Assembly: GCA_902791475.1 (NCBI GenBank)
Contig: CADAWC010000001.1
Span: forward strand, 62,001-126,000
DNA length: 64,000 nucleotides
From: Fibrobacter succinogenes
GTDB lineage: Bacteria > Fibrobacterota > Fibrobacteria > Fibrobacterales > Fibrobacteraceae
Reading direction: 5' to 3'
Shown: positions 1-64,000 of the stretch, piece after piece
Position numbering within the stretch: position 1 is the first letter of the stretch
How the letters are laid out: each line of letters opens with the position of its first letter
Notes under the pieces: model-generated
Seen by the model: only the letters and a program-made list of their open reading frames with translations
What the model was told of the DNA's origin: nothing
The model's database searches: none
Translations under genes and position numbers: made by a program

Positions 1-63
1 TTGGATATGAATAGGTGATTCTATAACAGCCTTGTTTCGCTTTTTGTTTTTCTAAGTACCTTT

Positions 64-1389
64 TTGTGGATTGCTTCTTTTTGCGCCTGTAGCAATAAAG
101 TCCTAGATGTGGAAGCCGAAGGTCAAGCGGAACTTGCAGATGATGATCTTTCTTTGAGCGTGAAAAACTCTTTGGTAAGCGAGGGCTCTTCAAAGAGCTC
201 CTATCCGAGTTCGTTTAAGCCTAATGATAAGGAATACCCCTATGCTGGCATTCCGCGCGTTGTGATTGAAACGGAATATCGCCAAGTAATCAATGATCGC
301 GAAACTGAAATCCCTGCTAAGCTACAAATCTGGGGAGAGAACGAATCTGAAAGTGAAATAATGGATTTGACGATAAGAGGGAGAGGGAATACAAGTTGGA
401 CCGATGTTCCCAAAAAAAGCTATAAAATAGAATTTGAAAAGAAACAGTCGGTACTGGGTATGCCCAAAGACAAGGACTGGGCGCTTATTGCAAATTATTA
501 TGACAAGTCTTTGATGCGAAATTTTATTTCGTATCGTTTGTCTGCTGCTCTTGGGGCTTATTATGCACCGCGGTGCGAATTTGCTGAGTTGTATTTAAAC
601 GGAAAGTATTTGGGAGTGTATTTGTTGACGGAGACAATAAAGATTGGAAAGAACAGAGTAAATATTCCGAAGGATGATTATTCGTATATTGTCGAAGTTG
701 ATGGAAAGTATAAAACAGGCGAACAGGTTGTTTTTTCGGATGTTCTAAAAAATAATACAAAAGGGAAGCCTTTTAGAATTCATGATCCGAAGAATGCTTC
801 AGAGGCTGCTTTAAATACTATTCAAAATCACATTCAAAATTTTGAAAATTTTTTGAAGACAATTAAATCAGGGAAAAAGAACGATATAGAAGATTGGATA
901 GATGTTGAAGAATCTGTAAAGCATTATTGGGTTCAAGAGCTTGCGAAAAATCCTGATGCTGAATTTTATACAAGTGTCTATTTTTCATGGATTAAAGGTG
1001 AGTTGATACGAATGGGACCGGTGTGGGATTTTGATTTGGCCTTTGGTAATCATGTTAATACGAATATTAATTTGAGTGATGGATGGCATCTTCGTACAAA
1101 ATATTGGAATGATTATCTGTTTAAGAGTGATGAGTATATTAAAAGTGTAAATCAGTTTTGGAATTTAAAACGTGATGAATTTGGAGCTGTATTGGATTCT
1201 ATTGATGCAAAAAGAGCTTTTTTATCCAAAGCTGCAAAAAATAATTTTAAACGATGGAATGTTTTGAAAAATACTTCTATTGATTTGTGGAAAGGTAAGG
1301 CCTTTAGTTCTTATGATGATGCTTTAAGCAATTTGAAAAATTGGCTGTCGAAAAGAATTCAATGGATTGATTCCGAAGTCAAAAAATAG
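64..1389 (+). CDS. CotH-family lipoprotein (first of a tandem pair), start unclear
   Basis: This is a CotH kinase-fold protein: it has the RGRGN motif, a conserved block around WALIANYYDKS, LYLNGKYLGVYLL and the late GPVWDFD motif. CotH proteins are atypical kinases attached to spore coats or cell surfaces; the target here is unknown. A Cys preceded by a hydrophobic stretch suggests a lipoprotein. The only in-frame start I find is TTG at 64, which leaves a signal peptide of only about eight residues, while the frame remains open and hydrophobic back to a TGA at 16-18. The N-terminus may therefore be frameshifted or use a rare start. It is followed 68 bp later by a paralogue with nearly the same mature N-terminus (LDVEAE). 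Family is secure, start is not. Confidence 0.75.
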   Translation: MWIASFCACSNKVLDVEAEGQAELADDDLSLSVKNSLVSEGSSKSSYPSSFKPNDKEYPYAGIPRVVIETEYRQVINDRETEIPAKLQIWGENESESEIMDLTIRGRGNTSWTDVPKKSYKIEFEKKQSVLGMPKDKDWALIANYYDKSLMRNFISYRLSAALGAYYAPRCEFAELYLNGKYLGVYLLTETIKIGKNRVNIPKDDYSYIVEVDGKYKTGEQVVFSDVLKNNTKGKPFRIHDPKNASEAALNTIQNHIQNFENFLKTIKSGKKNDIEDWIDVEESVKHYWVQELAKNPDAEFYTSVYFSWIKGELIRMGPVWDFDLAFGNHVNTNINLSDGWHLRTKYWNDYLFKSDEYIKSVNQFWNLKRDEFGAVLDSIDAKRAFLSKAAKNNFKRWNVLKNTSIDLWKGKAFSSYDDALSNLKNWLSKRIQWIDSEVKK

Positions 1390-1457
1390 AATTCGATTTT
1401 TTACACCTTTAAAAGTCCCTATAAAAAGCTATTTTTGATACGTAGTAGGAATATTAT

Positions 1458-2801
1458 ATGAGTTGGATTGATTATAGTAGAAATCTTCCGTATCTGTTTG
1501 TTAATTGCATGGCTTTGGCTGTGAGTTTTTTTAGTGCTTGTAGTAATAGCGTACTTGATGTAGAGGCTGAAGAACAAGGTGCTTTGACCAAAATCTCGCA
1601 GGATGAATCTTCATCTAGTATAGAGTCCTCATCTTCAAAAGCTAAAAGTAGTTCGCCATTGCTGCTCGAATATCCGGAATCCTTTAAACCCAATGATAAT
1701 GAATTCCCTTATGCAGGAATCCCGCGTATTGTGATTGAAACCGAATATCGTAAGGCTATCGAAGACCGCGAGACTGAAATCCCTGCTAAAATGCAGATTT
1801 GGGGTGAAAACAAATCCGAAAGCGAAATAATGAATTTGGTTATTCGGGGAAGAGGGAATAGCTCATGGTCATATCCCAAGAAACCCTATACAATAAAATT
1901 TGAAAAAAAACAATCTTTTCTTGGTTTGCCTGAAGCAAAAAAATGGGTGATGCTGGCTAATTATCGAGATAGAACGTTGATTCGAAATGCAGTAGCTTTT
2001 GAATTGGCTCGTAAAACATCTTTGTTGTGGACGCCAAGGGGCAAATTTGCAGATGTTTATCTTAATGGAAAATTTTTAGGTAATTATTATGTCTGTGAAA
2101 AAATAGAGGTAAAAAAGAACAGATTGGAACTAGGCTATAATTCGTATTTGCTTGAATTTGATGTAAATTATGATGAAAAATTTAGGTTTGAAACCAAATA
2201 CAATATTTTTCCTGTTAATATAAAATATCCAAGTGAACTTGATAGCGCTCAATATGATTATATAAAAGATTATATTGATTCGACGGAAAAAACTTTACTA
2301 CTAAGCGCTGATGATTCAACTTATCTTAATTATGTTGATCAAACATCAATTATTGATTATTTTATTGTATATGCGCTGTCGGCAAATAGAGAACCGATGC
2401 AGCCCAAAAGTGTTTATATGTATAAAGAGAATGAAGGGAAACTTTTTGCTGGTCCTGTTTGGGATTTTGATTACGCTACTTTTAAAATTAATAAAAGCGG
2501 TCTATTAAATAAAGATAATACAATATTTCGACAATTTTTTCAAAAGAATTCTTTCGTAAAAATGTTTTGCCAAAGATGGCTTGAAAATAGAAACGCATTT
2601 GCTTCTATAAGTTCGTATGTTGATTCTCTTTCGAATTATGTGAAAAGGTCAAATGAACAAAATATAAAAATTTGGCCTATCAAAATCAATATTGATAAAA
2701 TTGGTGATGAAGAAAAGACTTTTGATGAATCCATAGAAATGTTGAAAACTGCTATTTATGATGAAATTGATGAAATTGATGAATATGTTTCCTCTTTTTA
2801 A
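1458..2801 (+). CDS. CotH-family lipoprotein (second of a tandem pair)
   Basis: A 447-residue paralogue of the preceding gene. It has a hydrophobic signal ending in SACS, a serine-rich stretch (about residues 45-70) typical of Fibrobacter surface linkers, then a CotH domain with RGRGNSSW, WVMLANYRDRT, DVYLNGKFLGNYY and GPVWDFD. Probably an outer-membrane or surface-anchored protein with an atypical kinase fold; its substrate cannot be read from the sequence. The mature N-terminal halves of both copies are closely alike while the C-terminal halves differ, which fits a tandem duplication with divergence. It converges with the polysaccharide flippase gene, with only 2 bp between the stop codons. 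Confidence 0.8.
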   Translation: MSWIDYSRNLPYLFVNCMALAVSFFSACSNSVLDVEAEEQGALTKISQDESSSSIESSSSKAKSSSPLLLEYPESFKPNDNEFPYAGIPRIVIETEYRKAIEDRETEIPAKMQIWGENKSESEIMNLVIRGRGNSSWSYPKKPYTIKFEKKQSFLGLPEAKKWVMLANYRDRTLIRNAVAFELARKTSLLWTPRGKFADVYLNGKFLGNYYVCEKIEVKKNRLELGYNSYLLEFDVNYDEKFRFETKYNIFPVNIKYPSELDSAQYDYIKDYIDSTEKTLLLSADDSTYLNYVDQTSIIDYFIVYALSANREPMQPKSVYMYKENEGKLFAGPVWDFDYATFKINKSGLLNKDNTIFRQFFQKNSFVKMFCQRWLENRNAFASISSYVDSLSNYVKRSNEQNIKIWPIKINIDKIGDEEKTFDESIEMLKTAIYDEIDEIDEYVSSF

Positions 2802-2803
2802 TT

Positions 2804-4258
2804 TTATAATTTGGTACGTTTTTTGAAAAGGCTTTGTTTTATAAGATTGATTAGTATTACGAACTCCTTCATCTTAAATATTTTAGCAAATCCTATGTAG
2901 AATAAAAATCCAGATACTGTTCCAAGTATGAGCTGTACAATGTTGTTGGAATTTAGTACCATTCCTTTATACAGAAGGACTGCCATCGATAAAGAAAGAA
3001 TTAAGGATGGTAATATTAATTTGGATTGTCCCCACATAGATAGCCCAATAAATTTTTTTGTATAGGTCATATTCAGTATTGTAGCAATAATACCATAAAT
3101 TGCGCGGCCTATACACAACCCTGTAAGCCCGAATTGTAGTGAAAAAATAAGTATAGCGATAGCAATCGATTTCTTGATAATTTCAAGTTTTAGAACTAGA
3201 TCGGAACGCCCATTGACATATAGTAGATTGAGATTGATGTTGCAAATAGGATCGAACATTAAACCAATGCATATTATTTGTAATAATATAACTGATGGAA
3301 GCCATTTTTCACCTAGCATTATTATAATCAAAGGCTTTGCCAATGCCGCCAAGCCCATCATCAAGGGAAATATAGTGAAACAAGCTGTCTGTAAATATTT
3401 GATATAGATTGATTTTAAATGCTCCGAGTCATCTTGTATTTGTGACAAAATGGGATAAGTGACTCGTGATAAAATTCCTGCAATATTTTGTGATGGAAAA
3501 TTTGCAAGATGATCTGCTCGTGTGTAATAGCCTAGGCTACTAGCCGAAAATTGTTTCCCAATAACAATATTATAGATATTTGAATAGATTGAAGATATTA
3601 TGCTTGCGATTAGCAGTTTAGAACCAAAACCAAAAAGTGTATGAAATGAGTCTTTGTGAAATATCGGTTTTGGAAACCATTTTAATAAAACGATCATGAA
3701 AAGTAAATTTAAAATTGAATTGCAGATTGTCTGATACACCAAACTCCAAACACCTAAACCATTATATGCAAGGAAAATGCCTAATCCACCTGAAATAAAA
3801 GCCGCTCCAAAAGATGCTTTTGATTGAGTCTTAAAATCAATGATTTTTGTAAGTTTAACTTTGTGGACTGCAAATAGCGAGTTTATTATTAATGTTGTTG
3901 AAACGGCGCGCGTTATTGACTGTAAATCAGGCATGTTGTAAAATGTGGCTATGTAAGGTGCTGCGATAAATAAAATGACAAATGCGAAAATACTAATAGC
4001 AAAATTGACAACAAATGCAGTGTCGTAATCCTTTGATGTAGTTTCTTTTTGTCGAATAAGTGCGTTTGAAAAACCGCAGTCGATGAATGTTTGCGATACG
4101 CTTAAAAAAATAGAGAGCATGCCGATCATGCCAAAATCAGATGGAGAAAGCAAACGAGCTAGAATAATTCCGATTAGGAATTGAATTCCTTGTAGAGAAA
4201 ATCGTTCTATAGCGCTCCAAATAATTCCATGAACTGATTTTGATGCAATGGATGACAT
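2804..4258 (-). CDS. Polysaccharide flippase (PST/Wzx-like, MOP superfamily)
   Basis: A 484-residue integral membrane protein with about 12-14 hydrophobic segments spread over its whole length. The N-terminal pattern (GIIWSAIERFSLQGIQF, LARLLSPSDFGMIGM) is that of lipopolysaccharide/exopolysaccharide translocases of the PST family, which flip lipid-linked oligosaccharide repeat units across the inner membrane. It is the last gene of the minus-strand polysaccharide locus, as expected for a flippase paired with the EpsG/Wzy-like polymerase at 7641-8732. Base composition is AT-rich like the glycosyltransferase genes upstream and unlike the ugd/epimerase pair. Substrate unknown. Confidence 0.88.
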   Translation of the reverse strand: MSSIASKSVHGIIWSAIERFSLQGIQFLIGIILARLLSPSDFGMIGMLSIFLSVSQTFIDCGFSNALIRQKETTSKDYDTAFVVNFAISIFAFVILFIAAPYIATFYNMPDLQSITRAVSTTLIINSLFAVHKVKLTKIIDFKTQSKASFGAAFISGGLGIFLAYNGLGVWSLVYQTICNSILNLLFMIVLLKWFPKPIFHKDSFHTLFGFGSKLLIASIISSIYSNIYNIVIGKQFSASSLGYYTRADHLANFPSQNIAGILSRVTYPILSQIQDDSEHLKSIYIKYLQTACFTIFPLMMGLAALAKPLIIIMLGEKWLPSVILLQIICIGLMFDPICNINLNLLYVNGRSDLVLKLEIIKKSIAIAILIFSLQFGLTGLCIGRAIYGIIATILNMTYTKKFIGLSMWGQSKLILPSLILSLSMAVLLYKGMVLNSNNIVQLILGTVSGFLFYIGFAKIFKMKEFVILINLIKQSLFKKRTKL

Positions 4259-4261
4259 TTG

Positions 4262-4530
4262 TTAAGACCTTTTGAAAAATTTTGAATCAATCCATTCAGT
4301 TTTTCTTGTGAAAAATTGAAATCGATTGAACAAGCCTAAAGCTACATTCCCTAATTGAAACTTCAAAATATTTATTGAAAGTGATATGCGGACAGAAATG
4401 GAATGAAAATATCGTAATATCGAATATCCCCATGATTGCTTGCGTTTGGCCTATTGACTAAGCCAAGACGGAATTGCCTTTTAATATGCTCATTGAAAAA
4501 AATGAATGGCAAATAGAATGAGACCTTCAT
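4262..4530 (-). pseudogene. Possible frameshifted gene remnant
   Basis: The gap between the flippase and the CDP-glycerol-type transferase holds two abutting open frames on the minus strand. One begins with ATG at 4530 and runs 52 codons to a stop at 4372. A second frame, open from about that point, runs to a TAA at 4262-4264 just before the flippase start. Together they would encode roughly 90 residues with normal-looking composition. This fits a short remnant of a polysaccharide gene broken by one frameshift. I do not recognise the family, and chance open frames in AT-rich DNA are possible. Confidence 0.3.
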
Positions 4531-4535
4531 ATAAT

Positions 4536-5714
4536 TTACAACTTTGCTTTTTTTTCTAGGAAATCGACAACTCTTTGGGTTGATTTGTTGTCAATATATT
4601 TATGTATTCGAAGCTTTGATGCTTCTCGTTCTTTTTTTGCCGAATCAATGCCTTTTGCAACTTCATCTATAAAGTTAAAAATATCAGCTGCTGTTTTAAG
4701 ATAAACCCCTTTAATCCATTCGAAGTAATCTATACTAAATCCAGTTCCAGACGAGTACGATTCTATATCGTCTATTGACAATGCCGTTGGACGATTTAGC
4801 AAAATAAATTCATGGTATATTGATGAATAATCCGTGATTAGGGCGTCAAAAGATTTGAGCAAATCCATCGTTGAAATAGACATTTGATCTTGAATATCTT
4901 TGGGTATAATAATAATGTTAGATAGGTTGCTAAAATGATGTTCAACTAATTGCGCATGATGAATCTTTATTACAAGAAGAATATTCCTCTTTTGTAAAAA
5001 TGAATTTAGTTCGTTTACATCTTTTGACTTGTATAGTAATGGTAATCCTAAAGGTAATTCTTTGCTAGAATCTATTCTGTTGTTTTCTTTGTGCTTTCGG
5101 AATGTAGGCATCCATCCGATGATCTTTTTATAATTTACATTATTTTCTGTTATCTGATGAATAAAGTTACAAATATTAGGATTGTTGTTGTCAAATAATC
5201 TATCGTTGTTGGGGTATCCTAATGTCAGAAAATTTGATGGGTTAATAATTGTGTTTCTGTAAACAGATTCTGCCTCTATTTTGGCCATTTCATCCGAGAG
5301 CGATAAAATATAATCAACCATTCCAATTGCATTGGAATAGCTGTCTGCTTTTTTTAGAGTACCTCCATGACGTGTGTGTAAACGGATTGTTTGAGGGTTT
5401 TCCTTTTCTATGTAACGGTTACTGTCTATAATTAATTTTGTGTTCCATAAAATTATGTGAAATTTTATGGAATTTATTAAAGACTTTTTCCCAAAAAAAA
5501 TTTTGGAGGTTGTTCCATCTTTATATTGACAATCGTCTCCTGTGAACCAAATGAATTTGTATTTCTTATCATAATTTCTTTTTGTAAGTTCTTGATGAAT
5601 CATCCATGGCGATCCATCGTAATCTGGATATGATTCGAAAACTATATATTTTCTTTTTAGATGAATTTGATGTAATAGATGTAAAATAATTTTTTTTAAA
5701 AACTCCTTCACCAT
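4536..5714 (-). CDS. CDP-glycerol glycerophosphotransferase-family protein
   Basis: A 392-residue protein of the TagB/TagF family, enzymes that transfer glycerol phosphate from CDP-glycerol to teichoic acid or capsule acceptors. Supporting motifs are the N-terminal block KYKFIWFTGDD, the HTRHGGTLKK block (RxxxHG-like), GYPNNDRLF, WMPTFRKH, and the C-terminal ITDYSSIYHEF signature with the conserved DYSS. It lies between a flippase and glycosyltransferases, so it probably adds a phosphodiester-linked glycerol or polyol phosphate to the surface polymer. No CDP-glycerol synthase gene is visible in this window, so donor supply must lie elsewhere or the donor differs. The gene is AT-rich. It starts 3 bp after the preceding stop. 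Confidence 0.85.
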   Translation of the reverse strand: MVKEFLKKIILHLLHQIHLKRKYIVFESYPDYDGSPWMIHQELTKRNYDKKYKFIWFTGDDCQYKDGTTSKIFFGKKSLINSIKFHIILWNTKLIIDSNRYIEKENPQTIRLHTRHGGTLKKADSYSNAIGMVDYILSLSDEMAKIEAESVYRNTIINPSNFLTLGYPNNDRLFDNNNPNICNFIHQITENNVNYKKIIGWMPTFRKHKENNRIDSSKELPLGLPLLYKSKDVNELNSFLQKRNILLVIKIHHAQLVEHHFSNLSNIIIIPKDIQDQMSISTMDLLKSFDALITDYSSIYHEFILLNRPTALSIDDIESYSSGTGFSIDYFEWIKGVYLKTAADIFNFIDEVAKGIDSAKKEREASKLRIHKYIDNKSTQRVVDFLEKKAKL

Positions 5715-5717
5715 GCT

Positions 5718-6689
5718 TTACCCTTTGTTTGTGAAAAAATGCTTAAAGATTCTTAATTTCTCAATGATTTTATGTACTCCATAAAGATATGACATCTCAA
5801 CAATTTCAATATTTCTGTTACTTGATTTTATCCCCTGTCTTTTTAATGATAAAATGTCCTTTTTAAGACTGCGAATTATGGTTTTATATTTTGAGTCTTT
5901 TTGTAAAATTAATTTTTTATACAACATTAAATAAAAGTTTCTTTTTGTGTATAATGAAAGTCTTTTCGCTTCTGGGAATGGCGATAAAGATGCGACTATT
6001 TCATCAGCAGAATTTTTTAATGAAAGCCACTTTTCATTAAACGATGAATTTGATGCTGAATTTTCACGATAAGTGTAATTGTAGTATGGTTGTCCTAATA
6101 AAAGAATTTTAGATGATTTGGATTTGAAAAAACAGGTTGCCAAAAATAGTTGGTCTTCTCCATATGCTATATTTTCATTGAATAATGTGTTTTTTAAGCA
6201 TGATGCTTTAATCATTATTCCACCAGCATATGCAAGTAATTCTAAAGTCTCACAAGATGATATGTCAATTAAAATCGTTCTATCATCATCGTTTGGAATG
6301 AAATTATGCTGAATGATTCCGTTTCTTTTAAAATGAGCTCTGACAAAATTTACATTGTATTCGATCATTCCCTTGATCATACATTCAATGTAATTACAAT
6401 CGATTGTATCGTCCGAATCAATAAATGTAATACACCAACCATGTACATGCTTTAAAGCCTCATTTCTTGCGGATGATACACCTCCATTAGATTTGTGGAT
6501 GGTTGTAAATCTTGGGTCTTTTTCTGAGAAATGGTCGCAAATTTTACCTGATTCATCTGAGGATCCGTCATCCACGAGAATGATTTCTAAATTTTGATAA
6601 GTTTGTTTTATAATACTATTCAAACACTGTTCAAGATAGTTCTGAACATTATAAACAGGAATAATGACTGAAACAAGTTTGTTATTCAT
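5718..6689 (-). CDS. Glycosyltransferase family 2
   Basis: A 323-residue GT-A fold glycosyltransferase. It has the classical N-terminus VIIPVYNVQNYLEQCLNSI, the nucleotide-binding block ILVDDGSSDESG, NGGVSSARNEAL, and a metal-binding FIDSDD. Family 2 enzymes transfer a sugar from a nucleotide donor to a lipid-linked acceptor on the cytoplasmic face. Position in the locus supports a role in repeat-unit assembly; donor and acceptor cannot be inferred. About 100 C-terminal residues are basic and lack a clear membrane segment. Confidence 0.88.
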   Translation of the reverse strand: MNNKLVSVIIPVYNVQNYLEQCLNSIIKQTYQNLEIILVDDGSSDESGKICDHFSEKDPRFTTIHKSNGGVSSARNEALKHVHGWCITFIDSDDTIDCNYIECMIKGMIEYNVNFVRAHFKRNGIIQHNFIPNDDDRTILIDISSCETLELLAYAGGIMIKASCLKNTLFNENIAYGEDQLFLATCFFKSKSSKILLLGQPYYNYTYRENSASNSSFNEKWLSLKNSADEIVASLSPFPEAKRLSLYTKRNFYLMLYKKLILQKDSKYKTIIRSLKKDILSLKRQGIKSSNRNIEIVEMSYLYGVHKIIEKLRIFKHFFTNKG

Positions 6690-6719
6690 TTTGAAAAAAG
6701 TTGAGCTTAGGTTTGAAAT

Positions 6720-7592
6720 TTATTCCTCTAGAACTTTTTTTAATACATTGAGTGCTTTTATCCCTTCTTTGTATATAAAGATTTTTTTTTGACGTGATGT
6801 TTTTGTTACTGATTTTGTAGCGCTTCGTTCTGCATGAAAAATTTCTAATTTCGGATTGTATACAGTAAGTAGCTTTTTTTTGCGTATGTGAGCTAGAAGG
6901 ATGTCTTCTTCTGCATACATAAATGTCCTAGGATCAAATCCATCAAAGTGTTCAAAAAAAGTAGGCGAAAAAATAAAGCAGCAACCGTGTAATTTTACAT
7001 TTTCTTGTCTTGTATTCTGTTTTTTTTCATTTTTTACTTTTGTTGGATCTTTATAATGAATTATTTTTTTTATAAAATCTTTTAGGCCTATCCAAATGGA
7101 ATCTATGCCAAGATATGTACGAATTAGCCCCTTTTGGTGATGCTTTATCCAAAAATTTACATCTGATATAGTTGTAATTTCGTGTGCAACGGGGTTTTGG
7201 TTTTCTCCAGATAATGTATGCACATATGGGCCTAGTACTGCAAAATGACTATGTTCCCATTCTTTTAAAATTATACTGCAAAAATTATTTTGAACCATAT
7301 AGGTGTCGTTGTTAAGTACAATTACAAAATCGGCATGTATGGTATTCTTTGCGTAGTTAATCCCGATATTATTTCCCTTGGCAAAACCAAGATTTTCTTT
7401 GCTTAATATGATGTGAATTTTTGAGTTGTTTTTATAGTTTTCTTCTAGTTGTTTCCCTGTGCCATTGGGCGAATGATTGTCTACAACAATGATTGAGTAA
7501 TCTTTTGCATCACAAAGAGATAAAATTGAGTTAATGCATTTTATTGTTTCTTCAATAACGTTATAATGTAGAATGACGAATGAAAAACTCAT
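6720..7592 (-). CDS. Glycosyltransferase family 2 (rhamnosyltransferase-like)
   Basis: A 290-residue GT2 enzyme. It begins FVILHYNVIEETIKCINSI, followed by IIVVDNHSPNGTGK, NLGFAKGNNIGI and VLNNDTYM; this NHSPNG/LGFAKGNN type resembles rhamnosyltransferase-like GT2 proteins. Near the C-terminus FDGFDPRTFMYAEEDILLAHI provides the conserved EED acceptor/catalytic region. It likely adds one sugar of the repeat unit. AT-rich; separate from the next gene by about 30 bp, no terminator seen. Confidence 0.87.
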   Translation of the reverse strand: MSFSFVILHYNVIEETIKCINSILSLCDAKDYSIIVVDNHSPNGTGKQLEENYKNNSKIHIILSKENLGFAKGNNIGINYAKNTIHADFVIVLNNDTYMVQNNFCSIILKEWEHSHFAVLGPYVHTLSGENQNPVAHEITTISDVNFWIKHHQKGLIRTYLGIDSIWIGLKDFIKKIIHYKDPTKVKNEKKQNTRQENVKLHGCCFIFSPTFFEHFDGFDPRTFMYAEEDILLAHIRKKKLLTVYNPKLEIFHAERSATKSVTKTSRQKKIFIYKEGIKALNVLKKVLEE

Positions 7593-7640
7593 GTTAGATA
7601 GCCTAAAGAAAAAATGTTGACAGATTGTATTATGGTAAAA

Positions 7641-8732
7641 TTAATAAAAGTTGATAAATTCAGATTGATAAGGAAATAATGAATCAATACCACAAACATA
7701 GTAGACGAGCCAAAAATATCCAATAGCGTAAGCAATGCTAGCAAATGCTGTTATTGATTTAAATTTTTTATTTTTTTGTTTTATCCACTTTAACAGTATC
7801 ATTGGAGCAAATATCAGGAATAGGTTAAATGGTGCTGCTACACGTGCTAAATATACAGAAACAATCCAAGATAATTGACTTAATACTAAGCCTGCTATTA
7901 ACATATATACTTCTATAGGATGGTATGAAAAAAGTTTTTTAAGAGGCTTGTAGTATGCAAAGAATAAAATAATAAAAGGAAGATTGACAAGAGAAAAAAT
8001 GGTGAAATGAGGGTCAAATGTTCCGTCTAGATAAATTGAATATTTATCGTTAATGACGGCTAACTGAGAAAATATTACTTGTCCCCCAAATACACAAGAT
8101 ATAAGAACAATACTCCAAATATATTGACGAATTTTGCTATTACTTTTGTTGAATATATATGAAATGCATGGATATGAAAGAGCTAGTAAGGCTACATTGT
8201 GGAATAAAGATGCTATTAGAACGTAAAAAAAGAATGTTTTCCATTTCTTTTGAAATACTGCTAGTGATGCCCCTATTAAAAATGCACTGGCGAATCCTTG
8301 GCGAATAGCATTTGCTGATTCGGGGAAAAATATAAGAAGATAAAAAGCGTAACCTAGCCAAGTTTCTGACTTAAAGTCGGATGACCAAATGGCTTTTAGA
8401 ACTGTAAAGCACGCGAATATAGCTAATGTGAAAAATAGCCATTGTATTTGGGAAACATGATTTGCAAGAATGTAATTAATAAAAAGATAGCCGGTTTCTA
8501 TGTTTTTCCCCCAATAGGAACCGAAATTAAATGACTGCAGGTTTTTTGCATAATCCCAAATTGGTTCTGCATAAACCAATGCGTCAACCCCAACTGTTAC
8601 GGATCGAAAACCATATGGAATTGATGGGAGCAAAACCGCCAAAAGGAAAAATATATACCAAGAGATTCCTTTGGTTCGGCTTAAGAAAAAAGAAAAAAAA
8701 ACGGCAATTATGGATGGTAAAAAGTATATCAT
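7641..8732 (-). CDS. EpsG-family polysaccharide polymerase (Wzy-like)
   Basis: A 363-residue multi-spanning membrane protein with about ten hydrophobic segments. It has the EpsG-type features: an early YGFRSVTVGVDALVY block (R and GxD near a periplasmic loop), ETGYLFINYIL, and FPESANAIRQGFASAFLIG with the conserved RQ-A/G motif. EpsG/Wzy proteins polymerise lipid-linked repeat units in the periplasm. Presence of one polymerase with one flippase supports a Wzx/Wzy-type assembly route. Its start overlaps the stop of the upstream glycosyltransferase by 4 bp (ATGA), so translation is probably coupled. Confidence 0.85.
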   Translation of the reverse strand: MIYFLPSIIAVFFSFFLSRTKGISWYIFFLLAVLLPSIPYGFRSVTVGVDALVYAEPIWDYAKNLQSFNFGSYWGKNIETGYLFINYILANHVSQIQWLFFTLAIFACFTVLKAIWSSDFKSETWLGYAFYLLIFFPESANAIRQGFASAFLIGASLAVFQKKWKTFFFYVLIASLFHNVALLALSYPCISYIFNKSNSKIRQYIWSIVLISCVFGGQVIFSQLAVINDKYSIYLDGTFDPHFTIFSLVNLPFIILFFAYYKPLKKLFSYHPIEVYMLIAGLVLSQLSWIVSVYLARVAAPFNLFLIFAPMILLKWIKQKNKKFKSITAFASIAYAIGYFWLVYYVCGIDSLFPYQSEFINFY

Positions 8733-9757
8733 TTAAAGAAAATTTTCCCTAAAAAAAGTAATGTTCTAAATAGTTTATATTTTATTGCAAAAAGGAATGG
8801 AATGTATTCGGGAATAAATTTGATCATTTCTAATGAAATGGTAGTTTTGGGAAAATTTTCATTTGATGTAAATTTTTTCAAAAACACAACTTTTTCTTTA
8901 AAACTCATTTGGTTGTTTTGATGTAACAAGTATGTTTGTAGAATTCTTTTTATGACAGCAAATATAAATGTAGACATTACATTGTTGTAGTCTATGTTTT
9001 GTGTTGATTTAGAATCATTTGAAATACATTTAACACGCTCAAAAACATAATCCCATTGATCTCGATACTTTCTATTGCAAGATTGTGTATATACTCGGTA
9101 ATGGTACAAATAAAAATTGCGTTGAACTACAGTCTTCGCTTCTGAAAGAAGCTTTGAACAAAAAAGAGCGTCTTCGCCTATAGGTATTTTTTCATTGAAC
9201 CGAATTTTTTTATCTTCAATAATTCTTCTTTTAAATGCTTTTACACATTTTGAACGAATTCCTGGAAGTTGATAGCTGTATTTTCTTTCTATAAATTTGG
9301 GAATAATTGTTGCTAAAATCAAATGATCTTTTTGATTTCCTTCAAATATTCCTTCGGTTAAAGCTATGCTTTTTCTCGATTCATTTTCAAAGTTGAATAT
9401 GTAATTGAAGGAAAAAACATCTGCATTGGGGTTCGTTAAAAAAACTTTGTTAATCTCTTCAAGGGTGTTTTCTTCTATCCAGTCATCTCCATCTACAAAA
9501 TAAATAAATTCTCCAATTGCATTATCTAAACCTTTATTTGATGCTGATGATACGCCACCATTTTTTTTATGAATCACTTTAATACGATTGTCTTTTAATG
9601 CAAATTCATCACAGATTTTTCCAGAGTCATCAGTTGATCCATCATCAATAACGATTGCTTCAAAATCAGAGAATGTTTGTTTAGAAATACTTTCTAAACA
9701 ATGGTAAATATATTTGTCAACATTATAAACTGGGATAATAAGAGAAAATTTGGGCAT
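8729..9757 (-). CDS. Glycosyltransferase family 2
   Basis: A 342-residue GT2 enzyme starting FSLIIPVYNVDKYIYHCLESI, with AIVIDDGSTDDSGKICDEF, NGGVSSASNKGLD, and a metal-binding FVDGDDWIE. The middle carries IGEDALFCSKLL, the GED motif common in this subgroup. Predicted to act on the cytoplasmic face in repeat-unit synthesis. It resembles the 5718-6689 protein in its first 130 residues, suggesting two related enzymes in one cluster. Overlaps the polymerase start by 4 bp and begins 3 bp after the GT4 gene stop. Confidence 0.88.
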   Translation of the reverse strand: MPKFSLIIPVYNVDKYIYHCLESISKQTFSDFEAIVIDDGSTDDSGKICDEFALKDNRIKVIHKKNGGVSSASNKGLDNAIGEFIYFVDGDDWIEENTLEEINKVFLTNPNADVFSFNYIFNFENESRKSIALTEGIFEGNQKDHLILATIIPKFIERKYSYQLPGIRSKCVKAFKRRIIEDKKIRFNEKIPIGEDALFCSKLLSEAKTVVQRNFYLYHYRVYTQSCNRKYRDQWDYVFERVKCISNDSKSTQNIDYNNVMSTFIFAVIKRILQTYLLHQNNQMSFKEKVVFLKKFTSNENFPKTTISLEMIKFIPEYIPFLFAIKYKLFRTLLFLGKIFFK

Positions 9758-9760
9758 CTT

Positions 9761-10906
9761 TTATCCTTGAGCGTATTTTCTAAGGTTATCTTTTAGATCT
9801 TCAAAAGATATAAAAACATCGCCTTTTGTGTTTCCTGTGATGTAATCTCTTGCTGCGCAACTGTTGGACACAATGCATGGTAAACCGATGGATTGTGCTT
9901 CGGGTACTGTTAACGGGGCAGCCTCATACCATCTTGATGGGAAAATCAAGGCTCGTGCTTTTTTCATGTATTCGAAAACTTCATTACGAGCTTTCCAACC
10001 TACAAAATCAATATTGGCGTTCGCAAATTTTTTCTTTAGATATGCTAGTTCAGGACCGTCGCCAACAACAATTCCTTTTAATTTACAATCGTAAATTGCT
10101 TGGCAAAAAATATCGCATCCTTTTTCTTTAGAAATGCGACCGACGAAAAGAAAGATGTTGTTTTGTGTGAAATTGATTTTCTCGGTTAATTCGAGTTTGT
10201 CAATTGGATTGAAGTGCCTTTCGAAATTTGTTTCTTTTGGAAAATAATTGCGTAAAATATTTTCGCTGAAATCTGATATAGAAATAAATTTACTAGTCTT
10301 TCTAAAAATGTTTACGATTTTATTTTGTACAAAAGAACGTATGAATCTGTAAATTTTAATGGAGAAGTTTCTTGAATCACAATTGCAGGTTAAGCATTTG
10401 ACGGATAAAGGCTTGTTGCAACAGATTTTATTTGCGCGATAATTGTAAAGTCCTCCATTGGGACATACCGTAAAATAATCATGACACGTCAAATAAATTG
10501 GAAAGTGCATAGAATATGCCGCATCCCAAATGCTAGAAGATAAAACCTTTGTCCATGTATGAATGTGAACGACGGTTGATTTTGGATCTAGTGTTGAAAG
10601 AAGCTCCTTGAGCTTTCTTTTTGCCTTGAAATTATAGATGCCATTTATTGCACCACGTAACTTATTTGAATCTGTGAGTGTGGGCTTTTGTTTGGCGGAT
10701 ACATAGTGTATGTTGGCTATTTTTGGATAGTCAGAATCACCGGTTCCAGTAAAAAAATATGTTTCGATTCCTGAATCTGCGTAATCCTTTGCGTATTCGA
10801 ATGCGACTTTGCCTGCTCCTCCGTCTACGTAATCAAAATCGTGGACGACGACAACAGTTTTAATGTGCTTAGGCAGGCATTTTATTGCAAAACCTCTTTC
10901 TATCAT
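9761..10906 (-). CDS. Glycosyltransferase family 4 (GT-B fold)
   Basis: A 381-residue GT-B enzyme. Its N-terminal domain has VVHDFDYVDGGAGKVAFEYAKDY, an acceptor-binding glycine-rich loop, and CHDYFTVCPNGGLYN; the C-terminal domain has FLFVGRISKEKGCDIF, VVGDGPE, and the retaining-enzyme motif FPSRWYEAAPLTVPEAQ (E-x7-E). A cluster of Cys residues around residues 150-170 (CCNKPLSVKCLTCNC) is a common insertion in this subgroup. Likely adds an internal sugar to the repeat unit. Substrate not inferable. Confidence 0.88.
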   Translation of the reverse strand: MIERGFAIKCLPKHIKTVVVVHDFDYVDGGAGKVAFEYAKDYADSGIETYFFTGTGDSDYPKIANIHYVSAKQKPTLTDSNKLRGAINGIYNFKAKRKLKELLSTLDPKSTVVHIHTWTKVLSSSIWDAAYSMHFPIYLTCHDYFTVCPNGGLYNYRANKICCNKPLSVKCLTCNCDSRNFSIKIYRFIRSFVQNKIVNIFRKTSKFISISDFSENILRNYFPKETNFERHFNPIDKLELTEKINFTQNNIFLFVGRISKEKGCDIFCQAIYDCKLKGIVVGDGPELAYLKKKFANANIDFVGWKARNEVFEYMKKARALIFPSRWYEAAPLTVPEAQSIGLPCIVSNSCAARDYITGNTKGDVFISFEDLKDNLRKYAQG

Positions 10907-10971
10907 ATTGTTGTCTCTATTGATAAGTCGTAATTTGTCTTTTAATCAACGCTTTTTTGCCAAAAGAAAAA

Positions 10972-11763
10972 TTACCATAGTCGCCATCCCCACTTTCTAA
11001 AGTACTTAAAAAGCGAGGCACTGTGGATTCGAAAAAGCTTGAAATTTTTGTGGCTAGCTTTTTCCCATTTGTGTACGACCTGACATTCTGGATAGCACAT
11101 TACCTTGTGTGTTTTTCGTATGCGTTTGCAAAAATCTGCGTCTTCGACGTACATGAAATAGCGCTCATCAAAGCCATTAAGTTCTTTTAATAGCTTTGTT
11201 GGCACAACAAGGAACGATCCTTGAATGAATTCGCATTCGAATGGTTCTTTTTTGCAAATGTCATTCATTAAGTGCTTGTCGTTGCGTTTTTTTATGGGGG
11301 GGAGCGCTGCTAAAATGTTTGGTACATATCGTACAAAAAAGTCAACAACTGTTAATTCCCTACGATAAACATGCTGTTGGTTCCCATCCATGCCGAACAT
11401 GAGTGGGGCTACACATCCAACGTCCGGATTTGCATCTAAGAAGTCTATAAGCTTATCGAATATATCGCTTGTAAAAACGATGTCAGGGTTTATGATGGCG
11501 TGGTATCTGCTATCAATAAGAGGGAGGACTGCATTGTGTCCTTTACCAAAACCTTCATTTTTAGGTAATTGAATTACCTTTACTGGAAATTTTTCTTCCA
11601 AATCGTCACAACGTTCTGTTTGGCTATTGTTAACTATAAATACCTGCATAGAATGTTTACCTGATTGCGTTCTGTACAACGAATCAAGGCATTCTTCAAT
11701 ATCATGCTTATTATTGTAGCTAACGATGGATAACGATAGGTCAAACATTAGGTCAAATCTCAT
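10972..11763 (-). CDS. Glycosyltransferase family 2 (WbbL-like)
   Basis: A 263-residue GT2 protein. Motifs are LSIVSYNNKHDIEECLDSL, VFIVNNSQTERCDD, NEGFGKGHNAVLP, INPDIVF, and the C-terminal FDERYFMYVEDADFCKRI. This is the arrangement of rhamnosyltransferase WbbL-like enzymes. Either ATG at 11763 or one six codons downstream could start translation; no clear ribosome site separates them. It is the first AT-rich gene of the locus, 137 bp downstream of the GC-rich epimerase; that gap contains only AT-rich sequence and no recognised feature. Confidence 0.86.
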   Translation of the reverse strand: MRFDLMFDLSLSIVSYNNKHDIEECLDSLYRTQSGKHSMQVFIVNNSQTERCDDLEEKFPVKVIQLPKNEGFGKGHNAVLPLIDSRYHAIINPDIVFTSDIFDKLIDFLDANPDVGCVAPLMFGMDGNQQHVYRRELTVVDFFVRYVPNILAALPPIKKRNDKHLMNDICKKEPFECEFIQGSFLVVPTKLLKELNGFDERYFMYVEDADFCKRIRKTHKVMCYPECQVVHKWEKASHKNFKLFRIHSASLFKYFRKWGWRLW

Positions 11764-11900
11764 TAGAGACTGTAAACTTAGAAATTTTCATCGTTTACAC
11801 TCATTCCGGGTTATTATTAGTAATACTAATATAGTAACCGACGGTCTTTTTACTACCGCGATATTCAATTTTATTGTCGGTTTGTCCGCTACTATATCCG

Positions 11901-12989
11901 TTACTCTCCCTTTCCGTAATACTCCGCGTACCATTCTGCAAACTTTCTTAAACCTTCGCGGAGAGGTGTTGCGGGTTTGAAGCCGAAATCCTGTTCCAGG
12001 GCGGTCGTGTCAGCGTAGGTCACGGGCACGTCACCGGGCTGCATGGGCACAAGTTCCTTGTGGGCTTCGAAGTCGTAATCGGCGGGGAGAACTTTCGCAC
12101 GGACGAGTTCTTCTTGGAGTATCGTCACGAAGTCCAGCAGGTTTTCCGGGTGGTTGTTGCCGATGTTGTAGACCTTGTACGGCGGGAGTGGTAGTCCGTC
12201 TTCGCCGTTTTGCTTTTCGGGGGCGTGCTGCATCACTCGGACGACGCCTTCGACGATGTCATCGACGTAGGTAAAGTCGCGCTTGCACTTGCCGTAGTTA
12301 AAAATCTGGATGGTCTTGCCGGCCTTGAGCTTGTTGGTGAAGCCGAAGTATGCCATGTCCGGGCGGCCTGCGGGGCCGTAGACGGTAAAGAACCGGAGCC
12401 CCGTGCTCGGGATGTTGTAGAGCTTGCTATAGGCGTGTGCCATGAGCTCGTTGCTCTTTTTGGTGGCGGCGTACAGCGATACGGGGTTATCGACTTTGTC
12501 GTCGGTGGAGTAGGGGATTTTCTTGTTGCTGCCGTACACGCTGGAGGAGCTCGCGTACACGAGGTGCTCGACTTCGCCTTTTTCGGCGCCCTTGCGGCAT
12601 GCTTCCAGGATGTTGTAGAAACCGATGAGGTTGCTCTGGATGTAGGCGTCCGGGTTCGTGATGGAATAGCGGACGCCTGCCTGGGCGGCGAGGTTTACGA
12701 CGACGGCAAAGTGGTATTTCTCGAACAGGTTGTCGATAGCGGTCTTGTCGGCGAGGTTTGCCTTGATAAATGTCCACTTCTTGCCGGTTGATGTCGCGAG
12801 GGCCTCGATCTCCTTGAGGCGCTCGTGCTTGATGTTCACGTCATAGTAGTCGGTGATGGAATCGAGCCCGACGAGTTCGGAACAGTTGTAGTCGTTGAGC
12901 AACTTCTTGCAGAGGTTGCAGCCGATAAATCCTGCCGCTCCCGTAACAAGGATGGCCTTTCCATTGAGGATAACGTTTTTATCAAGCAT
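11901..12989 (-). CDS. UDP-glucuronate 4-epimerase-like NAD-dependent epimerase
   Basis: A 362-residue extended short-chain dehydrogenase. It has the Rossmann motif VTGAAGFIGCNL, LDSITDYYDVNIKHERL, NLAAQAGVRYSI, the SSSSVYG block and the YAATKKSNE catalytic Tyr-Lys pair. The Asp-Tyr-Tyr-Asp pattern and the AAQAGVRYS motif are characteristic of UDP-glucuronate 4-epimerases, which convert UDP-GlcA to UDP-GalA. It sits 9 bp after the UDP-glucose dehydrogenase gene, so the pair would supply uronic acid donors for the surface polymer. The start has a good AAGGA site six bases upstream. GC-rich unlike the downstream genes. Confidence 0.88.
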   Translation of the reverse strand: MLDKNVILNGKAILVTGAAGFIGCNLCKKLLNDYNCSELVGLDSITDYYDVNIKHERLKEIEALATSTGKKWTFIKANLADKTAIDNLFEKYHFAVVVNLAAQAGVRYSITNPDAYIQSNLIGFYNILEACRKGAEKGEVEHLVYASSSSVYGSNKKIPYSTDDKVDNPVSLYAATKKSNELMAHAYSKLYNIPSTGLRFFTVYGPAGRPDMAYFGFTNKLKAGKTIQIFNYGKCKRDFTYVDDIVEGVVRVMQHAPEKQNGEDGLPLPPYKVYNIGNNHPENLLDFVTILQEELVRAKVLPADYDFEAHKELVPMQPGDVPVTYADTTALEQDFGFKPATPLREGLRKFAEWYAEYYGKGE

Positions 12990-12998
12990 GGCTATTCC

Positions 12999-14345
12999 TT
13001 AGCAACCGATGGCGCTGTATTCAAAACCAGCTTCAGCGAGTTCCTTGGCGTCGTAGATGTTGCGGCCGTCGATGATGAGGGCGTTCTTCATCGACTTCTT
13101 CATCACGCCGAAGCTCGGCATACGGAACTGCTTCCATTCGGTCACGAGGAGGAGGGCGTCGGCATCGAGCAAGGCTTCGTACATGTCGTTGCTGTAGACA
13201 ATCTGTTTTGCGATTGTCGCGGCGTCGGGGCGTGCGGCCATACGGCGCTTGCATTCGTTCATGGCGACCGGGTCATAGACGCGGACTGTTGCGCCGGCCT
13301 TGGTCAAGAGGTCGATGAGCACGAGGGCGGTGGCTTCGCGCATGTCGTCGGTTTCGGGCTTGAAGGCGAGGCCCCACATGGCAATGATCTTGCCCTTGAG
13401 GTTTGCTTCGCCGCCGAAGCGTTTGGCGAGTTTGTTGAAAAGGACCGTCTTCTGGTATTCGTTGACTTCTTCGACAGCCTTGAGCACGCCCATCTTGTAG
13501 CCGTTCTTTTCGGCGGTCTTGATGAGAGCCTTCACGTCTTTCGGGAAGCAGCTTCCGCCGTAGCCGCAGCCCGGGTAGAGGAATTTGCTGCCGATGCGGG
13601 TGTCACTGCCGATGCCCTTACGGACCATGTTCACGTCGGCGCCTACGAGTTCGCAGAGGTTTGCGATGTCGTTCATGAAGCTGATGCGGGTCGCGAGCAT
13701 GGAGTTCGCGGCGTACTTGATCATTTCGGCGCTCGGGATGTCCGTGAAAATTACGCGGAAGTTGTTGAGCATCATCGGGCGGTAGAGGCGGGTCATGAGT
13801 TCCTTGGCCTGTTCGCTTTCGACACCCACGACAACGCGGTCGGGTTTCATGAAGTCCGTGATGGCGGAGCCTTCCTTCAAAAATTCCGGGTTGCTGGCCA
13901 CGTCGAACGGGACGTTCACACCGCGCTTGTCGAGCTCTTCCTGGATGGCTGCCTTGACCTTTTTGGCTGTGCCGACCGGAACTGTAGACTTGGTCACGAG
14001 AACGGTGTACTTCTTGATGTTCTGGCCGAACGTGCGGGCCACGGCAAGCACGTACTGCAAGTCTGCGGAACCGTCTTCGTCCGGAGGCGTACCCACGGCG
14101 CTAAAGACCATTTCGACATTGTCGAGAACGCTGGCGAGGTCGGTTGTGAAGTTGAGGCGGCCTTCGCGCTGGTTTCTGAGCACCATTTCATCGAGACCCG
14201 GTTCGTATATAGGGATTTCTCCCTTCTGGAGAGATTCGATCTTGGCCTGGTTCACATCGACGCAAGTCACGTTGACGCCCATTTCGGCAAAGCACGTGCC
14301 GCTAACAAGACCAACGTAACCGGTACCGACAATAGCAATATTCAT
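12999..14345 (-). CDS. ugd: UDP-glucose 6-dehydrogenase
   Basis: A 448-residue UDP-glucose/GDP-mannose dehydrogenase family enzyme that oxidises UDP-glucose to UDP-glucuronate in two NAD-dependent steps. It shows the N-terminal Rossmann motif IAIVGTGYVGLVSGTCFAE, STVPVGTAKK, the NPEFLKEGSA motif, the catalytic Cys in YPGCGYGGSCFPKD, and the C-terminal FKPETDDMREA block. It is the first gene of the minus-strand operon with the epimerase 9 bp downstream. Ribosome site AAGGA lies six bases before ATG. The opposite strand has a 523-codon open frame that is only a codon-bias shadow. Confidence 0.95.
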   Translation of the reverse strand: MNIAIVGTGYVGLVSGTCFAEMGVNVTCVDVNQAKIESLQKGEIPIYEPGLDEMVLRNQREGRLNFTTDLASVLDNVEMVFSAVGTPPDEDGSADLQYVLAVARTFGQNIKKYTVLVTKSTVPVGTAKKVKAAIQEELDKRGVNVPFDVASNPEFLKEGSAITDFMKPDRVVVGVESEQAKELMTRLYRPMMLNNFRVIFTDIPSAEMIKYAANSMLATRISFMNDIANLCELVGADVNMVRKGIGSDTRIGSKFLYPGCGYGGSCFPKDVKALIKTAEKNGYKMGVLKAVEEVNEYQKTVLFNKLAKRFGGEANLKGKIIAMWGLAFKPETDDMREATALVLIDLLTKAGATVRVYDPVAMNECKRRMAARPDAATIAKQIVYSNDMYEALLDADALLLVTEWKQFRMPSFGVMKKSMKNALIIDGRNIYDAKELAEAGFEYSAIGC

Positions 14346-14454
14346 AAGAATTCCTTGATGAAATATCTGTGTTTGTTTAATCGACGGAAAATGTAATAAA
14401 ATTATAAAGAATTGTTAGCTGTTTTGACTTTGTATAAGGCTGTGGAAAGGCTAT

Positions 14455-14481
14455 AAAAAAACGCTGCCCCGCAGGGCAGCG
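14455..14481 (-). terminator. Rho-independent terminator after the 14495 gene
   Basis: On the minus strand the hairpin arms CGCTGCCC and GGGCAGCG (8 bp, loop of four) are followed by seven T. It ends the small secreted-protein transcript before the ugd promoter region. Confidence 0.85.
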
Positions 14482-14494
14482 CTGATGCGTGAGC

Positions 14495-14935
14495 TCAGTT
14501 CTCTCCATTTCGTATTTCTGTTTGCTCACGATCGATTGTGTATGTCAGGTATTCTTTGAAATCGCGGTCAATCTGTGCGATGTCAAAATCTTCAATGTCG
14601 TCGATCAAAATACCGGTACCCATTGGATTGTCGTGCCAATCTAATAACGGGATTTCGTCAAAAATAATGACCTTGTCCTGCGCCTTGGCGACATATTCAA
14701 CTCTTGATTTATCGACCCAGCCCATTCCGCATCGCCCTTTGACGAGGACTTTAGTTTCGGCTTCTTTGACAATTGTCAGTTCGTCATTGAATTCTGCTGT
14801 GCAGACAACTTTGCCACCGTCCTTTGCGTTGGTGACTTCGATGTCGCCCAGTTTCGATTTGACTATTCGTGCTGCGAACGATGTTGTGACCATAAACGCA
14901 AGCATTACAGCTGTTATGAATTTTAAGGTTTTCAT
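14495..14935 (-). CDS. Small exported protein, SH3-like
   Basis: A 146-residue protein with a Sec signal peptide (hydrophobic residues 5-20, cleavage near SFA-AR). The mature part looks like a short bacterial SH3-like beta domain: a CTAEFNDELTIVKEAE segment, then VLVKGRCGMGWVDKSRVEY, resembling the GWV turn seen in such domains. The last 60 residues are acidic with no known motif. Likely periplasmic. It has its own terminator and a good GGAGG ribosome site and is probably transcribed alone. Function unknown. Confidence 0.7.
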   Translation of the reverse strand: MKTLKFITAVMLAFMVTTSFAARIVKSKLGDIEVTNAKDGGKVVCTAEFNDELTIVKEAETKVLVKGRCGMGWVDKSRVEYVAKAQDKVIIFDEIPLLDWHDNPMGTGILIDDIEDFDIAQIDRDFKEYLTYTIDREQTEIRNGEN

Positions 14936-15038
14936 GATTTCCTCCTAGTTTATTCTGAGACGTTTGTCTGCCTCAATTGTAAACTACAAAGTAACGTATA
15001 TGAGGAGTAGTTGTGGGGTAGTCTAAATTGGAATATGG

Positions 15039-15064
15039 AAAAAAATCCCCGCTAGTAGCGGGGA
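15039..15064 (-). terminator. Rho-independent terminator after the antiporter gene
   Basis: Hairpin with arms TCCCCGCT and AGCGGGGA around a three-base loop, followed on the minus strand by seven T. Lies just past the stop of the NhaC-type gene. Confidence 0.85.
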
Positions 15065-15095
15065 CTATTGGTGAATAATTTTATTTGTAGTTAGG

Positions 15096-16439
15096 TTAAT
15101 GTTTGTTCTTGCGTGGAGAAATTGCAATGAATATGAGTACGCTGACAAGTAACAGGAATGGATAGAACATGTAGGGAATGAGGTCAAACGCGCTGATGTT
15201 TGCGCCCGGGATTGCTGTCGAAATGGCTGCAAGCGCTACGAGCATCTGTGCGCCGTAAGGCAAAATTCCTTGCACCACGCAGCTGAAAATATCTAGGAGC
15301 GAAGCTGTCTTTTTCGGCGAGATTCTGTATTCGTCGCCCATCTGCTTTGCAATCGGACCTGCCATCACGATGGCGACTGTGTTGTTTGCTGTAGCAATGT
15401 CGAGAGCGCTCACCAAGAGGCCAACGCCCACTTGACCGCTACGGTGTCCCTTGAAAACTTTATGGATAAAGTCTAATAGCGCCGCAAAACCGCCGTGAAT
15501 GCGGATGAGCCCGCACAAGGCGCTCACGAGAACAGCTACGAGTATAGTCTCGTACATTCCTGAAATGCCGTTCCCGATGTTCTGCAAAAGGCCAATCATG
15601 TCGAGCGTGCCGGAACCCACCATAATGATGGATGCCGCAACAATGCCGATGAGCAAAACCGCAAAAACATTGATGCCCGTGAGCGCAAGTACCAATACGA
15701 GAACATACGGAATAAGTTGTACGAGATTGTAGGAATTTTCTGCAACCGTATTTGCCTTGGTCACAAACGAAATTGCCGTGATGATGATAATTGCGAGAAG
15801 TGCCGCCGGGGCTGCCACCAGAAAGTTCACACGGAACTTATCCTTCATCTTGCAGCCCTGCGTAGATGTTGCCGCAATCGTCGTATCCGAAATAAAACTC
15901 AAGTTGTCGCCAAACATCGCGCCGCCAATCACCGTCGCTACGCAGAATGGAACTCCAAAGCCCGCCATCTGTGCGACCTCAACCGCAATCGGGGAGACCA
16001 CCGCAATCGTGCCAACAGACGTACCCATCGCCGTAGAGACAAACGCCGCGACAACGAACAGCACTACCACCGCGAACTGCGCCGGAATGAAATCCAAGAG
16101 TAAGTATGCTGCCGCTGAGGCGCTTGAACGCCCGAGAATCCCTGCGAAAATGCCTGCGCAAAGGAAAATCAGGATCATCAAGAAAATGTTGCGGTCGCCA
16201 AGTGCACCTGCCATCACGTTCATCTTGTGGTCAAAATTCAGCTTGCGGTTTTGCACACAAGCCACGAAAATCGCCACCAGGAATGCAGCGACTATCGGAA
16301 TGTTGTAAAATCCCATCGGGATCTTGAGGACATATTCAAATGTGATGCCGAGACCCAGATAAAGTACCAGAAACACGGCGATAGGCAAAAGGGCAATCGG
16401 GTTGCCCTTGATTTTTTCTTGAGTGTTTTCGTTTTGCAT
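15096..16439 (-). CDS. NhaC-family Na+/H+ (or amino acid/H+) antiporter
   Basis: A 447-residue inner-membrane transporter with about 11 hydrophobic segments. The conserved core TAMGTSVGTIAVVSPIA and IGGAMFGDNLSFISDTTIAAT is the NhaC/Na_H_antiporter family signature, and ALDIATANNTVAIVMAGPIAK is its second-half counterpart. Members exchange sodium for protons or carry amino acids, so the substrate is open. I choose ATG at 16439 (MQNENTQEK) because the longer frame, reaching 16499, would overlap the end of the upstream regulator gene and adds residues unlike an antiporter N-terminus. It ends in a clear terminator. Confidence 0.85.
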   Translation of the reverse strand: MQNENTQEKIKGNPIALLPIAVFLVLYLGLGITFEYVLKIPMGFYNIPIVAAFLVAIFVACVQNRKLNFDHKMNVMAGALGDRNIFLMILIFLCAGIFAGILGRSSASAAAYLLLDFIPAQFAVVVLFVVAAFVSTAMGTSVGTIAVVSPIAVEVAQMAGFGVPFCVATVIGGAMFGDNLSFISDTTIAATSTQGCKMKDKFRVNFLVAAPAALLAIIIITAISFVTKANTVAENSYNLVQLIPYVLVLVLALTGINVFAVLLIGIVAASIIMVGSGTLDMIGLLQNIGNGISGMYETILVAVLVSALCGLIRIHGGFAALLDFIHKVFKGHRSGQVGVGLLVSALDIATANNTVAIVMAGPIAKQMGDEYRISPKKTASLLDIFSCVVQGILPYGAQMLVALAAISTAIPGANISAFDLIPYMFYPFLLLVSVLIFIAISPRKNKH

Positions 16440-16458
16440 GACGTGAAAGATAGAAAAG

Positions 16459-17883
16459 TTACTTTCCGCACACCTCCCAATAACCACCACGATCTCCACC
16501 GATGCGGGCGATGCGTCCGGTTTTTGTGAGATTTCTCAATTGCCATTTTACACCATCAACAGTTATTCCGCAAATTTCCGACAATTCGGATATAGTCACA
16601 TTGGGGTTATCCTCCATCGCAGCAAGAATTTTCTGTGTAGTCTTCTGTGTAGTTTTCTGTGTAGTCTTCTGACCGCCCTTTCCATTTGTAATCTCTGCAT
16701 CGAATGAATAGTTTTCGTTCAGTGGCTGGATAATGCGGAATACATCATCTTCGATAAACTCGGGATCAACACCGGAATAAAGACGCCCGTACTTGAACAT
16801 CTTGCGCGCACCAGACCCGAGCTTTTCCGAATAACCAATATTGCGAAAAAATTTTGCGATTAGTGGATTCTTTGGAAACGGTTCAAGGTTCCTGAGTGTA
16901 ATCGGCCCGTTGAACCGAGCCCTGTTCGCATTTTCCACATACATCCTGTCCTGTTCTATCACAAATTTTGCTTGGTATGCGCTCGAATATTCACGATGCA
17001 TCAGCGTATTCACCAACATTTCTCTAGCCACAATGTTTCGCAGCGACTTGCGTTCAGCGCCTTCCACATAGAACTTATTGGGCAAATGCAGCGTTGCGAA
17101 CTTAAACAGTTGCTCAAAACTTTCAACAAGGTTTGTCACCACAGTCAAACGGTCATCATACCTATCGACGTTCACCTTGCGGACAAGCGCATCCGTTTGG
17201 TAAGCCGGGCTGACATCGCGAATGACTTCATCACGACCAAGAAGCATCACCGCGGCGAGATTAAATCCATTTTTGCCGGTCGCATGGTCCTCGGCGTAAA
17301 GGCCCGCGCTTTTCAGCAAATCCATATTCGAAAGTTTTTCCCACAAGTGGCTACCGCCGCCATTGTTCTTCGCCAGAATCCGCACCATCGGCAGCAAGTC
17401 CAAGCGCAAGTCCTTCAACTTCACATACGGATACATCCTGCGTTCCGTGTAGATTTCTTGCTTGCGAATATACATCTGCGCGATTTTTGCCGTCGCACTT
17501 ACCTTTACGTCCGCCTCGTCCATGCGGTCGTAAATCCGTTTCTTGAACGAATGTACTTCACCGCTCGACGGTACGTGTATATGAATCAAGGTTTTCTTGC
17601 GGTACTTGAAAATTTCCGGTTCAAGGTAAAGCGTGAGGCTGAACAAGTCTGGATTGCCAATGGCGCTAATAAAATTCTTCACCATGGATGGCGCGGCATT
17701 TTCAGGAATGCCGACAACAGTCCCGTTGTCAAGTACCCCTAGGTAAATATCACCGCCGAATCGGTTTGAAAATGAACAAACCGTCTCGAAGGTATCCATT
17801 TCAATAGTACCGTCAGCCCGTTTGAATTCTATGGCCGCAGTTTCCCCTATCTTCAAAGCGTTCTCGAATTTTACAAGATCCAT
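16459..17883 (-). CDS. AlbA/Schlafen-type regulator with C-terminal HTH
   Basis: A 474-residue protein with an N-terminal AlbA_2 (Schlafen-like) domain: GETAAIEFKRA, then FSNRFGGDIYLGVLDNG with VVGIPE. The middle contains the ATPase-like NMLVNTLMHREY region (here MLVNTLMHREYS) and NPLIAKFFRNIGYSEKLGSGARKMF, common to RecG-like predicted transcriptional regulators. After a TTQK tandem repeat the last 55 residues form a winged helix-turn-helix (ISELSEICGITVDGVKWQLRNL). Such proteins occur in defence and mobile regions. It overlaps the upstream small gene by one base (TAATG), so the two are probably co-translated. DNA or RNA target unknown. Confidence 0.8.
   Translation of the reverse strand: MDLVKFENALKIGETAAIEFKRADGTIEMDTFETVCSFSNRFGGDIYLGVLDNGTVVGIPENAAPSMVKNFISAIGNPDLFSLTLYLEPEIFKYRKKTLIHIHVPSSGEVHSFKKRIYDRMDEADVKVSATAKIAQMYIRKQEIYTERRMYPYVKLKDLRLDLLPMVRILAKNNGGGSHLWEKLSNMDLLKSAGLYAEDHATGKNGFNLAAVMLLGRDEVIRDVSPAYQTDALVRKVNVDRYDDRLTVVTNLVESFEQLFKFATLHLPNKFYVEGAERKSLRNIVAREMLVNTLMHREYSSAYQAKFVIEQDRMYVENANRARFNGPITLRNLEPFPKNPLIAKFFRNIGYSEKLGSGARKMFKYGRLYSGVDPEFIEDDVFRIIQPLNENYSFDAEITNGKGGQKTTQKTTQKTTQKILAAMEDNPNVTISELSEICGITVDGVKWQLRNLTKTGRIARIGGDRGGYWEVCGK
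16631..16671. repeat. 12-bp tandem repeat encoding TTQK units
   Basis: About 3.4 copies of a 12-bp unit (TTCTGTGTAGTC type on the plus strand) encode repeated TTQK residues in the linker between the AlbA domain and the C-terminal helix-turn-helix. Copy changes would keep the frame and alter linker length. Confidence 0.9.
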
Positions 17884-18227
17884 TACGAGACCTCCTTATC
17901 TGCAGACTCATCATCTTCTTCGGCGATTCTGAGCTCTTCTTCGTACATTTCCTTATGCGGAGCATATTCGTCCGGAATAACATACGACAGGTATTGCAAA
18001 AAATTCCTGTAATCCTCTTTCGCATACTCGCTACCCATGCCAGAAACGCCTTCAAGTACGATATCTGAATAGCGGTCTAGTACATGGAGATTCCGTTCAT
18101 GGCGAAACATTAACCTATACAGCATTGCTACAGCTTGATCCTGCTGCTGGCTCATAAGTTCGTTAAGCCCTGCTATTGAATCTAAGAGCTCTTTTGGCAA
18201 CTCAAATTCTTTCTTCTTTTTAGCCAT
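17883..18227 (-). CDS. Small hypothetical protein upstream of the AlbA-type regulator
   Basis: A 114-residue, charged, mostly helical protein without signal peptide or membrane segment. It starts MAKKKKEFELPKELL and ends in an acidic tail. I choose ATG at 18227 because it has GGAGG five bases upstream; a further ATG at 18239 overlaps that ribosome site. It shares a TAATG junction with the AlbA-type gene, suggesting a two-gene operon divergent from the XRE-McrBC genes. Upstream (18242-18302) are two short inverted repeats, GGTCA/TGACC and TTATTCC/GGAATAA, possible operator sites. I do not recognise the family. Confidence 0.6.
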   Translation of the reverse strand: MAKKKKEFELPKELLDSIAGLNELMSQQQDQAVAMLYRLMFRHERNLHVLDRYSDIVLEGVSGMGSEYAKEDYRNFLQYLSYVIPDEYAPHKEMYEEELRIAEEDDESADKEVS

Positions 18228-18401
18228 GTTAGCCTCCATGTGGTCACAATTTTTGACCGGTTGATGTTAGAGGCGTCCCCTTATTCCAAAATCACGGAAT
18301 AAAAAAAAGACGCGATTCTCCATTTGACAAAGAATCACGTGCTGCATTAATGTACCTAAAATCAAAAATGTTGGCTAGGGGAGTAAGGATATTTTACGTA
18401 T

Positions 18402-18446
18402 GTGCACTATATGGCGTGGTTAAATACTACGCTATTTATATGTTTG
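18402..18446 (+). promoter_or_regulatory. Copy A of a duplicated 45-bp dyad element before the XRE gene
   Basis: This element begins GTGCACTATA, contains the inverted arms ATGGCGTGGT and ACTACGCTAT around TAAAT, and ends TTTATATGTTTG. A second copy of identical length lies at 19006-19050 before the reader-mcrBC genes. It ends 28 bp before the XRE start. The likeliest role is an operator-promoter bound by the XRE protein. Confidence 0.7.
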
Positions 18447-18474
18447 GAGGGTACCATTCACAATCGTTTATTGT

Positions 18475-18972
18475 ATGTCCCTACAGCAGAACATCGGTGT
18501 GGCCCTCAGGGCGTTGCGCGCGCAGAAAGGCGTCTCGCAAGAAAAACTGGCACTCGAAACCGGCATCGGTCGGCGCTACATGAGCGACATCGAGAACGGT
18601 CGCCGGAATGTCTCGCTCGAAATTGTCGAGAAAATTGCCACATACTTTGAGATGAGCGCGAGCGAACTCGTTGGGAGAATCGAGACTGCCGATTGTCCGC
18701 CCCTCACGCTGAACGGACTCAAGGACATTCTCTGCGAGCGCGGCTACGAAGATGCCGTGGTACTCGAAAGCCCCGACTACCTTGGCGCAATTGTCGGCGT
18801 GAGCGACGACGGGCGCGTCATCTACGACTACGAGAAAATGGCACGGTGCCTAATGGAAACCGACGGCATGGACTACGAGGAAGCAACTGAATTCATTGAC
18901 TTCAACACCCTCGGAGCGCTTCCGTATATGGGCGAGAAACGGCCGATAATTTTGAATAAGATTGAGGGGTGA
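18475..18972 (+). CDS. XRE-family transcriptional regulator of the McrBC locus
   Basis: A 165-residue protein. Residues 5-65 form a classical XRE helix-turn-helix (ALRALRAQKGVSQEKLALE, then RRYMSDIENGRRNVSL). The C-terminal part (VLESPDYLGAIVGVSDDGRVIYDYEKM ending LPYMG) is a separate small domain seen on related regulators and stand-alone proteins. Its size and position resemble controller proteins of restriction systems. It is preceded by dyad copy A and followed by copy B, so it probably autoregulates and also controls the downstream restriction genes. Starts with ATG at 18475; the ribosome site is weak. Confidence 0.82.
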   Translation: MSLQQNIGVALRALRAQKGVSQEKLALETGIGRRYMSDIENGRRNVSLEIVEKIATYFEMSASELVGRIETADCPPLTLNGLKDILCERGYEDAVVLESPDYLGAIVGVSDDGRVIYDYEKMARCLMETDGMDYEEATEFIDFNTLGALPYMGEKRPIILNKIEG

Positions 18973-19005
18973 TTGCACTAATACATTTGAGCCATTTTTC
19001 TTGGT

Positions 19006-19050
19006 GTGCACTATACGGCGTGGCTATTTGCCATGCCGTTTATATGTTTG
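19006..19050 (+). promoter_or_regulatory. Copy B of the duplicated 45-bp dyad element before the reader-mcrBC genes
   Basis: Same length and arrangement as copy A: GTGCACTATA, inverted arms ACGGCGTGGC and GCCATGCCGT around TATTT, then TTTATATGTTTG. Several differences from copy A change both arms together, so pairing is kept. It lies 21 bp before the 19072 start. Confidence 0.7.
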
Positions 19051-19071
19051 CATTGAGTTGAGGAACTTATT

Positions 19072-19554
19072 ATGGCTATAGATTTACCATTTGAAGAAGG
19101 CGACTGGGTTGATTCACAAACTTGGTCAAAAGCGTTCGGCGTCTCTCCATATAGAGGTATTACACCTTCAAACAAATACAAATTGATTGTTTGTATTTCT
19201 GTGGCTGAAAGCGAAGGTGTCCCATATCAAGATAAATGGTATCATCGCTCTGAATGGGATGGCGTCGCTTATACTGGAGAAGGATTAAAGGGAGACATGA
19301 CTCTCACAAAAGGGAACGGACGCCTTGAGAAAGAAAAATCAGCGTATTTCTTTAGAAAAATAGAGGGCGAAAATAAATACCTCTATTGTGGCAAATTTAT
19401 CATGGTTGAGGAACCGGGAAATCGCAATCCAAGAGTGGAACAACAGCCCGATGTAGATGGAAAAATGCGCAATGTCTGGATATTCAATATGAAATATGCA
19501 AAGGGGCATTATCCAGAAAAGCTTGCTCTCGAAATGCAGGCTTTCGAAGAATAA
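19072..19554 (+). CDS. Small PUA/SRA-like protein, candidate modified-DNA reader
   Basis: A 160-residue soluble protein. The central block, YTGEGLKGDMTLTKGNGRLE followed by a YFFRKIEG and LYCGKFIMVE, resembles the SRA/YDG and ScoMcrA-type PUA-like domains that read modified bases (GDMTLTxGN is the shared core). It lies immediately before McrB (25 bp from stop to start) and after a dyad element, so it could serve as the specificity subunit of a split type IV restriction system. The SRA assignment is by eye and needs structural comparison; alternative is a host-interaction protein of unknown role. Confidence 0.55.
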   Translation: MAIDLPFEEGDWVDSQTWSKAFGVSPYRGITPSNKYKLIVCISVAESEGVPYQDKWYHRSEWDGVAYTGEGLKGDMTLTKGNGRLEKEKSAYFFRKIEGENKYLYCGKFIMVEEPGNRNPRVEQQPDVDGKMRNVWIFNMKYAKGHYPEKLALEMQAFEE

Positions 19555-19578
19555 TTGAGAAAAAAAAGGAGCGAACCA

Positions 19579-21021
19579 ATGTTTTCCGATTTCAAAAATG
19601 ATAAAAATTACGTAAAATTTTTCGAGGATACCATAAAAGATTTCGGTGGTGTAGGCCGAGGCGAAAAAAAGAAATATGTTATGAGGAATAACACCACCCC
19701 TTTCCCTGATAAAGGCGCGTATTTCGGATGTATAGCGGAAGGAGAAGATACTACAGGCGCTTATTCTGACCTAAGCATCGTTGTTTTTCCGAGTAACGAA
19801 AGAGAATCTGCGCAAGATAGATGGCTCATTGCTTTAGGCGTAGGTAGTCTGGGCTTTAAAAATGATTATGACTTAGTGACGCTTCCCGGAACTAGGCGAC
19901 TATTTCGAAAATACTTAAAAGAAAATTTCTTCGTGAAAAATGATTTTCAAGATATTGAATCTTCTGATGGGTTTAATGGTTTTTGTTCGGAGATTCCAGA
20001 GACGTTAGAAAATGCCGTAACGAGTTATGGGAACGTCCTTCTCACTTGTTCTTTATTTAATCCGAATAATAAAGAAGAAAGCGAAAAACTTATAAAAACT
20101 TACTTGGCGATTTACGCCACTCTTCGTCATTGGCCTTCAAATGGAATTCACCGACGCGAAGTAAATGCCGCACTTGTTCAACAGTCTGAAGTCAATGATG
20201 ATGAAGAAAATGTTCGTAATTTGCTTCTAAAACGCAAATATGTTGTTTTGCAGGGCGCTCCTGGAACGGGAAAAACTCGCTTAGCCAAAAGAATTCCAGG
20301 AAGAAATGACATTGTCCTTTTTACACAATTTCATGCAGAGACATCGTACAGTGATTTTGTGTATGGAATTGTGCCAAAAGTAGACAGTACTGTACTGGGA
20401 TATTCCTTACATGAGGGCGTTTTTGTCCAAGCTATTAGAGAGGCTTTAAAAACCGAAAATGCCGAAAAAAAAGTTTTTCTTATTATCGACGAAATAAATC
20501 GTGCTAATTTGTCCAATGTACTTGGCCCTTGTTTTTATTTGTTCGAGCCCATAATGTCTGGCCAGAATGTCAAAATAGAGTTGTGTCCCAAAAATGGCGA
20601 CAATGAGGCTCTTGAACTAGATAAATTGCCTGACAATTTTTTTGTGATTGCAACGATGAATACTGCAGACAGAAGCCTTGCTGTCGTTGATTTTGCGTTA
20701 AGACGTCGTTTTGCTTGGTACTCGCTTTTGCCACATGCCATTGATGAAGTTCCTGGGGCTGGACTAAAATTCCATGAACCAGAATTTAACGTCATTTCTG
20801 ACATTTTCGAACGATATGCAAAAGACGAAGAATTGAGCCTACAGCCGGGCCATGCCTATTTTATAACTCTGGATTCAGATCCTGAAAGTATAAAAGATAG
20901 ACTTCGTTATGAGGTGATGCCACTTATAAAAGAGTATCTTATGGACGGCATGCTGCCCCGAGCAAAAGATGATTTTATTCGTTTTTTCCGTGAATACGCC
21001 AATGTGGAGATGTTCAATTGA
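19579..21021 (+). CDS. mcrB: McrB-type AAA+ NTPase of a type IV restriction system
   Basis: A 480-residue protein. Residues 1-200 resemble the MrcB N-terminal domain; the AAA+ domain has Walker A GAPGTGKT (226-233), Walker B IIDEINR (D304, E305), and MNTADRS (361-364 region), the McrB variant of the GTP-specificity motif, then LRRRFAW. McrB assembles into rings that translocate DNA using GTP and activate McrC for cutting of modified DNA. I choose ATG at 19579, which has AGGAG eight bases upstream, over a TTG at 19555. Its TGA overlaps the mcrC ATG by one base. Confidence 0.9.
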   Translation: MFSDFKNDKNYVKFFEDTIKDFGGVGRGEKKKYVMRNNTTPFPDKGAYFGCIAEGEDTTGAYSDLSIVVFPSNERESAQDRWLIALGVGSLGFKNDYDLVTLPGTRRLFRKYLKENFFVKNDFQDIESSDGFNGFCSEIPETLENAVTSYGNVLLTCSLFNPNNKEESEKLIKTYLAIYATLRHWPSNGIHRREVNAALVQQSEVNDDEENVRNLLLKRKYVVLQGAPGTGKTRLAKRIPGRNDIVLFTQFHAETSYSDFVYGIVPKVDSTVLGYSLHEGVFVQAIREALKTENAEKKVFLIIDEINRANLSNVLGPCFYLFEPIMSGQNVKIELCPKNGDNEALELDKLPDNFFVIATMNTADRSLAVVDFALRRRFAWYSLLPHAIDEVPGAGLKFHEPEFNVISDIFERYAKDEELSLQPGHAYFITLDSDPESIKDRLRYEVMPLIKEYLMDGMLPRAKDDFIRFFREYANVEMFN

Positions 21022-22379
21022 TGGAGGAAAAGATCTTTCATCAAATGGAATGTTTATCGGAATCAAAGCCAATAAAAGCTATAGATATATACGAAAAGCT
21101 TTTTGACAAAAGATGCGATAAACGACACCTGGAAAGTGCTGTACAAAGATTCATTCTTTTGAATAAAATAGTGTTTCGTTTTCTTGGTATTGAAATAGAA
21201 CTAAGTGGAACGGGATCCGGCCTCTCCTTAAAATTTCGATCTTCCAACTTCATTGGCTCAGTTCCTGTAAGGATGCCTTACGACGGTATTGCGCATAAGG
21301 ATTTCCAAGTTACACCAAGATTCGACAGTTCGAACAATATATACTCAAACCTAACACAGTTACTAAGCAAATTAAACTATTCTATTTCGCCAGAATTTAT
21401 AGATGGTGCAAAACTGACTCAGCCACTTTTATTGCGGCCTCCTATGTATTATGAAGCAGCCAAATACATAGACGTATTTGAGCGGAGCTGTAAGGTAAAT
21501 TGGGTGAAATTCGAAGTTGTCCAAGCGGAGCATTGTTTCCCCAAATCAAATACAAATTGGTCTAAATATGCGTTAACTTCATCCGACCCACGGAAGGCGT
21601 TGCACTATACATCATCTGATAGTATCTTGTCTAAAAACCACCGCGAATGGCAAGAACTAAAGTATGTATTTGAAAAAGCATGCTCCATCATTCTACAGCC
21701 ACATGTTCCTGGATCTATTCGCTATAAATTTTTAGATCAAATGGATTCTTTAAAAAGAAAGACTGCATCCATTACGCCGCAACAAACGAATTATATAGCC
21801 ATCCGTGCAAGCGATCCTTTCTATATAAAGGAGGTTAAGCAGCAGGCCAATATACTGTTACAAAACACCTTTACTTCCAGCGTGTCGGCTTGGCGTATGG
21901 ATATGGCTCAATTATTTGAGCGATATGTGCAATATATCACTACGATGGCTGCAAAGGGGCGAAATGCATCGGTAAAAGCGAACAGCCGAATTCGAGGACG
22001 AGGAAATATGCCTCAATGGGGGTTAAGATATCTAGAACCTGACTTGTTGATCAAAATGAATGACAAGATTATTATGGCTGACGCCAAGTACAAGGCGCAC
22101 AATTATGCATTCCACACAAAATCCGATGTATTGAAGGAATCGCACCGATCAGATTTACACCAAATTTTGGCATACTGTTCTTTTTCTCCTGAAAAGGACA
22201 AAACAGGGGTTCTATTTTATCCTTCCAATGATGCCCGAATTCGCAAAATACAATATACTGAACAGTTATGTGGAATAAGCAACAAAGTCTTTTTATGTGG
22301 ATTGCCTTTTGGAATCGATGGAATTGATTCTTCGATAAAACTCGTGAGAGATCTTTTGGTGAATGCGGACTTGGACTGA
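21021..22379 (+). CDS. mcrC: McrC-type nuclease subunit
   Basis: A 452-residue McrC family protein. The C-terminal PD-(D/E)xK nuclease is visible as EPDLLIK (D341) followed by ADAKYK (D354, K356), and SDLHQILAY is the trailing QxxxY-type motif. The N-terminal half should contact McrB. Start ATG at 21021 overlaps the mcrB stop (TGATG); a TTG one codon earlier is possible. No methyltransferase is nearby, in keeping with a type IV system that attacks modified foreign DNA. The following 294 bp are AT-rich and hold no gene I can support. Confidence 0.88.
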   Translation: MEEKIFHQMECLSESKPIKAIDIYEKLFDKRCDKRHLESAVQRFILLNKIVFRFLGIEIELSGTGSGLSLKFRSSNFIGSVPVRMPYDGIAHKDFQVTPRFDSSNNIYSNLTQLLSKLNYSISPEFIDGAKLTQPLLLRPPMYYEAAKYIDVFERSCKVNWVKFEVVQAEHCFPKSNTNWSKYALTSSDPRKALHYTSSDSILSKNHREWQELKYVFEKACSIILQPHVPGSIRYKFLDQMDSLKRKTASITPQQTNYIAIRASDPFYIKEVKQQANILLQNTFTSSVSAWRMDMAQLFERYVQYITTMAAKGRNASVKANSRIRGRGNMPQWGLRYLEPDLLIKMNDKIIMADAKYKAHNYAFHTKSDVLKESHRSDLHQILAYCSFSPEKDKTGVLFYPSNDARIRKIQYTEQLCGISNKVFLCGLPFGIDGIDSSIKLVRDLLVNADLD

Positions 22380-22673
22380 ATCGTATAACTTTCTTCCATT
22401 TGTAAATATATCAGTTTGATAAAGTGCAAGAATGCAGAATTGATTGGATAAGCAAACCACTATGTGGTTGTGTTTTGAAGTGAATGGGTTTAGTTTAATA
22501 AGTAATTTTTTTATTGTGCCGAATTTTCTACAAAAAATGCTACAGAAATTTTTTTCAAACAATAAATAGAACTGTTTTGAAACATCTAAATAAAATTCCT
22601 ACACTTTATCTGTTGTTTTTTGTTCGTATTTTTTGTAGTTTATCCCTACCAATTATTTTAAGGAGTACACATT

Positions 22674-23168
22674 ATGAGAAAACTGATTCTTCCTATTGCT
22701 GCCTTTGCTATGGCTTCGTTTGTTGCCTGTAGTGACGATAGTTCGCCAAACGCTCCGGCGGCCGGTCCAAAACAGGATACGCTCCCGGCGAGTGTTGATA
22801 AGTTCTTTGATCTGGATAACAACTACACTTGTTCCCAGACTGTGAACAAGTGCGCAACTGTCGCTGTCACGGGTTATTCTGAATTGGCTCAATGCAATGG
22901 CGCTCAGTGGGATATGCAGACTTTGGGCAATCCTGTGGCGGGTTGCGAAAATGCTGCTCCGGCCACGAATCCTCCTGCAACTGATACGCCTGCTACAGGC
23001 ACGCCCACTACTGATACTCCGGCAACGGGCGCGATGGTTTCTTGCGATGTCCCGGGTGTCTTTGGCGAATGCCTTGAATATCCGGCAGGCAGTGCAGAAG
23101 CGGCTGCGATAGAAGCCCAGTGTGTGAGTGTGATGATGGGGACTCTCGGCACGGGTTGCGCAAAGTAA
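22674..23168 (+). CDS. Small lipoprotein with PT-rich linker
   Basis: A 164-residue secreted protein with a lipobox (SFVACS, Cys19). The mature part has two Cys pairs and a Pro/Thr-rich linker with repeats of TDTPATG-type sequence (about residues 98-123), then a Cys-containing end. Such linkers are typical of Fibrobacter surface proteins. ATG has AGGAG nine bases upstream. Function unknown; a structural or adhesion role is only a guess. Confidence 0.7.
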   Translation: MRKLILPIAAFAMASFVACSDDSSPNAPAAGPKQDTLPASVDKFFDLDNNYTCSQTVNKCATVAVTGYSELAQCNGAQWDMQTLGNPVAGCENAAPATNPPATDTPATGTPTTDTPATGAMVSCDVPGVFGECLEYPAGSAEAAAIEAQCVSVMMGTLGTGCAK

Positions 23169-23191
23169 TCTAAATCCTTAGAATGGATGGA

Positions 23192-23217
23192 AAAGTCGGC
23201 CGCAGGGTCGGCTTTTT
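23192..23217 (+). terminator. Rho-independent terminator after the lipoprotein gene
   Basis: Arms AAAGTCGGCC and GGTCGGCTTT pair with two G-U positions around a four-base loop, followed by a T tract. Confidence 0.75.
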
Positions 23218-23249
23218 TGTATCTTGTCGATAAAACTAAGGAAACGAAA

Positions 23250-24032
23250 ATGATCGGCTTAAGAAGAAATTTGGCGATGAAGGTCGCTATCTTTGTTGTG
23301 TCTGCGGTTCTTGCGGCGGGGGCGTCCGAAGATATTAAAATCGTTAAAATCAACGATGACAATTTCGAAAAGGAAATTCTGCATTCCAAGAAGCCTGTGA
23401 TTCTGGAAGTCTCATCAACGAGCTGCCCGCCGTGCCTTGTCATGATTCCGACGCTTATCGGTATTGCAAAAAATTACAGCGATATCAAGATTGCGTCTAT
23501 CGGGATTGACGAACCGAATATCGAGAAAATCAAGAATACGCTCCCGATTCGGGCGTTTCCGACGTTCTTTTTCATCAAGGACGGTCGCATTATAAACCAG
23601 CGCGTGGGCGTCGTCAAGGAACTGGAGCTTCTGAGCGCGTTGGATTACACCCCAAAGCCAAGTGCTGCGCAAAAGACGAAGAACAAATCGAAAAAGAAGA
23701 ATGCGCACAAGAATCTTGTCTGCAAGGTGGATGGCCAGTTCAATGGACTCAAGAATCTTGTGACGATTTCGTTTGTGTTCGGCGATTCAGAAATTGAGAA
23801 TGTTGATATCGTGACGGATGTGTTTGTGCCACCGGAGCAGTTCGACAGGCGCGACCAGATGATGGAACATATCCGCGCGAGTGGCAAGGGCGAGGTGGTC
23901 CCGACGATGACGGGTTTCCAGATGCATATTGACAACGATTGCCGGTTTATGAAGGCGATGGACATGAAGCGCACTTCGACTTACGGCGAAATGCGCGCTG
24001 GGCTTGAGTTGCAGGGATTTACTTGCAAGTAG
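23250..24032 (+). CDS. Exported thioredoxin-fold protein (CPPC)
   Basis: A 260-residue protein with a signal peptide (hydrophobic residues 9-24, cut near AGA-SE) and a thioredoxin domain over about residues 28-135. The active site is STSCPPCLVM (Cys59, Cys62), and a cis-Pro region lies in RAFPTFFFIKDG. CPPC is unusual compared with the usual CGPC and points to a distinct redox potential. A Lys-rich linker leads to about 90 residues that include NDCRFMKAM and a C-terminal Cys, unlike any domain I recognise. Likely periplasmic. Chosen start has AAGGA eight bases upstream; the longer frame runs through the preceding terminator. Confidence 0.78.
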   Translation: MIGLRRNLAMKVAIFVVSAVLAAGASEDIKIVKINDDNFEKEILHSKKPVILEVSSTSCPPCLVMIPTLIGIAKNYSDIKIASIGIDEPNIEKIKNTLPIRAFPTFFFIKDGRIINQRVGVVKELELLSALDYTPKPSAAQKTKNKSKKKNAHKNLVCKVDGQFNGLKNLVTISFVFGDSEIENVDIVTDVFVPPEQFDRRDQMMEHIRASGKGEVVPTMTGFQMHIDNDCRFMKAMDMKRTSTYGEMRAGLELQGFTCK

Positions 24033-24121
24033 TTTTGTCAATCCGACAATAAAAACGCTCAAATTGCTGTAAAATGCCCCCTTTATGGGGGTATTTTTTA
24101 TTGTGGTAAAAAGGATGTGGT

Positions 24122-26047
24122 ATGAAAAACAAATTTCTCTTTTTATTTTTGGCGGTTTCTGCTTCTCAGGCCGCGGTGAATCTGGGTGTAAGTCTTGGCG
24201 ATAGCATCAAGCCGGTGACGCATGTGGCGACGGGCTCGCTTTATGGCCTTACTGAGAGTCTTCCGAGCAATATCGAGCGTGATGTCGCCCCGCTCAAGCC
24301 GAACGTGTTCCTTTCTCCGGCGCGCAGCGGTAACGGTCGCCAACAGCCGATTGGTGGGGCTTTCCTTGTGGCTCCCCGTGTCGAAAGCATTGGTGCGAAA
24401 ATTCAGATTCGCCTTGCTGACGTTTTGCCGGGATGGCCGTACAAGTTCCAGAATATGGACCACTGGAAAAATGAAGTAAAATCGGTCATCAACGACAAGC
24501 TTAAATCAAACAACAAGAATTTTGACGGTTACGAAATCTGGAACGAGCCGAATGACACTTGGAAATCGAATATTGACTTCAATTCCGGTCTCTGGAAACA
24601 GACTTACGATTTGATTCGGCAGATGGACCCTGGTGCAAAGATTATCGGCCCTTCGTACTCTTTCTACCACGCTTCGCAAATGGAAGCGTTTATCAAGTAT
24701 TGTGCACAGAATAACTGCTTGCCCGATGTCGTGAGCTGGCACCAGTGGGGGAGTGGTGGCTTTGTTGGAGCTGTCGAAACCTACCGCGCGCTTGAAAAAA
24801 AGTATAACGTGACTCCGCGTCCGCTCAGCATTAATGAATATTCTTCGACGGAGCATTCCGAAGAAGGTTGCCCGGGGCTTTCGGTTCCGTTTATTGCAAA
24901 GTTTGAACGTCACGGCGTCGAAAGTGCAATGATTTCCTGGTGGTTTGTACCGCTTCCGGGTCGCTTGGGAAGTTTGCTCACCAAGGACAATGAACGTGGC
25001 GGCGGCTGGTGGCTTTATAAGTGGTATGGCGACATGAGCGGCTACATGGCTAAAGTGATCCCGCCGAACGACAAGAGCGATGGCGTGGACGGTTTTGCCG
25101 CTCTCGACAAGAAGAAGGGCTTTGCAAGTATCGTGCTTGGCGGCAACACCAAGGGCGATGTGAATGTGAATATTTCGGGCATCCCTGCAGAATTTGGCAG
25201 TCTGGTAAATGTCTCTGTAGAATATGTTGTATGGGAAAATAAGGACAAGGCAGTGCCTTCGACCACGACTGTATCAAATAAGGATTACGATGTAAGTGGC
25301 GGAAAGATTACGGTGCCTGTAAATATCACGAATACAAAGTATGGCTATCGTGTGTATATCACGCCGATTATTCCGCAAGCCCCTTACAAGGATACGGCTA
25401 TGGAGATTCCTGGTAAAGTCGAAGTCGAAAATTACGATGTAGGCGGTTCGGGCAAGGCTTATCTTGATTTGGATGATGATAACAAAGGTGGTGAATATCG
25501 CGAAGACGCTGTTGATATCGTGAAGGCCGGCGATGGCTATGCCGTTGGTTACACGCAAGAGGGCGAATGGCTTGAGTACACTGTGAAAGTTGCTGAAAAA
25601 GAAGATTATGCGGTTTCAGTCCGCTATGCGACTTCTTCGGAAAATACGGGCATGAAGCTGTATGTCGATGGCAAGGTCGCCTTGGACAATGTCGCGTTCC
25701 CGCAAGGCGCGGACTGGGAAACTTATTCGACGGTCGATGCCGGGAAGGTGAGTCTTTCTGCGGGCGAACATGTGCTCAAGCTTGAAATTGTCGGAAACTA
25801 CGTCAATATTGACTGGCTGAACTTTGAAAGCGAAAAGACGATTGCGATTGGAAAGCCTATGCTGCACGCTGTTCCGCATGAGGCTAGTTATGATGTGTTC
25901 GATATGCAAGGTCGCCTTGTTGCAAAATTGAAGGCGTTCGGCTCCGAAAGTTTGCGCTCAAAAATTTCAGCTACGGTGAAGCGCCCTGGAACCTACATTG
26001 CAAAGCCTCAAACGGGCGGAAAAATGTTGCGAATTTCGGTGAAATAG
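24122..26047 (+). CDS. Secreted glycoside hydrolase (clan GH-A, GH39-like) with CBM6-type module
   Basis: A 641-residue secreted enzyme. Signal peptide 1-17 (SQA-AV). The catalytic part has a clan GH-A pattern: EIWNEPN gives the likely acid/base E142 and SINEYSS the likely nucleophile E239, with HQWGSGG between. After a beta-rich domain comes a CBM6-like module (about residues 425-555: IPGKVEVENYD, GEWLEYTVKV, NYVNIDWLNF). The C-terminal 65 residues resemble the basic Fibrobacter module found on secreted plant-wall enzymes. It probably cuts a hemicellulose, but the family number and substrate need a search. Transcribed alone, with a strong terminator shared with the convergent operon. Confidence 0.8.
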   Translation: MKNKFLFLFLAVSASQAAVNLGVSLGDSIKPVTHVATGSLYGLTESLPSNIERDVAPLKPNVFLSPARSGNGRQQPIGGAFLVAPRVESIGAKIQIRLADVLPGWPYKFQNMDHWKNEVKSVINDKLKSNNKNFDGYEIWNEPNDTWKSNIDFNSGLWKQTYDLIRQMDPGAKIIGPSYSFYHASQMEAFIKYCAQNNCLPDVVSWHQWGSGGFVGAVETYRALEKKYNVTPRPLSINEYSSTEHSEEGCPGLSVPFIAKFERHGVESAMISWWFVPLPGRLGSLLTKDNERGGGWWLYKWYGDMSGYMAKVIPPNDKSDGVDGFAALDKKKGFASIVLGGNTKGDVNVNISGIPAEFGSLVNVSVEYVVWENKDKAVPSTTTVSNKDYDVSGGKITVPVNITNTKYGYRVYITPIIPQAPYKDTAMEIPGKVEVENYDVGGSGKAYLDLDDDNKGGEYREDAVDIVKAGDGYAVGYTQEGEWLEYTVKVAEKEDYAVSVRYATSSENTGMKLYVDGKVALDNVAFPQGADWETYSTVDAGKVSLSAGEHVLKLEIVGNYVNIDWLNFESEKTIAIGKPMLHAVPHEASYDVFDMQGRLVAKLKAFGSESLRSKISATVKRPGTYIAKPQTGGKMLRISVK

Positions 26048-26090
26048 GTTAAAAACTTTATTCGCTAAAGTTTGTTTAAAACTTGCGCCA

Positions 26091-26122
26091 AAAAGCCGGT
26101 TCCTTATGGAGCCGGCTTCTTT
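26091..26122. terminator. Bidirectional terminator between convergent genes
   Basis: Arms AAGCCGGTTCC and GGAGCCGGCTT around TTAT form a stem of 11 bp with one G-U. A run of A precedes it and a T-rich run follows it, so it can serve both the glycosidase and the phosphatase operon. Confidence 0.8.
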
Positions 26123-26141
26123 GTAGGAGTCTATGAGGAGT

Positions 26142-26681
26142 CTATGAATTTTTCAAAATGTGCTGTAGCAAGGCGGTACAGCCTTCGTTGACGTCTTGCC
26201 AGGTGGCTTCGAAATCGCCTGTGTACCAGGGGTCTGCAACGTCGCGGTTTTTGCCCGCCCAATCCATGAGAAGCGAAACTTTGCCGACTCGTGAATCGCG
26301 CGCATCTTTGTATTGCGCAAGTTCTCGTTCGTAAATGTCACGGGGTAAAATCCAACGGAGATTCCGCAGGTTATTTTGATCCATGAGCACGATGTAGTCG
26401 TAATGATTGTAGTCGGCGACGGTCATTTGTCGGGCCGTTTTTCCGCTACAGTCGATGCCGTGACTGGCGAGCATGCGCCTTGCGGGCGGGTACACCGGAT
26501 TTCCGATTTCTTCAGTGCTTGTCGCTGCAGATGCTATCTCGAAGTCTGCGGCGGTTAACGCTGTGTTCGTCGTGACTTGTTTTGCGGACGAACTAATGTC
26601 GCGTACCAACTTTTTCATTACAAATTCTGCCATCGGGCTACGGCAAATGTTCCCGTGACATACGAACAAGATTTTTATCAT
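26142..26681 (-). CDS. Low-molecular-weight protein tyrosine phosphatase
   Basis: A 179-residue LMW-PTP. The phosphate loop is CHGNICRS (Cys8 to Arg14), and the general-acid Asp is in VADPWYTGDFE. It is last in the gpx-ohrR operon, overlapping the regulator stop by 4 bp. LMW-PTPs often reverse tyrosine kinases of polysaccharide export, but no such kinase is visible here. An insertion (about residues 30-60) makes it slightly longer than the usual 150-160 residues. Confidence 0.92.
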   Translation of the reverse strand: MIKILFVCHGNICRSPMAEFVMKKLVRDISSSAKQVTTNTALTAADFEIASAATSTEEIGNPVYPPARRMLASHGIDCSGKTARQMTVADYNHYDYIVLMDQNNLRNLRWILPRDIYERELAQYKDARDSRVGKVSLLMDWAGKNRDVADPWYTGDFEATWQDVNEGCTALLQHILKNS

Positions 26682-27115
26682 GCGTCTTTCCTAAGGCTTT
26701 CCAAGATTTTGTAAAGCGTGCAGTAAAGCGACTTGGCTTCGTCTTCTGACAAATTTACGCAACTTGCCATGGACTTAGGAACGTTCGCGGCTTTTAGTTG
26801 CAATTTTTCACCTTCATCAGTAAGGCTTACTGAAAGGCAACGCTCATCACTTGCTTCGCGGGTGCGCGTGATGTAGCCTTTGCTCTCGAGTTTTTTCAGG
26901 AGCGGTGTGAGCGTTCCCGAATCGAGGTAGAGCTTTTGGCCGAGCTCGGTGACGTTGCACTTTTTCTCTTCCCACAGCACGAGCATCACGATGTACTGCG
27001 TGTAGGTGAGGTCGAGCGGTTCCAAGAATGGCGCGTAACGGCGCGTGATTTCCTTGGATACTGCATACAACGGAAAGCATAGTTGATTTTCAAGTTTTAG
27101 TTGAGGACAAATCAT
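26678..27115 (-). CDS. OhrR-like MarR-family peroxide regulator
   Basis: A 145-residue MarR protein of the OhrR type. The N-terminus LENQLCFPLYA carries Cys13, the position of the peroxide-sensing Cys in OhrR. The winged helix has YTQYIVMLVLWE, ELGQKLYLDSGTLTPLLKKLE and a wing with DERC. OhrR-type repressors release DNA when the Cys is oxidised by organic peroxide. It sits 8 bp downstream of a glutathione peroxidase gene, and a palindrome covers that operon's promoter, so peroxide-induced derepression of gpx is the clear inference. Confidence 0.9.
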   Translation of the reverse strand: MICPQLKLENQLCFPLYAVSKEITRRYAPFLEPLDLTYTQYIVMLVLWEEKKCNVTELGQKLYLDSGTLTPLLKKLESKGYITRTREASDERCLSVSLTDEGEKLQLKAANVPKSMASCVNLSEDEAKSLYCTLYKILESLRKDA

Positions 27116-27123
27116 TGCACCTC

Positions 27124-27666
27124 CTAAAGTAGCTTTTCAACGCAAGAACGTACGTCCTCCATTTTGGCAGTGGGTTCAAAACGGGCGACAACGTTGCCTG
27201 CGCGGTCGATGACGAACTTTGTGAAGTTCCACTTGATATCAGGATTGTTCTTGTAATCCTTGTCGATCTTCTTCAGAAGCATGGCCATTGCTGCCGCCTT
27301 GACGCCGAATCCAAAACCTTCAAAGCCCATTTTGGATTTCAGGTAGGTGTAAAGCGGGAGCTCGTTGGGTCCGTTCACGTCAGACTTTTTCATCTGCGGA
27401 AAGGTGGTGCCGTACTTGAGCGTGCAGAATTCATGGATTTCTTCGTCAGAGCCTGGGGTCTGGTTCATGAACTGGTTGCACGGAATGTCGATGACTTCGA
27501 AGCCCTTGTCGTGGAAGTCTGTGTACATCTTTTCGATCGGCTTGTAGTGCGGGGTGAATCCGCAACCGGTTGCCGTGTTCACGATGAGCATGACTTCGCC
27601 CTTGAATTTTGAGAGCGGAACTTCGTTGCCTTTACCATCGGTAAGTGTGAAGTCGTAGATTGTCAT
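27124..27666 (-). CDS. Glutathione peroxidase-family thiol peroxidase
   Basis: A 180-residue GPx family protein with Cys in place of selenocysteine: NTATGCGFTPHY (Cys35), then IPCNQFMNQTPGS (second Cys and Gln) and the WNFTKF motif. Such non-seleno enzymes usually take electrons from thioredoxin and reduce lipid or organic peroxides. I start at ATG 27666, with GGAG seven bases upstream; the frame extends upstream with an unlikely leader. First gene of an operon with an OhrR-like regulator. Confidence 0.9.
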   Translation of the reverse strand: MTIYDFTLTDGKGNEVPLSKFKGEVMLIVNTATGCGFTPHYKPIEKMYTDFHDKGFEVIDIPCNQFMNQTPGSDEEIHEFCTLKYGTTFPQMKKSDVNGPNELPLYTYLKSKMGFEGFGFGVKAAAMAMLLKKIDKDYKNNPDIKWNFTKFVIDRAGNVVARFEPTAKMEDVRSCVEKLL

Positions 27667-27700
27667 ATTTTTTCTCCATATACACTGTTTTGCTTTACAC

Positions 27701-27735
27701 AATTAAATTTTATAAAATTTAATTTGAAAAGTCAA
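27701..27735 (-). promoter_or_regulatory. Promoter of the gpx operon overlapped by a perfect 24-bp palindrome
   Basis: On the minus strand TTGACT (27730-27735), a 17-bp spacer and TAAAAT (27707-27712) form a standard promoter. A perfect 24-bp palindrome (27701-27724, arms AATTAAATTTTA) covers the -10 and most of the spacer, which suits a repressor operator for the OhrR-like protein encoded in the same operon. Confidence 0.75.
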
Positions 27736-27827
27736 TAGTTGGCGGAAAAAAGTAAGTTATATTGGGGTTTTTATGTGATTTTTTGCAAATGGAATGTCAT
27801 CCTGACTGCAAAGAAAACCTGCATTTT

Positions 27828-27919
27828 CGTCATCCCGAGCGTAGCGAGAGATCCAGTTAAGTCTAGATAGCGTTTAAATTTTTTACTGGATTCTTCGCCA
27901 TAAATGGCTCAGAATGACG
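27828..27919. repeat. GTCAT-type dispersed repeat, paired inverted ends
   Basis: Begins CGTCATCCCGAGCG and ends with CAGAATGACG, with GGATC/GGATT-type inner segments. It belongs to the dispersed repeat family recurring across the window (see 36624, 40445, 47507, 48309, 48794, 54837, 62101). It reaches into the frame upstream of the Nudix start. Confidence 0.6.
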
Positions 27920-27951
27920 CTGTGGACATTGCTTTTTCTACATTTTACACC

Positions 27952-28332
27952 ATGAAATCGATAGAAGTTGTCGCGGGTGTTATCACGGATGGCGGGCGCA
28001 TTTTTGCCACGCAGCGTGGGTATGGCGACCAAAAAGATGGCTGGGAATTTCCGGGCGGCAAGATGGAACCGGGTGAAACTCCGGAACAGGCGCTCGTTCG
28101 CGAACTTCAGGAAGAACTCGCCATTGAAGTAAATGTTGGCGAAAAAATTTGCACGGTGGAATACGATTATCCGAAATTCCACCTGACGATGCATTGCTTT
28201 TATTGCTCGCTCGCTGCAGGCTGCAAGCCGAAACTCTTGGAACACGAAGACGCCAAATGGCTTGACCGCACAAACTTAAACACCGTCAGCTGGCTCCCTG
28301 CTGATGTGGAAGTTGTGAAACATCTTTCTTAA
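27952..28332 (+). CDS. Nudix hydrolase, MutT-like (8-oxo-dGTP diphosphatase type)
   Basis: A 126-residue Nudix protein. The Nudix box runs GGKMEPGE-(x7)-RELQEELAI with all catalytic Glu residues, preceded by DGWEFPGGK as in MutT. Size and the early VVAGVITDGGRIFATQR suggest removal of oxidised nucleotides from the pool. ATG at 27952 is chosen because the upstream part of the frame lies inside the dispersed repeat. Its stop is followed at once by another GTCAT-type repeat (about 28332-28362). Confidence 0.88.
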   Translation: MKSIEVVAGVITDGGRIFATQRGYGDQKDGWEFPGGKMEPGETPEQALVRELQEELAIEVNVGEKICTVEYDYPKFHLTMHCFYCSLAAGCKPKLLEHEDAKWLDRTNLNTVSWLPADVEVVKHLS

Positions 28333-28363
28333 TGTCATCCTCGACCGTTAGGGAGGGGATCCA

Positions 28364-29290
28364 TTATTTCTTGTTTTGCAATTCTCGCGCGAGCTCGGTC
28401 CCTTCGAGGAGTTCGCCTAAGAATTCGCAGTAGGGTGTCGGAATCCCGTGAGCCTTCCCGAGCTTAGTGATGGTTCCGCAGAAATACGCGTTCTCCGTTT
28501 TGCGTCCGGCCTCGATATCCTGCAGCATGGAACACTTGCCGAGCGGCGTGTAGTTGCATGTGAGGCGCAAGTTTTCTTCTAGGTCGTCGTTTGTGAGTGC
28601 AAAGCCTTCGGCGTTTGCTACTTGAATGACTTCGTTCCCAATTTTACGCACAAGCGATTGCATCACCGGGAAATTGAAACCCGCAAATGTCGAACGGCAA
28701 ATGGCTCCGATTGAATTGAACACCGTGTTCATCAAGAGTTTTTTCCACATTTCTAAGCGGATGTTCTCTGGAATCTTGTGCACGATGTGTGCTGTTTCAA
28801 AAAGCTGGTGGATGGCTTCGATACGTTCGGAACGGTGGTTGTCTTTTTCGCCAAAGAGGATGATGCCTCGACCCGCACAATCGATATTTCCATGCTTGTT
28901 GATGGACTGCAAATTGACGATGAATCCGTACAACGTCTTTTCAGTACCGTAAACGCGCTCGATTTCTGTTTCGGAATGGACTCCGTTCAAAAGTGAAAGT
29001 AAAGCGGTGTTCGGTCCGACTGCATTTTTCGCTTCTGCTAGCGCTTCGTTGAATTGCAAATTCTTGGTCGCAAAAATCACAAGGTCAACGACCGGGACTT
29101 CGTCCGGCGTGACAAAGTTGAAGTCCGCCTTTTTCCCGTTGATGACGATTCCGCTTGCTTGGTATCGCGCCTTGCGTTCGGCGTCCATCACGCAATAAAG
29201 CTTGTTCCCGAGAACGCTCAAGAGCTGTTCTGCCACAACGGCGCCGACAGCCCCGAGACCCACAACTGCAACTGTTTCAATCTGCTTCAT
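28364..29290 (-). CDS. Ketopantoate reductase family protein (PanE/ApbA-like)
   Basis: A 308-residue protein of the 2-dehydropantoate 2-reductase family. It begins with the NADPH-binding motif VAVVGLGAVGAVVAEQL, then FATKNLQFNEAL, LLSLLNGVHSE, and in the C-terminal domain KLLMNTVFNSIGAICR with the catalytic Lys. PanE makes pantoate for coenzyme A, but the family includes oxidoreductases with other substrates; no pan gene is adjacent. Start ATG 29290; upstream codons of the frame are not Nudix- or PanE-like. Divergent from the 29476 fusion gene with 185 bp between. Confidence 0.85.
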   Translation of the reverse strand: MKQIETVAVVGLGAVGAVVAEQLLSVLGNKLYCVMDAERKARYQASGIVINGKKADFNFVTPDEVPVVDLVIFATKNLQFNEALAEAKNAVGPNTALLSLLNGVHSETEIERVYGTEKTLYGFIVNLQSINKHGNIDCAGRGIILFGEKDNHRSERIEAIHQLFETAHIVHKIPENIRLEMWKKLLMNTVFNSIGAICRSTFAGFNFPVMQSLVRKIGNEVIQVANAEGFALTNDDLEENLRLTCNYTPLGKCSMLQDIEAGRKTENAYFCGTITKLGKAHGIPTPYCEFLGELLEGTELARELQNKK

Positions 29291-29475
29291 GGTGAGAAAT
29301 ATATCAAATTCTGGAGCGTTTGACGGTGAGGGTGATGCCCGCGCGGTGGCGGGCATGACAGACTTGAATGTGGGCGGCAACTGAAAAACGGGTTTGATTT
29401 TATTCGGCTACAGCGGTAAACAGGGGGTGCAAAATTTTTTGGCGGTTTCGGGCGCAGGCGATTTATATTTATGGT

Positions 29476-31458
29476 ATGAAAAATTTGAAGTTTGCGATTC
29501 TTGGGTGCGGTCATATTGCGACAAAGATGGCTGCCGCTGTTAAGACTTTGGAAAATCAGGGAATGGGCGTGGAATGCTACGCCGTGGCATCCCGCGATTT
29601 GGAAAAGGCGACTGCTTTTGCCAAGGAATATGGCTTTGGAAAAGCGTATGGCAGTTACGAGGAACTTGTTGCGGATTCTGCAATCGATTTGATTTATATT
29701 GCAACGCCGCATTCGCATCATCATGTATTTGCAAAACTTTGTATTGAACATGGCCGAAATATTCTTGTCGAAAAGGCTTTTACGGCGAATGCAAAACTTG
29801 CGGCAGAAGTGATTTCGCTCGCGCATGATAAGGGCGTCTTTTTGTGCGAAGCGATGTGGACTCGATTCTTGCCTGCGCTAGAGACGATTCGTAGCTGGAT
29901 TCGCGACGGTCGCATTGGAAATGTTGAATCGGTTGAAGCTGATTTTTCGATGAAACTTAGCGATCGTGACCGTATGCATGACCCGGCGCTTGCGGGCGGA
30001 GCTCTTTTGGATATCGGCATTTATAGCCTTACGTTTGCAGACTTGTTCCTCGGTGAACGTGTTGATGTTGATGAAAAGCTTGTCCGTAACGAAATCACGT
30101 CGATGGATTGCAAATGCGTCAAGTTCAAGACGGGCGTGGATGCGAGCGACTGGATAAATCTCACGTATGAAAACGGCCAAAAAGCATATCTTAAGACATC
30201 AATGGTCTCGCCGACGCATAACGAGGGCGTGATTTACGGAACGGCTGGACAAATCCGTGTGCAGAACTTGAATGATATGGTGAAACTGGAATTGCTTGAT
30301 GATGCCGGAAATGTCGTTGAAATTGTTGAGCCTCCGCGTCTTTGCAACTGTTACGAATACGAAGTTCTCGCTTGCAAGGAAGCGATTGAAAATCCCGCAC
30401 GGTTCCGGCACGAAATTTGCGACGGCCCGGCTCCTCGCTTGCTTTCAAAACAAATTATTTGGGAGCACCCGGAAATGACTCATGCCAAAACGATGGAATT
30501 CATGACGCTCATGGACAAGATTCGCGAGCAGTTTGGCGTGAGTTACACGTTTGAAATTTCTCCAGATGAAACGTGGAATCGTAACGGCGACAAGTCTATT
30601 TTGCAAGTGTTCGATATCGAAACTGGCGAATCAAAAGTTCTCAAGGAATTCGACTGCGTGATTGAAGCGCCGAACTGGAGCGCTGACGGAACGTTCCTCA
30701 CGTACAATAGCAACGGTCGCATTTTCAAGTACACGCTTGCAACTGGCGAGGTGGCAAAAATCGAAAGTCATTATGTGGACAACTGCAATAACGACCACGT
30801 TCTTGACCCAGATGGCAGCGGCGTTTACGTGAGCCACCACACCAAAGAAGACGGCCTTTCCCGCATTTACAAGATTTATTTTGATGGCCGTGAACCGCGA
30901 TTGGTGACGCCCCTTGCGCCAAGCTACTTGCATGGCATTACGCCGGACGGAAAAACGCTTGCGTACTGTGCCGAACGCAACGGCTCGTATGATATTTACA
31001 CAATCCCAGCAGCGGGTGGCGACGAAACTCGCCTCACAACTGCATTTGGACTGAATGACGGTCCTGAATATGATTGCAATGGCGAATATATCTGGTTTAA
31101 TTCTGAGCGCTCTGGGCGTATGCAAGCTTTCTGCATGAAGGCGGATGGCTCTGAACAAACGCAGATGACGCATGACTTGCATTGGAATACTTGGTTCCCG
31201 CATATTTCGCCGGACCGTCAAAAGGTTGTGATGGTGGCATACACGGAAACGGATGTGCGTCCGGGCGAACATGTCCCCAACAAGAATGTGGAACTCCGCT
31301 TGATGCGCCGCGCACTCCCTGCAGATTCTTGGTCTGCACCGCAAACGATTCTTAAACTCTTCGGCGGTCAAGGAACTATCAATGTCAATTCCTGGGCTCC
31401 CGACAGCAAACGCTTTGCTTTTGTAAGTTACGTTCACGGCAACGATTCATCCAACTAA
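29476..31458 (+). CDS. Gfo/Idh/MocA oxidoreductase fused to a TolB-like propeller
   Basis: A 660-residue two-part protein. Residues 1-330 are a Gfo/Idh/MocA NAD(P)-dependent oxidoreductase: ILGCGHIATKMAAAV, YIATPHSHHHVFA, ILVEKAFTAN (the EKP-like motif with A for P), and GGALLDIGIYSL. Residues about 350-660 are a TolB/WD40-like (PD40) beta propeller with repeats such as APNWSADGTFLTYNSNG, ITPDGKTLAYCAERNG, ISPDRQKVVMVAY and SWAPDSKRFAFVSY. No signal peptide, so likely cytoplasmic. The open frame crosses the junction without break. The fusion is unusual; a sugar or dihydrodiol dehydrogenase role is only family-level. A terminator follows. Confidence 0.85.
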   Translation: MKNLKFAILGCGHIATKMAAAVKTLENQGMGVECYAVASRDLEKATAFAKEYGFGKAYGSYEELVADSAIDLIYIATPHSHHHVFAKLCIEHGRNILVEKAFTANAKLAAEVISLAHDKGVFLCEAMWTRFLPALETIRSWIRDGRIGNVESVEADFSMKLSDRDRMHDPALAGGALLDIGIYSLTFADLFLGERVDVDEKLVRNEITSMDCKCVKFKTGVDASDWINLTYENGQKAYLKTSMVSPTHNEGVIYGTAGQIRVQNLNDMVKLELLDDAGNVVEIVEPPRLCNCYEYEVLACKEAIENPARFRHEICDGPAPRLLSKQIIWEHPEMTHAKTMEFMTLMDKIREQFGVSYTFEISPDETWNRNGDKSILQVFDIETGESKVLKEFDCVIEAPNWSADGTFLTYNSNGRIFKYTLATGEVAKIESHYVDNCNNDHVLDPDGSGVYVSHHTKEDGLSRIYKIYFDGREPRLVTPLAPSYLHGITPDGKTLAYCAERNGSYDIYTIPAAGGDETRLTTAFGLNDGPEYDCNGEYIWFNSERSGRMQAFCMKADGSEQTQMTHDLHWNTWFPHISPDRQKVVMVAYTETDVRPGEHVPNKNVELRLMRRALPADSWSAPQTILKLFGGQGTINVNSWAPDSKRFAFVSYVHGNDSSN

Positions 31459-31489
31459 CACCCCTCCTCGGAACGGAAACGCACTTACA

Positions 31490-31532
31490 AAAACACAAAA
31501 AAGCCCTCGCGAATACTCGCGAGGGACTTTTG
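31490..31532. terminator. Bidirectional terminator between convergent genes
   Basis: Arms CCCTCGCGA and TCGCGAGGG (9 bp) around ATAC, flanked by A-rich sequence on the left and TTTT on the right. Serves the oxidoreductase fusion and the FISUMP gene. Confidence 0.85.
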
Positions 31533-31550
31533 TATAGGCTTCGCCGTCAA

Positions 31551-32306
31551 TTACACGTTTTTCACGCAGCGGATCGAGAGAGCGTCGGATCTGTACACGC
31601 CTTCGATATCAACGGAATTGTTGGTAATGCTCAGGCGGAATGCATTAGCCTTGCCGTATTCATCCTTGCTCCAGAAACGGGCGCGTCGGCTGAAATGGCA
31701 GAAGTTGCCGTTGTCAAAGCGGTAACCCGCTGGGAGCGCAAAGAATCCGAACGTATCCTTGCCTTTGTTCTTCCACATGAATTTGCCGCGCAACTCACCA
31801 CCATCGGACTTGGCGTCAAGATTGCTGAGGAGCTGTTCCCATTCCTTGTTGCTCGGAATATGCCAACCTTCTGGGGCAATGCCCTTGTAGTTCTTGTCCT
31901 TGATTTTGTTGTACATCTCGATGTCTTTTGCCGGAGATTGTTCAACGTATTCATCAGGAATGTCCAAAGCCTTTGTCCATGTGTACAAACGACCGAACTT
32001 TGCAACGTTCGATTCATCGTTGTTCGGAGCGTAGCTGCCTTCGGTCTTGAAACGCAGGTTTTCTGCCATCCAAACTTGGTTTCCGATTTGAATGGTGCGG
32101 TATGTTTCTCCATCGCGGGCGTCCGTGAAAGTCCCGTATTTGAACTTGGCTTCGTTTTCCTTGATGCAGTCGTCGTAAGGCGTGTTGTTCAAGGCTTCGG
32201 GTGCGTTCTGCTTTGTTTCTTTGCTGATTCTACGCCCTAGTGCGTATGCAGCGACGACGATGACAATGAGAACAAAGATATTGAATATGATGAATGAAAT
32301 ATGCAT
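31551..32306 (-). CDS. Fibrobacter succinogenes major paralogous domain (FISUMP) protein
   Basis: A 251-residue protein with an N-terminal membrane anchor (about residues 5-25, IIFNIFVLIVIVVAAY). The rest is a FISUMP (TIGR02145) domain: TYRTIQIGNQVWMAENL, GRLYTWTKAL, GIAPEGWHIPSNKEWEQLL, FGFFALPAGYR, FWSKDE, and SIRCVKN at the end. This domain is abundant in Fibrobacter and Bacteroidetes and is surface-related, with no known enzyme activity. Good GGAGG ribosome site. It supports the assignment of the window to Fibrobacter. Confidence 0.9.
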   Translation of the reverse strand: MHISFIIFNIFVLIVIVVAAYALGRRISKETKQNAPEALNNTPYDDCIKENEAKFKYGTFTDARDGETYRTIQIGNQVWMAENLRFKTEGSYAPNNDESNVAKFGRLYTWTKALDIPDEYVEQSPAKDIEMYNKIKDKNYKGIAPEGWHIPSNKEWEQLLSNLDAKSDGGELRGKFMWKNKGKDTFGFFALPAGYRFDNGNFCHFSRRARFWSKDEYGKANAFRLSITNNSVDIEGVYRSDALSIRCVKNV

Positions 32307-32370
32307 AGTAACCTCCGTATGTTAAATGTATAATCTTTTTTGATGAAACTGATAACTTTAACTTATATTA

Positions 32371-33924
32371 TTAAAAGGGAAAAATCAAAGTTGTTATAAA
32401 TATATTTGCGGCTAGGATGATAAAATTCATTGGAATGCCTATTTTGACAAAATCTGTAAAATGGTAACCGCCCGGGCCGTAAACGAGCATGTGGGTGGGG
32501 GAGCCAATCGGGGTAGCAAAGCTACTGCTTGCGGCAATCATGAGTGCGATACAGAATGTGAGCTGGTTCACGCCAAGGGCGCTCGCGGCGCTCAATGCAA
32601 TGGGGCAGAACAATGCTGCGGCTGCCGTGTTGCTGATGAATTCGGTGATGAAGGTTGCGACAACGCACATGATGGCAAGTGTAATGTAGGGGTTGCTTCC
32701 GCTCACGCTCAAAATGCTGTTTGCGATTTTTGAGGCGACTCCTGTGATTTCAAGCGCTTTGCCAAGGCAAATGCTTCCTGCAAAAACAATGATGATTTCC
32801 CAATTGATGGAATTCATCGCCTGGGTGCTTGTGCAACAACGGAAAAGAATCATGGCTGCGGCAGCGAGTAAGCAAGACGAAAGTAACGGCATTATGTTAA
32901 ATGCCGAAAGGAGCACCATGGCAATCATGATGGCTGCGGAAATAACGGTTTTCTTCCCGAACTTTTTCCCAATGGCTTCGTTTTCGATAACGCCTTCCAA
33001 GTGTTCGTTTTTCAAATTGAGGTTGTTGCAAATCCACTGAAGCTGCTTTACCTTGCCCGATACGATGATGTGGTCTGCGCCCATGATGATGGAATTGGGT
33101 GTGGCGACTTCGACTTCGTTATCGAAACGGCGGATGGCGAGAATCGCGTTCTTGTCTTTTTCGAAACCGCGCGGATTGCTGTCGTAGATTTCTTGCAAAG
33201 TCATGCCGATGAAGTTGTGCTTTGAGGGGACGCTGAGTTCGAGTGTCATTTCATCATCGCCAACTCCACTTAACGGGGACTTGCGTTCGGGGAGGAGCTT
33301 TTGCATGGCAATGACGGACAAAATGCCAACAGCAAGGCAGAATAGCCCGCAAATCGTTGTCGTGAAAATCCCGAGATGGATGCCGGTCGCATCGGTGTAG
33401 AGCCCTGAAATAATGAGGTTTGGCGGAGTTCCGATCAAAGTGCAGATGCCGCCCATTCCAGATGCGTAACTGAGCGGGATCAATAGCTTGGACGGCGAAA
33501 TGCCGAGCTTTTTGGACCAGATTTTGACGATGTTGATGAACAAGGCAACGATGGTCGTGTTGGTGAGGAGGGAACTCAAAAGGGCAACGGGGAGCATGAG
33601 TCGTGTAATGGCGCCTGTAAGAGTTTTGGGCGTACCCATGAGGTGCTTGACAATCCAGTTTAAAACGCCTGTCTGGTTGAGGCCTGCAATGACTGCGAAA
33701 AGGACGCCGATAACGAGGACGGACGGTGCGCAGAATCCACCAAAAGCACCCTTGACATCAAGGACTCCGCTTATGAATAAAGCGGACATGGCGGCGACAA
33801 AGATGAGGTCGGTGCGCAATTTTGAAAACATCATGGACGCAAAAAGCGCGAGGATTACAGCAATTGTAAACCACGCATTCCCCGAGAGTCCCAATAGTTC
33901 AAAAGAAAGTAAACCTTGTAGCAT
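32371..33924 (-). CDS. SLC13/DASS-family transporter with a TrkA-C domain
   Basis: A 517-residue inner-membrane transporter with about 11-12 hydrophobic segments. The conserved pattern FCAPSVLVIGVLFAVIAGLNQTG, IPLSYASGMGGICTLIGTPPN and, near the end, ATPIGSPTHMLVYGPG is the SLC13/CitT-like signature for sodium-coupled anion uptake. A TrkA-C regulatory domain is inserted at about residues 210-295. Substrate (sulphate, dicarboxylate or other) cannot be decided. Start ATG 33924 has GGAGG five bases upstream; an ATG four codons earlier overlaps that site. Confidence 0.86.
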   Translation of the reverse strand: MLQGLLSFELLGLSGNAWFTIAVILALFASMMFSKLRTDLIFVAAMSALFISGVLDVKGAFGGFCAPSVLVIGVLFAVIAGLNQTGVLNWIVKHLMGTPKTLTGAITRLMLPVALLSSLLTNTTIVALFINIVKIWSKKLGISPSKLLIPLSYASGMGGICTLIGTPPNLIISGLYTDATGIHLGIFTTTICGLFCLAVGILSVIAMQKLLPERKSPLSGVGDDEMTLELSVPSKHNFIGMTLQEIYDSNPRGFEKDKNAILAIRRFDNEVEVATPNSIIMGADHIIVSGKVKQLQWICNNLNLKNEHLEGVIENEAIGKKFGKKTVISAAIMIAMVLLSAFNIMPLLSSCLLAAAAMILFRCCTSTQAMNSINWEIIIVFAGSICLGKALEITGVASKIANSILSVSGSNPYITLAIMCVVATFITEFISNTAAAALFCPIALSAASALGVNQLTFCIALMIAASSSFATPIGSPTHMLVYGPGGYHFTDFVKIGIPMNFIILAANIFITTLIFPF

Positions 33925-34009
33925 TCTTCCCTCCATCGGGGAAATCTATAATAATATTACAAGGATTTCAAACGGCTAATTATTTCAAATTGGAATGATT
34001 TCGGGGCTT

Positions 34010-35257
34010 TTAACCCCTGCTGGTGGCGATTCTCTTGATGATGCGGACGACTGTTTCCATGCCTTCGACGGTCACGTGTTCGAAGGGACCGTGGTAGCCG
34101 TAGCCGCCCGTGCCGAGATTCGGGCAGGGGAGTCCCATAAAGCTGAGTTTGGCGCCGTCGGTGCCGCCGCGCACAGGGTCGCTTACTGGTGTGATGTTTT
34201 CGGCGGCGATGGCTGTGCGGGCGCGTTCAAGGACTTCGGGCGTTTTTTCGATGATCTGCAGCATGTTGCTGTAGGAATGCTTGAGCTCGAGCTCGATAGA
34301 GCCTTCGCCGAATTTTTCGTTAAACTTTTTGGCGATTTCGCGTAGGAATTCCTGGCGTTCTTCAAATCGCGTCTGGTCGTGGTCGCGGACGATGTAGCTG
34401 AGGGTGGCTTCGGTCACGTCGCCTTGCATGTCGGTCAGGTGGTAGAATCCTTCGCGGCCTTCGGTGGTGGCGGGTGTTTCGTTTTCGGGGAGCGCCATCG
34501 CAATTTCGGCGGCCATGAGGCTTGCGTTTTTCATGATGCCCTTGGCTTCGCCGGGATGCACGCCCTTGCCGTGAATCTTGAAGGTGGCACTTGCGGCGTT
34601 GAAGTTCTCGTAAGCGATGTCGCCTTCGTAACCGCCGTCGACGGTGTAGGCGTATTTAGCCGTGAAATAGCTTAAGTCCAAGCGGTCGGCGCCGCGTCCG
34701 ATTTCTTCGTCTGGAGTGAAGCAGACCCAGATGTCGCCGTGGCCGGATAGGTTCTCGTAGCCGCGGCTTTCGGCGTGGCGGTCGATTTCGATGAGCTCTT
34801 CCATGGCGGTCACGATTTCGGCAATGCCAGCCTTGTCGTCGGCGCCGAGGAGCGTTGTGCCGTCAGTCGTGATGAGTGTGCGGCCCTTGAGCCATTTGAG
34901 CGTGGGGAAGTCTTCGACCTTGAGCACAGCTCCCGAGCCTTTGAGCGGAACATCTTCGCCATCGTAATTTTCGATGATTTGCGGTTTTGGATTCACGCCC
35001 GAAAAGTCCGGTGACGTGTCCATGTGGCTAATGAATCCAATAGGCGTGTCGCTTTCGCGGCCTTCGGTGGCGGGTAGAAGCCCGTAGACGTAGCCGTTCT
35101 CGTCCATCTTCACTTGTGAAAGTCCAATTTGTTCCAGTTCCTCGGTCAAGAATTTGGCGAGTTCGAGTTGCTGCTTGGTGCTCGGGCAACTTTCGCTCTC
35201 TTCGTCGGAGGTGGTGGTGAAGCTCACGTATTTTAAAAAGCGGTCTTGGACTTTCAT
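34010..35257 (-). CDS. pepT: Peptidase T (tripeptide aminopeptidase)
   Basis: A 415-residue M20 metallopeptidase. Zinc and catalytic motifs: GFISHMDTSPDFSG, LLGADDKAGIAEI, CFTPDEEIGRG, DGGYEGDIAYENF, and the C-terminal PVRGGTDGAKLSFMGLP followed by GYHGPFEHV. This order and length are typical of cytosolic PepT, which removes the first residue from tripeptides. It diverges from vsr, with 88 bp between. Confidence 0.93.
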   Translation of the reverse strand: MKVQDRFLKYVSFTTTSDEESESCPSTKQQLELAKFLTEELEQIGLSQVKMDENGYVYGLLPATEGRESDTPIGFISHMDTSPDFSGVNPKPQIIENYDGEDVPLKGSGAVLKVEDFPTLKWLKGRTLITTDGTTLLGADDKAGIAEIVTAMEELIEIDRHAESRGYENLSGHGDIWVCFTPDEEIGRGADRLDLSYFTAKYAYTVDGGYEGDIAYENFNAASATFKIHGKGVHPGEAKGIMKNASLMAAEIAMALPENETPATTEGREGFYHLTDMQGDVTEATLSYIVRDHDQTRFEERQEFLREIAKKFNEKFGEGSIELELKHSYSNMLQIIEKTPEVLERARTAIAAENITPVSDPVRGGTDGAKLSFMGLPCPNLGTGGYGYHGPFEHVTVEGMETVVRIIKRIATSRG

Positions 35258-35345
35258 TTTGTGCCTGCAATTAAAAAATCAAAATAATTTGCGATTTTAT
35301 TCTGCAATTAAATTTATCTTTTTTAATGTAATTGGGAACACGATA

Positions 35346-35852
35346 GTGGATAAAGTTTCAAAAAAATCGAGTGCCAAGAAAAGGGTGGCTAAAAGGCGCA
35401 GGGCTCGCAAGCCGATGACCCGCTCGCAGATGATGCAGGCGGTCCATTCGGAGGATACAAAGCCCGAGATGATTGTGCGCAAGGCGCTTTTTGAGGCTGG
35501 GTTCCGCTATCGGCTTCACCGTCGGGATTTGCCGGGGACGCCGGATATTTTCGTACAAAGGTATGGGGTCGCGATTTTTGTGAACGGGTGTTTCTGGCAC
35601 CAGCACGGTTGCAAGCTCACGAGCCGTCCGAAGTCGAATTCTGCATTTTGGAACGACAAGTTCGACCGCAACATTGTGCGCGACATTAAAACGCAGCATG
35701 AACTTTCGCTCTTGGGGTATCGCGTGGCGATTGTCTGGGAGTGCTCCTTGCGTGTAGAAGGTGTTGCCGATGCGGGGAATATGGGGGCCGCCCTCACGTT
35801 GGAGCGCTTAATTGATTTTATCAAGAGCGATGACGAGACAATTGAGCTATAA
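35346..35852 (+). CDS. vsr: Very short patch repair-type endonuclease (Vsr), orphan
   Basis: A 168-residue Vsr family nuclease, which nicks next to T:G mismatches left by deamination of 5-methylcytosine. Motifs are MTRSQMMQAVHSEDTKPE, FRYRLHRRDLPGTPDIF, VNGCFWHQHGCK and YRVAIVWEC. I take GTG at 35346 as start, giving a Lys/Arg-rich leader (about 25 residues); ATG at 35418 is an alternative, and no strong ribosome site decides. No cytosine methyltransferase lies nearby, which is unusual because vsr is normally linked to one. An invasion-type nuclease for a methylase elsewhere remains possible. Confidence 0.87.
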   Translation: MDKVSKKSSAKKRVAKRRRARKPMTRSQMMQAVHSEDTKPEMIVRKALFEAGFRYRLHRRDLPGTPDIFVQRYGVAIFVNGCFWHQHGCKLTSRPKSNSAFWNDKFDRNIVRDIKTQHELSLLGYRVAIVWECSLRVEGVADAGNMGAALTLERLIDFIKSDDETIEL

Positions 35853-35903
35853 AATTGTAGTTTAGAACAGAAATGATTGGGGAGCTTTTGAGAAGGAGAA
35901 TTT

Positions 35904-36614
35904 ATGACTATTGAAGAAGCGATTTTGGCACGCCATTCTGTGCGCAGGTACACTCCGACGCCTTTGACCAAGGAACAGGTCGAGGAATTGCAATCGCGGA
36001 TTAGGCTGTTGAATGAAAATTTTGCGCTCCACATGCAGCTTGTTCTAAATGATGATGTGGCGTTTAGCGGGCGCCTGGCGCATTACGGATCGTTTCGGAA
36101 TGTAACGAATTACATTGCTATAGCAGGGCAAAAGTCTGTGGCGGGGTGCGAAGCTTCACTTGATGAACGCGTGGGGTATGCGACGGCGGATATCGTGCTT
36201 TTGGCGCAGATGATTGGGCTCAATACTTGCGTGGTTGGGCTTACGTTCAAAAGAACACCGACGATTGAAATTGACGATGGCGAAAAGCTGGAGCTTGTGA
36301 TTGCGATTGGCAATGGCGAGACGCAGGGCGTGCAGCACCCGATGAAGCCTGTGACGCGAATTGCGCCGGGTTACGATCAATCTCCGGATTGGTTCAAGAA
36401 GGGAATTGACTGCGTGATGCTTGCACCGTCGGCTTTGAACCAGTTCAAGGCTAAATTTACCGTTGACGAGAGCGGTCGTGTTTTTGCGGAGAAGCGTTTG
36501 GGCTTTTTTAGCAAGGTCGATCTTGGAATTTTCAAGTATTTCTTTGAAATTGGCTCTGGCAAGGAAATTTTCCGCCGTTCCATGCAAACTTTGCGCAGTT
36601 CAGACACGATTTAG
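35904..36614 (+). CDS. Nitroreductase-family flavoprotein
   Basis: A 236-residue member of the FMN-dependent nitroreductase superfamily. N-terminal AILARHSVRRYTPTPLTKEQ is the FMN phosphate/ring-binding region; a second region VGYATADIVLLAQMIGLNTCVVGL is the conserved middle helix. The C-terminal DCVMLAPSALNQFKAKF with AEKRLGFFSKVDLGIFKYFFE matches the two-domain TM-nitroreductase variety. Substrate unknown. Strong AAGGAG ribosome site. A dispersed repeat follows. Confidence 0.85.
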   Translation: MTIEEAILARHSVRRYTPTPLTKEQVEELQSRIRLLNENFALHMQLVLNDDVAFSGRLAHYGSFRNVTNYIAIAGQKSVAGCEASLDERVGYATADIVLLAQMIGLNTCVVGLTFKRTPTIEIDDGEKLELVIAIGNGETQGVQHPMKPVTRIAPGYDQSPDWFKKGIDCVMLAPSALNQFKAKFTVDESGRVFAEKRLGFFSKVDLGIFKYFFEIGSGKEIFRRSMQTLRSSDTI

Positions 36615-36623
36615 CGCTGTTTT

Positions 36624-36700
36624 GTCATGCCCGATTTAATCGGGCATCGCCCTCTTGGGCTTGAAAAAAAGGAGATTCCCGCTCGGAGGCGGGAATGACA
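36624..36700. repeat. GTCAT-type dispersed repeat with two palindromes
   Basis: Starts GTCATGCCCGATT, with arms GCCCGATT and AATCGGGC, and ends GGGAATGAC after arms TTCCCGC and GCGGGAA. Opposed GTCAT and ATGAC ends form an inverted pair. Confidence 0.65.
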
Positions 36701-36729
36701 GATTAGGCTTAAATTTTTTTTAAATTTTA

Positions 36730-36758
36730 TGGTAACACTTTTGAATACCTCCGGTGTT
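36730..36758 (+). promoter_or_regulatory. ECF-type promoter of the sigma/anti-sigma/caspase operon
   Basis: TGGTAACACTTTT, a 10-bp spacer, and GGTGTT. Near-identical sequences with the same spacer precede the receptor gene (40608) and the TonB2-type operon (44961). A -35-like part with AAC and a -10-like part suit an ECF sigma factor. It ends only 8 bp before the GTG start, so the transcript would be almost leaderless. Confidence 0.75.
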
Positions 36759-36766
36759 ACATAAAC

Positions 36767-37270
36767 GTGAAAAGCCTAGAACCCTTAAAAAAAGCAGGAT
36801 TTGCAAAGATTTACGAGAAGTACGCGCCTATGGTCTATAGGCGCTGCCTGCAACTCCTTCGCGATGACGCTGAAGCTTGCGATCTCATGCAAGACGTTTT
36901 TTTGCGGATTTACTCTGCATCGGAACGCCTGGATATGGAATCGCCGAGCAGCCTTTTGTGGAATACGGCAACGAGACTTTGCCTCAACCGCATTCGTGAC
37001 AAGCGCCGTCGTGGACTTGACGTAGATTCTTCTAGCCTGCTTTTGAGCATCGCCTGTGCCGAAGACGAGCATGACGATTACGAAACGAAAAATGTGCTGG
37101 CAAAGCTCTTTTCGAAAGAACCCGAATCTAGCCGCACAATGGCAGTCCTCCATTTTGTCGATGGAATGACGCTCGAAGAGACTGCCCGTGAAGTGGGGCT
37201 CTCGGTAAGCGGTGTGCGCAAACGTTTGCGCGGGTTACAGGCCAAAGTTAAAACTCTGGAGGTTCAGTGA
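36767..37270 (+). CDS. ECF-family RNA polymerase sigma factor
   Basis: A 167-residue ECF sigma factor. Region 2 is FAKIYEKYAPMVYRRCLQLLRDDAEACDLMQDVFLRIY, with region 4 as MAVLHFVDGMTLEETAREVGLSVSGVRKRLRGL. It starts at GTG, with only a few bases between the promoter -10-like box and the start. Its gene overlaps the anti-sigma gene (TGATG). The matching promoter copies at 36730, 40608 and 44961 make it likely that it directs its own operon and the two downstream ones. Confidence 0.9.
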   Translation: MKSLEPLKKAGFAKIYEKYAPMVYRRCLQLLRDDAEACDLMQDVFLRIYSASERLDMESPSSLLWNTATRLCLNRIRDKRRRGLDVDSSSLLLSIACAEDEHDDYETKNVLAKLFSKEPESSRTMAVLHFVDGMTLEETAREVGLSVSGVRKRLRGLQAKVKTLEVQ

Positions 37271-38106
37271 TGATTCCCGATTGGAAATTAGAACGATTCC
37301 TGACTGGCGACTTGCCGGAAGAAGAAATGAATAAGCTTCGCGAGCTTGAAGCGAATGATGCGATGTTTGCAAGTCGTGTCAAAATGCTCCGTGAAGATAA
37401 CAAGGCAATTTTAAACAAGTTGCCGTTTGAAACACTTGCCGCGAATCTTGGAACGGATGCTGCTGAGGAAGGTCGCGCAAATCTTGGAACGGGTGCCGCC
37501 GGGACTGCCGCGAAAAATGTTGTAAAAAATGCGGCGCGCTTTACGCTTGTGAAATTTGCGGCTGCGGCGATGTTCGTTTTTGCGGTTGCATTGGTGGCGT
37601 TCTTTGCCCAAAGCGAAACTTCCGTGATGAACGAACGCGTGGGTAGCGATGTCGCCTCTGTCAATGGCTCGCAAAATACGCAGGTTGCGCTTGCTGAAAA
37701 TGAATCCGATACGCGAATCAAGGGACTCGACGCCCGCATGGAAGTCTGGAAAAAGACTTCGGCCGGAATTGTCCAGCTGAACGATCTTGATTCTGTCGGC
37801 GAAGGTGATGAAATCCAGTTGCGCTATGCCGTCCCCGAGAAATGCTTTGGACTCCTTTTTAGCATGGATGGCAATGGCGCTCTGACTCTCCACATGGGCA
37901 ATGGCGTGAAGGCGATTGAACTTGCGCCTGGCAAGATGAATTCGCTCCCGTTTGCGTACAAGCTTGATGATGCTCCGTACTTTGAAAAGTTCTTCTTTGT
38001 AACATCTCCCAAGGAATTTGCGGTTGAAGAAAATGATGTCGATAAGTTGCTTAAGAGAAGTGATGTGAAGGTGATTGGTTTTACTCTCAAGAAGGTGGGT
38101 AAATAA
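37270..38106 (+). CDS. Single-helix anti-sigma-like protein
   Basis: A 278-residue membrane protein. The N-terminal cytoplasmic part begins IPDWKLERFLTGDLPEEEMNKL, resembling anti-sigma domains; no zinc HxxxCxxC motif is seen. One membrane helix lies at about residues 93-113 (AAAAMFVFAVALVAFFA). The outside part (about 145-278) includes FGLLFSMDGNGALTLHMG, a DUF4384-like pattern often linked to caspase-type proteins. It is placed between the sigma factor and the caspase, with one-base overlaps on both sides. Likely holds the sigma factor at the membrane until a periplasmic signal. Confidence 0.78.
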   Translation: MIPDWKLERFLTGDLPEEEMNKLRELEANDAMFASRVKMLREDNKAILNKLPFETLAANLGTDAAEEGRANLGTGAAGTAAKNVVKNAARFTLVKFAAAAMFVFAVALVAFFAQSETSVMNERVGSDVASVNGSQNTQVALAENESDTRIKGLDARMEVWKKTSAGIVQLNDLDSVGEGDEIQLRYAVPEKCFGLLFSMDGNGALTLHMGNGVKAIELAPGKMNSLPFAYKLDDAPYFEKFFFVTSPKEFAVEENDVDKLLKRSDVKVIGFTLKKVGK

Positions 38107-40424
38107 TGTTTATGATATCGAATAAGACTTTTGGGGTGTTGTCTGGTTTGTCTTTTGCATTGCTTTTTGTGTTGCTCTTGTTGGCTTCCAATGCCAATGC
38201 TGCAACAGAATCGGGCCGTATCAATCGCTATGTTGTGGCTGTGAGTGCCAATAACGGTGGTGCTGGCCGTCCGATGCTTCGCTATGCGGAAAGTGATGCC
38301 CGTTCGTTTGCCAAAGTGCTTAAGGAAATGGGTGGCGTGCTTCCGCAGAACGTGATTCTCGTGAAGGAACCGTCTGTTGTCGCCTTGCAAAAGGAATTTG
38401 CAAATCTCGATGCAAAAATTTTGCAGGATAAAGCGTCTAACGGCCGCGACGAAGTGCTCGTCTATTACAGTGGTCACGCCGACGAAAAGGGTCTCCGTTT
38501 GGGCGAAGAAACTTACGCCTGGAAAGACTTGCGCAATCGCATTGACGCCCTCAGTGCCGATGTGAAAATTGCAGTGATTGATGCTTGCGGTTCTGGTGCA
38601 ATTACCCGTGTGAAGGGCGGTAAGGCGGTGCCTGCTTTTATGGTCGACCAGAGCAGCGACATGAAGGGCTATGCGTTTATCACGAGCAGCACGCAAGATG
38701 AATCTAGCCAGGAAAGCGATAAGCTCAAGGGCTCGTTCTTTACGCACTCGCTTGTGAGCGGGCTCCGTGGCGCAGGCGACTTGAGTAGCGATGGCCGCGT
38801 GACGCTCTCGGAAGCGTACCAGTTTGCATTTAACGAAACGCTCCAGAAAACGGAAACAACGCTGGGTGGCGCTCAGCATCCGAGCCGCGACATGAATCTT
38901 GCGGGTACGGGTGACGTGGTGATGACCGATTTGCGTGCGACTGGCGCTGGACTTGATGTCGATGAAAATGTTTCTGGTCGCTTGTACATCCGCGATGCCG
39001 ATGGTGAACTCGTTGCAGAACTCAACAAAAAGCGCGGACGCGCCATGAGTCTGGGGCTCCCGCCGGGCAATTACACGGTGAATCTCCAGCACGATCTTGA
39101 TTACATGGGTGCAACTGTTGCGCTTGTGAACGGCAAGCGTGAAAAGATTACGGCTGAAAATTTCAAGAGTGTCATGACCGAACAGACTGTGTTGCGCGGT
39201 GAAATCGGTGGCAATAGAATGTGCTCCAGCGGAGATACGATTGCATGTTCGCTTGATTCCCTGGATCATCATGGTCGCTTCCGTACCACTTTTAATTTCG
39301 TGAATCGTGATAAGGAACCTCGTAAGGGATTGCAGTTGGGCTTGCTCACAACTCATGCTAACGATTATATGCTCGGTACGCAGGTAAGCTTGATCGCAAA
39401 TATCGCAAAAAAGGAAATGCATGGCTTGCAAGCGACGACGGTTATCAACGTGGCGAGAAAGCATTTTGAAGGTGTGCAGATTTCTAGTGCAGTAAACTAT
39501 GCTGGCTCATTTTCGGGTTCGCAGATTGGTATGGCAGTGAACTTTACTAAAGACAAGTCTTCTGGCGCTCAGATCGGTGTTGTAAACTTGGCGATAGACA
39601 CGCTTAAAGGATTCCAAGTTTCTGCTGGCGTGAACTATGCAAAGGCAACCAAGATGCAGATCACAGCTGGTGTGAATGCTGCGGAATCTTCGAATTTGCA
39701 AGTCGTTGCAGGTGTTAACGTTGCCAAAGAAACGGATGTCCAAGTTTCTGCAGGTGTCAATGCGGCTAAGAAGAGTGATATTCAGGTGGTTGCCGGTGTG
39801 AATGCCGCTCACGAGAACAACAAGCTCCAAGTCGGTGTTGTCAACTATGCGACAAAGGAATCTGGCCGTCAGTGGGGTATTGTTAACGTCTGTGCCCATT
39901 GCGAAAAGACTCCGGTCGGTATCATCAACATCGTCGGAAACGGCGTGTGGAGCGTGACCCCTTACATCAACGAAATGGGAGCGCTTGGCGGATCTGTCCA
40001 TTTGGGTACGGCTTATTTCTACACGAATATTGAATGGGCCGCATTCTTTAAGAAAGGGCATATCTTTAAGGAGTTCGAAAAGTTCTATGAACACGGTGTT
40101 GGTATCGGTACCCAGTTTGGAAAGTACGGAAGCCACTTTGAATTAGAATACACGTTCTTTAACGTTTATGACAAATTTGACTTTGACGAACGAGACGATT
40201 TCAAGACAGGATTCCACCATCGCGGAAGAGTGGGCTATGTGTATCAGTTGTTCCCGTTCTTTGGCCTTTCAGTCGGCGCGACGCTGAACTTGACGAGCGA
40301 AGGCTATTTGAATAAGCTGTTGCTCAAACCGCTTGGCGATTATCACGATGACGTGAGCTACAAAGACCATAAAGGTCGCTGGTGGCCGGGATTCTACGCA
40401 GGCCTTACCATCGGACGATTCTAA
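38106..40424 (+). CDS. Exported caspase-like peptidase with beta repeats and a C-terminal barrel-like domain
   Basis: A 772-residue protein. Signal peptide (about 10-32, ending ANA-AT). The caspase/C14 domain (about 40-270) has the dyad His in VYYSGHAD (H124) and Cys in VIDACGSG (C161). A CarboxypepD-like or PEGA-like part follows (about 290-360). Residues about 440-592 are tandem 14-16-residue units with consensus xQVxAGVNxAx, as in surface beta helices or barrels. The last 170 residues, alternating hydrophobic and ending TIGRF, look like an outer-membrane barrel strand end. A caspase outside the cytoplasm, under an ECF operon, is unusual. Confidence 0.8.
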   Translation: MFMISNKTFGVLSGLSFALLFVLLLLASNANAATESGRINRYVVAVSANNGGAGRPMLRYAESDARSFAKVLKEMGGVLPQNVILVKEPSVVALQKEFANLDAKILQDKASNGRDEVLVYYSGHADEKGLRLGEETYAWKDLRNRIDALSADVKIAVIDACGSGAITRVKGGKAVPAFMVDQSSDMKGYAFITSSTQDESSQESDKLKGSFFTHSLVSGLRGAGDLSSDGRVTLSEAYQFAFNETLQKTETTLGGAQHPSRDMNLAGTGDVVMTDLRATGAGLDVDENVSGRLYIRDADGELVAELNKKRGRAMSLGLPPGNYTVNLQHDLDYMGATVALVNGKREKITAENFKSVMTEQTVLRGEIGGNRMCSSGDTIACSLDSLDHHGRFRTTFNFVNRDKEPRKGLQLGLLTTHANDYMLGTQVSLIANIAKKEMHGLQATTVINVARKHFEGVQISSAVNYAGSFSGSQIGMAVNFTKDKSSGAQIGVVNLAIDTLKGFQVSAGVNYAKATKMQITAGVNAAESSNLQVVAGVNVAKETDVQVSAGVNAAKKSDIQVVAGVNAAHENNKLQVGVVNYATKESGRQWGIVNVCAHCEKTPVGIINIVGNGVWSVTPYINEMGALGGSVHLGTAYFYTNIEWAAFFKKGHIFKEFEKFYEHGVGIGTQFGKYGSHFELEYTFFNVYDKFDFDERDDFKTGFHHRGRVGYVYQLFPFFGLSVGATLNLTSEGYLNKLLLKPLGDYHDDVSYKDHKGRWWPGFYAGLTIGRF

Positions 40425-40444
40425 AAACGTTGTACTATTAACCT

Positions 40445-40554
40445 GTCATGCCTGCCTACCTGTCCTCGCGCCTGTCCTCGCTTGACGGGGATGACGGGGA
40501 CGAGCGGGCATCTCCTGTATGCTCTTGTCATCCCCGACTTGTTCGGGGATCTCC
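40445..40554. repeat. GTCAT-type dispersed repeats in the caspase-receptor gap
   Basis: Several GTCATGCC and GTCATCCCC units with GC-rich palindromes (ATCCCCGA / TCGGGGAT) separate the caspase gene and the next promoter. They may also end transcription of the caspase operon. Confidence 0.55.
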
Positions 40555-40607
40555 TTTTGTATGAAAAATTTTGAGTTTACTATAAATTTTTAAATTTCTC
40601 TATTATG

Positions 40608-40636
40608 TGGTAACACTTTTTGTACCTTGAGGTGTT
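40608..40636 (+). promoter_or_regulatory. ECF-type promoter of the receptor-lipoprotein unit
   Basis: TGGTAACACTTTT, 10 bp, GGTGTT: the same boxes and spacer as at 36730. The likely start codon follows 28 bp downstream, leaving a short leader with an AGGA site. Confidence 0.75.
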
Positions 40637-40664
40637 CCATTGGGGAAATGGTTTAGGAATTGTA

Positions 40665-43121
40665 ATGAATTTTATGTTGAAAATTGTTGTTTTTGTGTCG
40701 ATGATGGTTGCGTTTGCCGCAGCCCACGAAAGTATTATCTTCAATGGAATTGTTCAGGATGACTCGTTTGAAGCTCACGAAAAGCTGAATGTCGAAATTC
40801 TTGAAACGGGCGAGGCTTTGCAGACGACCGTGGGGACGCCTTTTAGCGTCGTTCTCCCTGCCGATACGCTTTGGAACATTTGCGTGACGAACTCGGATAC
40901 TTCTGGTGCCGAAAAGGAAAAATGTTATGAACTCCTGTATTTCGGTAACGATAGCTCATTCAGCAAAACGCTTGGCCCCGACGCCGTCACTATTGAAGAT
41001 TCTATTTCGAACGGTCGTGTTGAAGCGCAAGCGGAGTCGAAGGAGCCTGTAGACTCTGCCGAAGGCGCGGCAATCTCCGATAGCACATCTGATGTCGATG
41101 TTGAAAAGCTTCTCGCTTCGGGTGGTACAAATTCCAAAGTGACCGAGCTCAAAAAAGTCGTGGTGCAGTTGCGCCGCCGCCCCAAACGCAAGCCGGGTGA
41201 ATCTGTCGTTTCCGCAAAGTCCATCAAGCGCATGCCGGGACTTGCCGAAGCCGATGTCATTAAGAGCATCCAGGCACTCCCAGGCGTTGTTGCCAGTTCT
41301 GATTTCAGTTCCAAGATTTACGTGCGCGGTGGCGCTGCCGACCAGAATTTGTTCTTGTTCGATAATGCGGTCGTCTATTCTCCGGTGCATTTCTTTGGAC
41401 TTTTCAGCACGTTCCTTGTCGAAGGTATTGACGATGTGCAGTTCTACAAGAGCGGATTCCCGGCGCAGTATGGCAACCGCTTGAGTTCTGTGCTCAAGAT
41501 GGATGGTCGTGCGGGCGGTCAGGATTCTGTAGATGAATGGCTTAGCAAGTCAAGCATCAAGATAAGCACTTTTGCAGCCCAGCTCCATACAGAAGGCCAT
41601 CAAGGTCCAGCTCGTTGGGTGCTTGCAGGCCGTACAACTTACATTGGCTACATTCTCGATTTGTGTAATGCCATTGGCCTCTTGGATTTGGATCTGGATT
41701 ATGAATTCACGGACTTGCAGGGAACGTTTATGTACAACTTCTCTGAAGATACTCGTTTGAAACTCAGTTTCTATATGGGTAAGGACCGCTTGGAATTTGA
41801 CCCGCTTTATATGGACTGGGGTAACATCGCTATTCCGCTTGGTATTTACCACCGCATCAATGGCAACTGGGATTACAATGCAACGCTTGCCTATAGCAAA
41901 TTCTACCAGACGATGAAGGTGAGCGATCTCATGTCGATTGAAATGCTGCTTTATACCTTTGCGGGTAAACAGTGGCTGAACTATCGCGGTATCGACAATC
42001 ATACGTTTACTTTGGGTTATGAACTTGAATACGATTACGAACGCTATCAAGAAAAAATGGCTTCAATTAGCGTTGCTGATATTGAAAATGCGTTCCATCA
42101 CGTCGCCTATGTGCAGGATGCCTGGAAAATTTCGCCAGATTTGCTGTTGCAATATGGATTGCGTTTCAATTACCAGACGGCTTCAAAACATTTTGGTGTT
42201 GAACCGCGTGCCTCGTTGTCCATCAATCTTGATGAATCGAAATCGTTGGAACTTTACGGCGGTTATTACTTGCAGTACATGAATTCAATTGTCTATACCG
42301 ATCAGGAAACACTCAACGAATTCTATTACCCGGCGACGACAACAACGGATGGAAAACACATCAAACCCGCTTCCTCTTGGCTAATGGCAGCGGAGTACAG
42401 CCACCGCGACCTCTTTGAAGGTTATGATTTTACCGCAGGCGTTTATTATAAAACGCAAAATAACTTGAATACGTTTGCGATGAAAAAGGATACTAGCGAT
42501 AATTCGTCGTCTTCTGAAGAGCTTGTGCTTGCGGATAATTTTGGTACGGCAGATGGTTATTCATTCGGTTATGAGCTTTCGTTGCGTAAAAATAATGGTT
42601 GGTGGTTTGGTGGAATCAACTGGAGCCAAAGTATTAGCGTAGCTCGCGCGAATGATGGCTCTAAGCCGTATTTCCCGAGTTGGCATCAGCCGTATGCTTT
42701 AAAGTTGGATTTGGGCATTAACTGGAAAGGTGGTGACGATGCCTTGTGGCGTCACAAGAAAAAAGGCCGCTATTTCCGTTCGTCACTTGCGCTCAAGTAT
42801 TCATCGGGAATGCCGATTAGTGAGTACAAAGGATATTACCTGCAACAGGAAATCGGGACGCAAAGGTATTCTGACGATATCGTAGTACTCCCGGGAAGCC
42901 GCAATGCGGGCCGCCAAACAGACTACTTTAGAATTGACTTGAAGGCGGTTGATATGGGTCGCGAAGGCAAATGGAACTTTAGCTGGACAATTATCAACTT
43001 AACGAATCACGACAACATGTTCTTTACGTTCTACGATACGCGCAAGAATCCTCCGAAGAAAACAGAAATTACTCAGTTCCCCTTTTTACCGATTATGCTG
43101 AATTATGAATACTACTTTTAG
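40665..43121 (+). CDS. TonB-dependent receptor
   Basis: An 818-residue outer-membrane receptor. Signal peptide 1-21 (ending AAA-HE). An N-terminal beta domain (about 25-100) and an acidic linker lead to a TonB-box-like region and plug (about 183-290: SIKRMPGLAEADVIKSIQALPGV, KIYVRGGAADQNLFLFDNAVVY). The remaining residues form the barrel, rich in alternating aromatic residues and ending NYEYYF. No STN signalling domain is apparent, so it is not a FecA-type transducer. ATG 40665 is chosen because the frame upstream runs into the ECF promoter. Likely imports a scarce ligand with the lipoprotein of the next gene. Confidence 0.9.
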   Translation: MNFMLKIVVFVSMMVAFAAAHESIIFNGIVQDDSFEAHEKLNVEILETGEALQTTVGTPFSVVLPADTLWNICVTNSDTSGAEKEKCYELLYFGNDSSFSKTLGPDAVTIEDSISNGRVEAQAESKEPVDSAEGAAISDSTSDVDVEKLLASGGTNSKVTELKKVVVQLRRRPKRKPGESVVSAKSIKRMPGLAEADVIKSIQALPGVVASSDFSSKIYVRGGAADQNLFLFDNAVVYSPVHFFGLFSTFLVEGIDDVQFYKSGFPAQYGNRLSSVLKMDGRAGGQDSVDEWLSKSSIKISTFAAQLHTEGHQGPARWVLAGRTTYIGYILDLCNAIGLLDLDLDYEFTDLQGTFMYNFSEDTRLKLSFYMGKDRLEFDPLYMDWGNIAIPLGIYHRINGNWDYNATLAYSKFYQTMKVSDLMSIEMLLYTFAGKQWLNYRGIDNHTFTLGYELEYDYERYQEKMASISVADIENAFHHVAYVQDAWKISPDLLLQYGLRFNYQTASKHFGVEPRASLSINLDESKSLELYGGYYLQYMNSIVYTDQETLNEFYYPATTTTDGKHIKPASSWLMAAEYSHRDLFEGYDFTAGVYYKTQNNLNTFAMKKDTSDNSSSSEELVLADNFGTADGYSFGYELSLRKNNGWWFGGINWSQSISVARANDGSKPYFPSWHQPYALKLDLGINWKGGDDALWRHKKKGRYFRSSLALKYSSGMPISEYKGYYLQQEIGTQRYSDDIVVLPGSRNAGRQTDYFRIDLKAVDMGREGKWNFSWTIINLTNHDNMFFTFYDTRKNPPKKTEITQFPFLPIMLNYEYYF

Positions 43122-43164
43122 TTGCTGGTTAATAGTTTGTAGTTAATAGTCAAGAAGGTTTGTT

Positions 43165-44937
43165 ATGAATGTTTTTTTTGAATGTAAGAATGTAGGCGTC
43201 ATTGCGAGTCACGGTAGTGGCGAAGCAATCTATAATGTTTTTTGTAGGCGATTCCTTTCCTCTCTCGTCTGGATTCTCTCGTCTGTTTATTTTGTGGCTT
43301 GCGATTTTCATGGCCCATGGGAATACTATCCCGAAGAGCGTGAAGTCTATACGGGCATTTATACGTACGGATACATTCTTGAAGGTGGAGAAACCAAAAT
43401 TTGTTTCTCGAAAGTCTATGAACTTGATGAAGCTTCGTCTCAGGACTTCAGTTTCTATGATAGTGCCTATGTTACGGTTAGTGGCTTGTTTAATTACAAC
43501 CGCAAGGAAAATAGAGACGCCACGATAGAACTTTATCATCATGGACCGAACTGTTTCTCGCAAAGCAGTTATGAAGGAATTGCTGGCGAATCCTATACGA
43601 TGAACGCTTATTTTGTGTGGGATAGCGCTGGACAAACGGTGGCTTCAACCTATAAGGCCGTGGCTACGGTTCCGAATAGAATTAAAGTAAATGGCATGAG
43701 TGCTCCCCAACAGGATGGAAGCTACAAGTGGATTGAAAATCCATGGAACGATGCGTCAAGGCGTTTTTATCCCATTGATGATTTTACGATCGATTTTTTG
43801 GAATATCCAATGGATATGCAATTTATAAAGGTGGCTTTGGATTACGATAATTCAGTACGTGGTGTTCTCTCCATTATGAATTATGATATCAATAATGGGG
43901 AATCGCAAAATACGACGATGAACCAGATGTTTAAGGGGGTGACTGATGCTGATGAAACAGGTTATCGCGGAATTTCTATGCATGACCCGTTGGAAAAACA
44001 ACAAAACCTCGGTTTTTCGTCAAATCGCACTATTGCTGGAGTCAAGAATCTTGACACTCTTTACCTGATGAATATGATGCTTCCGTTGGGAAAAATCACG
44101 GTAGACTTTTATTCGACGGATGATGCGTATGTTGATTATGTGGATAAGGTAAAACAATCTGTGCAGGATTCGCGCGTTATCCCGGAATCGAATGTTGAAA
44201 ATGGAATGGGCGTGTTTAGCGGAATGGCTAAAACTCAGATAAGTATTATGGTCAATGGTGATGGTGTTGGCTTTTATCATATCGCAAATCGCAACTGTGC
44301 CAATGAAAAAGGGGACAATACAGAAAGTTGGGACTCTCGTGGGTGTAGACTTTATCAGGACGTGATTTGTTCTGGTGGAGTAAGCGAATTGATGCTTGAT
44401 GGTTGGCTTGAAACGGATTTGATTGATGCTAACGAGCGTGCTGCTGAAATTTACAGGGATTCGGTCTACAATAGAGGTGAAAAAGGTTGCTATGCGTCTA
44501 ATGTCAAGGCGGCGATGACGCTGGATACTACAAAATGGTCTCTCTTCTTGCCCGATACGATTAATGCCGAAGATAAGGCTAATGCGTATGCCGATGGCTT
44601 AAAACGTTATTGTGTCGCAAGTAATTTCGAAAGCAATCACATTGCAGATTGTTCCGGCTTGGAAAAAGAATGCATGGAAGACCCTGAAAGAAATAATTGC
44701 AAGGAATATCTATGGCTCTGGTGCGCGGATCGTGGCTGGGATTTTTATAGATACGATCAATGCCGTTCCGCTTTTGTGAGTCGCTACTACCTTCAAAATC
44801 TTAAATCTAGTGTTCTTCATCGTGAAGTGGAATATGAATGTCGTTATTGGTTGAACTATAGAGATGACGTTGTTTTCCGTAATCGTATGTGCGGAAATTG
44901 GTGCAAAGTCGAGGACAATCAAGTGAAATGTCAATAA
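43165..44937 (+). CDS. Large lipoprotein paired with the TonB receptor (DUF4249-like)
   Basis: A 590-residue protein. A lipobox-like VYFVACD (Cys47) follows a hydrophobic stretch, but the first 25 residues are a translated dispersed repeat (GVIASHGSGEAI). The mature domain contains ETKICFSKVYEL, an early beta domain, and VENGMGVFSGMA, which resembles DUF4249 proteins that pair with TonB receptors in Bacteroidetes. The C-terminal 250 residues are Cys-rich. It starts 43 bp after the receptor stop, with AAGG six bases before ATG and no promoter between, so the two form one unit. Probably a surface ligand-binding partner; assignment by eye. Confidence 0.65.
   Translation: MNVFFECKNVGVIASHGSGEAIYNVFCRRFLSSLVWILSSVYFVACDFHGPWEYYPEEREVYTGIYTYGYILEGGETKICFSKVYELDEASSQDFSFYDSAYVTVSGLFNYNRKENRDATIELYHHGPNCFSQSSYEGIAGESYTMNAYFVWDSAGQTVASTYKAVATVPNRIKVNGMSAPQQDGSYKWIENPWNDASRRFYPIDDFTIDFLEYPMDMQFIKVALDYDNSVRGVLSIMNYDINNGESQNTTMNQMFKGVTDADETGYRGISMHDPLEKQQNLGFSSNRTIAGVKNLDTLYLMNMMLPLGKITVDFYSTDDAYVDYVDKVKQSVQDSRVIPESNVENGMGVFSGMAKTQISIMVNGDGVGFYHIANRNCANEKGDNTESWDSRGCRLYQDVICSGGVSELMLDGWLETDLIDANERAAEIYRDSVYNRGEKGCYASNVKAAMTLDTTKWSLFLPDTINAEDKANAYADGLKRYCVASNFESNHIADCSGLEKECMEDPERNNCKEYLWLWCADRGWDFYRYDQCRSAFVSRYYLQNLKSSVLHREVEYECRYWLNYRDDVVFRNRMCGNWCKVEDNQVKCQ
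43197..43232. repeat. Dispersed repeat inside the 5' coding region of the 43165 gene
   Basis: CGTCATTGCGAG followed by GGCGAAGCAATCTA lies in frame between start codon and signal peptide. Compare copies at 47507-47560 and 48309-48340 in spacers. Confidence 0.8.
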
Positions 44938-44960
44938 TTTTTTGAATAAATCATCAAACA

Positions 44961-44989
44961 TGGTGACACTTTTGATTGGGTCAGGTGTT
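44961..44989 (+). promoter_or_regulatory. ECF-type promoter of the TonB2-type operon
   Basis: TGGTGACACTTTT, 10 bp, GGTGTT, the third copy of the shared promoter. The first gene of the operon starts 40 bp downstream. Confidence 0.72.
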
Positions 44990-45028
44990 TAAATAATGTA
45001 ATTTAGAGACAACCTATTTGGAATAGTT

Positions 45029-45865
45029 ATGAAACGATTGAATATATTGCCTTTTGCGGTCCTTGTTTTCTCGCTTTCGGGCCTAGCTTTTGCAGACTAC
45101 GAGTCCGAAATTCGAGACTTGAAACTGCAGAAGGAAAAGCTGAATTCTGAAATTCAAAATTTGAATACTCGAATCGCGTCGACGGATTCGATGCTACGTG
45201 CAGATGTGTCCCACCGCCAGTTGCTTGAACAGCGCTACAAGGCGGATGTGGAACGCCGCAATTTGGAAATCGATAGCTTGAATGCAAAAATTCGCAAGGT
45301 GGCATCAAGCCTCCAGCAGGAGCGCAACAAGCAGGCTCGCGCAAAGAACAAAAGCGATAACGTGGCCGCAAAACGCCGTGCATTGCGCGGTGAACTTGCC
45401 AAAATCTGTAAACAGCTCGAAGTCCAAATTGCGCAGACGCTCCCGTGGGAACGCGACAAGCGCCTTGATCGTGCAAAATCCTTGACGCGTGAAATCGAAA
45501 GCGGCAATGTGGCCGAAGAAGAAGCATTTTCTCGCATGAAGTCGCTCGTGAATGAAGAAATCAAGTTTGGCGATGAAGTTTCTGTAGTCAACAGCCCGCT
45601 CACTCGCAAAAATGGCGAAATTGTGAATGCGACAATTCTCCGCATAGGGAACCAGTGGATGGTCTATGTCGATGAAAACGGTGCCTCTTACGGTCGCCTG
45701 GAACGTAAGCTGGAAAACGATAAGATTGTCTATAAATGGAACGAAGAATTGAATCTTGAGGAACGCGCTGCCGTGAAACTTGCCATTGACGTGAAACAGG
45801 CGAAAAAGCCTCCTCAGATTGTGAAATTGCCTGTAAGTTTGTCTGTTGTGGGAGGCGTGAGATGA
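45029..45865 (+). CDS. Periplasmic coiled-coil protein, DUF3450-like
   Basis: A 278-residue exported protein. Signal peptide 1-22 (ending AFA-DY). Residues 25-105 are a long coiled coil (EIRDLKLQKEKLNSEIQNL onward), and the C-terminal part is beta-rich with IVNATILRIGNQWMVYVDENG. The pattern and gene order match DUF3450 proteins that head TonB2-TtpC operons in vibrios. Its last bases overlap the next ATG (ATGA) with a strong GGAGG site, so the next gene was evidently coupled here. Probably assists TonB complex function in the periplasm. Confidence 0.75.
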   Translation: MKRLNILPFAVLVFSLSGLAFADYESEIRDLKLQKEKLNSEIQNLNTRIASTDSMLRADVSHRQLLEQRYKADVERRNLEIDSLNAKIRKVASSLQQERNKQARAKNKSDNVAAKRRALRGELAKICKQLEVQIAQTLPWERDKRLDRAKSLTREIESGNVAEEEAFSRMKSLVNEEIKFGDEVSVVNSPLTRKNGEIVNATILRIGNQWMVYVDENGASYGRLERKLENDKIVYKWNEELNLEERAAVKLAIDVKQAKKPPQIVKLPVSLSVVGGVR

Positions 45866-47502
45866 TTTTAGACGAAAGAACGGGCGCAGCCCTACAGACG
45901 AGAGACGAAAGAAATGGTGTCATCCTGAGCGGAGCACGTAGTGCGAAGTCGAAGGATCTAGTGAAGTTTTTTGCAATTGTCTTAATGCTCGCCTCTTCTG
46001 CTTTTGCATGGCCATGGTCGAGCGACAAGAAAAGCGCCGAAGATGAAGCTCGCATCAAGGATTCCTTGTTGCAAGTCGAAGTGCGCAATTTGCAGCGCGA
46101 AGTCGAAACGCTTACCCGCATCCGCATGCAAAAAGCCGATTCTCTTGAAAAGCTCGATGCCAAGCATTGGAGCAATCGCTATGCCGAATCGCAGTTGACC
46201 GAAGAACACCAGAACGTCACGCGCGAACTCGATGGCCGCTATTCCAAACTCTCGACAGATCTTGGCCGCGTCACCGAAGAAGTGATGGCGAACAAGAACG
46301 TCACTGAAGAAGCGGAAGAAAAGTCCAAGAGCGAAGAAATTGCATTCGACGCGCTCAATACGCAAGTGAAACTTTCGATTGAAAAGACGCTTGGCGATGT
46401 GGCTGGCGATTATCCGGTCGGGATGAACAAGCGCCTTTTGAACTTGAAACGCGCCAGTGCCGAAGCCGAAAAGAAAGTGCCGAATACAATTGCTGCGGTG
46501 CAGGGCTATATGGCAGATTTGCTCGCCCGTCACGAAGTCACTTACACGCAATTCTACGGCAATGAAGTTTCGCAGGTGGGCTCTCGCCCGGATGTGAACG
46601 TGAATCGTTTGCGCTTGGGAACGGTGTTCCTCGGCGAAGTTGCAAACGACAATGGCGATGTGCAGGCGCTATTGCGCTCTGGTGCTTTGCAGGGCAAGGT
46701 CTTTGAATGGAATGCAAATCTGCCCACGGAAATGGCGGCAAATATCAAGTCTGCCGTGAACCAGGCGGTCTCGGTGGCAAGTGCTGCAACGGATGCGCAG
46801 GCTACTATCGCGATTCCGTTGGATGTGCTGCAGAATAAGGCCATCAAAAATTCTATCACCGATGCAAAGGAACTCACTTGGACCGAAGAATTCAAATCGT
46901 TCTTCAAGAAGGGCGGTATCGTGATGTATCCGTTGATGCTCGTGGCGATCATAGCGCTCCTCCTATTCCTTGAACGTTTTGTGATGCTTTCTTACCGTGG
47001 TCATCTCGGCCGTCGCTTCACCAAAAAAATGGATGCGCTTGTTGCCGAGAAAAAGTATGAAGAAGCTGCCAATCTCTGCCTCAAGAAAGAAACAAGCCTT
47101 GCAATGGTGTTGTTTGCCGTGCTGAACAAGGTGAACGATACTCGCGAAAATGCGGAACGCTCCTTGCAAGAAGCTTTGCTCCGTGAACAGCCGAAACTTG
47201 AACGCCGCATGGGCCTTCTGGCTGCGATGGGAACGATCGCTCCGCTTCTGGGCTTGCTTGGTACGGTGACGGGTATCATCACGCTCTTTACCGTGATTAC
47301 TGAAGTCGGAACGAATGACGCTCGCGTGCTTGCGGGCGGTATTTCCGAAGCTCTTGTGACGACGGAAATGGGCTTGGTCATTGCAATCCCTGTGATGATT
47401 TTGCATGGGCTCCTGAGCGAAAAGATTGAAAAAATCACCAGCGAACTCTACGTGCAAAGCACTTCGCTTATGAATAAAGTCTTTGGAAAGGAAAGTAAGT
47501 AA
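45862..47502 (+). CDS. TtpC-like MotA/TolQ/ExbB protein with periplasmic coiled coil
   Basis: A 546-residue (from ATG) inner-membrane protein. After a signal-like segment (KFFAIVLMLASSAFAW) come about 230 residues of coiled coil and a periplasmic domain, then three membrane helices of an ExbB/TolQ domain (about 350-370, 450-475, 490-520) with LGLLGTVTGIITLF and ISEALVTTEMGL. This is the TtpC layout of TonB2 systems. Two starts are possible: ATG 45862 with a strong coupled site, or GTG 45961, which gives a clean signal peptide and whose AAGGA lies in an inserted dispersed repeat. See the finding on this repeat. Confidence 0.85.
   Translation: MILDERTGAALQTRDERNGVILSGARSAKSKDLVKFFAIVLMLASSAFAWPWSSDKKSAEDEARIKDSLLQVEVRNLQREVETLTRIRMQKADSLEKLDAKHWSNRYAESQLTEEHQNVTRELDGRYSKLSTDLGRVTEEVMANKNVTEEAEEKSKSEEIAFDALNTQVKLSIEKTLGDVAGDYPVGMNKRLLNLKRASAEAEKKVPNTIAAVQGYMADLLARHEVTYTQFYGNEVSQVGSRPDVNVNRLRLGTVFLGEVANDNGDVQALLRSGALQGKVFEWNANLPTEMAANIKSAVNQAVSVASAATDAQATIAIPLDVLQNKAIKNSITDAKELTWTEEFKSFFKKGGIVMYPLMLVAIIALLLFLERFVMLSYRGHLGRRFTKKMDALVAEKKYEEAANLCLKKETSLAMVLFAVLNKVNDTRENAERSLQEALLREQPKLERRMGLLAAMGTIAPLLGLLGTVTGIITLFTVITEVGTNDARVLAGGISEALVTTEMGLVIAIPVMILHGLLSEKIEKITSELYVQSTSLMNKVFGKESK
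45919..45963. repeat. Dispersed repeat inside the 5' region of the TtpC-like gene
   Basis: GTCATCCTGAGCGGAGCACG followed by a GAAGGATCTAGTG end. Translated in frame it gives VILSGARSAKSKD. Its end supplies an AAGGA and a GTG that could act as a new start. Confidence 0.8.
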
Positions 47503-47506
47503 AATA

Positions 47507-47560
47507 CGTCATTGCGAGCATGGCTACAACGTCATTGCGAGCCGAAGGCGAAGCAATCTA
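47507..47560. repeat. Two dispersed repeat copies between ttpC-like and exbB-like genes
   Basis: A partial copy (CGTCATTGCGAGCA) followed by a full CGTCATTGCGAGCC ... GGCGAAGCAATCTA. The exbB start lies 10 bp further and lacks a clear ribosome site. Confidence 0.8.
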
Positions 47561-47570
47561 ATCATGAATT

Positions 47571-48305
47571 ATGACTGATTTTCATTACATATTCATAGAA
47601 TCTCTGCGGAATACGTATGAGGCGGGTGGCGTGGTGATGCTACCCATCCTCTTGTCGGGCGTTGTTGGATTCTATTTCCTTTTCTCGAGTTGGTTTCGCA
47701 TCGGTAGCGATTTTTTCAGAAAGGATATCACTAAAGTCGTGAGGCGTATGCAGCGCGGTTTGACTGGCGAAAGAGCTGTTGCTGGAGCCGAATCTTACTC
47801 TGATGAACAACGTGTGCAGATGACTTTGACAAACCTTCGCAAACGCGGTGGATTTCTTTCAAGAGAACTTTCTTGCGCGATTGAAATTGCGCAAAAAAAT
47901 TATGACGAATTTCGCGATTACATGCAAGTACGCATGATGAAAAGTGTGCGCTACATGGAACAAGGAAACCACATTGTTTCTGTGATGGCTGCAGCCGCTC
48001 CGCTCTTGGGCCTGCTTGGAACGGTCACGGGAATGGTCTCGACTTTTGAGGTGATCACGTTGTATGGAAACCAGAACCCGGTGCTGATGGCGGATGGAAT
48101 TTCAGAAGCCTTGATTTCGACGCAGAGCGGGCTCTTGATTGCGTTCCCGCTGACGCTCTTAAAGCAACGTTTGGACGAACGCATTGAAATCTTGAAGCAG
48201 GAAATGGAACTTGGCGCAACGGTAATCGACAACTATTTTGTGTCTAAAGGTGAAACGGAGAAAAATAGCACGTCATTGCAAACTGAAGGCCGCGACTTAA
48301 CGTAG
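47571..48305 (+). CDS. exbB: ExbB-type proton channel protein
   Basis: A 244-residue ExbB/TolQ family protein with three membrane helices: about 20-40, 130-150 and 165-185 (AAPLLGLLGTVTGMVSTFEVIT, then SEALISTQSGLLIAFPLTLL). Together with ExbD it conducts protons to energise TonB. N-terminal MTDFHYIF is taken because other ATG codons are out of frame; there is no strong ribosome site after the repeat at 47560. The last residues (STSLQTEGRDLT) read through a decayed copy of the dispersed repeat. Confidence 0.9.
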   Translation: MTDFHYIFIESLRNTYEAGGVVMLPILLSGVVGFYFLFSSWFRIGSDFFRKDITKVVRRMQRGLTGERAVAGAESYSDEQRVQMTLTNLRKRGGFLSRELSCAIEIAQKNYDEFRDYMQVRMMKSVRYMEQGNHIVSVMAAAAPLLGLLGTVTGMVSTFEVITLYGNQNPVLMADGISEALISTQSGLLIAFPLTLLKQRLDERIEILKQEMELGATVIDNYFVSKGETEKNSTSLQTEGRDLT

Positions 48306-48308
48306 CTA

Positions 48309-48340
48309 CGTCATTGCGAGCCGTAGGCGAAGCAATCTAA
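48309..48340. repeat. Dispersed repeat between exbB and exbD
   Basis: CGTCATTGCGAGCCGTAGG then CGAAGCAATCTAA. The end AATCTAAAGGA joins the AAGGA site of exbD. Confidence 0.8.
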
Positions 48341-48350
48341 AGGATTTGTT

Positions 48351-48755
48351 ATGGAATTTAATTTACCGAGAAGAAAACAGAAAGACGTGGGCATTGAAAT
48401 GGGTCCGCTGATGGATATCGTGTTCATCTTGCTCATCTTTTTTGTGGTGACGTCGTCGTTCACTCGCGAAACGGGTGTGGATGTGACGAAACCGCAGGCG
48501 CAATCGGCGAGCCAACTTGAAAAAGAAAACTTGCTCATAGCCATCACGCGCGAAGGGACGATTCACATGAATGAACGCCAGGTGGATTTGGCGAGCCTGC
48601 AAGACATCTTGAAACAGTCTCTTGCGAAAGCGCCCGATCGCGAAGCCGTTGTAATTGCCGATAAAGAAGCCGAAACCGGCGTTCTCGTTCAGGTCATCGA
48701 TATGTGCAATTTGGCCGGCGTCAAAAAAGTCTCCATCGCCGCCCAAGCGGAGTAA
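48351..48755 (+). CDS. exbD: ExbD-type TonB accessory protein
   Basis: A 134-residue protein with one membrane helix (about residues 20-38), including Asp22 in PLMDIVFILLIFF, the conserved proton-path Asp of ExbD/TolR. The rest is a periplasmic domain (LLIAITREGTIHMNERQV). With ExbB it forms the proton channel driving TonB. Starts with AAGGA six bases upstream of ATG. Confidence 0.92.
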   Translation: MEFNLPRRKQKDVGIEMGPLMDIVFILLIFFVVTSSFTRETGVDVTKPQAQSASQLEKENLLIAITREGTIHMNERQVDLASLQDILKQSLAKAPDREAVVIADKEAETGVLVQVIDMCNLAGVKKVSIAAQAE

Positions 48756-48793
48756 ACATGATTGATGTGGAACGGGCTTTCAAAAAAGTAATT

Positions 48794-48836
48794 GCGTCAT
48801 TCTGAGGACCGTAGGGACGAAGAATCCAGTTAAGTC
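48794..48836. repeat. Dispersed repeat between exbD and tonB
   Basis: GCGTCATTCTGAGGACCG ... AGAATCCAGTTAAGTC. A copy of the TCCAGTTAAGTC end lies near 27850 as well. Confidence 0.75.
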
Positions 48837-48853
48837 TTGTATTTGAGTGAATA

Positions 48854-49501
48854 ATGCAAAAGTTTATAAAAAAGTTTTTAAAGCGTTTTTCAATCCTTCT
48901 CGCGGCGATTCTAGCGAGCATGCTTCTCGTATTCTCCGTGACGATGGCGAACTTGTTTTTGACGGGTAAAATCTTCCACGAAAAGAAATTCGTCAAGACC
49001 GAAGTCTCTGTGAAAAAAGTTGAAGAAGTTGAAAAGAAAATTGAGAAAAAACGCACCGCACGCAAGCCGAATCGTCAAAAGTCCAATTCGCGCTCACCCA
49101 AAGCGGGACCGCGTTTTGCCATGGCTCTTGGCGCCGTTTCAGGAACTGCGGGTGCTGCCATCAATAGCGAGCTCGTTGCCGATTTTCGAGGCGGCGCGCT
49201 CTCCACTGAAAAAGGCGATGTCGATAAAAAGCCCGAAAGCCGCTCTGTCGCAAACTTTCAGGTGCCGCCGCAAATCCGAGACCGCGAAATAGATGCCATG
49301 CTTCGTCTCAGTTTCTGTGTGGATGTTGGCGGTCGTGCGTATGATATCAAAGTCATCGAAGAATCTCCCGCAGGTTCAGGGCTTGCGCAAGCGGGGAAGG
49401 ATGCTATCGCCCGCATGACTTTTGCTCCCGCCGAAAAAGATGGCAAAGCCGTTGCTTTCTGCGGCATGGAACAACCCTTCGAAGTGAAGTTTAGAGATTG
49501 A
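48854..49501 (+). CDS. tonB: TonB-type protein
   Basis: A 215-residue energy transducer. Inner-membrane helix about residues 11-37, a Lys-rich segment (KKVEEVEKKIEKKRTARK), and a C-terminal TonB domain (about 135-215) with VPPQIRDREIDAMLRLSFCVDVGG and IARMTFAPA. It would touch the TonB box of receptors, the nearest being 40665-43121. The proline-rich spacer typical of classic TonB is short here, as in TonB2-type proteins. Ribosome site weak (GAG). Confidence 0.86.
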   Translation: MQKFIKKFLKRFSILLAAILASMLLVFSVTMANLFLTGKIFHEKKFVKTEVSVKKVEEVEKKIEKKRTARKPNRQKSNSRSPKAGPRFAMALGAVSGTAGAAINSELVADFRGGALSTEKGDVDKKPESRSVANFQVPPQIRDREIDAMLRLSFCVDVGGRAYDIKVIEESPAGSGLAQAGKDAIARMTFAPAEKDGKAVAFCGMEQPFEVKFRD

Positions 49502-49527
49502 TTGAGACAAAAGACGGATGAACAATA

Positions 49528-50664
49528 ATGGCGCTATGCGCAAAAGAGAACGTTATGTTTAATGAATGTGTAAATAGGTATTGTAGACAACGGGGGGATT
49601 CTTGTTTTGCGTCACTCTCGTCTCTCGTCTCTCGTCTTTCGTCTGTTTTACTCATTTCCCTTTTCCTCGCGCTTCCTGCATTTTCTGCCCAGTCCTCCTT
49701 TGACTTGATGGAACGCGCAAACGCCCTTTATCGCAGTGGAAAATTCAAACAAGCTATACTCTTGTATCGCAAGGCCGAAGACCGCGGCGCCGATCCCGTT
49801 GCCGTGAGTTTCAACATTGCCAATAGCTATTATCAAATGGACAAATATCCCGAGGCGGCCGCCGCCTACCGCAAGGCTGTGGACTATTCCGAAGGCAATT
49901 TTGCACCCGCACTTTTCAACATGGCGAGCGTCTACTTCCGCTTAAAACAATTCCCGGAATGCATAGCCGTTTATCACCGTGCGCTCAAACTCGATCCCGA
50001 TAACATTTCCGGCTGGCTTTACCTCGGTGAGGCTTACTCCAAAACCGGCGACAAAGTCGGAGCCCTCCGCGCTATCGAAAACGCTTACCGCCTCGACAAA
50101 AATGATGTCAGCATCGTCTACCAACTTTCCGAAGCGAATATTGCTCTGAACGACTTTGACCGCGCCGTCGCCGTCATTCGCGAAGGCTATACGCTCCATC
50201 CCGAAGAATCTGATTTCCTAGTCTACCTCGGTGACGTATACCGCCTGAACAAGAATTTCGAAGAAAGCGCCAACGCCTACCGCGAAGCCCTCAGCGTGAA
50301 AATTGACGATACTCAAATTATGTACAAACTTGCTGATGTCCTCGTCGAAGATAAAAAGCCCTACATTGCTATGGAAATCTTAAATAACATTTTGCAAATC
50401 AAACCCGATTTCTCTGATGCCGCCATCTTCATGGGAAACCTCGCATACGATGCAAAGTTCTATGATCGCGCCGAATATGCCTACGAGCTTGCCGCCAAAA
50501 ACGGGAATGCCGAAGCCGTCTTTGGTTTCAAGAATATGGCGTACGATGCCCACGCACAAAAGCGCACAGAAGAATCCGTTCGCCTGCTGAAACTCGCACT
50601 CAAATATTACCCGAACGACGCTTCCCTCATTGCAGACTTGCTCGAAATGCAGTCTGGAAACTGA
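49528..50664 (+). CDS. Exported TPR protein of the TonB2 operon
   Basis: A 378-residue protein with a signal-like hydrophobic stretch (about 38-54, ending AFSAQ) and about eight tetratricopeptide repeats (LYRSGKFKQAILLYRKAED, then YPEAAAAYRKAVDYSEG and others). In TonB2 systems of vibrios a TPR protein follows tonB in the same place. The start may be ATG 49528 or 49555; both precede a 7-bp tandem repeat (49616-49643) in the n-region of the signal. Probably periplasmic or inner-membrane-attached and stabilises the complex. Confidence 0.8.
   Translation: MALCAKENVMFNECVNRYCRQRGDSCFASLSSLVSRLSSVLLISLFLALPAFSAQSSFDLMERANALYRSGKFKQAILLYRKAEDRGADPVAVSFNIANSYYQMDKYPEAAAAYRKAVDYSEGNFAPALFNMASVYFRLKQFPECIAVYHRALKLDPDNISGWLYLGEAYSKTGDKVGALRAIENAYRLDKNDVSIVYQLSEANIALNDFDRAVAVIREGYTLHPEESDFLVYLGDVYRLNKNFEESANAYREALSVKIDDTQIMYKLADVLVEDKKPYIAMEILNNILQIKPDFSDAAIFMGNLAYDAKFYDRAEYAYELAAKNGNAEAVFGFKNMAYDAHAQKRTEESVRLLKLALKYYPNDASLIADLLEMQSGN
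49616..49643. repeat. 7-bp tandem repeat in the 5' coding region of the TPR gene
   Basis: Four head-to-tail units, three TCTCGTC and one TTTCGTC. The unit is not a multiple of three, so a change in copy number would shift the frame in the signal peptide. Related GACGAGA/GACGAAA units occur at 45871-45912, and scattered ones at 43263-43283. Confidence 0.85.
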
Positions 50665-51004
50665 AATACATTTTGGGGGCGACAAAGTAAAGGCGTAGAG
50701 TCCGGCTTCCTTTGTTTTCACTCCGCTCAAAAAGAGCCCCTATAAGACGTACTTTTGAATATACCTTATTTTATGCGGCTTCGCAAACGATTTTGCTTTG
50801 GGAAAATCAGAAAAATTGAATAGATTCTTGTATTTTGGGCCAATTTTGGGGAGGCTTTGTACTTTTTTGCTAGTGAAGTGTTGAAATCCATAGTTGACAA
50901 AATAAACGTTTTTGCTAACGGTTGTTTGCAGAATTTGCAAAGTTTCGTTTTTTGAAAATTCTCTATTGTAGATTAGAACCTCCAAACTTAACGGAGGTAT
51001 TATT
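50665..51004. other. 340-bp gap before the Rpn gene
   Basis: No gene seen. The first 80 bp follow the TPR gene without a clear terminator. A TTGACA (50894-50899) may be a -35 box for the Rpn gene, but I find no good -10 at standard spacing. The end holds a hairpin over the ribosome site (50978-50998). Confidence 0.5.
50978..50998 (+). promoter_or_regulatory. Hairpin covering the ribosome site of the Rpn gene
   Basis: ACCTCC (50978-50983) pairs perfectly with GGAGGT (50993-50998), which contains the Shine-Dalgarno of the gene starting at 51005. The loop is nine bases. This could hold translation down until something opens the stem. Confidence 0.5.
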
Positions 51005-51811
51005 ATGAACATAAAGTCTTTTGACGACCTTGACATTACAGACCCGATTATGTTCGGGCTAGTTTTTAGCAATAAACACATTGCAAAACCATTTATAGAA
51101 CATTTGCTAGGCATCAAAATCGATCACTTGGAAACGCCTGTACCAGAAGCGGTTTTAAGCTACGATGCGGAACATAAAGGTGTTCGCTATGATGTTTTTG
51201 CTCGGGAAACCAATGAAAATGGTGAAACGATTCGTTCCTTTGATTTGGAAATGCAGATGGTTGATACCAAGGAACTTCCGCAGCGTGCTAGATACTATCA
51301 AAGCGTGGGTGACGGAGTTGCCCTTTCAAAGGGTGGGTATTATACTAGTCTTAAGGAACAATACATCATTTTCTTGTGTCCTATGGATATCTTTGGTCAA
51401 GGTTTTCCTATTTATCATTTCGAAAATAGGGCGCGGGAGGACTCAAACATCTGTTTGAACGACCGCACTTTCAAAAATTTTTATATTTTCAAAAAGTACG
51501 AGGAATTCACAAATCCCGTCGTAAAGGCTTATATGAAGTATTTTGCGACTAGGAATGTTGACTCTCGTGAAACTGAAGCAATAAATGACCAGGTGTCTTT
51601 TTACAAAGCCGACACTCTCATAAGGAACAAGTATATGACTTACGAATTTGACCTTCATGAAAGCAAGGAAGAAGGAAAAGCTGAAGGCAAAGCAGAAGCT
51701 AAGCTTGAAATGGTCGATGCGATGCTTGCTAACGATATTCCTATTGAAAAAATCGCTATTATTTCCGGTATTTCTCTGGACGAAATTAAAAAGCGCAGAG
51801 CGCAGCGCTGA
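51005..51811 (+). CDS. Rpn-family PD-(D/E)xK nuclease
   Basis: A 268-residue protein of the Rpn/transposase_31 (PDDEXK_2) family. Motifs: ITDPIMFGLVFSNK, RYDVFARET then SFDLEMQM, in which Asp, Glu and Gln form the nuclease core, and RARYYQS. The C-terminal tail (KEEGKAEGKAEAKLEM) and the closing IAIISGISLDEIK are typical of the family. Despite the transposase name, Rpn proteins are recombination-promoting nucleases, some with defence roles. Transcribed alone; SD GGAGG seven bases upstream sits within a hairpin. A second relative is at 59267-60319. Confidence 0.88.
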   Translation: MNIKSFDDLDITDPIMFGLVFSNKHIAKPFIEHLLGIKIDHLETPVPEAVLSYDAEHKGVRYDVFARETNENGETIRSFDLEMQMVDTKELPQRARYYQSVGDGVALSKGGYYTSLKEQYIIFLCPMDIFGQGFPIYHFENRAREDSNICLNDRTFKNFYIFKKYEEFTNPVVKAYMKYFATRNVDSRETEAINDQVSFYKADTLIRNKYMTYEFDLHESKEEGKAEGKAEAKLEMVDAMLANDIPIEKIAIISGISLDEIKKRRAQR

Positions 51812-51845
51812 TGTTCAGTCCGGAAAGTGACTAGATTTCGCTCTT

Positions 51846-52286
51846 TTATTTTTCGTTGTAGAGCGGGCGCGCAATTTTGGGGGCTTTGCGGGCCAGTTGC
51901 TCGATCGTAATTCCCGTGAAGTAATCCTTGATGATTTTGGCCAAGTCCTTCCACATCGGGAGCGTCGGGCAAATATCTGCGCGGTCGCAACCGCTCTTGC
52001 CGTCGGATACGCATTCCACAGGACCCATCGAGGTCTCGATGACACTCAGGATTTCCCAGACTGTGAGTTCTGCGGCTGGCTTTGCGAGCTTGTAACCGCC
52101 GCCCTTGCCGCGCGCGCCTTCGAGCACTTTATTCTTCACAAGGGTGCCAAGAATCGCTTCGAGATATTTTTCGGAAAGTCCCTGACGTTCCGCCAGGTTG
52201 TGTAGCGGGTGGAATTCGGCTTCGCCGTTTTCTGCCATATCAATAATAACGCGAATAGCGTATCGACCTTTCGTAGATACTCTCAT
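51846..52286 (-). CDS. Rrf2-family Fe-S regulator
   Basis: A 146-residue Rrf2 protein with the winged helix MRVSTKGRYAIRVIIDMAEN, then LSEKYLEAILGTLVKNKVLEGARGKGGGYKL and a cluster-binding loop with Cys92, Cys100 and Cys106. Spacing is close to IscR and suggests Fe-S sensing. It is divergent from the nfnA-like gene, with an 8-bp inverted repeat (52307-52336) between; likely controls itself and possibly that operon. Start ATG 52286 has GGAG upstream. Confidence 0.9.
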   Translation of the reverse strand: MRVSTKGRYAIRVIIDMAENGEAEFHPLHNLAERQGLSEKYLEAILGTLVKNKVLEGARGKGGGYKLAKPAAELTVWEILSVIETSMGPVECVSDGKSGCDRADICPTLPMWKDLAKIIKDYFTGITIEQLARKAPKIARPLYNEK

Positions 52287-52306
52287 GATTCATGACTCCT
52301 TTAGAC

Positions 52307-52336
52307 TACAATATAATTATAATTACAAATATTGTA
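52307..52336. promoter_or_regulatory. Inverted repeat between the Rrf2 gene and nfnAB-like genes
   Basis: TACAATAT and ATATTGTA, perfect 8-bp arms with 14 bp between, in an AT-rich intergenic region. A likely operator for the Rrf2 protein. Confidence 0.55.
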
Positions 52337-52441
52337 AAATTTTTCCTACAATTTTAGTTGGCTTTTTTTGTGCCCTGTAAGACCCTTTACATATTTTTTT
52401 ACTATCAGTCGTCAAAAAAAATTTCTATATTGCCTCGCATT

Positions 52442-53329
52442 ATGGCAAAGATTCTCTTTAAAAAACAGTTATCTCCCGCGGTATTCCAATTCCGCGTCCA
52501 CGCCCCGCTGATCGCGCAAGAACGTAAGGCAGGACAGTTTATCATCCTCCAGACGAACAAGGACAACGGTGAACGCGTTCCGCTCACTATTGCCGATGCC
52601 GATACTGAAGAAGGTTCTATCACCCTCATTTTCCAGACGGTTGGCAAGACGACGACTGAACTCTCCAAGTTCGAAGTCGGTGACGATATCCCGGTTTTGG
52701 TTGGCCCGCTCGGTTCTCCGACCCATATCGACAACTTTGGCCACGTGGTCTGCGTTTGCGGTGGTGTCGGTATTGCCCCGATGCACCCGATTGTCCAGGC
52801 TCTCAAGGCTGCTGGCAACAAGGTAACGATTATCATGGGTGCCCGTAACGAAAGCCTCTTCCTCATGAAGGAAGAAATGACCGCTCTCGCTGACAACATC
52901 ATTTTCATGACCGACGACGGTTCTTATGGCCGCAAGGGCCTCGTGACTGAACCGCTCAAGGAACTCTGCGAAGACACCAAGGGCAAGCCGGACATGGTCA
53001 TCGCTATCGGTCCTCCGATCATGATGAAGTTCTGCGCTCTCACCACCAAGCCGTATGGCGTGAAGACTGTCGTTAGCCTCAACAGCATCATGGTCGATGG
53101 TACTGGCATGTGCGGTGGTTGCCGCGTCACTATCGGTGGCAAGACGAAGTTCGTCTGCGTCGATGGTCCGGAATTCGACGGCCACGAAGTCGACTGGAAC
53201 AACATGCTCCAGCGTATGGGTGCATTCAAGCCCCAGGAACAGGAAGCTTTGCATCGCTTCGGTGCAAATGACGGCCACAAGTGCAATATCGACAAGATGG
53301 CAGATGCCAAGGCTAAGGAGAGCAAATAA
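52442..53329 (+). CDS. NfnA-like subunit (ferredoxin:NADP+ oxidoreductase, small)
   Basis: A 295-residue protein with an FAD domain (about 1-95: RVPLTIADADTEEGSITLIF), an NAD-binding part (VVCVCGGVGIAPMHPIV) and a C-terminal [2Fe-2S] site with Cys in GTGMCGGCRVTIGGKTKFVC. This architecture is that of NfnA / SudB, the small subunit of NADH-dependent reduced ferredoxin:NADP+ oxidoreductase, which bifurcates electrons between NADPH, NAD+ and ferredoxin. It overlaps the next gene by one base (TAATG). ATG 52442 is the sound start; the longer frame is intergenic. Confidence 0.85.
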   Translation: MAKILFKKQLSPAVFQFRVHAPLIAQERKAGQFIILQTNKDNGERVPLTIADADTEEGSITLIFQTVGKTTTELSKFEVGDDIPVLVGPLGSPTHIDNFGHVVCVCGGVGIAPMHPIVQALKAAGNKVTIIMGARNESLFLMKEEMTALADNIIFMTDDGSYGRKGLVTEPLKELCEDTKGKPDMVIAIGPPIMMKFCALTTKPYGVKTVVSLNSIMVDGTGMCGGCRVTIGGKTKFVCVDGPEFDGHEVDWNNMLQRMGAFKPQEQEALHRFGANDGHKCNIDKMADAKAKESK

Positions 53330-54828
53330 TGTCTGAACATATGACTCGCGAACAGTTGGACGCCGCCGCCAAGGTGGAACTTGAAAAGATTAATGCCCTT
53401 CCGAAGCCACTCAAGCCGAAGGACAAGACTGCAATCCCGGCCCAGCCGATGCCGCAGCTCGAACCCTCCTATCGCGCACGCGTGATGGAAGAAGTGGCTC
53501 AGGGTTATACCGAAGCTCAGGCTATTGTCGAAGCTAACCGCTGCCTTGCTTGTAAGAATCAGCCCTGCGTCGAAAGCTGCCCGGTGCACATCGACATTCC
53601 GGCCTTCATCGCAAAGATTGCCGAAGGCGACTTCAAGGCTGCTATTGCAAAGATTAAGGAAACGAGCTTGCTCCCGGCAATCTGCGGCCGCGTTTGCCCG
53701 CAGGAACGCCAGTGCCAGATGAACTGCACGATGGGCAAGATGCACAAGGACGTGAACCAGGCAGTCGCTATCGGTCGCTTGGAACGCTTTGCTGCTGACT
53801 ATGAACGCAACAACGGTGGTGCTACGGTTCCGGCCGTTAAGCCTGCAACGGGCAAGAAGGTGGCTGTGATCGGTTCCGGTCCTGCCGGCTTGGTTGTCGC
53901 TGCTGACGTCCGCCGCGAAGGCCACGACGTGACCATTTTCGAAGCTTTCCACAAGCTCGGTGGCGTGGTCCGCTATGGTATTCCTGAATTCCGTCTTCCG
54001 AAGAAGATTGTGGACAAGGAAATTGAATCCCTCGCCGCTATGGGCGTGAAGTTCGAGACAAATTTTGTCATCGGCCGTACCCGTAAGCTCAAGGACCTCA
54101 TTGAAAAGGATGGCTTCGATGCCGTGTTCGTCGGTACCGGTGCAGGCCTCCCGCTCTTCATGAACATCGAAGGTGAAAACCTCGTCGGTGTGTTTGCCGC
54201 TAACGAATACCTGACCCGCGCCAACCTCATGCGCGCCTACGACAAGGAACATGCCGATACTCCGATGTGGCCCGGTAAGAACGTGGTCGTTCTCGGTGGT
54301 GGTAACGTCGCTATGGACGCTGCCCGTATGGCTCTCCGCCTCGGTGCAGAAAAGGTCCGCATCATTTACCGTCGTAGCATGAACGAACTTCCGGCCCGTA
54401 AGGAAGAAGTTCTCCACGCTCAGGAAGAAGGTGTCGAATTCTGCGTCTTGCAGAACCCGGCCAAGATTCTTGGCGACGAAGCCGGTCACGTCCGTGGCAT
54501 GCTCGTCGACAAGTACGAACTCGGCGAACCCGACGAAAAGGGCCGTCCGCGTCCGGTCAAGGTCGAAGGCGCAAGCTTCGAAATTGAATGCGACACCGTG
54601 CTCGTTGCTATCGGTAACGGTTCCAACCCGCTTATCAGCAATACCACGCCGGAACTCTCCGTCGACAAGAAGGGTCACATCCTTCTCGAAGATGCAACCG
54701 CCAACAAGACCTTCATGGAGAAGGTTTATGCAGGTGGCGACATCGTGCTCGGCGCAGCCACTGTCATTTTGGCAATGGGTGAGGGCCGCAGAGCCGCAGC
54801 AGGCATCAACGAGTTCTTGAAGAAGTAA
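53329..54828 (+). CDS. NfnB-like subunit (glutamate synthase small-subunit fold)
   Basis: A 499-residue flavoprotein. The N-terminus binds [4Fe-4S] clusters through EANRCLACKNQPCVESCPVHIDI and the following GRVCPQERQCQMNC. Then FAD and NADP Rossmann motifs VAVIGSGPAGLVVAADV and VVVLGGGNVAMDAARMA, and GGDIVLGAATVILAMGEGRRAA at the C-terminus. Adjacent to NfnA, the best reading is the large subunit of the bifurcating transhydrogenase rather than glutamate synthase, because no large GltB is present. An antisense frame of 584 codons is a shadow. A REP-like repeat and a terminator follow. Confidence 0.87.
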   Translation: MSEHMTREQLDAAAKVELEKINALPKPLKPKDKTAIPAQPMPQLEPSYRARVMEEVAQGYTEAQAIVEANRCLACKNQPCVESCPVHIDIPAFIAKIAEGDFKAAIAKIKETSLLPAICGRVCPQERQCQMNCTMGKMHKDVNQAVAIGRLERFAADYERNNGGATVPAVKPATGKKVAVIGSGPAGLVVAADVRREGHDVTIFEAFHKLGGVVRYGIPEFRLPKKIVDKEIESLAAMGVKFETNFVIGRTRKLKDLIEKDGFDAVFVGTGAGLPLFMNIEGENLVGVFAANEYLTRANLMRAYDKEHADTPMWPGKNVVVLGGGNVAMDAARMALRLGAEKVRIIYRRSMNELPARKEEVLHAQEEGVEFCVLQNPAKILGDEAGHVRGMLVDKYELGEPDEKGRPRPVKVEGASFEIECDTVLVAIGNGSNPLISNTTPELSVDKKGHILLEDATANKTFMEKVYAGGDIVLGAATVILAMGEGRRAAAGINEFLKK

Positions 54829-54836
54829 TTGATGAT

Positions 54837-54865
54837 GTCATGCCGGACTCCGTTCCGGCATCGGC
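54837..54865. repeat. GTCAT-type repeat after nfnB
   Basis: GTCATGCCGGA with TCCGGCA as its partner arm; eight bp beyond the stop codon. Confidence 0.6.
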
Positions 54866-54882
54866 TTACGCACTTTAAAAAG

Positions 54883-54907
54883 AGGATGGCTTCAGCCATC
54901 CTTTTTT
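54883..54907 (+). terminator. Rho-independent terminator after the nfnAB-like operon
   Basis: Arms AGGATGGC and GCCATCCT around TTCA followed by six T. Confidence 0.88.
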
Positions 54908-55064
54908 GCTTTCGTTCCTTTTTGTCGTATTCTATTCACTTGAGAAAAAAATGAAAGAAAATGACGGAAAAATTGAAGAAAAAGAAAAAATACGTGTGCT
55001 TTTATACTTTTCAAAGAATCTCTTTTCTGTTAATTTTATTTCTAGAAAAACAAAGAGGTCAATT

Positions 55065-55634
55065 ATGATGAAAAAAATATTTGTTCCATTTGTGAGTCTT
55101 GTGATGTCCATTGGCTTTTTTGCAGCCTGCTCCAATGATTCCGATTCTGCTAACTCGCAGGTGAGTGGCCCTGTTAATTCAACGGTAGCGAAAGTTGAAT
55201 CGGCCTCTTTTACTGCGGAAAATCAGAGCAATTGTGGCATGAAAGTTGGGTTGATGAAATCTGAGTCAGAAACGGATTCTGTTCATTTGTATATGAACAA
55301 AGATGGCTCTGCTGTGATGAAAGAAAAAATGCAATCAATTTGTCCTCATAAAGGCGAAGTGTCAAATATAACTCTTGAAAAGTCAAAGGATACTTTGCAT
55401 GTTTCCATAGAATACTATGAATATACTCCTGATACAGTTGTTGTTTATAATGAATCACTTGAAAAAAATGATACATTGATTATGAGTCGCTACCCGACTC
55501 CCAAATGTGGTGGTATTTGTTCTGCCGATTATGAAATAAATGTTCCGGCAGAATTTGTCGGCTCAAAATTTGTTAGTGTGAATCGTAGTGGAAACGCTAA
55601 GGTCTATCCCATTGCCTACGTAAAAGAGGAATAG
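55065..55634 (+). CDS. Small lipoprotein of unknown function
   Basis: A 189-residue lipoprotein with a signal ending FFAACS (Cys25 or so). The mature protein holds several Cys (NCGMKVGL, SICPHKG, TPKCGGICSADYEINV) and a beta-rich pattern. I start at ATG 55065, with GAGG seven bases upstream; the frame goes further upstream but without start features. Ends with its own terminator. No family recognised. Confidence 0.65.
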   Translation: MMKKIFVPFVSLVMSIGFFAACSNDSDSANSQVSGPVNSTVAKVESASFTAENQSNCGMKVGLMKSESETDSVHLYMNKDGSAVMKEKMQSICPHKGEVSNITLEKSKDTLHVSIEYYEYTPDTVVVYNESLEKNDTLIMSRYPTPKCGGICSADYEINVPAEFVGSKFVSVNRSGNAKVYPIAYVKEE

Positions 55635-55697
55635 GAACTTTACGCATTATTCCTCACCGTCGGTAGTTTTTGACTTGTTTATTAGCTCAATTTATGG

Positions 55698-55728
55698 AAA
55701 AATCCTCGATGAACCTTCGGGGATTTTA
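55698..55728 (+). terminator. Terminator-like hairpin after the 55065 lipoprotein
   Basis: AAAATCCTCGA pairs with TTCGGGGATTTT (one G-U) and is followed by a T-containing run. It lies 24 bp before the TIGR02147 gene start, so it may also act as an attenuator. Confidence 0.6.
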
Positions 55729-55751
55729 CTCTATTTTTAAGGGCTTGGAAT

Positions 55752-56585
55752 ATGAAATCGATTTTTGAATATAACGATTATCGTCTCTATTTGCAAGACT
55801 ACTTAGACGAACGTAAACGGTATGAAAAGTTTTCATGGCGGATGTTTTGCCGTGAAGCCGGTTTCTCGTCTCCAAATTTTTTAAAGCTTGTTCGTGATGG
55901 TGCGTGGAATCTTAGCAAGGTGAAATCGGGCCAAGTCGCAAGAGCTATGGGTCTTGTTGAATATGAAGAAGAATATTTTAGACAATTAGTCATCTTTGGA
56001 AATGCCGTAGATGATGATGTGAAAAATGCTGCTCTAGCTGAAATGCAACGGATTGCCTCTGAACATAAAGCTCGTGTTATAGACAAAGATGCACTCCAAT
56101 ATTATGAATCCTGGAAATATCCTGTTATCCGTGAACTGGCCCCGCTCATGCCGGGAGCAACTCCTCGCGACATTGCCGAGGAATGCAAGGAATACGTCTC
56201 TGCCGAAGAAGTCCGGGATGTTATCGATTTTCTTGTCAATGCTGGCTTCTTGAAAAAAGAAAGGGACGAAGTTTATTCGCAGACGGACCAAACTGTTATT
56301 GGTTCTAAGGATGCTCTTTCGGCTGCGATTCGGGCAATGCATAAAGAAATGGCTGGTATGGCATTACGTGCTGTGGATCGATATTCTGCAAAGGAACGTT
56401 TTTTTACTGGGATTACGGTTGGTGTCGATGAAGTGGCCTACGATAAAATTGTTGATATTATTAAGGATAGCTGTAAAAGAATTGTTGCCGTTGTTGGTGC
56501 AAATAAAAAGACGAACCAAGTTTGCCGAGTGAACTTTCAATTTTTCCCAGTGACGAATAAAATTAAGGAGAAAAAACATGCGTAA
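55752..56585 (+). CDS. TIGR02147-family regulator (copy 1)
   Basis: A 277-residue protein of the Fibrobacter paralogous TIGR02147 family, seen in many copies in this group and predicted as transcription regulators. N-terminus MKSIFEYNDYRLYLQDYLDERK, then a helix-turn-helix-like FSWRMFCREAGFSSPNFLKL, and a C-terminal domain with WKYPVIRELAPLMPGATPRDIAEECKEYVSAEE. It overlaps the following lipoprotein gene by exactly 8 bp and is about 70% alike to the copy at 60503-61336 over its length by eye. Confidence 0.88.
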   Translation: MKSIFEYNDYRLYLQDYLDERKRYEKFSWRMFCREAGFSSPNFLKLVRDGAWNLSKVKSGQVARAMGLVEYEEEYFRQLVIFGNAVDDDVKNAALAEMQRIASEHKARVIDKDALQYYESWKYPVIRELAPLMPGATPRDIAEECKEYVSAEEVRDVIDFLVNAGFLKKERDEVYSQTDQTVIGSKDALSAAIRAMHKEMAGMALRAVDRYSAKERFFTGITVGVDEVAYDKIVDIIKDSCKRIVAVVGANKKTNQVCRVNFQFFPVTNKIKEKKHA

Positions 56586-57147
56586 TAAAATCCTTTTTTT
56601 AATTGCCTTTTCTTTGTTCTTTTTTACGTTGGCTTGTACCGAAGATTCTTTAGGTGGTGGTTCTTCGATTGACCCGAATGCAAATCCTGCTGTTTATGCT
56701 GATAATAGTAGCTCTTCAAATGACAAACCTGGGATAAAGGGCGGTGCTCTTGATTTTAAGTCTAAAATTACGCAGTCATTTAAAATTACAAAGGGTGGTG
56801 AAACTATTGGAAAAATTGAAGTCTATGCCGAAGAAAAGGGAGCATTAGCTGCTTGTAAAACCGATGCGGTTGAGTATTCTGCTAAATTTAAAATTGAAGA
56901 ATTGAACCATGTAAAGAAAAATGTGCATGTGAAAAAATATGGTGGTGCTTGCGATAGTATGTTCGAAGATTTTAAGAATTCATGTTCCATAAAAAATGGA
57001 AATGATGAATTAGGCGTCTCTTGTGATGAAAATGGACGGCTTTTGGCAGATTGTGTCTATTCGGATGAAACTGCTGATTTCGACACTCTTTTAAGCGTTT
57101 TTATCGCAGAATCTAAAAAGATCTGCGCAGGAGAATTGGTAAAATAG
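56578..57147 (+). CDS. Lipoprotein partner of the TIGR02147 regulator (copy 1)
   Basis: A 189-residue protein with a lipobox (TLACTE), a serine-rich linker (ADNSSSSND) and a C-terminal Cys-rich domain (ITKGGETIGKIEVYAEEKGALAACK, CDSMFEDFKNSCS). It is homologous to the 61329-62015 lipoprotein. It starts inside the stop of the TIGR02147 gene, as in copy 2. The pair probably acts together, for example with the lipoprotein as surface output; exact role unknown. Confidence 0.75.
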   Translation: MRNKILFLIAFSLFFFTLACTEDSLGGGSSIDPNANPAVYADNSSSSNDKPGIKGGALDFKSKITQSFKITKGGETIGKIEVYAEEKGALAACKTDAVEYSAKFKIEELNHVKKNVHVKKYGGACDSMFEDFKNSCSIKNGNDELGVSCDENGRLLADCVYSDETADFDTLLSVFIAESKKICAGELVK

Positions 57148-57255
57148 CATTAAATTGAGGCCCCGTTCCTTTTTGTCAATTCTTCCTTTTTTGTGACACC
57201 GTCTTTTTGAAATTCTTTTGATTATATTCATAGTGGGGGTATTTAAGGAGATGTT

Positions 57256-58836
57256 ATGGTTCAATCAAAGTTTTTTGGAATTGCCTGTGGCGTAGCGATG
57301 CTAGCAGGTTCCGTTTCTGCGGCTACACTTCCAACAGCAAAAGAAGTTCAAGCCAAGATGGGCATGGGCTTCAATATCGGTAACTCGATGGAAGTGCCGA
57401 ACAATCCGACGGCCTGGGGCAATCCGTTCCCGACTCAGGCTTTGTTGGATTCCGTGAAGGCGGCAGGCTTCAATACGGTGCGTATTCCTTGCGCTTGGGA
57501 TAGCCACACGAGCGGTGGTAAGGTCACCGAAACTTGGCTTGATTCCGTGAAGACGGTTGTCGATTACGCGATGCGCGCGGGTCTCTACACGATTTTGAAT
57601 ATCCACCACGAAGGTGAAGGCGGTTGGTTCCAGAGCAACATCGGCACGAGTGTCAATAGCAACATCGACAACAAGATGAAAACTTATTGGACGCAGATTG
57701 CGAACAAGTTTAAGGACTACAACGAACGGTTGCTTTTCGCGGGCGCGAACGAACCCGGCCCGAATGTGAACACGTGGACATCGCAGCATGTGCAGACGCT
57801 CATGCATTACTACCAGACGTTCATTGATGCTGTCCGCGCTACGGGCGGCAACAACGAAACCCGAACCTTGATTATTCAGGGCCTCAACACTGACATCGAC
57901 AAGTCTGTCGCTAACGCTCCGGTAAGCACCTTCCCGAAAGACAAAGTCGAAGGCCGCTTGATGTTCGAAGTGCACTACTACGACCCATACCAGTACACGC
58001 TCATGACGAGCCCGCAGGATTGGGGTGCTCCAGGTGGTGAAATGATTCAGCCGCAGTACTATTATGGCGATTACACTAAGGCGGGCGAAACTAAACGTAA
58101 CGCTGGCTACAACGCCTGGGCGGGCTCTGTCGATGCCAAGCTCGGGAGCATTGTGCATCCGCAAGAACAGTTTGCCAAGATGAAGACGAATTACGTGGAC
58201 AAGGGCTATCCGGTCATTGTCGGCGAGTTTGGTGCAAACGTTCGCTCTCCGGAATTGAACGGCAGCGACCTGAATCTCCACAAGCAGGGTCGCGTGCAAT
58301 GGCACAAGGATGTTGTTTCTGCCGCCAAGCAGTATGGCCTCACGCCGATTCTTTGGGATATGGGCAACGAAAGCAATTCCGGCTACGACAACATGGCTTA
58401 TATCCGCCGTCAAAGCTCGCCGGTGGGCAAGGTCCTTGAAACGGACGTTATCAACGCTATGCGCGGAGTGTATGGCCTCGGCAATTACGTGAACAATGGC
58501 GTCACCCACGTCGAAGACTTTATCAATGGCGGTAACGACGCGCCCGCCTCCTGTTCTAGCGTAGCCGTTTCAAGCTCCAGCGAAATTACGCAGTCTAGCA
58601 GCTCGGCTACAATTGCTTTGCCGACCGCTTCCGCAGCTAGCCTGGTGAAATTTCACCGCGATGGTAATTCTCTGTACGGTGCAGGTAAGATTCAACTTTT
58701 CGACATGAACGGAATCCTAGTCCGCTCTACGAATAGCGCCTCCGCCGAACAAACTCAAATGCAACTGAACGGTCTCCGCCAAGGTAACTACATCGCTAAA
58801 TGCAAAAATAGCGCCTTGCAAGTCAAGATTCGCTAA
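57256..58836 (+). CDS. Secreted GH5 cellulase with C-terminal Fibrobacter module
   Basis: A 526-residue enzyme. Signal 1-22 (VSA-AT). The GH5 domain (about 30-410) shows GFNIGNSMEVPN, VRIPCAWDSH, LNIHHEG, the acid/base E166 in GANEPG, HYYDPYQYT, and nucleophile E324 in VIVGEFGANV. A short Ser-rich linker (CSSVAVSSSSEITQSSSS) leads to a C-terminal 65-residue basic module that probably binds it to the cell surface or to other proteins. Likely an endoglucanase acting on cellulose or beta-glucan. Strong AGGAG ribosome site; a terminator follows. Confidence 0.92.
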   Translation: MVQSKFFGIACGVAMLAGSVSAATLPTAKEVQAKMGMGFNIGNSMEVPNNPTAWGNPFPTQALLDSVKAAGFNTVRIPCAWDSHTSGGKVTETWLDSVKTVVDYAMRAGLYTILNIHHEGEGGWFQSNIGTSVNSNIDNKMKTYWTQIANKFKDYNERLLFAGANEPGPNVNTWTSQHVQTLMHYYQTFIDAVRATGGNNETRTLIIQGLNTDIDKSVANAPVSTFPKDKVEGRLMFEVHYYDPYQYTLMTSPQDWGAPGGEMIQPQYYYGDYTKAGETKRNAGYNAWAGSVDAKLGSIVHPQEQFAKMKTNYVDKGYPVIVGEFGANVRSPELNGSDLNLHKQGRVQWHKDVVSAAKQYGLTPILWDMGNESNSGYDNMAYIRRQSSPVGKVLETDVINAMRGVYGLGNYVNNGVTHVEDFINGGNDAPASCSSVAVSSSSEITQSSSSATIALPTASAASLVKFHRDGNSLYGAGKIQLFDMNGILVRSTNSASAEQTQMQLNGLRQGNYIAKCKNSALQVKIR

Positions 58837-58880
58837 AACGCCTTGCTTGCACGGTCTCGGCGACGCCTCGTGCTTTTCAA

Positions 58881-58906
58881 AGGACGGTTTCACAACCGCC
58901 CTTTTT
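58881..58906 (+). terminator. Terminator after the GH5 gene
   Basis: AGGACGGTT and AACCGCCCT form a stem with one A-C mismatch, and a T tract follows. Confidence 0.75.
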
Positions 58907-58978
58907 GTTTTTTAGGGTGCTTTTTTCGCCGCAGAGCGGCCCCTTTACCGCGCATTTTAAATAGTGTATATTAATTCG

Positions 58979-59205
58979 CGGACCAGATCATCCCGCTGAC
59001 CGAGGCGTACGCATCCACGAGCGGGTTCGTTCCTTCTCGCAGTTGTAGGTCCGGTATTGACGGAAGCGATAGCTTGACTATCCCTGCCTTGGAAAACCCA
59101 TGCGGAATACACTGCGATACATATCCCGTCTGCGGCAGCGGATGGCTTTAAACAAATCTCTCAAATTTTAACCGCCGTGTGGCGGGGTTAAAGACTGTTG
59201 CTTTT
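58979..59205 (+). ncRNA. Candidate structured RNA between GH5 and Rpn genes
   Basis: The 430-bp gap 58837-59266 has no gene I can start. It holds a promoter-like TTTACC (58944), 17 bp, TATATT (58967), then nested stems: CGGACC (58979) with GGTCCG (59048), enclosing CCCGCT (58992) with AGCGGG (59020). The 3' part has CCGCC-GTGT-GGCGG (59072-59085 offset: 59172-59185) and a T tract at 59202. A 57-codon frame crosses the same area but has no start codon. I do not recognise any known RNA family. A gene remnant is the main alternative. Confidence 0.35.
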
Positions 59206-59266
59206 TTTCTCATTCTTATCCCCTCACACGCATATCTAGCCGCCCAAAAGCGGCAAAGGAACTTTT

Positions 59267-60319
59267 ATGAATAAAACGCAATATGCAGAAATGCTTAAGG
59301 ATATCAGCGAAACTCACAAGAACGGAGGTGACGTTTCCGCTTGTATCGCGAAGTACAATGAACGCTATAAATACGTGTACGTTTATAACGACAATATTTT
59401 TAAGATTCTTTTCGGAAATCCTGAAAACGAGTCGATTACGGTAGATTTTCTCAATGCAGTGCTGAAGCTTGATGGCGGTGATTGCATTGAACGAGTCTCT
59501 TTCGTGAACCCTGCTATCCCGGAAGCGATTGGCAAGAGCATCACCTCTGATGTCGTGGCGCTCGACCAGCGTCAGGAACGCATCGTGCTCGAAGTTCAGC
59601 ATGTCGAACACGAATCTTATAATAGCCGCTTGGTTCTTTATGCAGCTAAGCATACAATCGCAAGTCGTGTCAAGGGGGATGATTACAGGCTCCGCAACCT
59701 GAATCTCATCAGCCTTCAGATGTTTGACGGTTTCCCTGAGTCCCGCAATTACAGGCATTGTATTCGGCTCAAGAATCAGGATAATGAAGTTTTCTATGAA
59801 AAGGAAACGATAACGCTTGTCGAAATCCCTAAATTCATCAAGCGCAAATATGAAAAGGATTCCAGCAGGCTTGCGCTGTGGCTGCGCGTGTTTGATGGTT
59901 TGAATAATGAATGTCCTGTTGATGTTCCAGAAGGCTCGCAATACGCCCTATTGCAGGAAAAGGCCAAATTGAGTATCTTTACAGAAAACTTCCTTGTAAG
60001 CGAGGCTATGAAAATGAGCGATCACAATTATGAACTCTATGTTGAAAAACTAAATGCCCGGGCCGAGGGGCTTGCAGAAGGCCGCAATGAAGGTCGTGCT
60101 GAAGGTCGCGCCGAAGGTCGTGCAGAAGGTCGCGTTGAGGGACGAGCTGAAGGTCGCATTGAAGGCCGCGTTGAAGGTCGCAACGATGAACGTACGGCTG
60201 TTGCTCTTGACATGCTTGCCGATAACGAACCGATTGAAAAAATCGTCAAGTACTCGCACTTGCCTGAAAGTAAAATTTTGGAACTCAGGGATTCCAGGGC
60301 GACATACACCAGCAAGTAA
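59267..60319 (+). CDS. Rpn-family PD-(D/E)xK nuclease with EGR repeat tail
   Basis: A 350-residue Rpn/PDDEXK_2 protein. NIFKILFGNPENESITVDFLNAVL is the family N-terminus; the nuclease core is SDVVALDQRQERIVLEVQ, with Asp, Glu and Gln. The C-terminus has nine 4-residue xEGR units (about residues 270-305) and an end like VKYSHLPESKILEL. Strong AAGGA ribosome site. Longer than the copy at 51005. Ends with a terminator. Confidence 0.85.
   Translation: MNKTQYAEMLKDISETHKNGGDVSACIAKYNERYKYVYVYNDNIFKILFGNPENESITVDFLNAVLKLDGGDCIERVSFVNPAIPEAIGKSITSDVVALDQRQERIVLEVQHVEHESYNSRLVLYAAKHTIASRVKGDDYRLRNLNLISLQMFDGFPESRNYRHCIRLKNQDNEVFYEKETITLVEIPKFIKRKYEKDSSRLALWLRVFDGLNNECPVDVPEGSQYALLQEKAKLSIFTENFLVSEAMKMSDHNYELYVEKLNARAEGLAEGRNEGRAEGRAEGRAEGRVEGRAEGRIEGRVEGRNDERTAVALDMLADNEPIEKIVKYSHLPESKILELRDSRATYTSK
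60074..60181 (+). repeat. 12-bp tandem repeat encoding xEGR units
   Basis: Nine imperfect copies of a GCAGAAGGTCGT-like unit in the Rpn gene. Frame-preserving, so only tail length varies; common in this family. Confidence 0.9.
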
Positions 60320-60340
60320 CATTGTTGCGCTTTTTTTAAA

Positions 60341-60366
60341 AGGGACGGTGTTAAAACCGTCCTTTT
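60341..60366 (+). terminator. Terminator after the second Rpn gene
   Basis: GGACGGT pairs with ACCGTCC around a six-base loop, followed by TTTT. Confidence 0.8.
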
Positions 60367-60450
60367 CACATTATACAGTTTGTATAATATAGACTTTACG
60401 TCTCCTAAAAAATCGAAAATATTGCTTTCTCGTCAGCAAAATAAAATTTC

Positions 60451-60463
60451 CCGTATAATACGG
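60451..60463. promoter_or_regulatory. Short palindrome upstream of the second TIGR02147 gene
   Basis: CCGTATAATACGG, a dyad around a central A, lying 40 bp before the start and containing TATAAT. It may be an operator or a -10 element. I see no copy before the first TIGR02147 gene. Confidence 0.4.
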
Positions 60464-60502
60464 ATATTGACTTCTGTATTGTAAAAATTTATTTTATGTA
60501 TT

Positions 60503-61336
60503 ATGAAGTCGATTTTTGAGTACCGCGATTACCATCTCTATTTGCAGGATTATTACGACGAACGCAAACGTCTTGGAGCCTTCTCGTGGCGCGAATTTTG
60601 CCGTAAGGCTGGCTTTTCGTCCCCGAATTTTTTAAAACTCGTTTCCATGGGGCAGAGCAAGCTCAGCAAAATTAAGGCAAGTCAGGTGGCCAAATCGATG
60701 GGACTCGTCGATTACGAAGAAGAATACTTCTACCAGCTTGTCGCTTTTGGTAATGCCGAAAATAACGAAGCACAGCGGGCTGCGTATCTTGAAATGCAAC
60801 GAATTTCCTTGGAACACCAGGTTCGCGTTGTTGATAAGGATGCGTTCCAGTATTATGAATCCTGGAAATACCCGGTCATTCGTGAGCTTGCTCCGATGAT
60901 GCCTGGCGCAACGCCTCGTGATCTTGCCGAAGTGTGCAAGGAATATGTCTCCGCTGAAGAAATCCGTGATGTTCTGGATTTTCTCGTCAAGGCGGGATTC
61001 CTCAAAAAAGAAGGCGAAAAAAGCTTTGTGCAAACGGAACAGACCGTTATTGGTTCTAAAGAATCGCTCCCGATTGCCATCCGTGCCATGCACAAAGAAA
61101 TGGCGATTATGGCTGCCCGTGCCGTAGATCGCTATTCAACAAGTGAACGCTTCTTTAACGGCGCAACGCTCAGCGTCAATCAAGATGCTTACAATAAAAT
61201 AGTCGAAGAAATCAAGGCTTGTTGCAAAAAGGTCGTTGCCATCGCAAATGAAAGTAGTAACTTTGATCAAGTCTGCCGAGTCAATTTTCAATTTTTCCCA
61301 CTCACTGATAAAATAACGGGGAAGGGCCATGCTTAA
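60503..61336 (+). CDS. TIGR02147-family regulator (copy 2)
   Basis: A 277-residue paralogue of the 55752 protein and equal in length. It begins MKSIFEYRDYHLYLQDYYDERK, with FSWREFCRKAGFSSPNFLKL as the DNA-binding-like segment, and holds WKYPVIRELAPMMPGATPRDLAEVCKEYVSAEE and TEQTVIGSKESLPIAIRAMHKEM. Its stop lies within the first codons of the following lipoprotein gene (8-bp overlap), as for copy 1. Ribosome site weak. Possibly regulates its own unit through the nearby palindrome; not shown. Confidence 0.88.
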   Translation: MKSIFEYRDYHLYLQDYYDERKRLGAFSWREFCRKAGFSSPNFLKLVSMGQSKLSKIKASQVAKSMGLVDYEEEYFYQLVAFGNAENNEAQRAAYLEMQRISLEHQVRVVDKDAFQYYESWKYPVIRELAPMMPGATPRDLAEVCKEYVSAEEIRDVLDFLVKAGFLKKEGEKSFVQTEQTVIGSKESLPIAIRAMHKEMAIMAARAVDRYSTSERFFNGATLSVNQDAYNKIVEEIKACCKKVVAIANESSNFDQVCRVNFQFFPLTDKITGKGHA

Positions 61337-62015
61337 GAGTTTATACTGGATTGCTTTTTCTTTGCTCGCTTTTGTGGCCTGCTCCGGAGACAACTATGCT
61401 ACCGGAACGGTGGACCCAAACGCTGGCCCGCAAATTGCCGAAAACGACAGATCTTCAAGCAGCTCTGTTACTGGTGAGCCTGATTCAAAGGGTGATTTGA
61501 GCAGTTCGTCTGCCCGTGAAGTTTTCCTCGTAAGGACGGAATGCCACGATGTTGTTTGTGTTAAGGAAGAGAAAATGGTGTATGTCAGTTTTGATCACAA
61601 GGCTTCGGCTACATACACAATTATCGAAAGAACTGGGGGGGCTGCTATAGTAAACAAAGGCGAAATTGAGGTGTACTCCGAAGAAAAAGGCGCCTCTGCT
61701 TCTTGTAAAATTGACGAGAAAAACTATTCTACCCAGTTTAAGATTGGGCAAAATAATCGCGTGGAAAGAAGTTTAAAACTGGAAAATTTTGGCAGCGGTT
61801 GTGATGAAATTTTCGAACAATTCAAAAACCTTTGCTTGCTACAAAACGCAAATGATGAACTCAGTGGCGCCTGTGATGACAATGGAACTCTCGAGGCTTA
61901 TTGCGCTTACGTAGATGAATCTGCCGTTTTCGACACCCTTTTGGAAGATTTTTCCGCCGAATCCACAACCAACTGCGGCGACAACAGCGTCCATATTGAT
62001 TCGTTTGGAATTTAG
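61329..62015 (+). CDS. Lipoprotein partner of the TIGR02147 regulator (copy 2)
   Basis: A 228-residue lipoprotein (lipobox AFVACS). Two Ser-rich patches (DRSSSSSVTG and DLSSSSAR) form a surface linker. The Cys-rich C-terminal domain parallels copy 1: NKGEIEVYSEEKGASASCK, CDEIFEQFKNLC and NANDELSGACDDNG line up with its counterpart, then FDTLLEDFSAES. It has an extra segment (VRTECHDVVCVKEEKMVYVSF) after the linker that copy 1 lacks. Function unknown. Confidence 0.75.
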   Translation: MLKSLYWIAFSLLAFVACSGDNYATGTVDPNAGPQIAENDRSSSSSVTGEPDSKGDLSSSSAREVFLVRTECHDVVCVKEEKMVYVSFDHKASATYTIIERTGGAAIVNKGEIEVYSEEKGASASCKIDEKNYSTQFKIGQNNRVERSLKLENFGSGCDEIFEQFKNLCLLQNANDELSGACDDNGTLEAYCAYVDESAVFDTLLEDFSAESTTNCGDNSVHIDSFGI

Positions 62016-62100
62016 CCCTTTGTCAAATCAGCAAAACTAATTGCCCAAACCCCATACCTAACGCCGCGTTCTCAATCTATTTTCTAGTGTGTAGGGCTTT

Positions 62101-62226
62101 TCTCGCATGAAAACCTTGCATGTCATTCCTCTTCGAGGCATGACAGCTGCGGTTTTCTAATGAGAATGTAAACAATCTCGCATGAAATCCTTGCATGTCA
62201 TTCCCGCCACCGAGCGGGAATCTCCT
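62101..62226. repeat. Direct repeat with GTCAT-type ends before the GH127-like gene
   Basis: A 29-bp direct repeat, TCTCGCATGAAAACCTTGCA and nine more bases, occurs at 62101-62129 and at 62176-62204 with one mismatch. The second copy runs into GTCATTCCCGCC ... GCGGGAATCTCC, a member of the dispersed family. Confidence 0.75.
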
Positions 62227-62250
62227 TGGGCTAGAAAAAAGGTGGAAACA

Positions 62251-64000
62251 ATGAATTTCGGATGGTTTGGTAAACAATTTCGCACGGCTCTCGCTTTGAC
62301 GGGGCTTGCGTGCGGTCTCGGATTTTCACAGGATGTGCTTTACCCCGACATGTTCGCGTTGTCGGATGTACAGCTTTTGGATGGAGTCTTGAAGGAACGC
62401 CAGGACTTGAATGTCGAAACGCTTCTCAGCTACGATGTGGACCGCTTGCTCGCGCCTTTTTACGAAGAAGCGGGCATGAAGCCGAAGGCGAGCAAGTTCC
62501 CGAACTGGGCGGGCCTCGATGGCCATGTGCTTGGACATTACCTGAGCGCCTTGGCCATGCATTATGCCGATAACGATGATGTTCAGGTCAAGGAACGCCT
62601 CGAATACATCTTGAAAGAACTCAAGACGATTCAAGACCAAAATTCCAAGGACAATAACTTCAAGGGTTACATTAGCGGCGTGCCGAACGGCAAGCAAATG
62701 TGGCTCAAGATGAAGAATGGCGATGCTGGTGCACAAAACGGCTATTGGGTGCCGTGGTACAATATCCACAAGCTTTATGCGGGCTTGCGCGACGCTTATG
62801 TTTATGCGGGCTATGAACAGGCAAAGACGATGTTTTTGGCCCTTTGCGACTGGGGCATCACGATTACGAACGGCCTGAACGATTCCAAGATGCAACAGAT
62901 GCTCGGCACGGAACACGGCGGCATGCCCGAAGTTTACGCCGACGCCTACAAGCTCACGAAAGACGAAAAGTACTTGAATGCGGCCAAGAAGTGGTCGCAC
63001 CAGTGGCTTTTGAATCCGATGTCGCAGGGCAATGACAACTTGACGAATGTCCACGCGAATACGCAGGTGCCGAAGGTTGTGGGTTTTGCACGAATTGCAG
63101 AACTCTCGGGCGACGAAAAATACAAGAAGGGCTCCGATTTCTTCTGGCAGACGGTCGTGAACAAACGCAGTATCGCCATTGGCGGCAACAGCATTTCGGA
63201 ACATTTCCCGGCGCTCAACAATCACAAAAAATTCATCGAAGAACGTGAAGGACCAGAATCCTGTAATACGTACAACATGCTCAAGTTGACGGAACGTCTG
63301 TTCAACATCAAGCACGATGCGCATTACACCGACTTCTACGAACGCGCCCTTTTCAACCATATCCTTTCAACCATCCACCCAACGCATGGCGGCTATGTCT
63401 ACTTCACTCCGGCTCGTCCGCGCCATTACCGCGTGTATTCCAAGGTCAATGCGGGCATGTGGTGCTGCGTGGGTTCGGGCATGGAAAATCCCGCCAAGTA
63501 CAACCAGTTTATTTATACGAAAGACAAGGACGCTCTCTACGTGAACCTCTTTGCGGCTTCCATCTTGAATTGGAAAGACAAGAGCGTAAAAATCAAGCAG
63601 GAAACCGCTTTCCCGAAGGGCGAAAGTTCCAAGTTCACGATTACGGGCAGCGGCGAATTCGACATGCAGATCCGCCACCCGTACTGGGTCAAGGAAGGTG
63701 AATTCAAGGTCATCGTCAATGGCGATACCGTCGTGAAAAAATCGACACCGTCCAGCTATGTTTCGGCAGGGAAGTCCTGGAAGTCGGGCGATGTCGTCGA
63801 AGTGCTTTACCCGATGTACACGCATGTCGAAGACTTGCCGGGCGTCACCGACTACGTAGCGCTTTTGCATGGCCCGATTGTGCTCTCTGCAAAGACGGGG
63901 ACGGCGAATTTGAACGGCCTTGTTGCTGATGATGGCCGCTGGAGCCACATTGCCTCCGGTGCGCTGGAATCGCTGGACCAGGCGCCAATGCTTGCTAGCA
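62251..64000 (+). CDS. GH127-like beta-L-arabinofuranosidase (DUF1680), 3' end beyond window
   Basis: At least 583 residues, open to the window edge. Signal peptide (about 10-25, ending FSQ). The catalytic domain has the GH127 hallmarks: NWAGLDGHVLGHYLSALAM, WVPWYNIHKLYAGL, GTEHGGMPEV, EGPESCNTYNMLKLTERLF and MWCCVGSGMEN, whose Cys residues and Glu form the zinc-thiolate active site of this family. After about residue 420 a beta-sandwich begins. Likely removes arabinose from plant polysaccharides. ATG 62251 has AGGTGG six bases upstream. The rest, including any C-terminal module, is outside the window. Confidence 0.88.
   Translation, partial: MNFGWFGKQFRTALALTGLACGLGFSQDVLYPDMFALSDVQLLDGVLKERQDLNVETLLSYDVDRLLAPFYEEAGMKPKASKFPNWAGLDGHVLGHYLSALAMHYADNDDVQVKERLEYILKELKTIQDQNSKDNNFKGYISGVPNGKQMWLKMKNGDAGAQNGYWVPWYNIHKLYAGLRDAYVYAGYEQAKTMFLALCDWGITITNGLNDSKMQQMLGTEHGGMPEVYADAYKLTKDEKYLNAAKKWSHQWLLNPMSQGNDNLTNVHANTQVPKVVGFARIAELSGDEKYKKGSDFFWQTVVNKRSIAIGGNSISEHFPALNNHKKFIEEREGPESCNTYNMLKLTERLFNIKHDAHYTDFYERALFNHILSTIHPTHGGYVYFTPARPRHYRVYSKVNAGMWCCVGSGMENPAKYNQFIYTKDKDALYVNLFAASILNWKDKSVKIKQETAFPKGESSKFTITGSGEFDMQIRHPYWVKEGEFKVIVNGDTVVKKSTPSSYVSAGKSWKSGDVVEVLYPMYTHVEDLPGVTDYVALLHGPIVLSAKTGTANLNGLVADDGRWSHIASGALESLDQAPMLAS

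Follow-up and report, generated by a model that had tools for sequence, protein, structure and literature searches.

Can an exported caspase-like peptidase act on the anti-sigma factor encoded beside it? Control of anti-sigma factors by regulated proteolysis is well established, and the site-1 cut usually falls to inner-membrane serine proteases. In the window analysed here (the whole 64,000-nucleotide stretch), the initial annotation had joined a caspase-like protein to an anti-sigma protein and suggested that the former signals through the latter. The best reading of the comparisons reported below is that an exported, metacaspase-like peptidase would serve as the site-1 protease of this anti-sigma factor.

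A three-gene operon conserved across Fibrobacterota

The three genes of the module are:
36767..37270, forward strand: ECF sigma factor of 167 aa
37267..38106, forward strand: predicted membrane anti-sigma factor (putative N-terminal sigma-binding region aa 1-50, TM segment aa 94-112, DUF4384-like exported domain)
38106..40424, forward strand: caspase-like peptidase of 772 aa, exported, with repeats and a probable C-terminal barrel

The sigma factor has ECF regions 2 and 4 (Sigma70_r2, E 4.8e-14; Sigma70_r4_2, 7.4e-6; TIGR02937, 2.9e-22). Its gene overlaps that of the anti-sigma factor by 4 bp, and the stop of the latter is overlapped by 1 bp by the caspase gene; this overlapping order, with the caspase third, is kept across Fibrobacterota. 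By BLAST the three genes are neighbours at 63 of 77 loci (partly repeated from the same genomes), with the 4-bp overlap in 56 and the 1-bp overlap in 33 of these 63 operons. At six further loci (L066-L071) the middle gene encodes a protein with a TM segment and DUF4384, three of them matching zf-HC2, and two more loci (L075, L076) have a sigma factor recognized by Pfam. The operon is nearly universal within the genus and is inherited as a fixed unit. In 12 genomes of the family lacking the caspase, the orthologous sigma and anti-sigma factors were likewise not found. Orphan caspase-barrel genes with neither partner 5' of them occur in genera g2/g4 (L052, L053); two other loci of these genera (L050, L051) offered just ~1.2 kb of upstream sequence for inspection. 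A tblastn search of plasmids with the window caspase found no relative, and one with the caspase of L070 found distant caspases alone (22-33% identity), with no operon-type relative. The tie between peptidase and anti-sigma protein, borne out by the overlapping operon and the joint absence, is the most strongly supported part of the earlier reading.

A TonB-dependent receptor was considered as an ancestral member of the module and rejected: it adjoins the caspase in only part of the family, while sigma, anti-sigma and caspase are constant, and the module is found without an adjoining receptor in other genera and families.

A metacaspase-like catalytic domain

The features of the N-terminal part of the peptidase are:
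38106..38201, forward strand: signal peptide, about aa 1-32
38226..38936, forward strand: caspase (metacaspase-like) domain, aa 41-277
38295-38297, forward strand: D64, S1 acid
38475-38477, forward strand: H124, catalytic dyad
38580-38582, forward strand: D159, S1 acid
38586-38588, forward strand: C161, catalytic dyad

The signal peptide originally annotated is borne out by a hydrophobic N-terminus that, judged by eye, resembles a signal peptide in nearly all homologues. Residues 54-227 match Pfam Peptidase_C14 (E 6.9e-11; 42.7 bits against a gathering score of 21.4), and the proposed His124/Cys161 dyad, whose loss in homologues had been raised as a possible objection, is identical in 67 of 67. 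A foldseek search with a low-confidence full-length AF2 model (pLDDT 48), used for this fold match alone, returned caspases, and the closest solved structures are AtMC4, yeast Mca1 and AtMC9. Both S1 acids are invariant in the same 67 homologues; in profile alignments to AtMC4 and Mca1 they are equivalent to D95 and D211 of TbMCA2, aspartates that matter there for a basic P1 residue (PMC6426788; PMC4357240). The two aspartates predict a metacaspase-like peptidase with basic (Arg/Lys) specificity. The model NF047832 (caspase, EACC1-associated) scores 55 bits against a cut-off of 140, indicating a related protein that is not a member.

The anti-sigma factor and a motif common to both proteins

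The anti-sigma factor has a single TM segment, which is kept together with invariant motifs over 57 homologues. It matches the antisigma model NF052375 below the cut-off (E 0.0013), and some distant orthologues match the anti-sigma zinc finger zf-HC2. As to the DUF4384-like domain with which it had been annotated, the Pfam match (PF14326) is not significant in the window protein itself (E 0.23; 12 bits against a gathering score of 27), and it is from the relatives that the similarity emerges, with E-values of 1e-5 to 2e-4; the best of them (25.7 bits, E 1.2e-5) is still below gathering. Judged from these matches the domain is homologous to DUF4384, though under the Pfam score, and it is strongly conserved across homologues. 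Candidate cleavage sites in the two proteins are:
37714..37725, forward strand: R150-I-K-G153, predicted cleavage motif between the anti-sigma TM segment and DUF4384-like domain
38607..38618, forward strand: R168-V-K-G171, possible self-processing site, in the loop that follows C161
39195..39200, forward strand: R364-G365, possible release site, in the variable stretch linking the peptidase part to the repeats

An R-x-K-G motif lies at most 70 aa after the TM segment in 61 of 63 anti-sigma factors (chance 2% per protein) and is present in 52 of 53 of the BLAST set. Every one of the 67 caspase homologues has some such motif; at the post-cysteine loop R is found in 65, K in 67 and G in 67, and in the linker R or K in 66 is followed by G in 66. 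Elsewhere R-x-K-G is rare: sigma factor 0/54, receptor 2/34, DUF4249 3/13, ExbB 0/11, DUF3450 0/11. The motif could instead be structural, because the anti-sigma copy stands at the edge of a folded domain and the caspase copy in an active-site loop.

A predicted regulon of TonB-dependent uptake

The predicted promoters and targets in the window are:
36731..36758, forward strand: predicted sigma promoter (autoregulation), exact GGTAACACTTTT-N10-GGTGTT
40609..40636, forward strand: predicted promoter of the TonB-dependent receptor, exact motif
40665..43121, forward strand: TonB-dependent receptor (Plug, E 7e-7)
43165..44937, forward strand: DUF4249-like protein, receptor partner (weak Pfam match, E 7.2e-5, under cut-off)
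44962..44989, forward strand: predicted promoter of the Ton motor operon, exact motif GGTGACACTTTTGATTGGGTCAGGTGTT
45029..50664, forward strand: DUF3450, two ExbB/TolQ, ExbD, TonB-like and TPR genes (Pfam), predicted third target operon

A promoter-like element, GGTRACACTTTT-N10-RGTGTT, stands 5' of the genes for the sigma factor, the TonB-dependent receptor, the DUF3450/ExbB/ExbD/TonB operon and FMN-reductases. Across 168 genomes there are 129 exact copies against none of a reversed control; in 12 genomes 38 sites, against a single control site, precede sigma, receptor, DUF3450, DUF4249 or flavoprotein genes, and the 3.86 Mb genome from which the window comes has three exact elements only, every one inside the window. 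The copy upstream of the sigma gene is kept in relatives, 25 of 26 receptor upstream regions have the motif at up to three mismatches, and it is kept before 11 of 12 receptors unlinked to a caspase. Some caspase-less genomes retain the receptor with an imperfect motif, at two mismatches in two genomes and at one mismatch in another that is 71% complete; in G103 the DUF4249 gene has its own copy, and in the most distant operons (L066-L072) the motif was not seen. By its position and conservation, the element is predicted to be a promoter recognized by this sigma factor. The GTG start of the sigma gene lies 9 nt past the predicted -10, so that the gene may begin elsewhere or be read from a leaderless mRNA. 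Homologues of the receptor begin at residue 16 when its ORF is read from TTG 40620, and its true start is therefore probably ATG 40665.

Such a regulon raises the possibility, which we hold to be rather unlikely, that the peptidase is an output and not a trigger: the sigma factor would induce the operon, the caspase would process other envelope or extracellular proteins (maturing the receptor, for instance, or degrading dietary peptides for uptake) and the DUF4384-like domain would sense peptidase or cue as feedback. The location of the peptidase gene inside an operon with a predicted sigma promoter at 36731, the uptake genes co-regulated with it and the orphan caspase copies are all in keeping with this; however, the motif common to peptidase and anti-sigma factor but rare in neighbouring proteins, the joint loss of the three genes while receptors persist and the recurrence of the module without a receptor alongside count against it.

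Repeats and a probable outer-membrane barrel

The C-terminal part of the peptidase comprises:
39330..39920, forward strand: about ten LA_2272-type repeats of 14-16 aa each
39921..40421, forward strand: predicted OmpA/OprF-like barrel domain, ending in Phe

A regular expression finds 10 repeat units at a spacing of 14-16, so that the earlier count of about ten was right and the 11-residue unit (xQVxAGVNxAx) too short. The repeat belongs to an already known family, because its score against NCBIfam NF047436 (LA_2272 surface repeat; 36.4 bits) exceeds the cut-off of 25; by NF047437 (VC2662 family; 38.2 bits against 140) it is a non-member. An AF2 model of residues 368-772 with eight close sequences has a mean pLDDT of 63, with 70-88 in the repeats and about 40-65 in the last 165 residues. 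Repeat number varies among homologues by single 14-aa units, and since the strand run in the model is also unbroken, an elongated β-solenoid is the more likely form of the repeats; we judged it unlikely that they are barrel strands, whose parity single-unit indels would alter.

For the remainder, the structure prediction proposed as a check on the barrel-like C-terminus gives a qualified answer. Outer-membrane barrels dominate the foldseek matches in two libraries. Among them, over ~170 columns, are PagL and, all three at prob 1.00, NspA, OmpA and the OprF N-domain (for the last, E 5.6e-4 and TMt 0.64). The last residue is Phe in 51 of 67 homologues. Sequence-level searches against known barrel families, and hhalign comparison of close with distant C-terminal domains, gave no match. 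With moderate confidence we take the domain to be an OmpA/OprF-like outer-membrane barrel. The low model confidence in this part and the lack of a sequence match would also suit a soluble β-rich surface domain, with the peptidase periplasmic or secreted, but the dominance of barrels in both libraries and the C-terminal Phe make that unlikely. The earlier placement of the protein outside is retained as export with probable anchoring in the outer membrane; nothing supports placing the peptidase domain at the surface, because barrel proteins usually hold both N- and C-terminus in the periplasm.

A proposed trans-envelope switch and its alternatives

From these elements we infer a three-gene trans-envelope switch of Fibrobacterota, in which an exported caspase would cleave the anti-sigma factor and free the sigma factor, an explanation whose chances we consider evenly balanced. 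The single-pass anti-sigma factor would hold the sigma factor, its DUF4384-like domain extending into the periplasm, while the basic-specific peptidase would be anchored at the outer membrane via its barrel, with a repeat stalk in most members. Some outer-membrane cue would switch the peptidase on, possibly through self-cleavage at R-x-K|G in the post-cysteine loop or at [KR]|G in the linker. The active peptidase would then cut the anti-sigma factor at R-x-K|G between TM helix and DUF4384-like domain (site-1), general site-2 proteases would complete its breakdown, and the free sigma factor would transcribe its own operon, the receptor with its DUF4249 partner, the Ton motor operon and FMN-reductase-type flavoproteins. 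The more specific version, that a caspase-type site-1 protease of the outer membrane recognizes in its substrate its own processing sequence, R-x-K-G, and thereby couples an outer-membrane event to dedicated TonB-dependent uptake transcription throughout the phylum, is tentative and slightly less probable than not. For the signalling originally proposed, the support is indirect: the motif common to both proteins, S1 residues of the metacaspase type and a predicted regulon whose genes fit together. Cleavage remains a prediction. Weighing against the switch are the orphan caspase-barrel genes, the imperfect motifs kept before receptors in caspase-less genomes, the most distant operons in which the element was not seen, the possible structural role of R-x-K-G and the moderate model of the C-terminal part.

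Signalling could also proceed by conformational change, a stable complex of the caspase and DUF4384-like domains carrying the signal in the manner of FecA-FecR. In the FecI-FecR-FecA system, as here, an ECF sigma factor and a membrane anti-sigma factor control a TonB-dependent receptor; the TonB-dependent regulon and the strong conservation of the DUF4384-like domain, which suits a binding surface, agree with this model. In contrast to that system, Pfam lists no FecR domain in the anti-sigma factor (E<=1) and no STN domain in the receptor, and binding alone would not require the strict conservation of the dyad and both S1 acids, so that we regard a complex of this kind as improbable. A defence or programmed-death caspase expressed under sigma control, recalling the many prokaryotic caspases proposed as parts of conflict systems, some next to ECF sigma factors (PMC8195603), is very improbable for an exported protein of a nearly universal, fixed operon with a regulon of uptake genes; PADLOC models gave no family at E<=0.01.

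Relation to known systems

Operons linking sigma-70 factors and metacaspases were described in Myxococcus, Anaeromyxobacter, Haliangium, Sorangium, Ralstonia and Fibrobacter (Asplund-Samuelsson et al., 2012; PMC3501461). The operon logic is the same and the Fibrobacter case is named there; in its passages on these operons, that account concerns the sigma-caspase link, without the anti-sigma/DUF4384 partner, barrel, regulon or mechanism. Our literature search found nothing on this anti-sigma/caspase pair. The sigma-caspase operon was already known, and the anatomy, regulon and cleavage prediction appear to be new. If the switch is real, that operon link in Fibrobacter and myxobacteria becomes a mechanism open to direct testing, prokaryotic caspases gain a function in signalling and not in death, one whose substrate site and regulon are both explicitly predicted, and TonB-dependent uptake in a rumen cellulose degrader comes under a control circuit that can be named.

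A precedent is the type III-E CRISPR system, where the TPR-CHAT caspase-like peptidase Csx29 cleaves Csx30, an inhibitor of the ECF sigma factor CASP-sigma, and so relieves inhibition (PMC10028731); here cleavage is predicted. The Csx29 system differs in being cytoplasmic, RNA-triggered and CRISPR-bound, in having neither membrane nor barrel component and in its caspase branch. In the DegS-RseA-sigmaE pathway a single-pass anti-sigma factor is cut at site 1 in the periplasm, which is the step proposed here. However, that cut is made by DegS, a PDZ serine protease of the inner membrane, whereas the present enzyme is a caspase-type cysteine peptidase probably linked to the outer membrane and encoded in the same operon, and RseA domains were not found. 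With the metacaspases and orthocaspases (C14B) the peptidase shares fold, dyad and both S1 aspartates, and it differs from them in its export and its C-terminus of repeats and a probable barrel, with its activity predicted. The LA_2272/VC2662 surface-repeat proteins (NF047436, NF047437), of which VC2662 is uncharacterised (PMC10865864), resemble it in repeats that score above the NF047436 cut-off, whereas the fusion of such repeats to a caspase is a feature of the protein described here.

The sigma/anti-sigma/caspase operon

The window lies on contig C1 of a Fibrobacter draft genome, the relatives of which are rumen Fibrobacter MAGs. The exported caspase-like peptidase is encoded by the third gene of an operon in which the genes overlap in the manner usual for translationally coupled ones:

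36767-37270, ECF sigma factor gene, overlapping the next gene by 4 bp
37267-38106, gene for a single-TM protein (the putative anti-sigma, with a DUF4384-like exported domain), overlapping the caspase ORF by 1 bp
38106-40424, + strand, caspase-like ORF of 772 aa: signal peptide, caspase domain, short β-rich segment, variable linker, repeats and C-terminal domain

A survey of 168 Fibrobacterota genomes identified caspase homologues in 136. By BLAST, the three genes are adjacent in 63 of 77 loci (some genomes being represented more than once), and eight further loci are organized alike but encode more diverged proteins; in these the middle gene encodes a TM and DUF4384 protein, with a match to the zf-HC2 anti-sigma zinc finger in three. 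Orthologous sigma and anti-sigma genes were not found in 12 caspase-less genomes of the family, which have only paralogous sigmas of ~22% identity. The TonB-dependent receptor downstream of the caspase is outside the constant core of the module; a match to it persists in all 12, partial or weak only in G142, G143 and G146. The three genes very probably form a functional unit. An unexplained exception to the operon rule is provided by orphan genes of genera g2 and g4 for the caspase, repeats and putative barrel, which lack upstream sigma and anti-sigma genes: good support for this status is limited to L052 and L053, which have long upstream sequence, and it is probable for L050 and L051.

A fourth co-directional gene of ~250 aa directly follows the caspase in five distant operons (L066, L068, L069, L070 and L072); its product has a lipoprotein-like N-terminus in L069 and no Pfam match. 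Near the operon, a Vsr-like very-short-patch-repair endonuclease gene (35154-35852, identified by eye) adjoins a TM1586-type nitroreductase (35904-36614).

Domain architecture of the peptidase

The caspase fold is clear: the domain matches Pfam C14 (E 6.9e-11), and caspases are the top foldseek matches of a full-length model, itself of poor quality. With a 13-sequence profile, the nearest solved relatives are metacaspases, namely AtMC4 (E 2.2e-7), yeast Mca1 and AtMC9. The signal peptide, caspase dyad and approximately ten repeats described in the initial annotation were confirmed; the repeats, of 14-16 residues each, belong to the known LA_2272 surface-repeat family. The dyad shows no loss among homologues, H124 and C161, like D64 and D159, being identical in 67/67.

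The initial annotation also proposed a C-terminal barrel. The C-terminal half, modelled separately from eight input sequences, has a pLDDT of 63 (repeats 70-88, last domain 40-65) and recovers by foldseek the OprF, NspA, Ail, PagL and OmpA barrels over ~170 columns; the viral library yields OmpA-like barrels and long, low-probability β-helix matches. We infer from the model that this half would comprise a repeat solenoid followed by a small OmpA-like barrel. The last residue is Phe, and repeat-less homologues (L066-L076) keep a β-rich C-terminal domain of 146-249 aa. A search for sequence-level proof of a barrel found none; a barrel here is probable.

A basic-glycine motif and predicted specificity

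The anti-sigma linker between the TM and DUF4384-like domain varies from 6 to 63 residues in length, and R-x-K-G is kept within it in 61/63, counts of this kind not being independent events because the sequences are related. Shuffling puts its chance occurrence at ~2% per protein. The motif is absent or rare in sigma (0/54), receptor (2/34), DUF4249 (3/13), DUF3450 (0/11) and ExbB (0/11). The caspases themselves carry T-R-x-K-G-G, its Lys lying nine residues past the catalytic Cys (K and G in 67/67), and [KR]-G occurs in the variable linker ahead of the repeats in 66/67. These motifs of the anti-sigma and caspase may have structural reasons. In TbMCA2, D95 and D211 play an important part in the binding of basic residues (PMC6426788, PMC4357240); the equivalent aspartates are invariant in the caspase homologues, and specificity for Arg/Lys is predicted. 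One operon would thus encode both a predicted Arg/Lys peptidase and an anti-sigma in which a basic-Gly motif is conserved where a site-1 cut would fall.

A promoter-like element and the predicted regulon

Upstream DNA of the sigma gene and receptor shares an element, GGTRACACTTTT-N10-RGTGTT, with a layout like an ECF -35/-10 pair. The 3.86 Mb draft genome holds exactly three perfect copies, the latter two beyond the ORF covered by the initial annotation:

36731, upstream of sigma
40609-40636, upstream of the TonB-dependent receptor
44962-44989, upstream of the DUF3450-ExbB-ExbB-ExbD-TonB-TPR operon

With ≤2 mismatches this genome gives five matches versus four for the reversed control. The set of 168 genomes contains 129 perfect copies (a hand count of listed places) versus none of the reversed pattern; in 12 genomes at ≤1 mismatch, 38 sites versus one. 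Sites examined in the latter are followed after 15-84 bp by the gene for a receptor, a DUF3450 or DUF4249-like protein or an FMN-reductase-type flavoprotein, or stand in front of sigma/anti-sigma, with one (L109) lacking an assigned gene. The element persists at 11/12 receptors that are ≥10 kb from the caspase or on another contig. Among eight caspase-less genomes it is absent in five, with a 2-mismatch copy in two and a 1-mismatch copy in one; nor is it present in the most distant operons (L066-L072). Given its autoregulatory position, conservation and joint presence with the operon, we infer that it is the promoter of the operon's own sigma factor. A regulon of uptake genes under this sigma is likely.

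Proposed mechanism and precedents

A cue at the outer membrane would activate the peptidase, perhaps via self-cleavage; the peptidase would make a periplasmic site-1 cut in the anti-sigma, general proteases would complete its breakdown, and the freed sigma would induce uptake genes. To this chain as a whole, from cue to induction, we give an even chance. The interpretation in the initial annotation, signaling by the peptidase through the anti-sigma, is partly supported and has been made more specific; it gains indirect support from R-x-K-G, the metacaspase-type S1 residues and the predicted regulon, with cleavage itself standing as a proposal.

The sigma-caspase linkage is not new, as Asplund-Samuelsson et al. 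(PMC3501461) reported operons joining sigma-70 and metacaspase genes in myxobacteria, Ralstonia and Fibrobacter. A review mentions proteins with CHAT domains in the vicinity of ECF54 sigma factors (PMC8999054). As a precedent, caspase-like Csx29 lifts the inhibition of an ECF sigma by cleaving Csx30, there within the cytoplasm (PMC10028731). In the literature searched, with subscription papers incompletely covered, neither the outer-membrane anchor nor the anti-sigma motif nor the regulon is described.

Further observations on the element and adjacent starts

Near-copies of the element directly precede FMN-reductase/flavodoxin-fold genes at L085 (G000 C28:34053, one mismatch) and L086 (G000 C12:23990, two mismatches), and several Fibrobacter genomes have equivalents, a hint that the regulon has a redox or metal side. 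A second receptor copy (G000 C46:16386-18851, 67% identity) has no match within two mismatches. The TTG-started receptor ORF (40620) overlaps its own predicted promoter, and homologues start at the ATG at 40665. The sigma GTG start (36767) lies 9 nt past the predicted -10 box; the true start codon may differ, or the mRNA may be leaderless.
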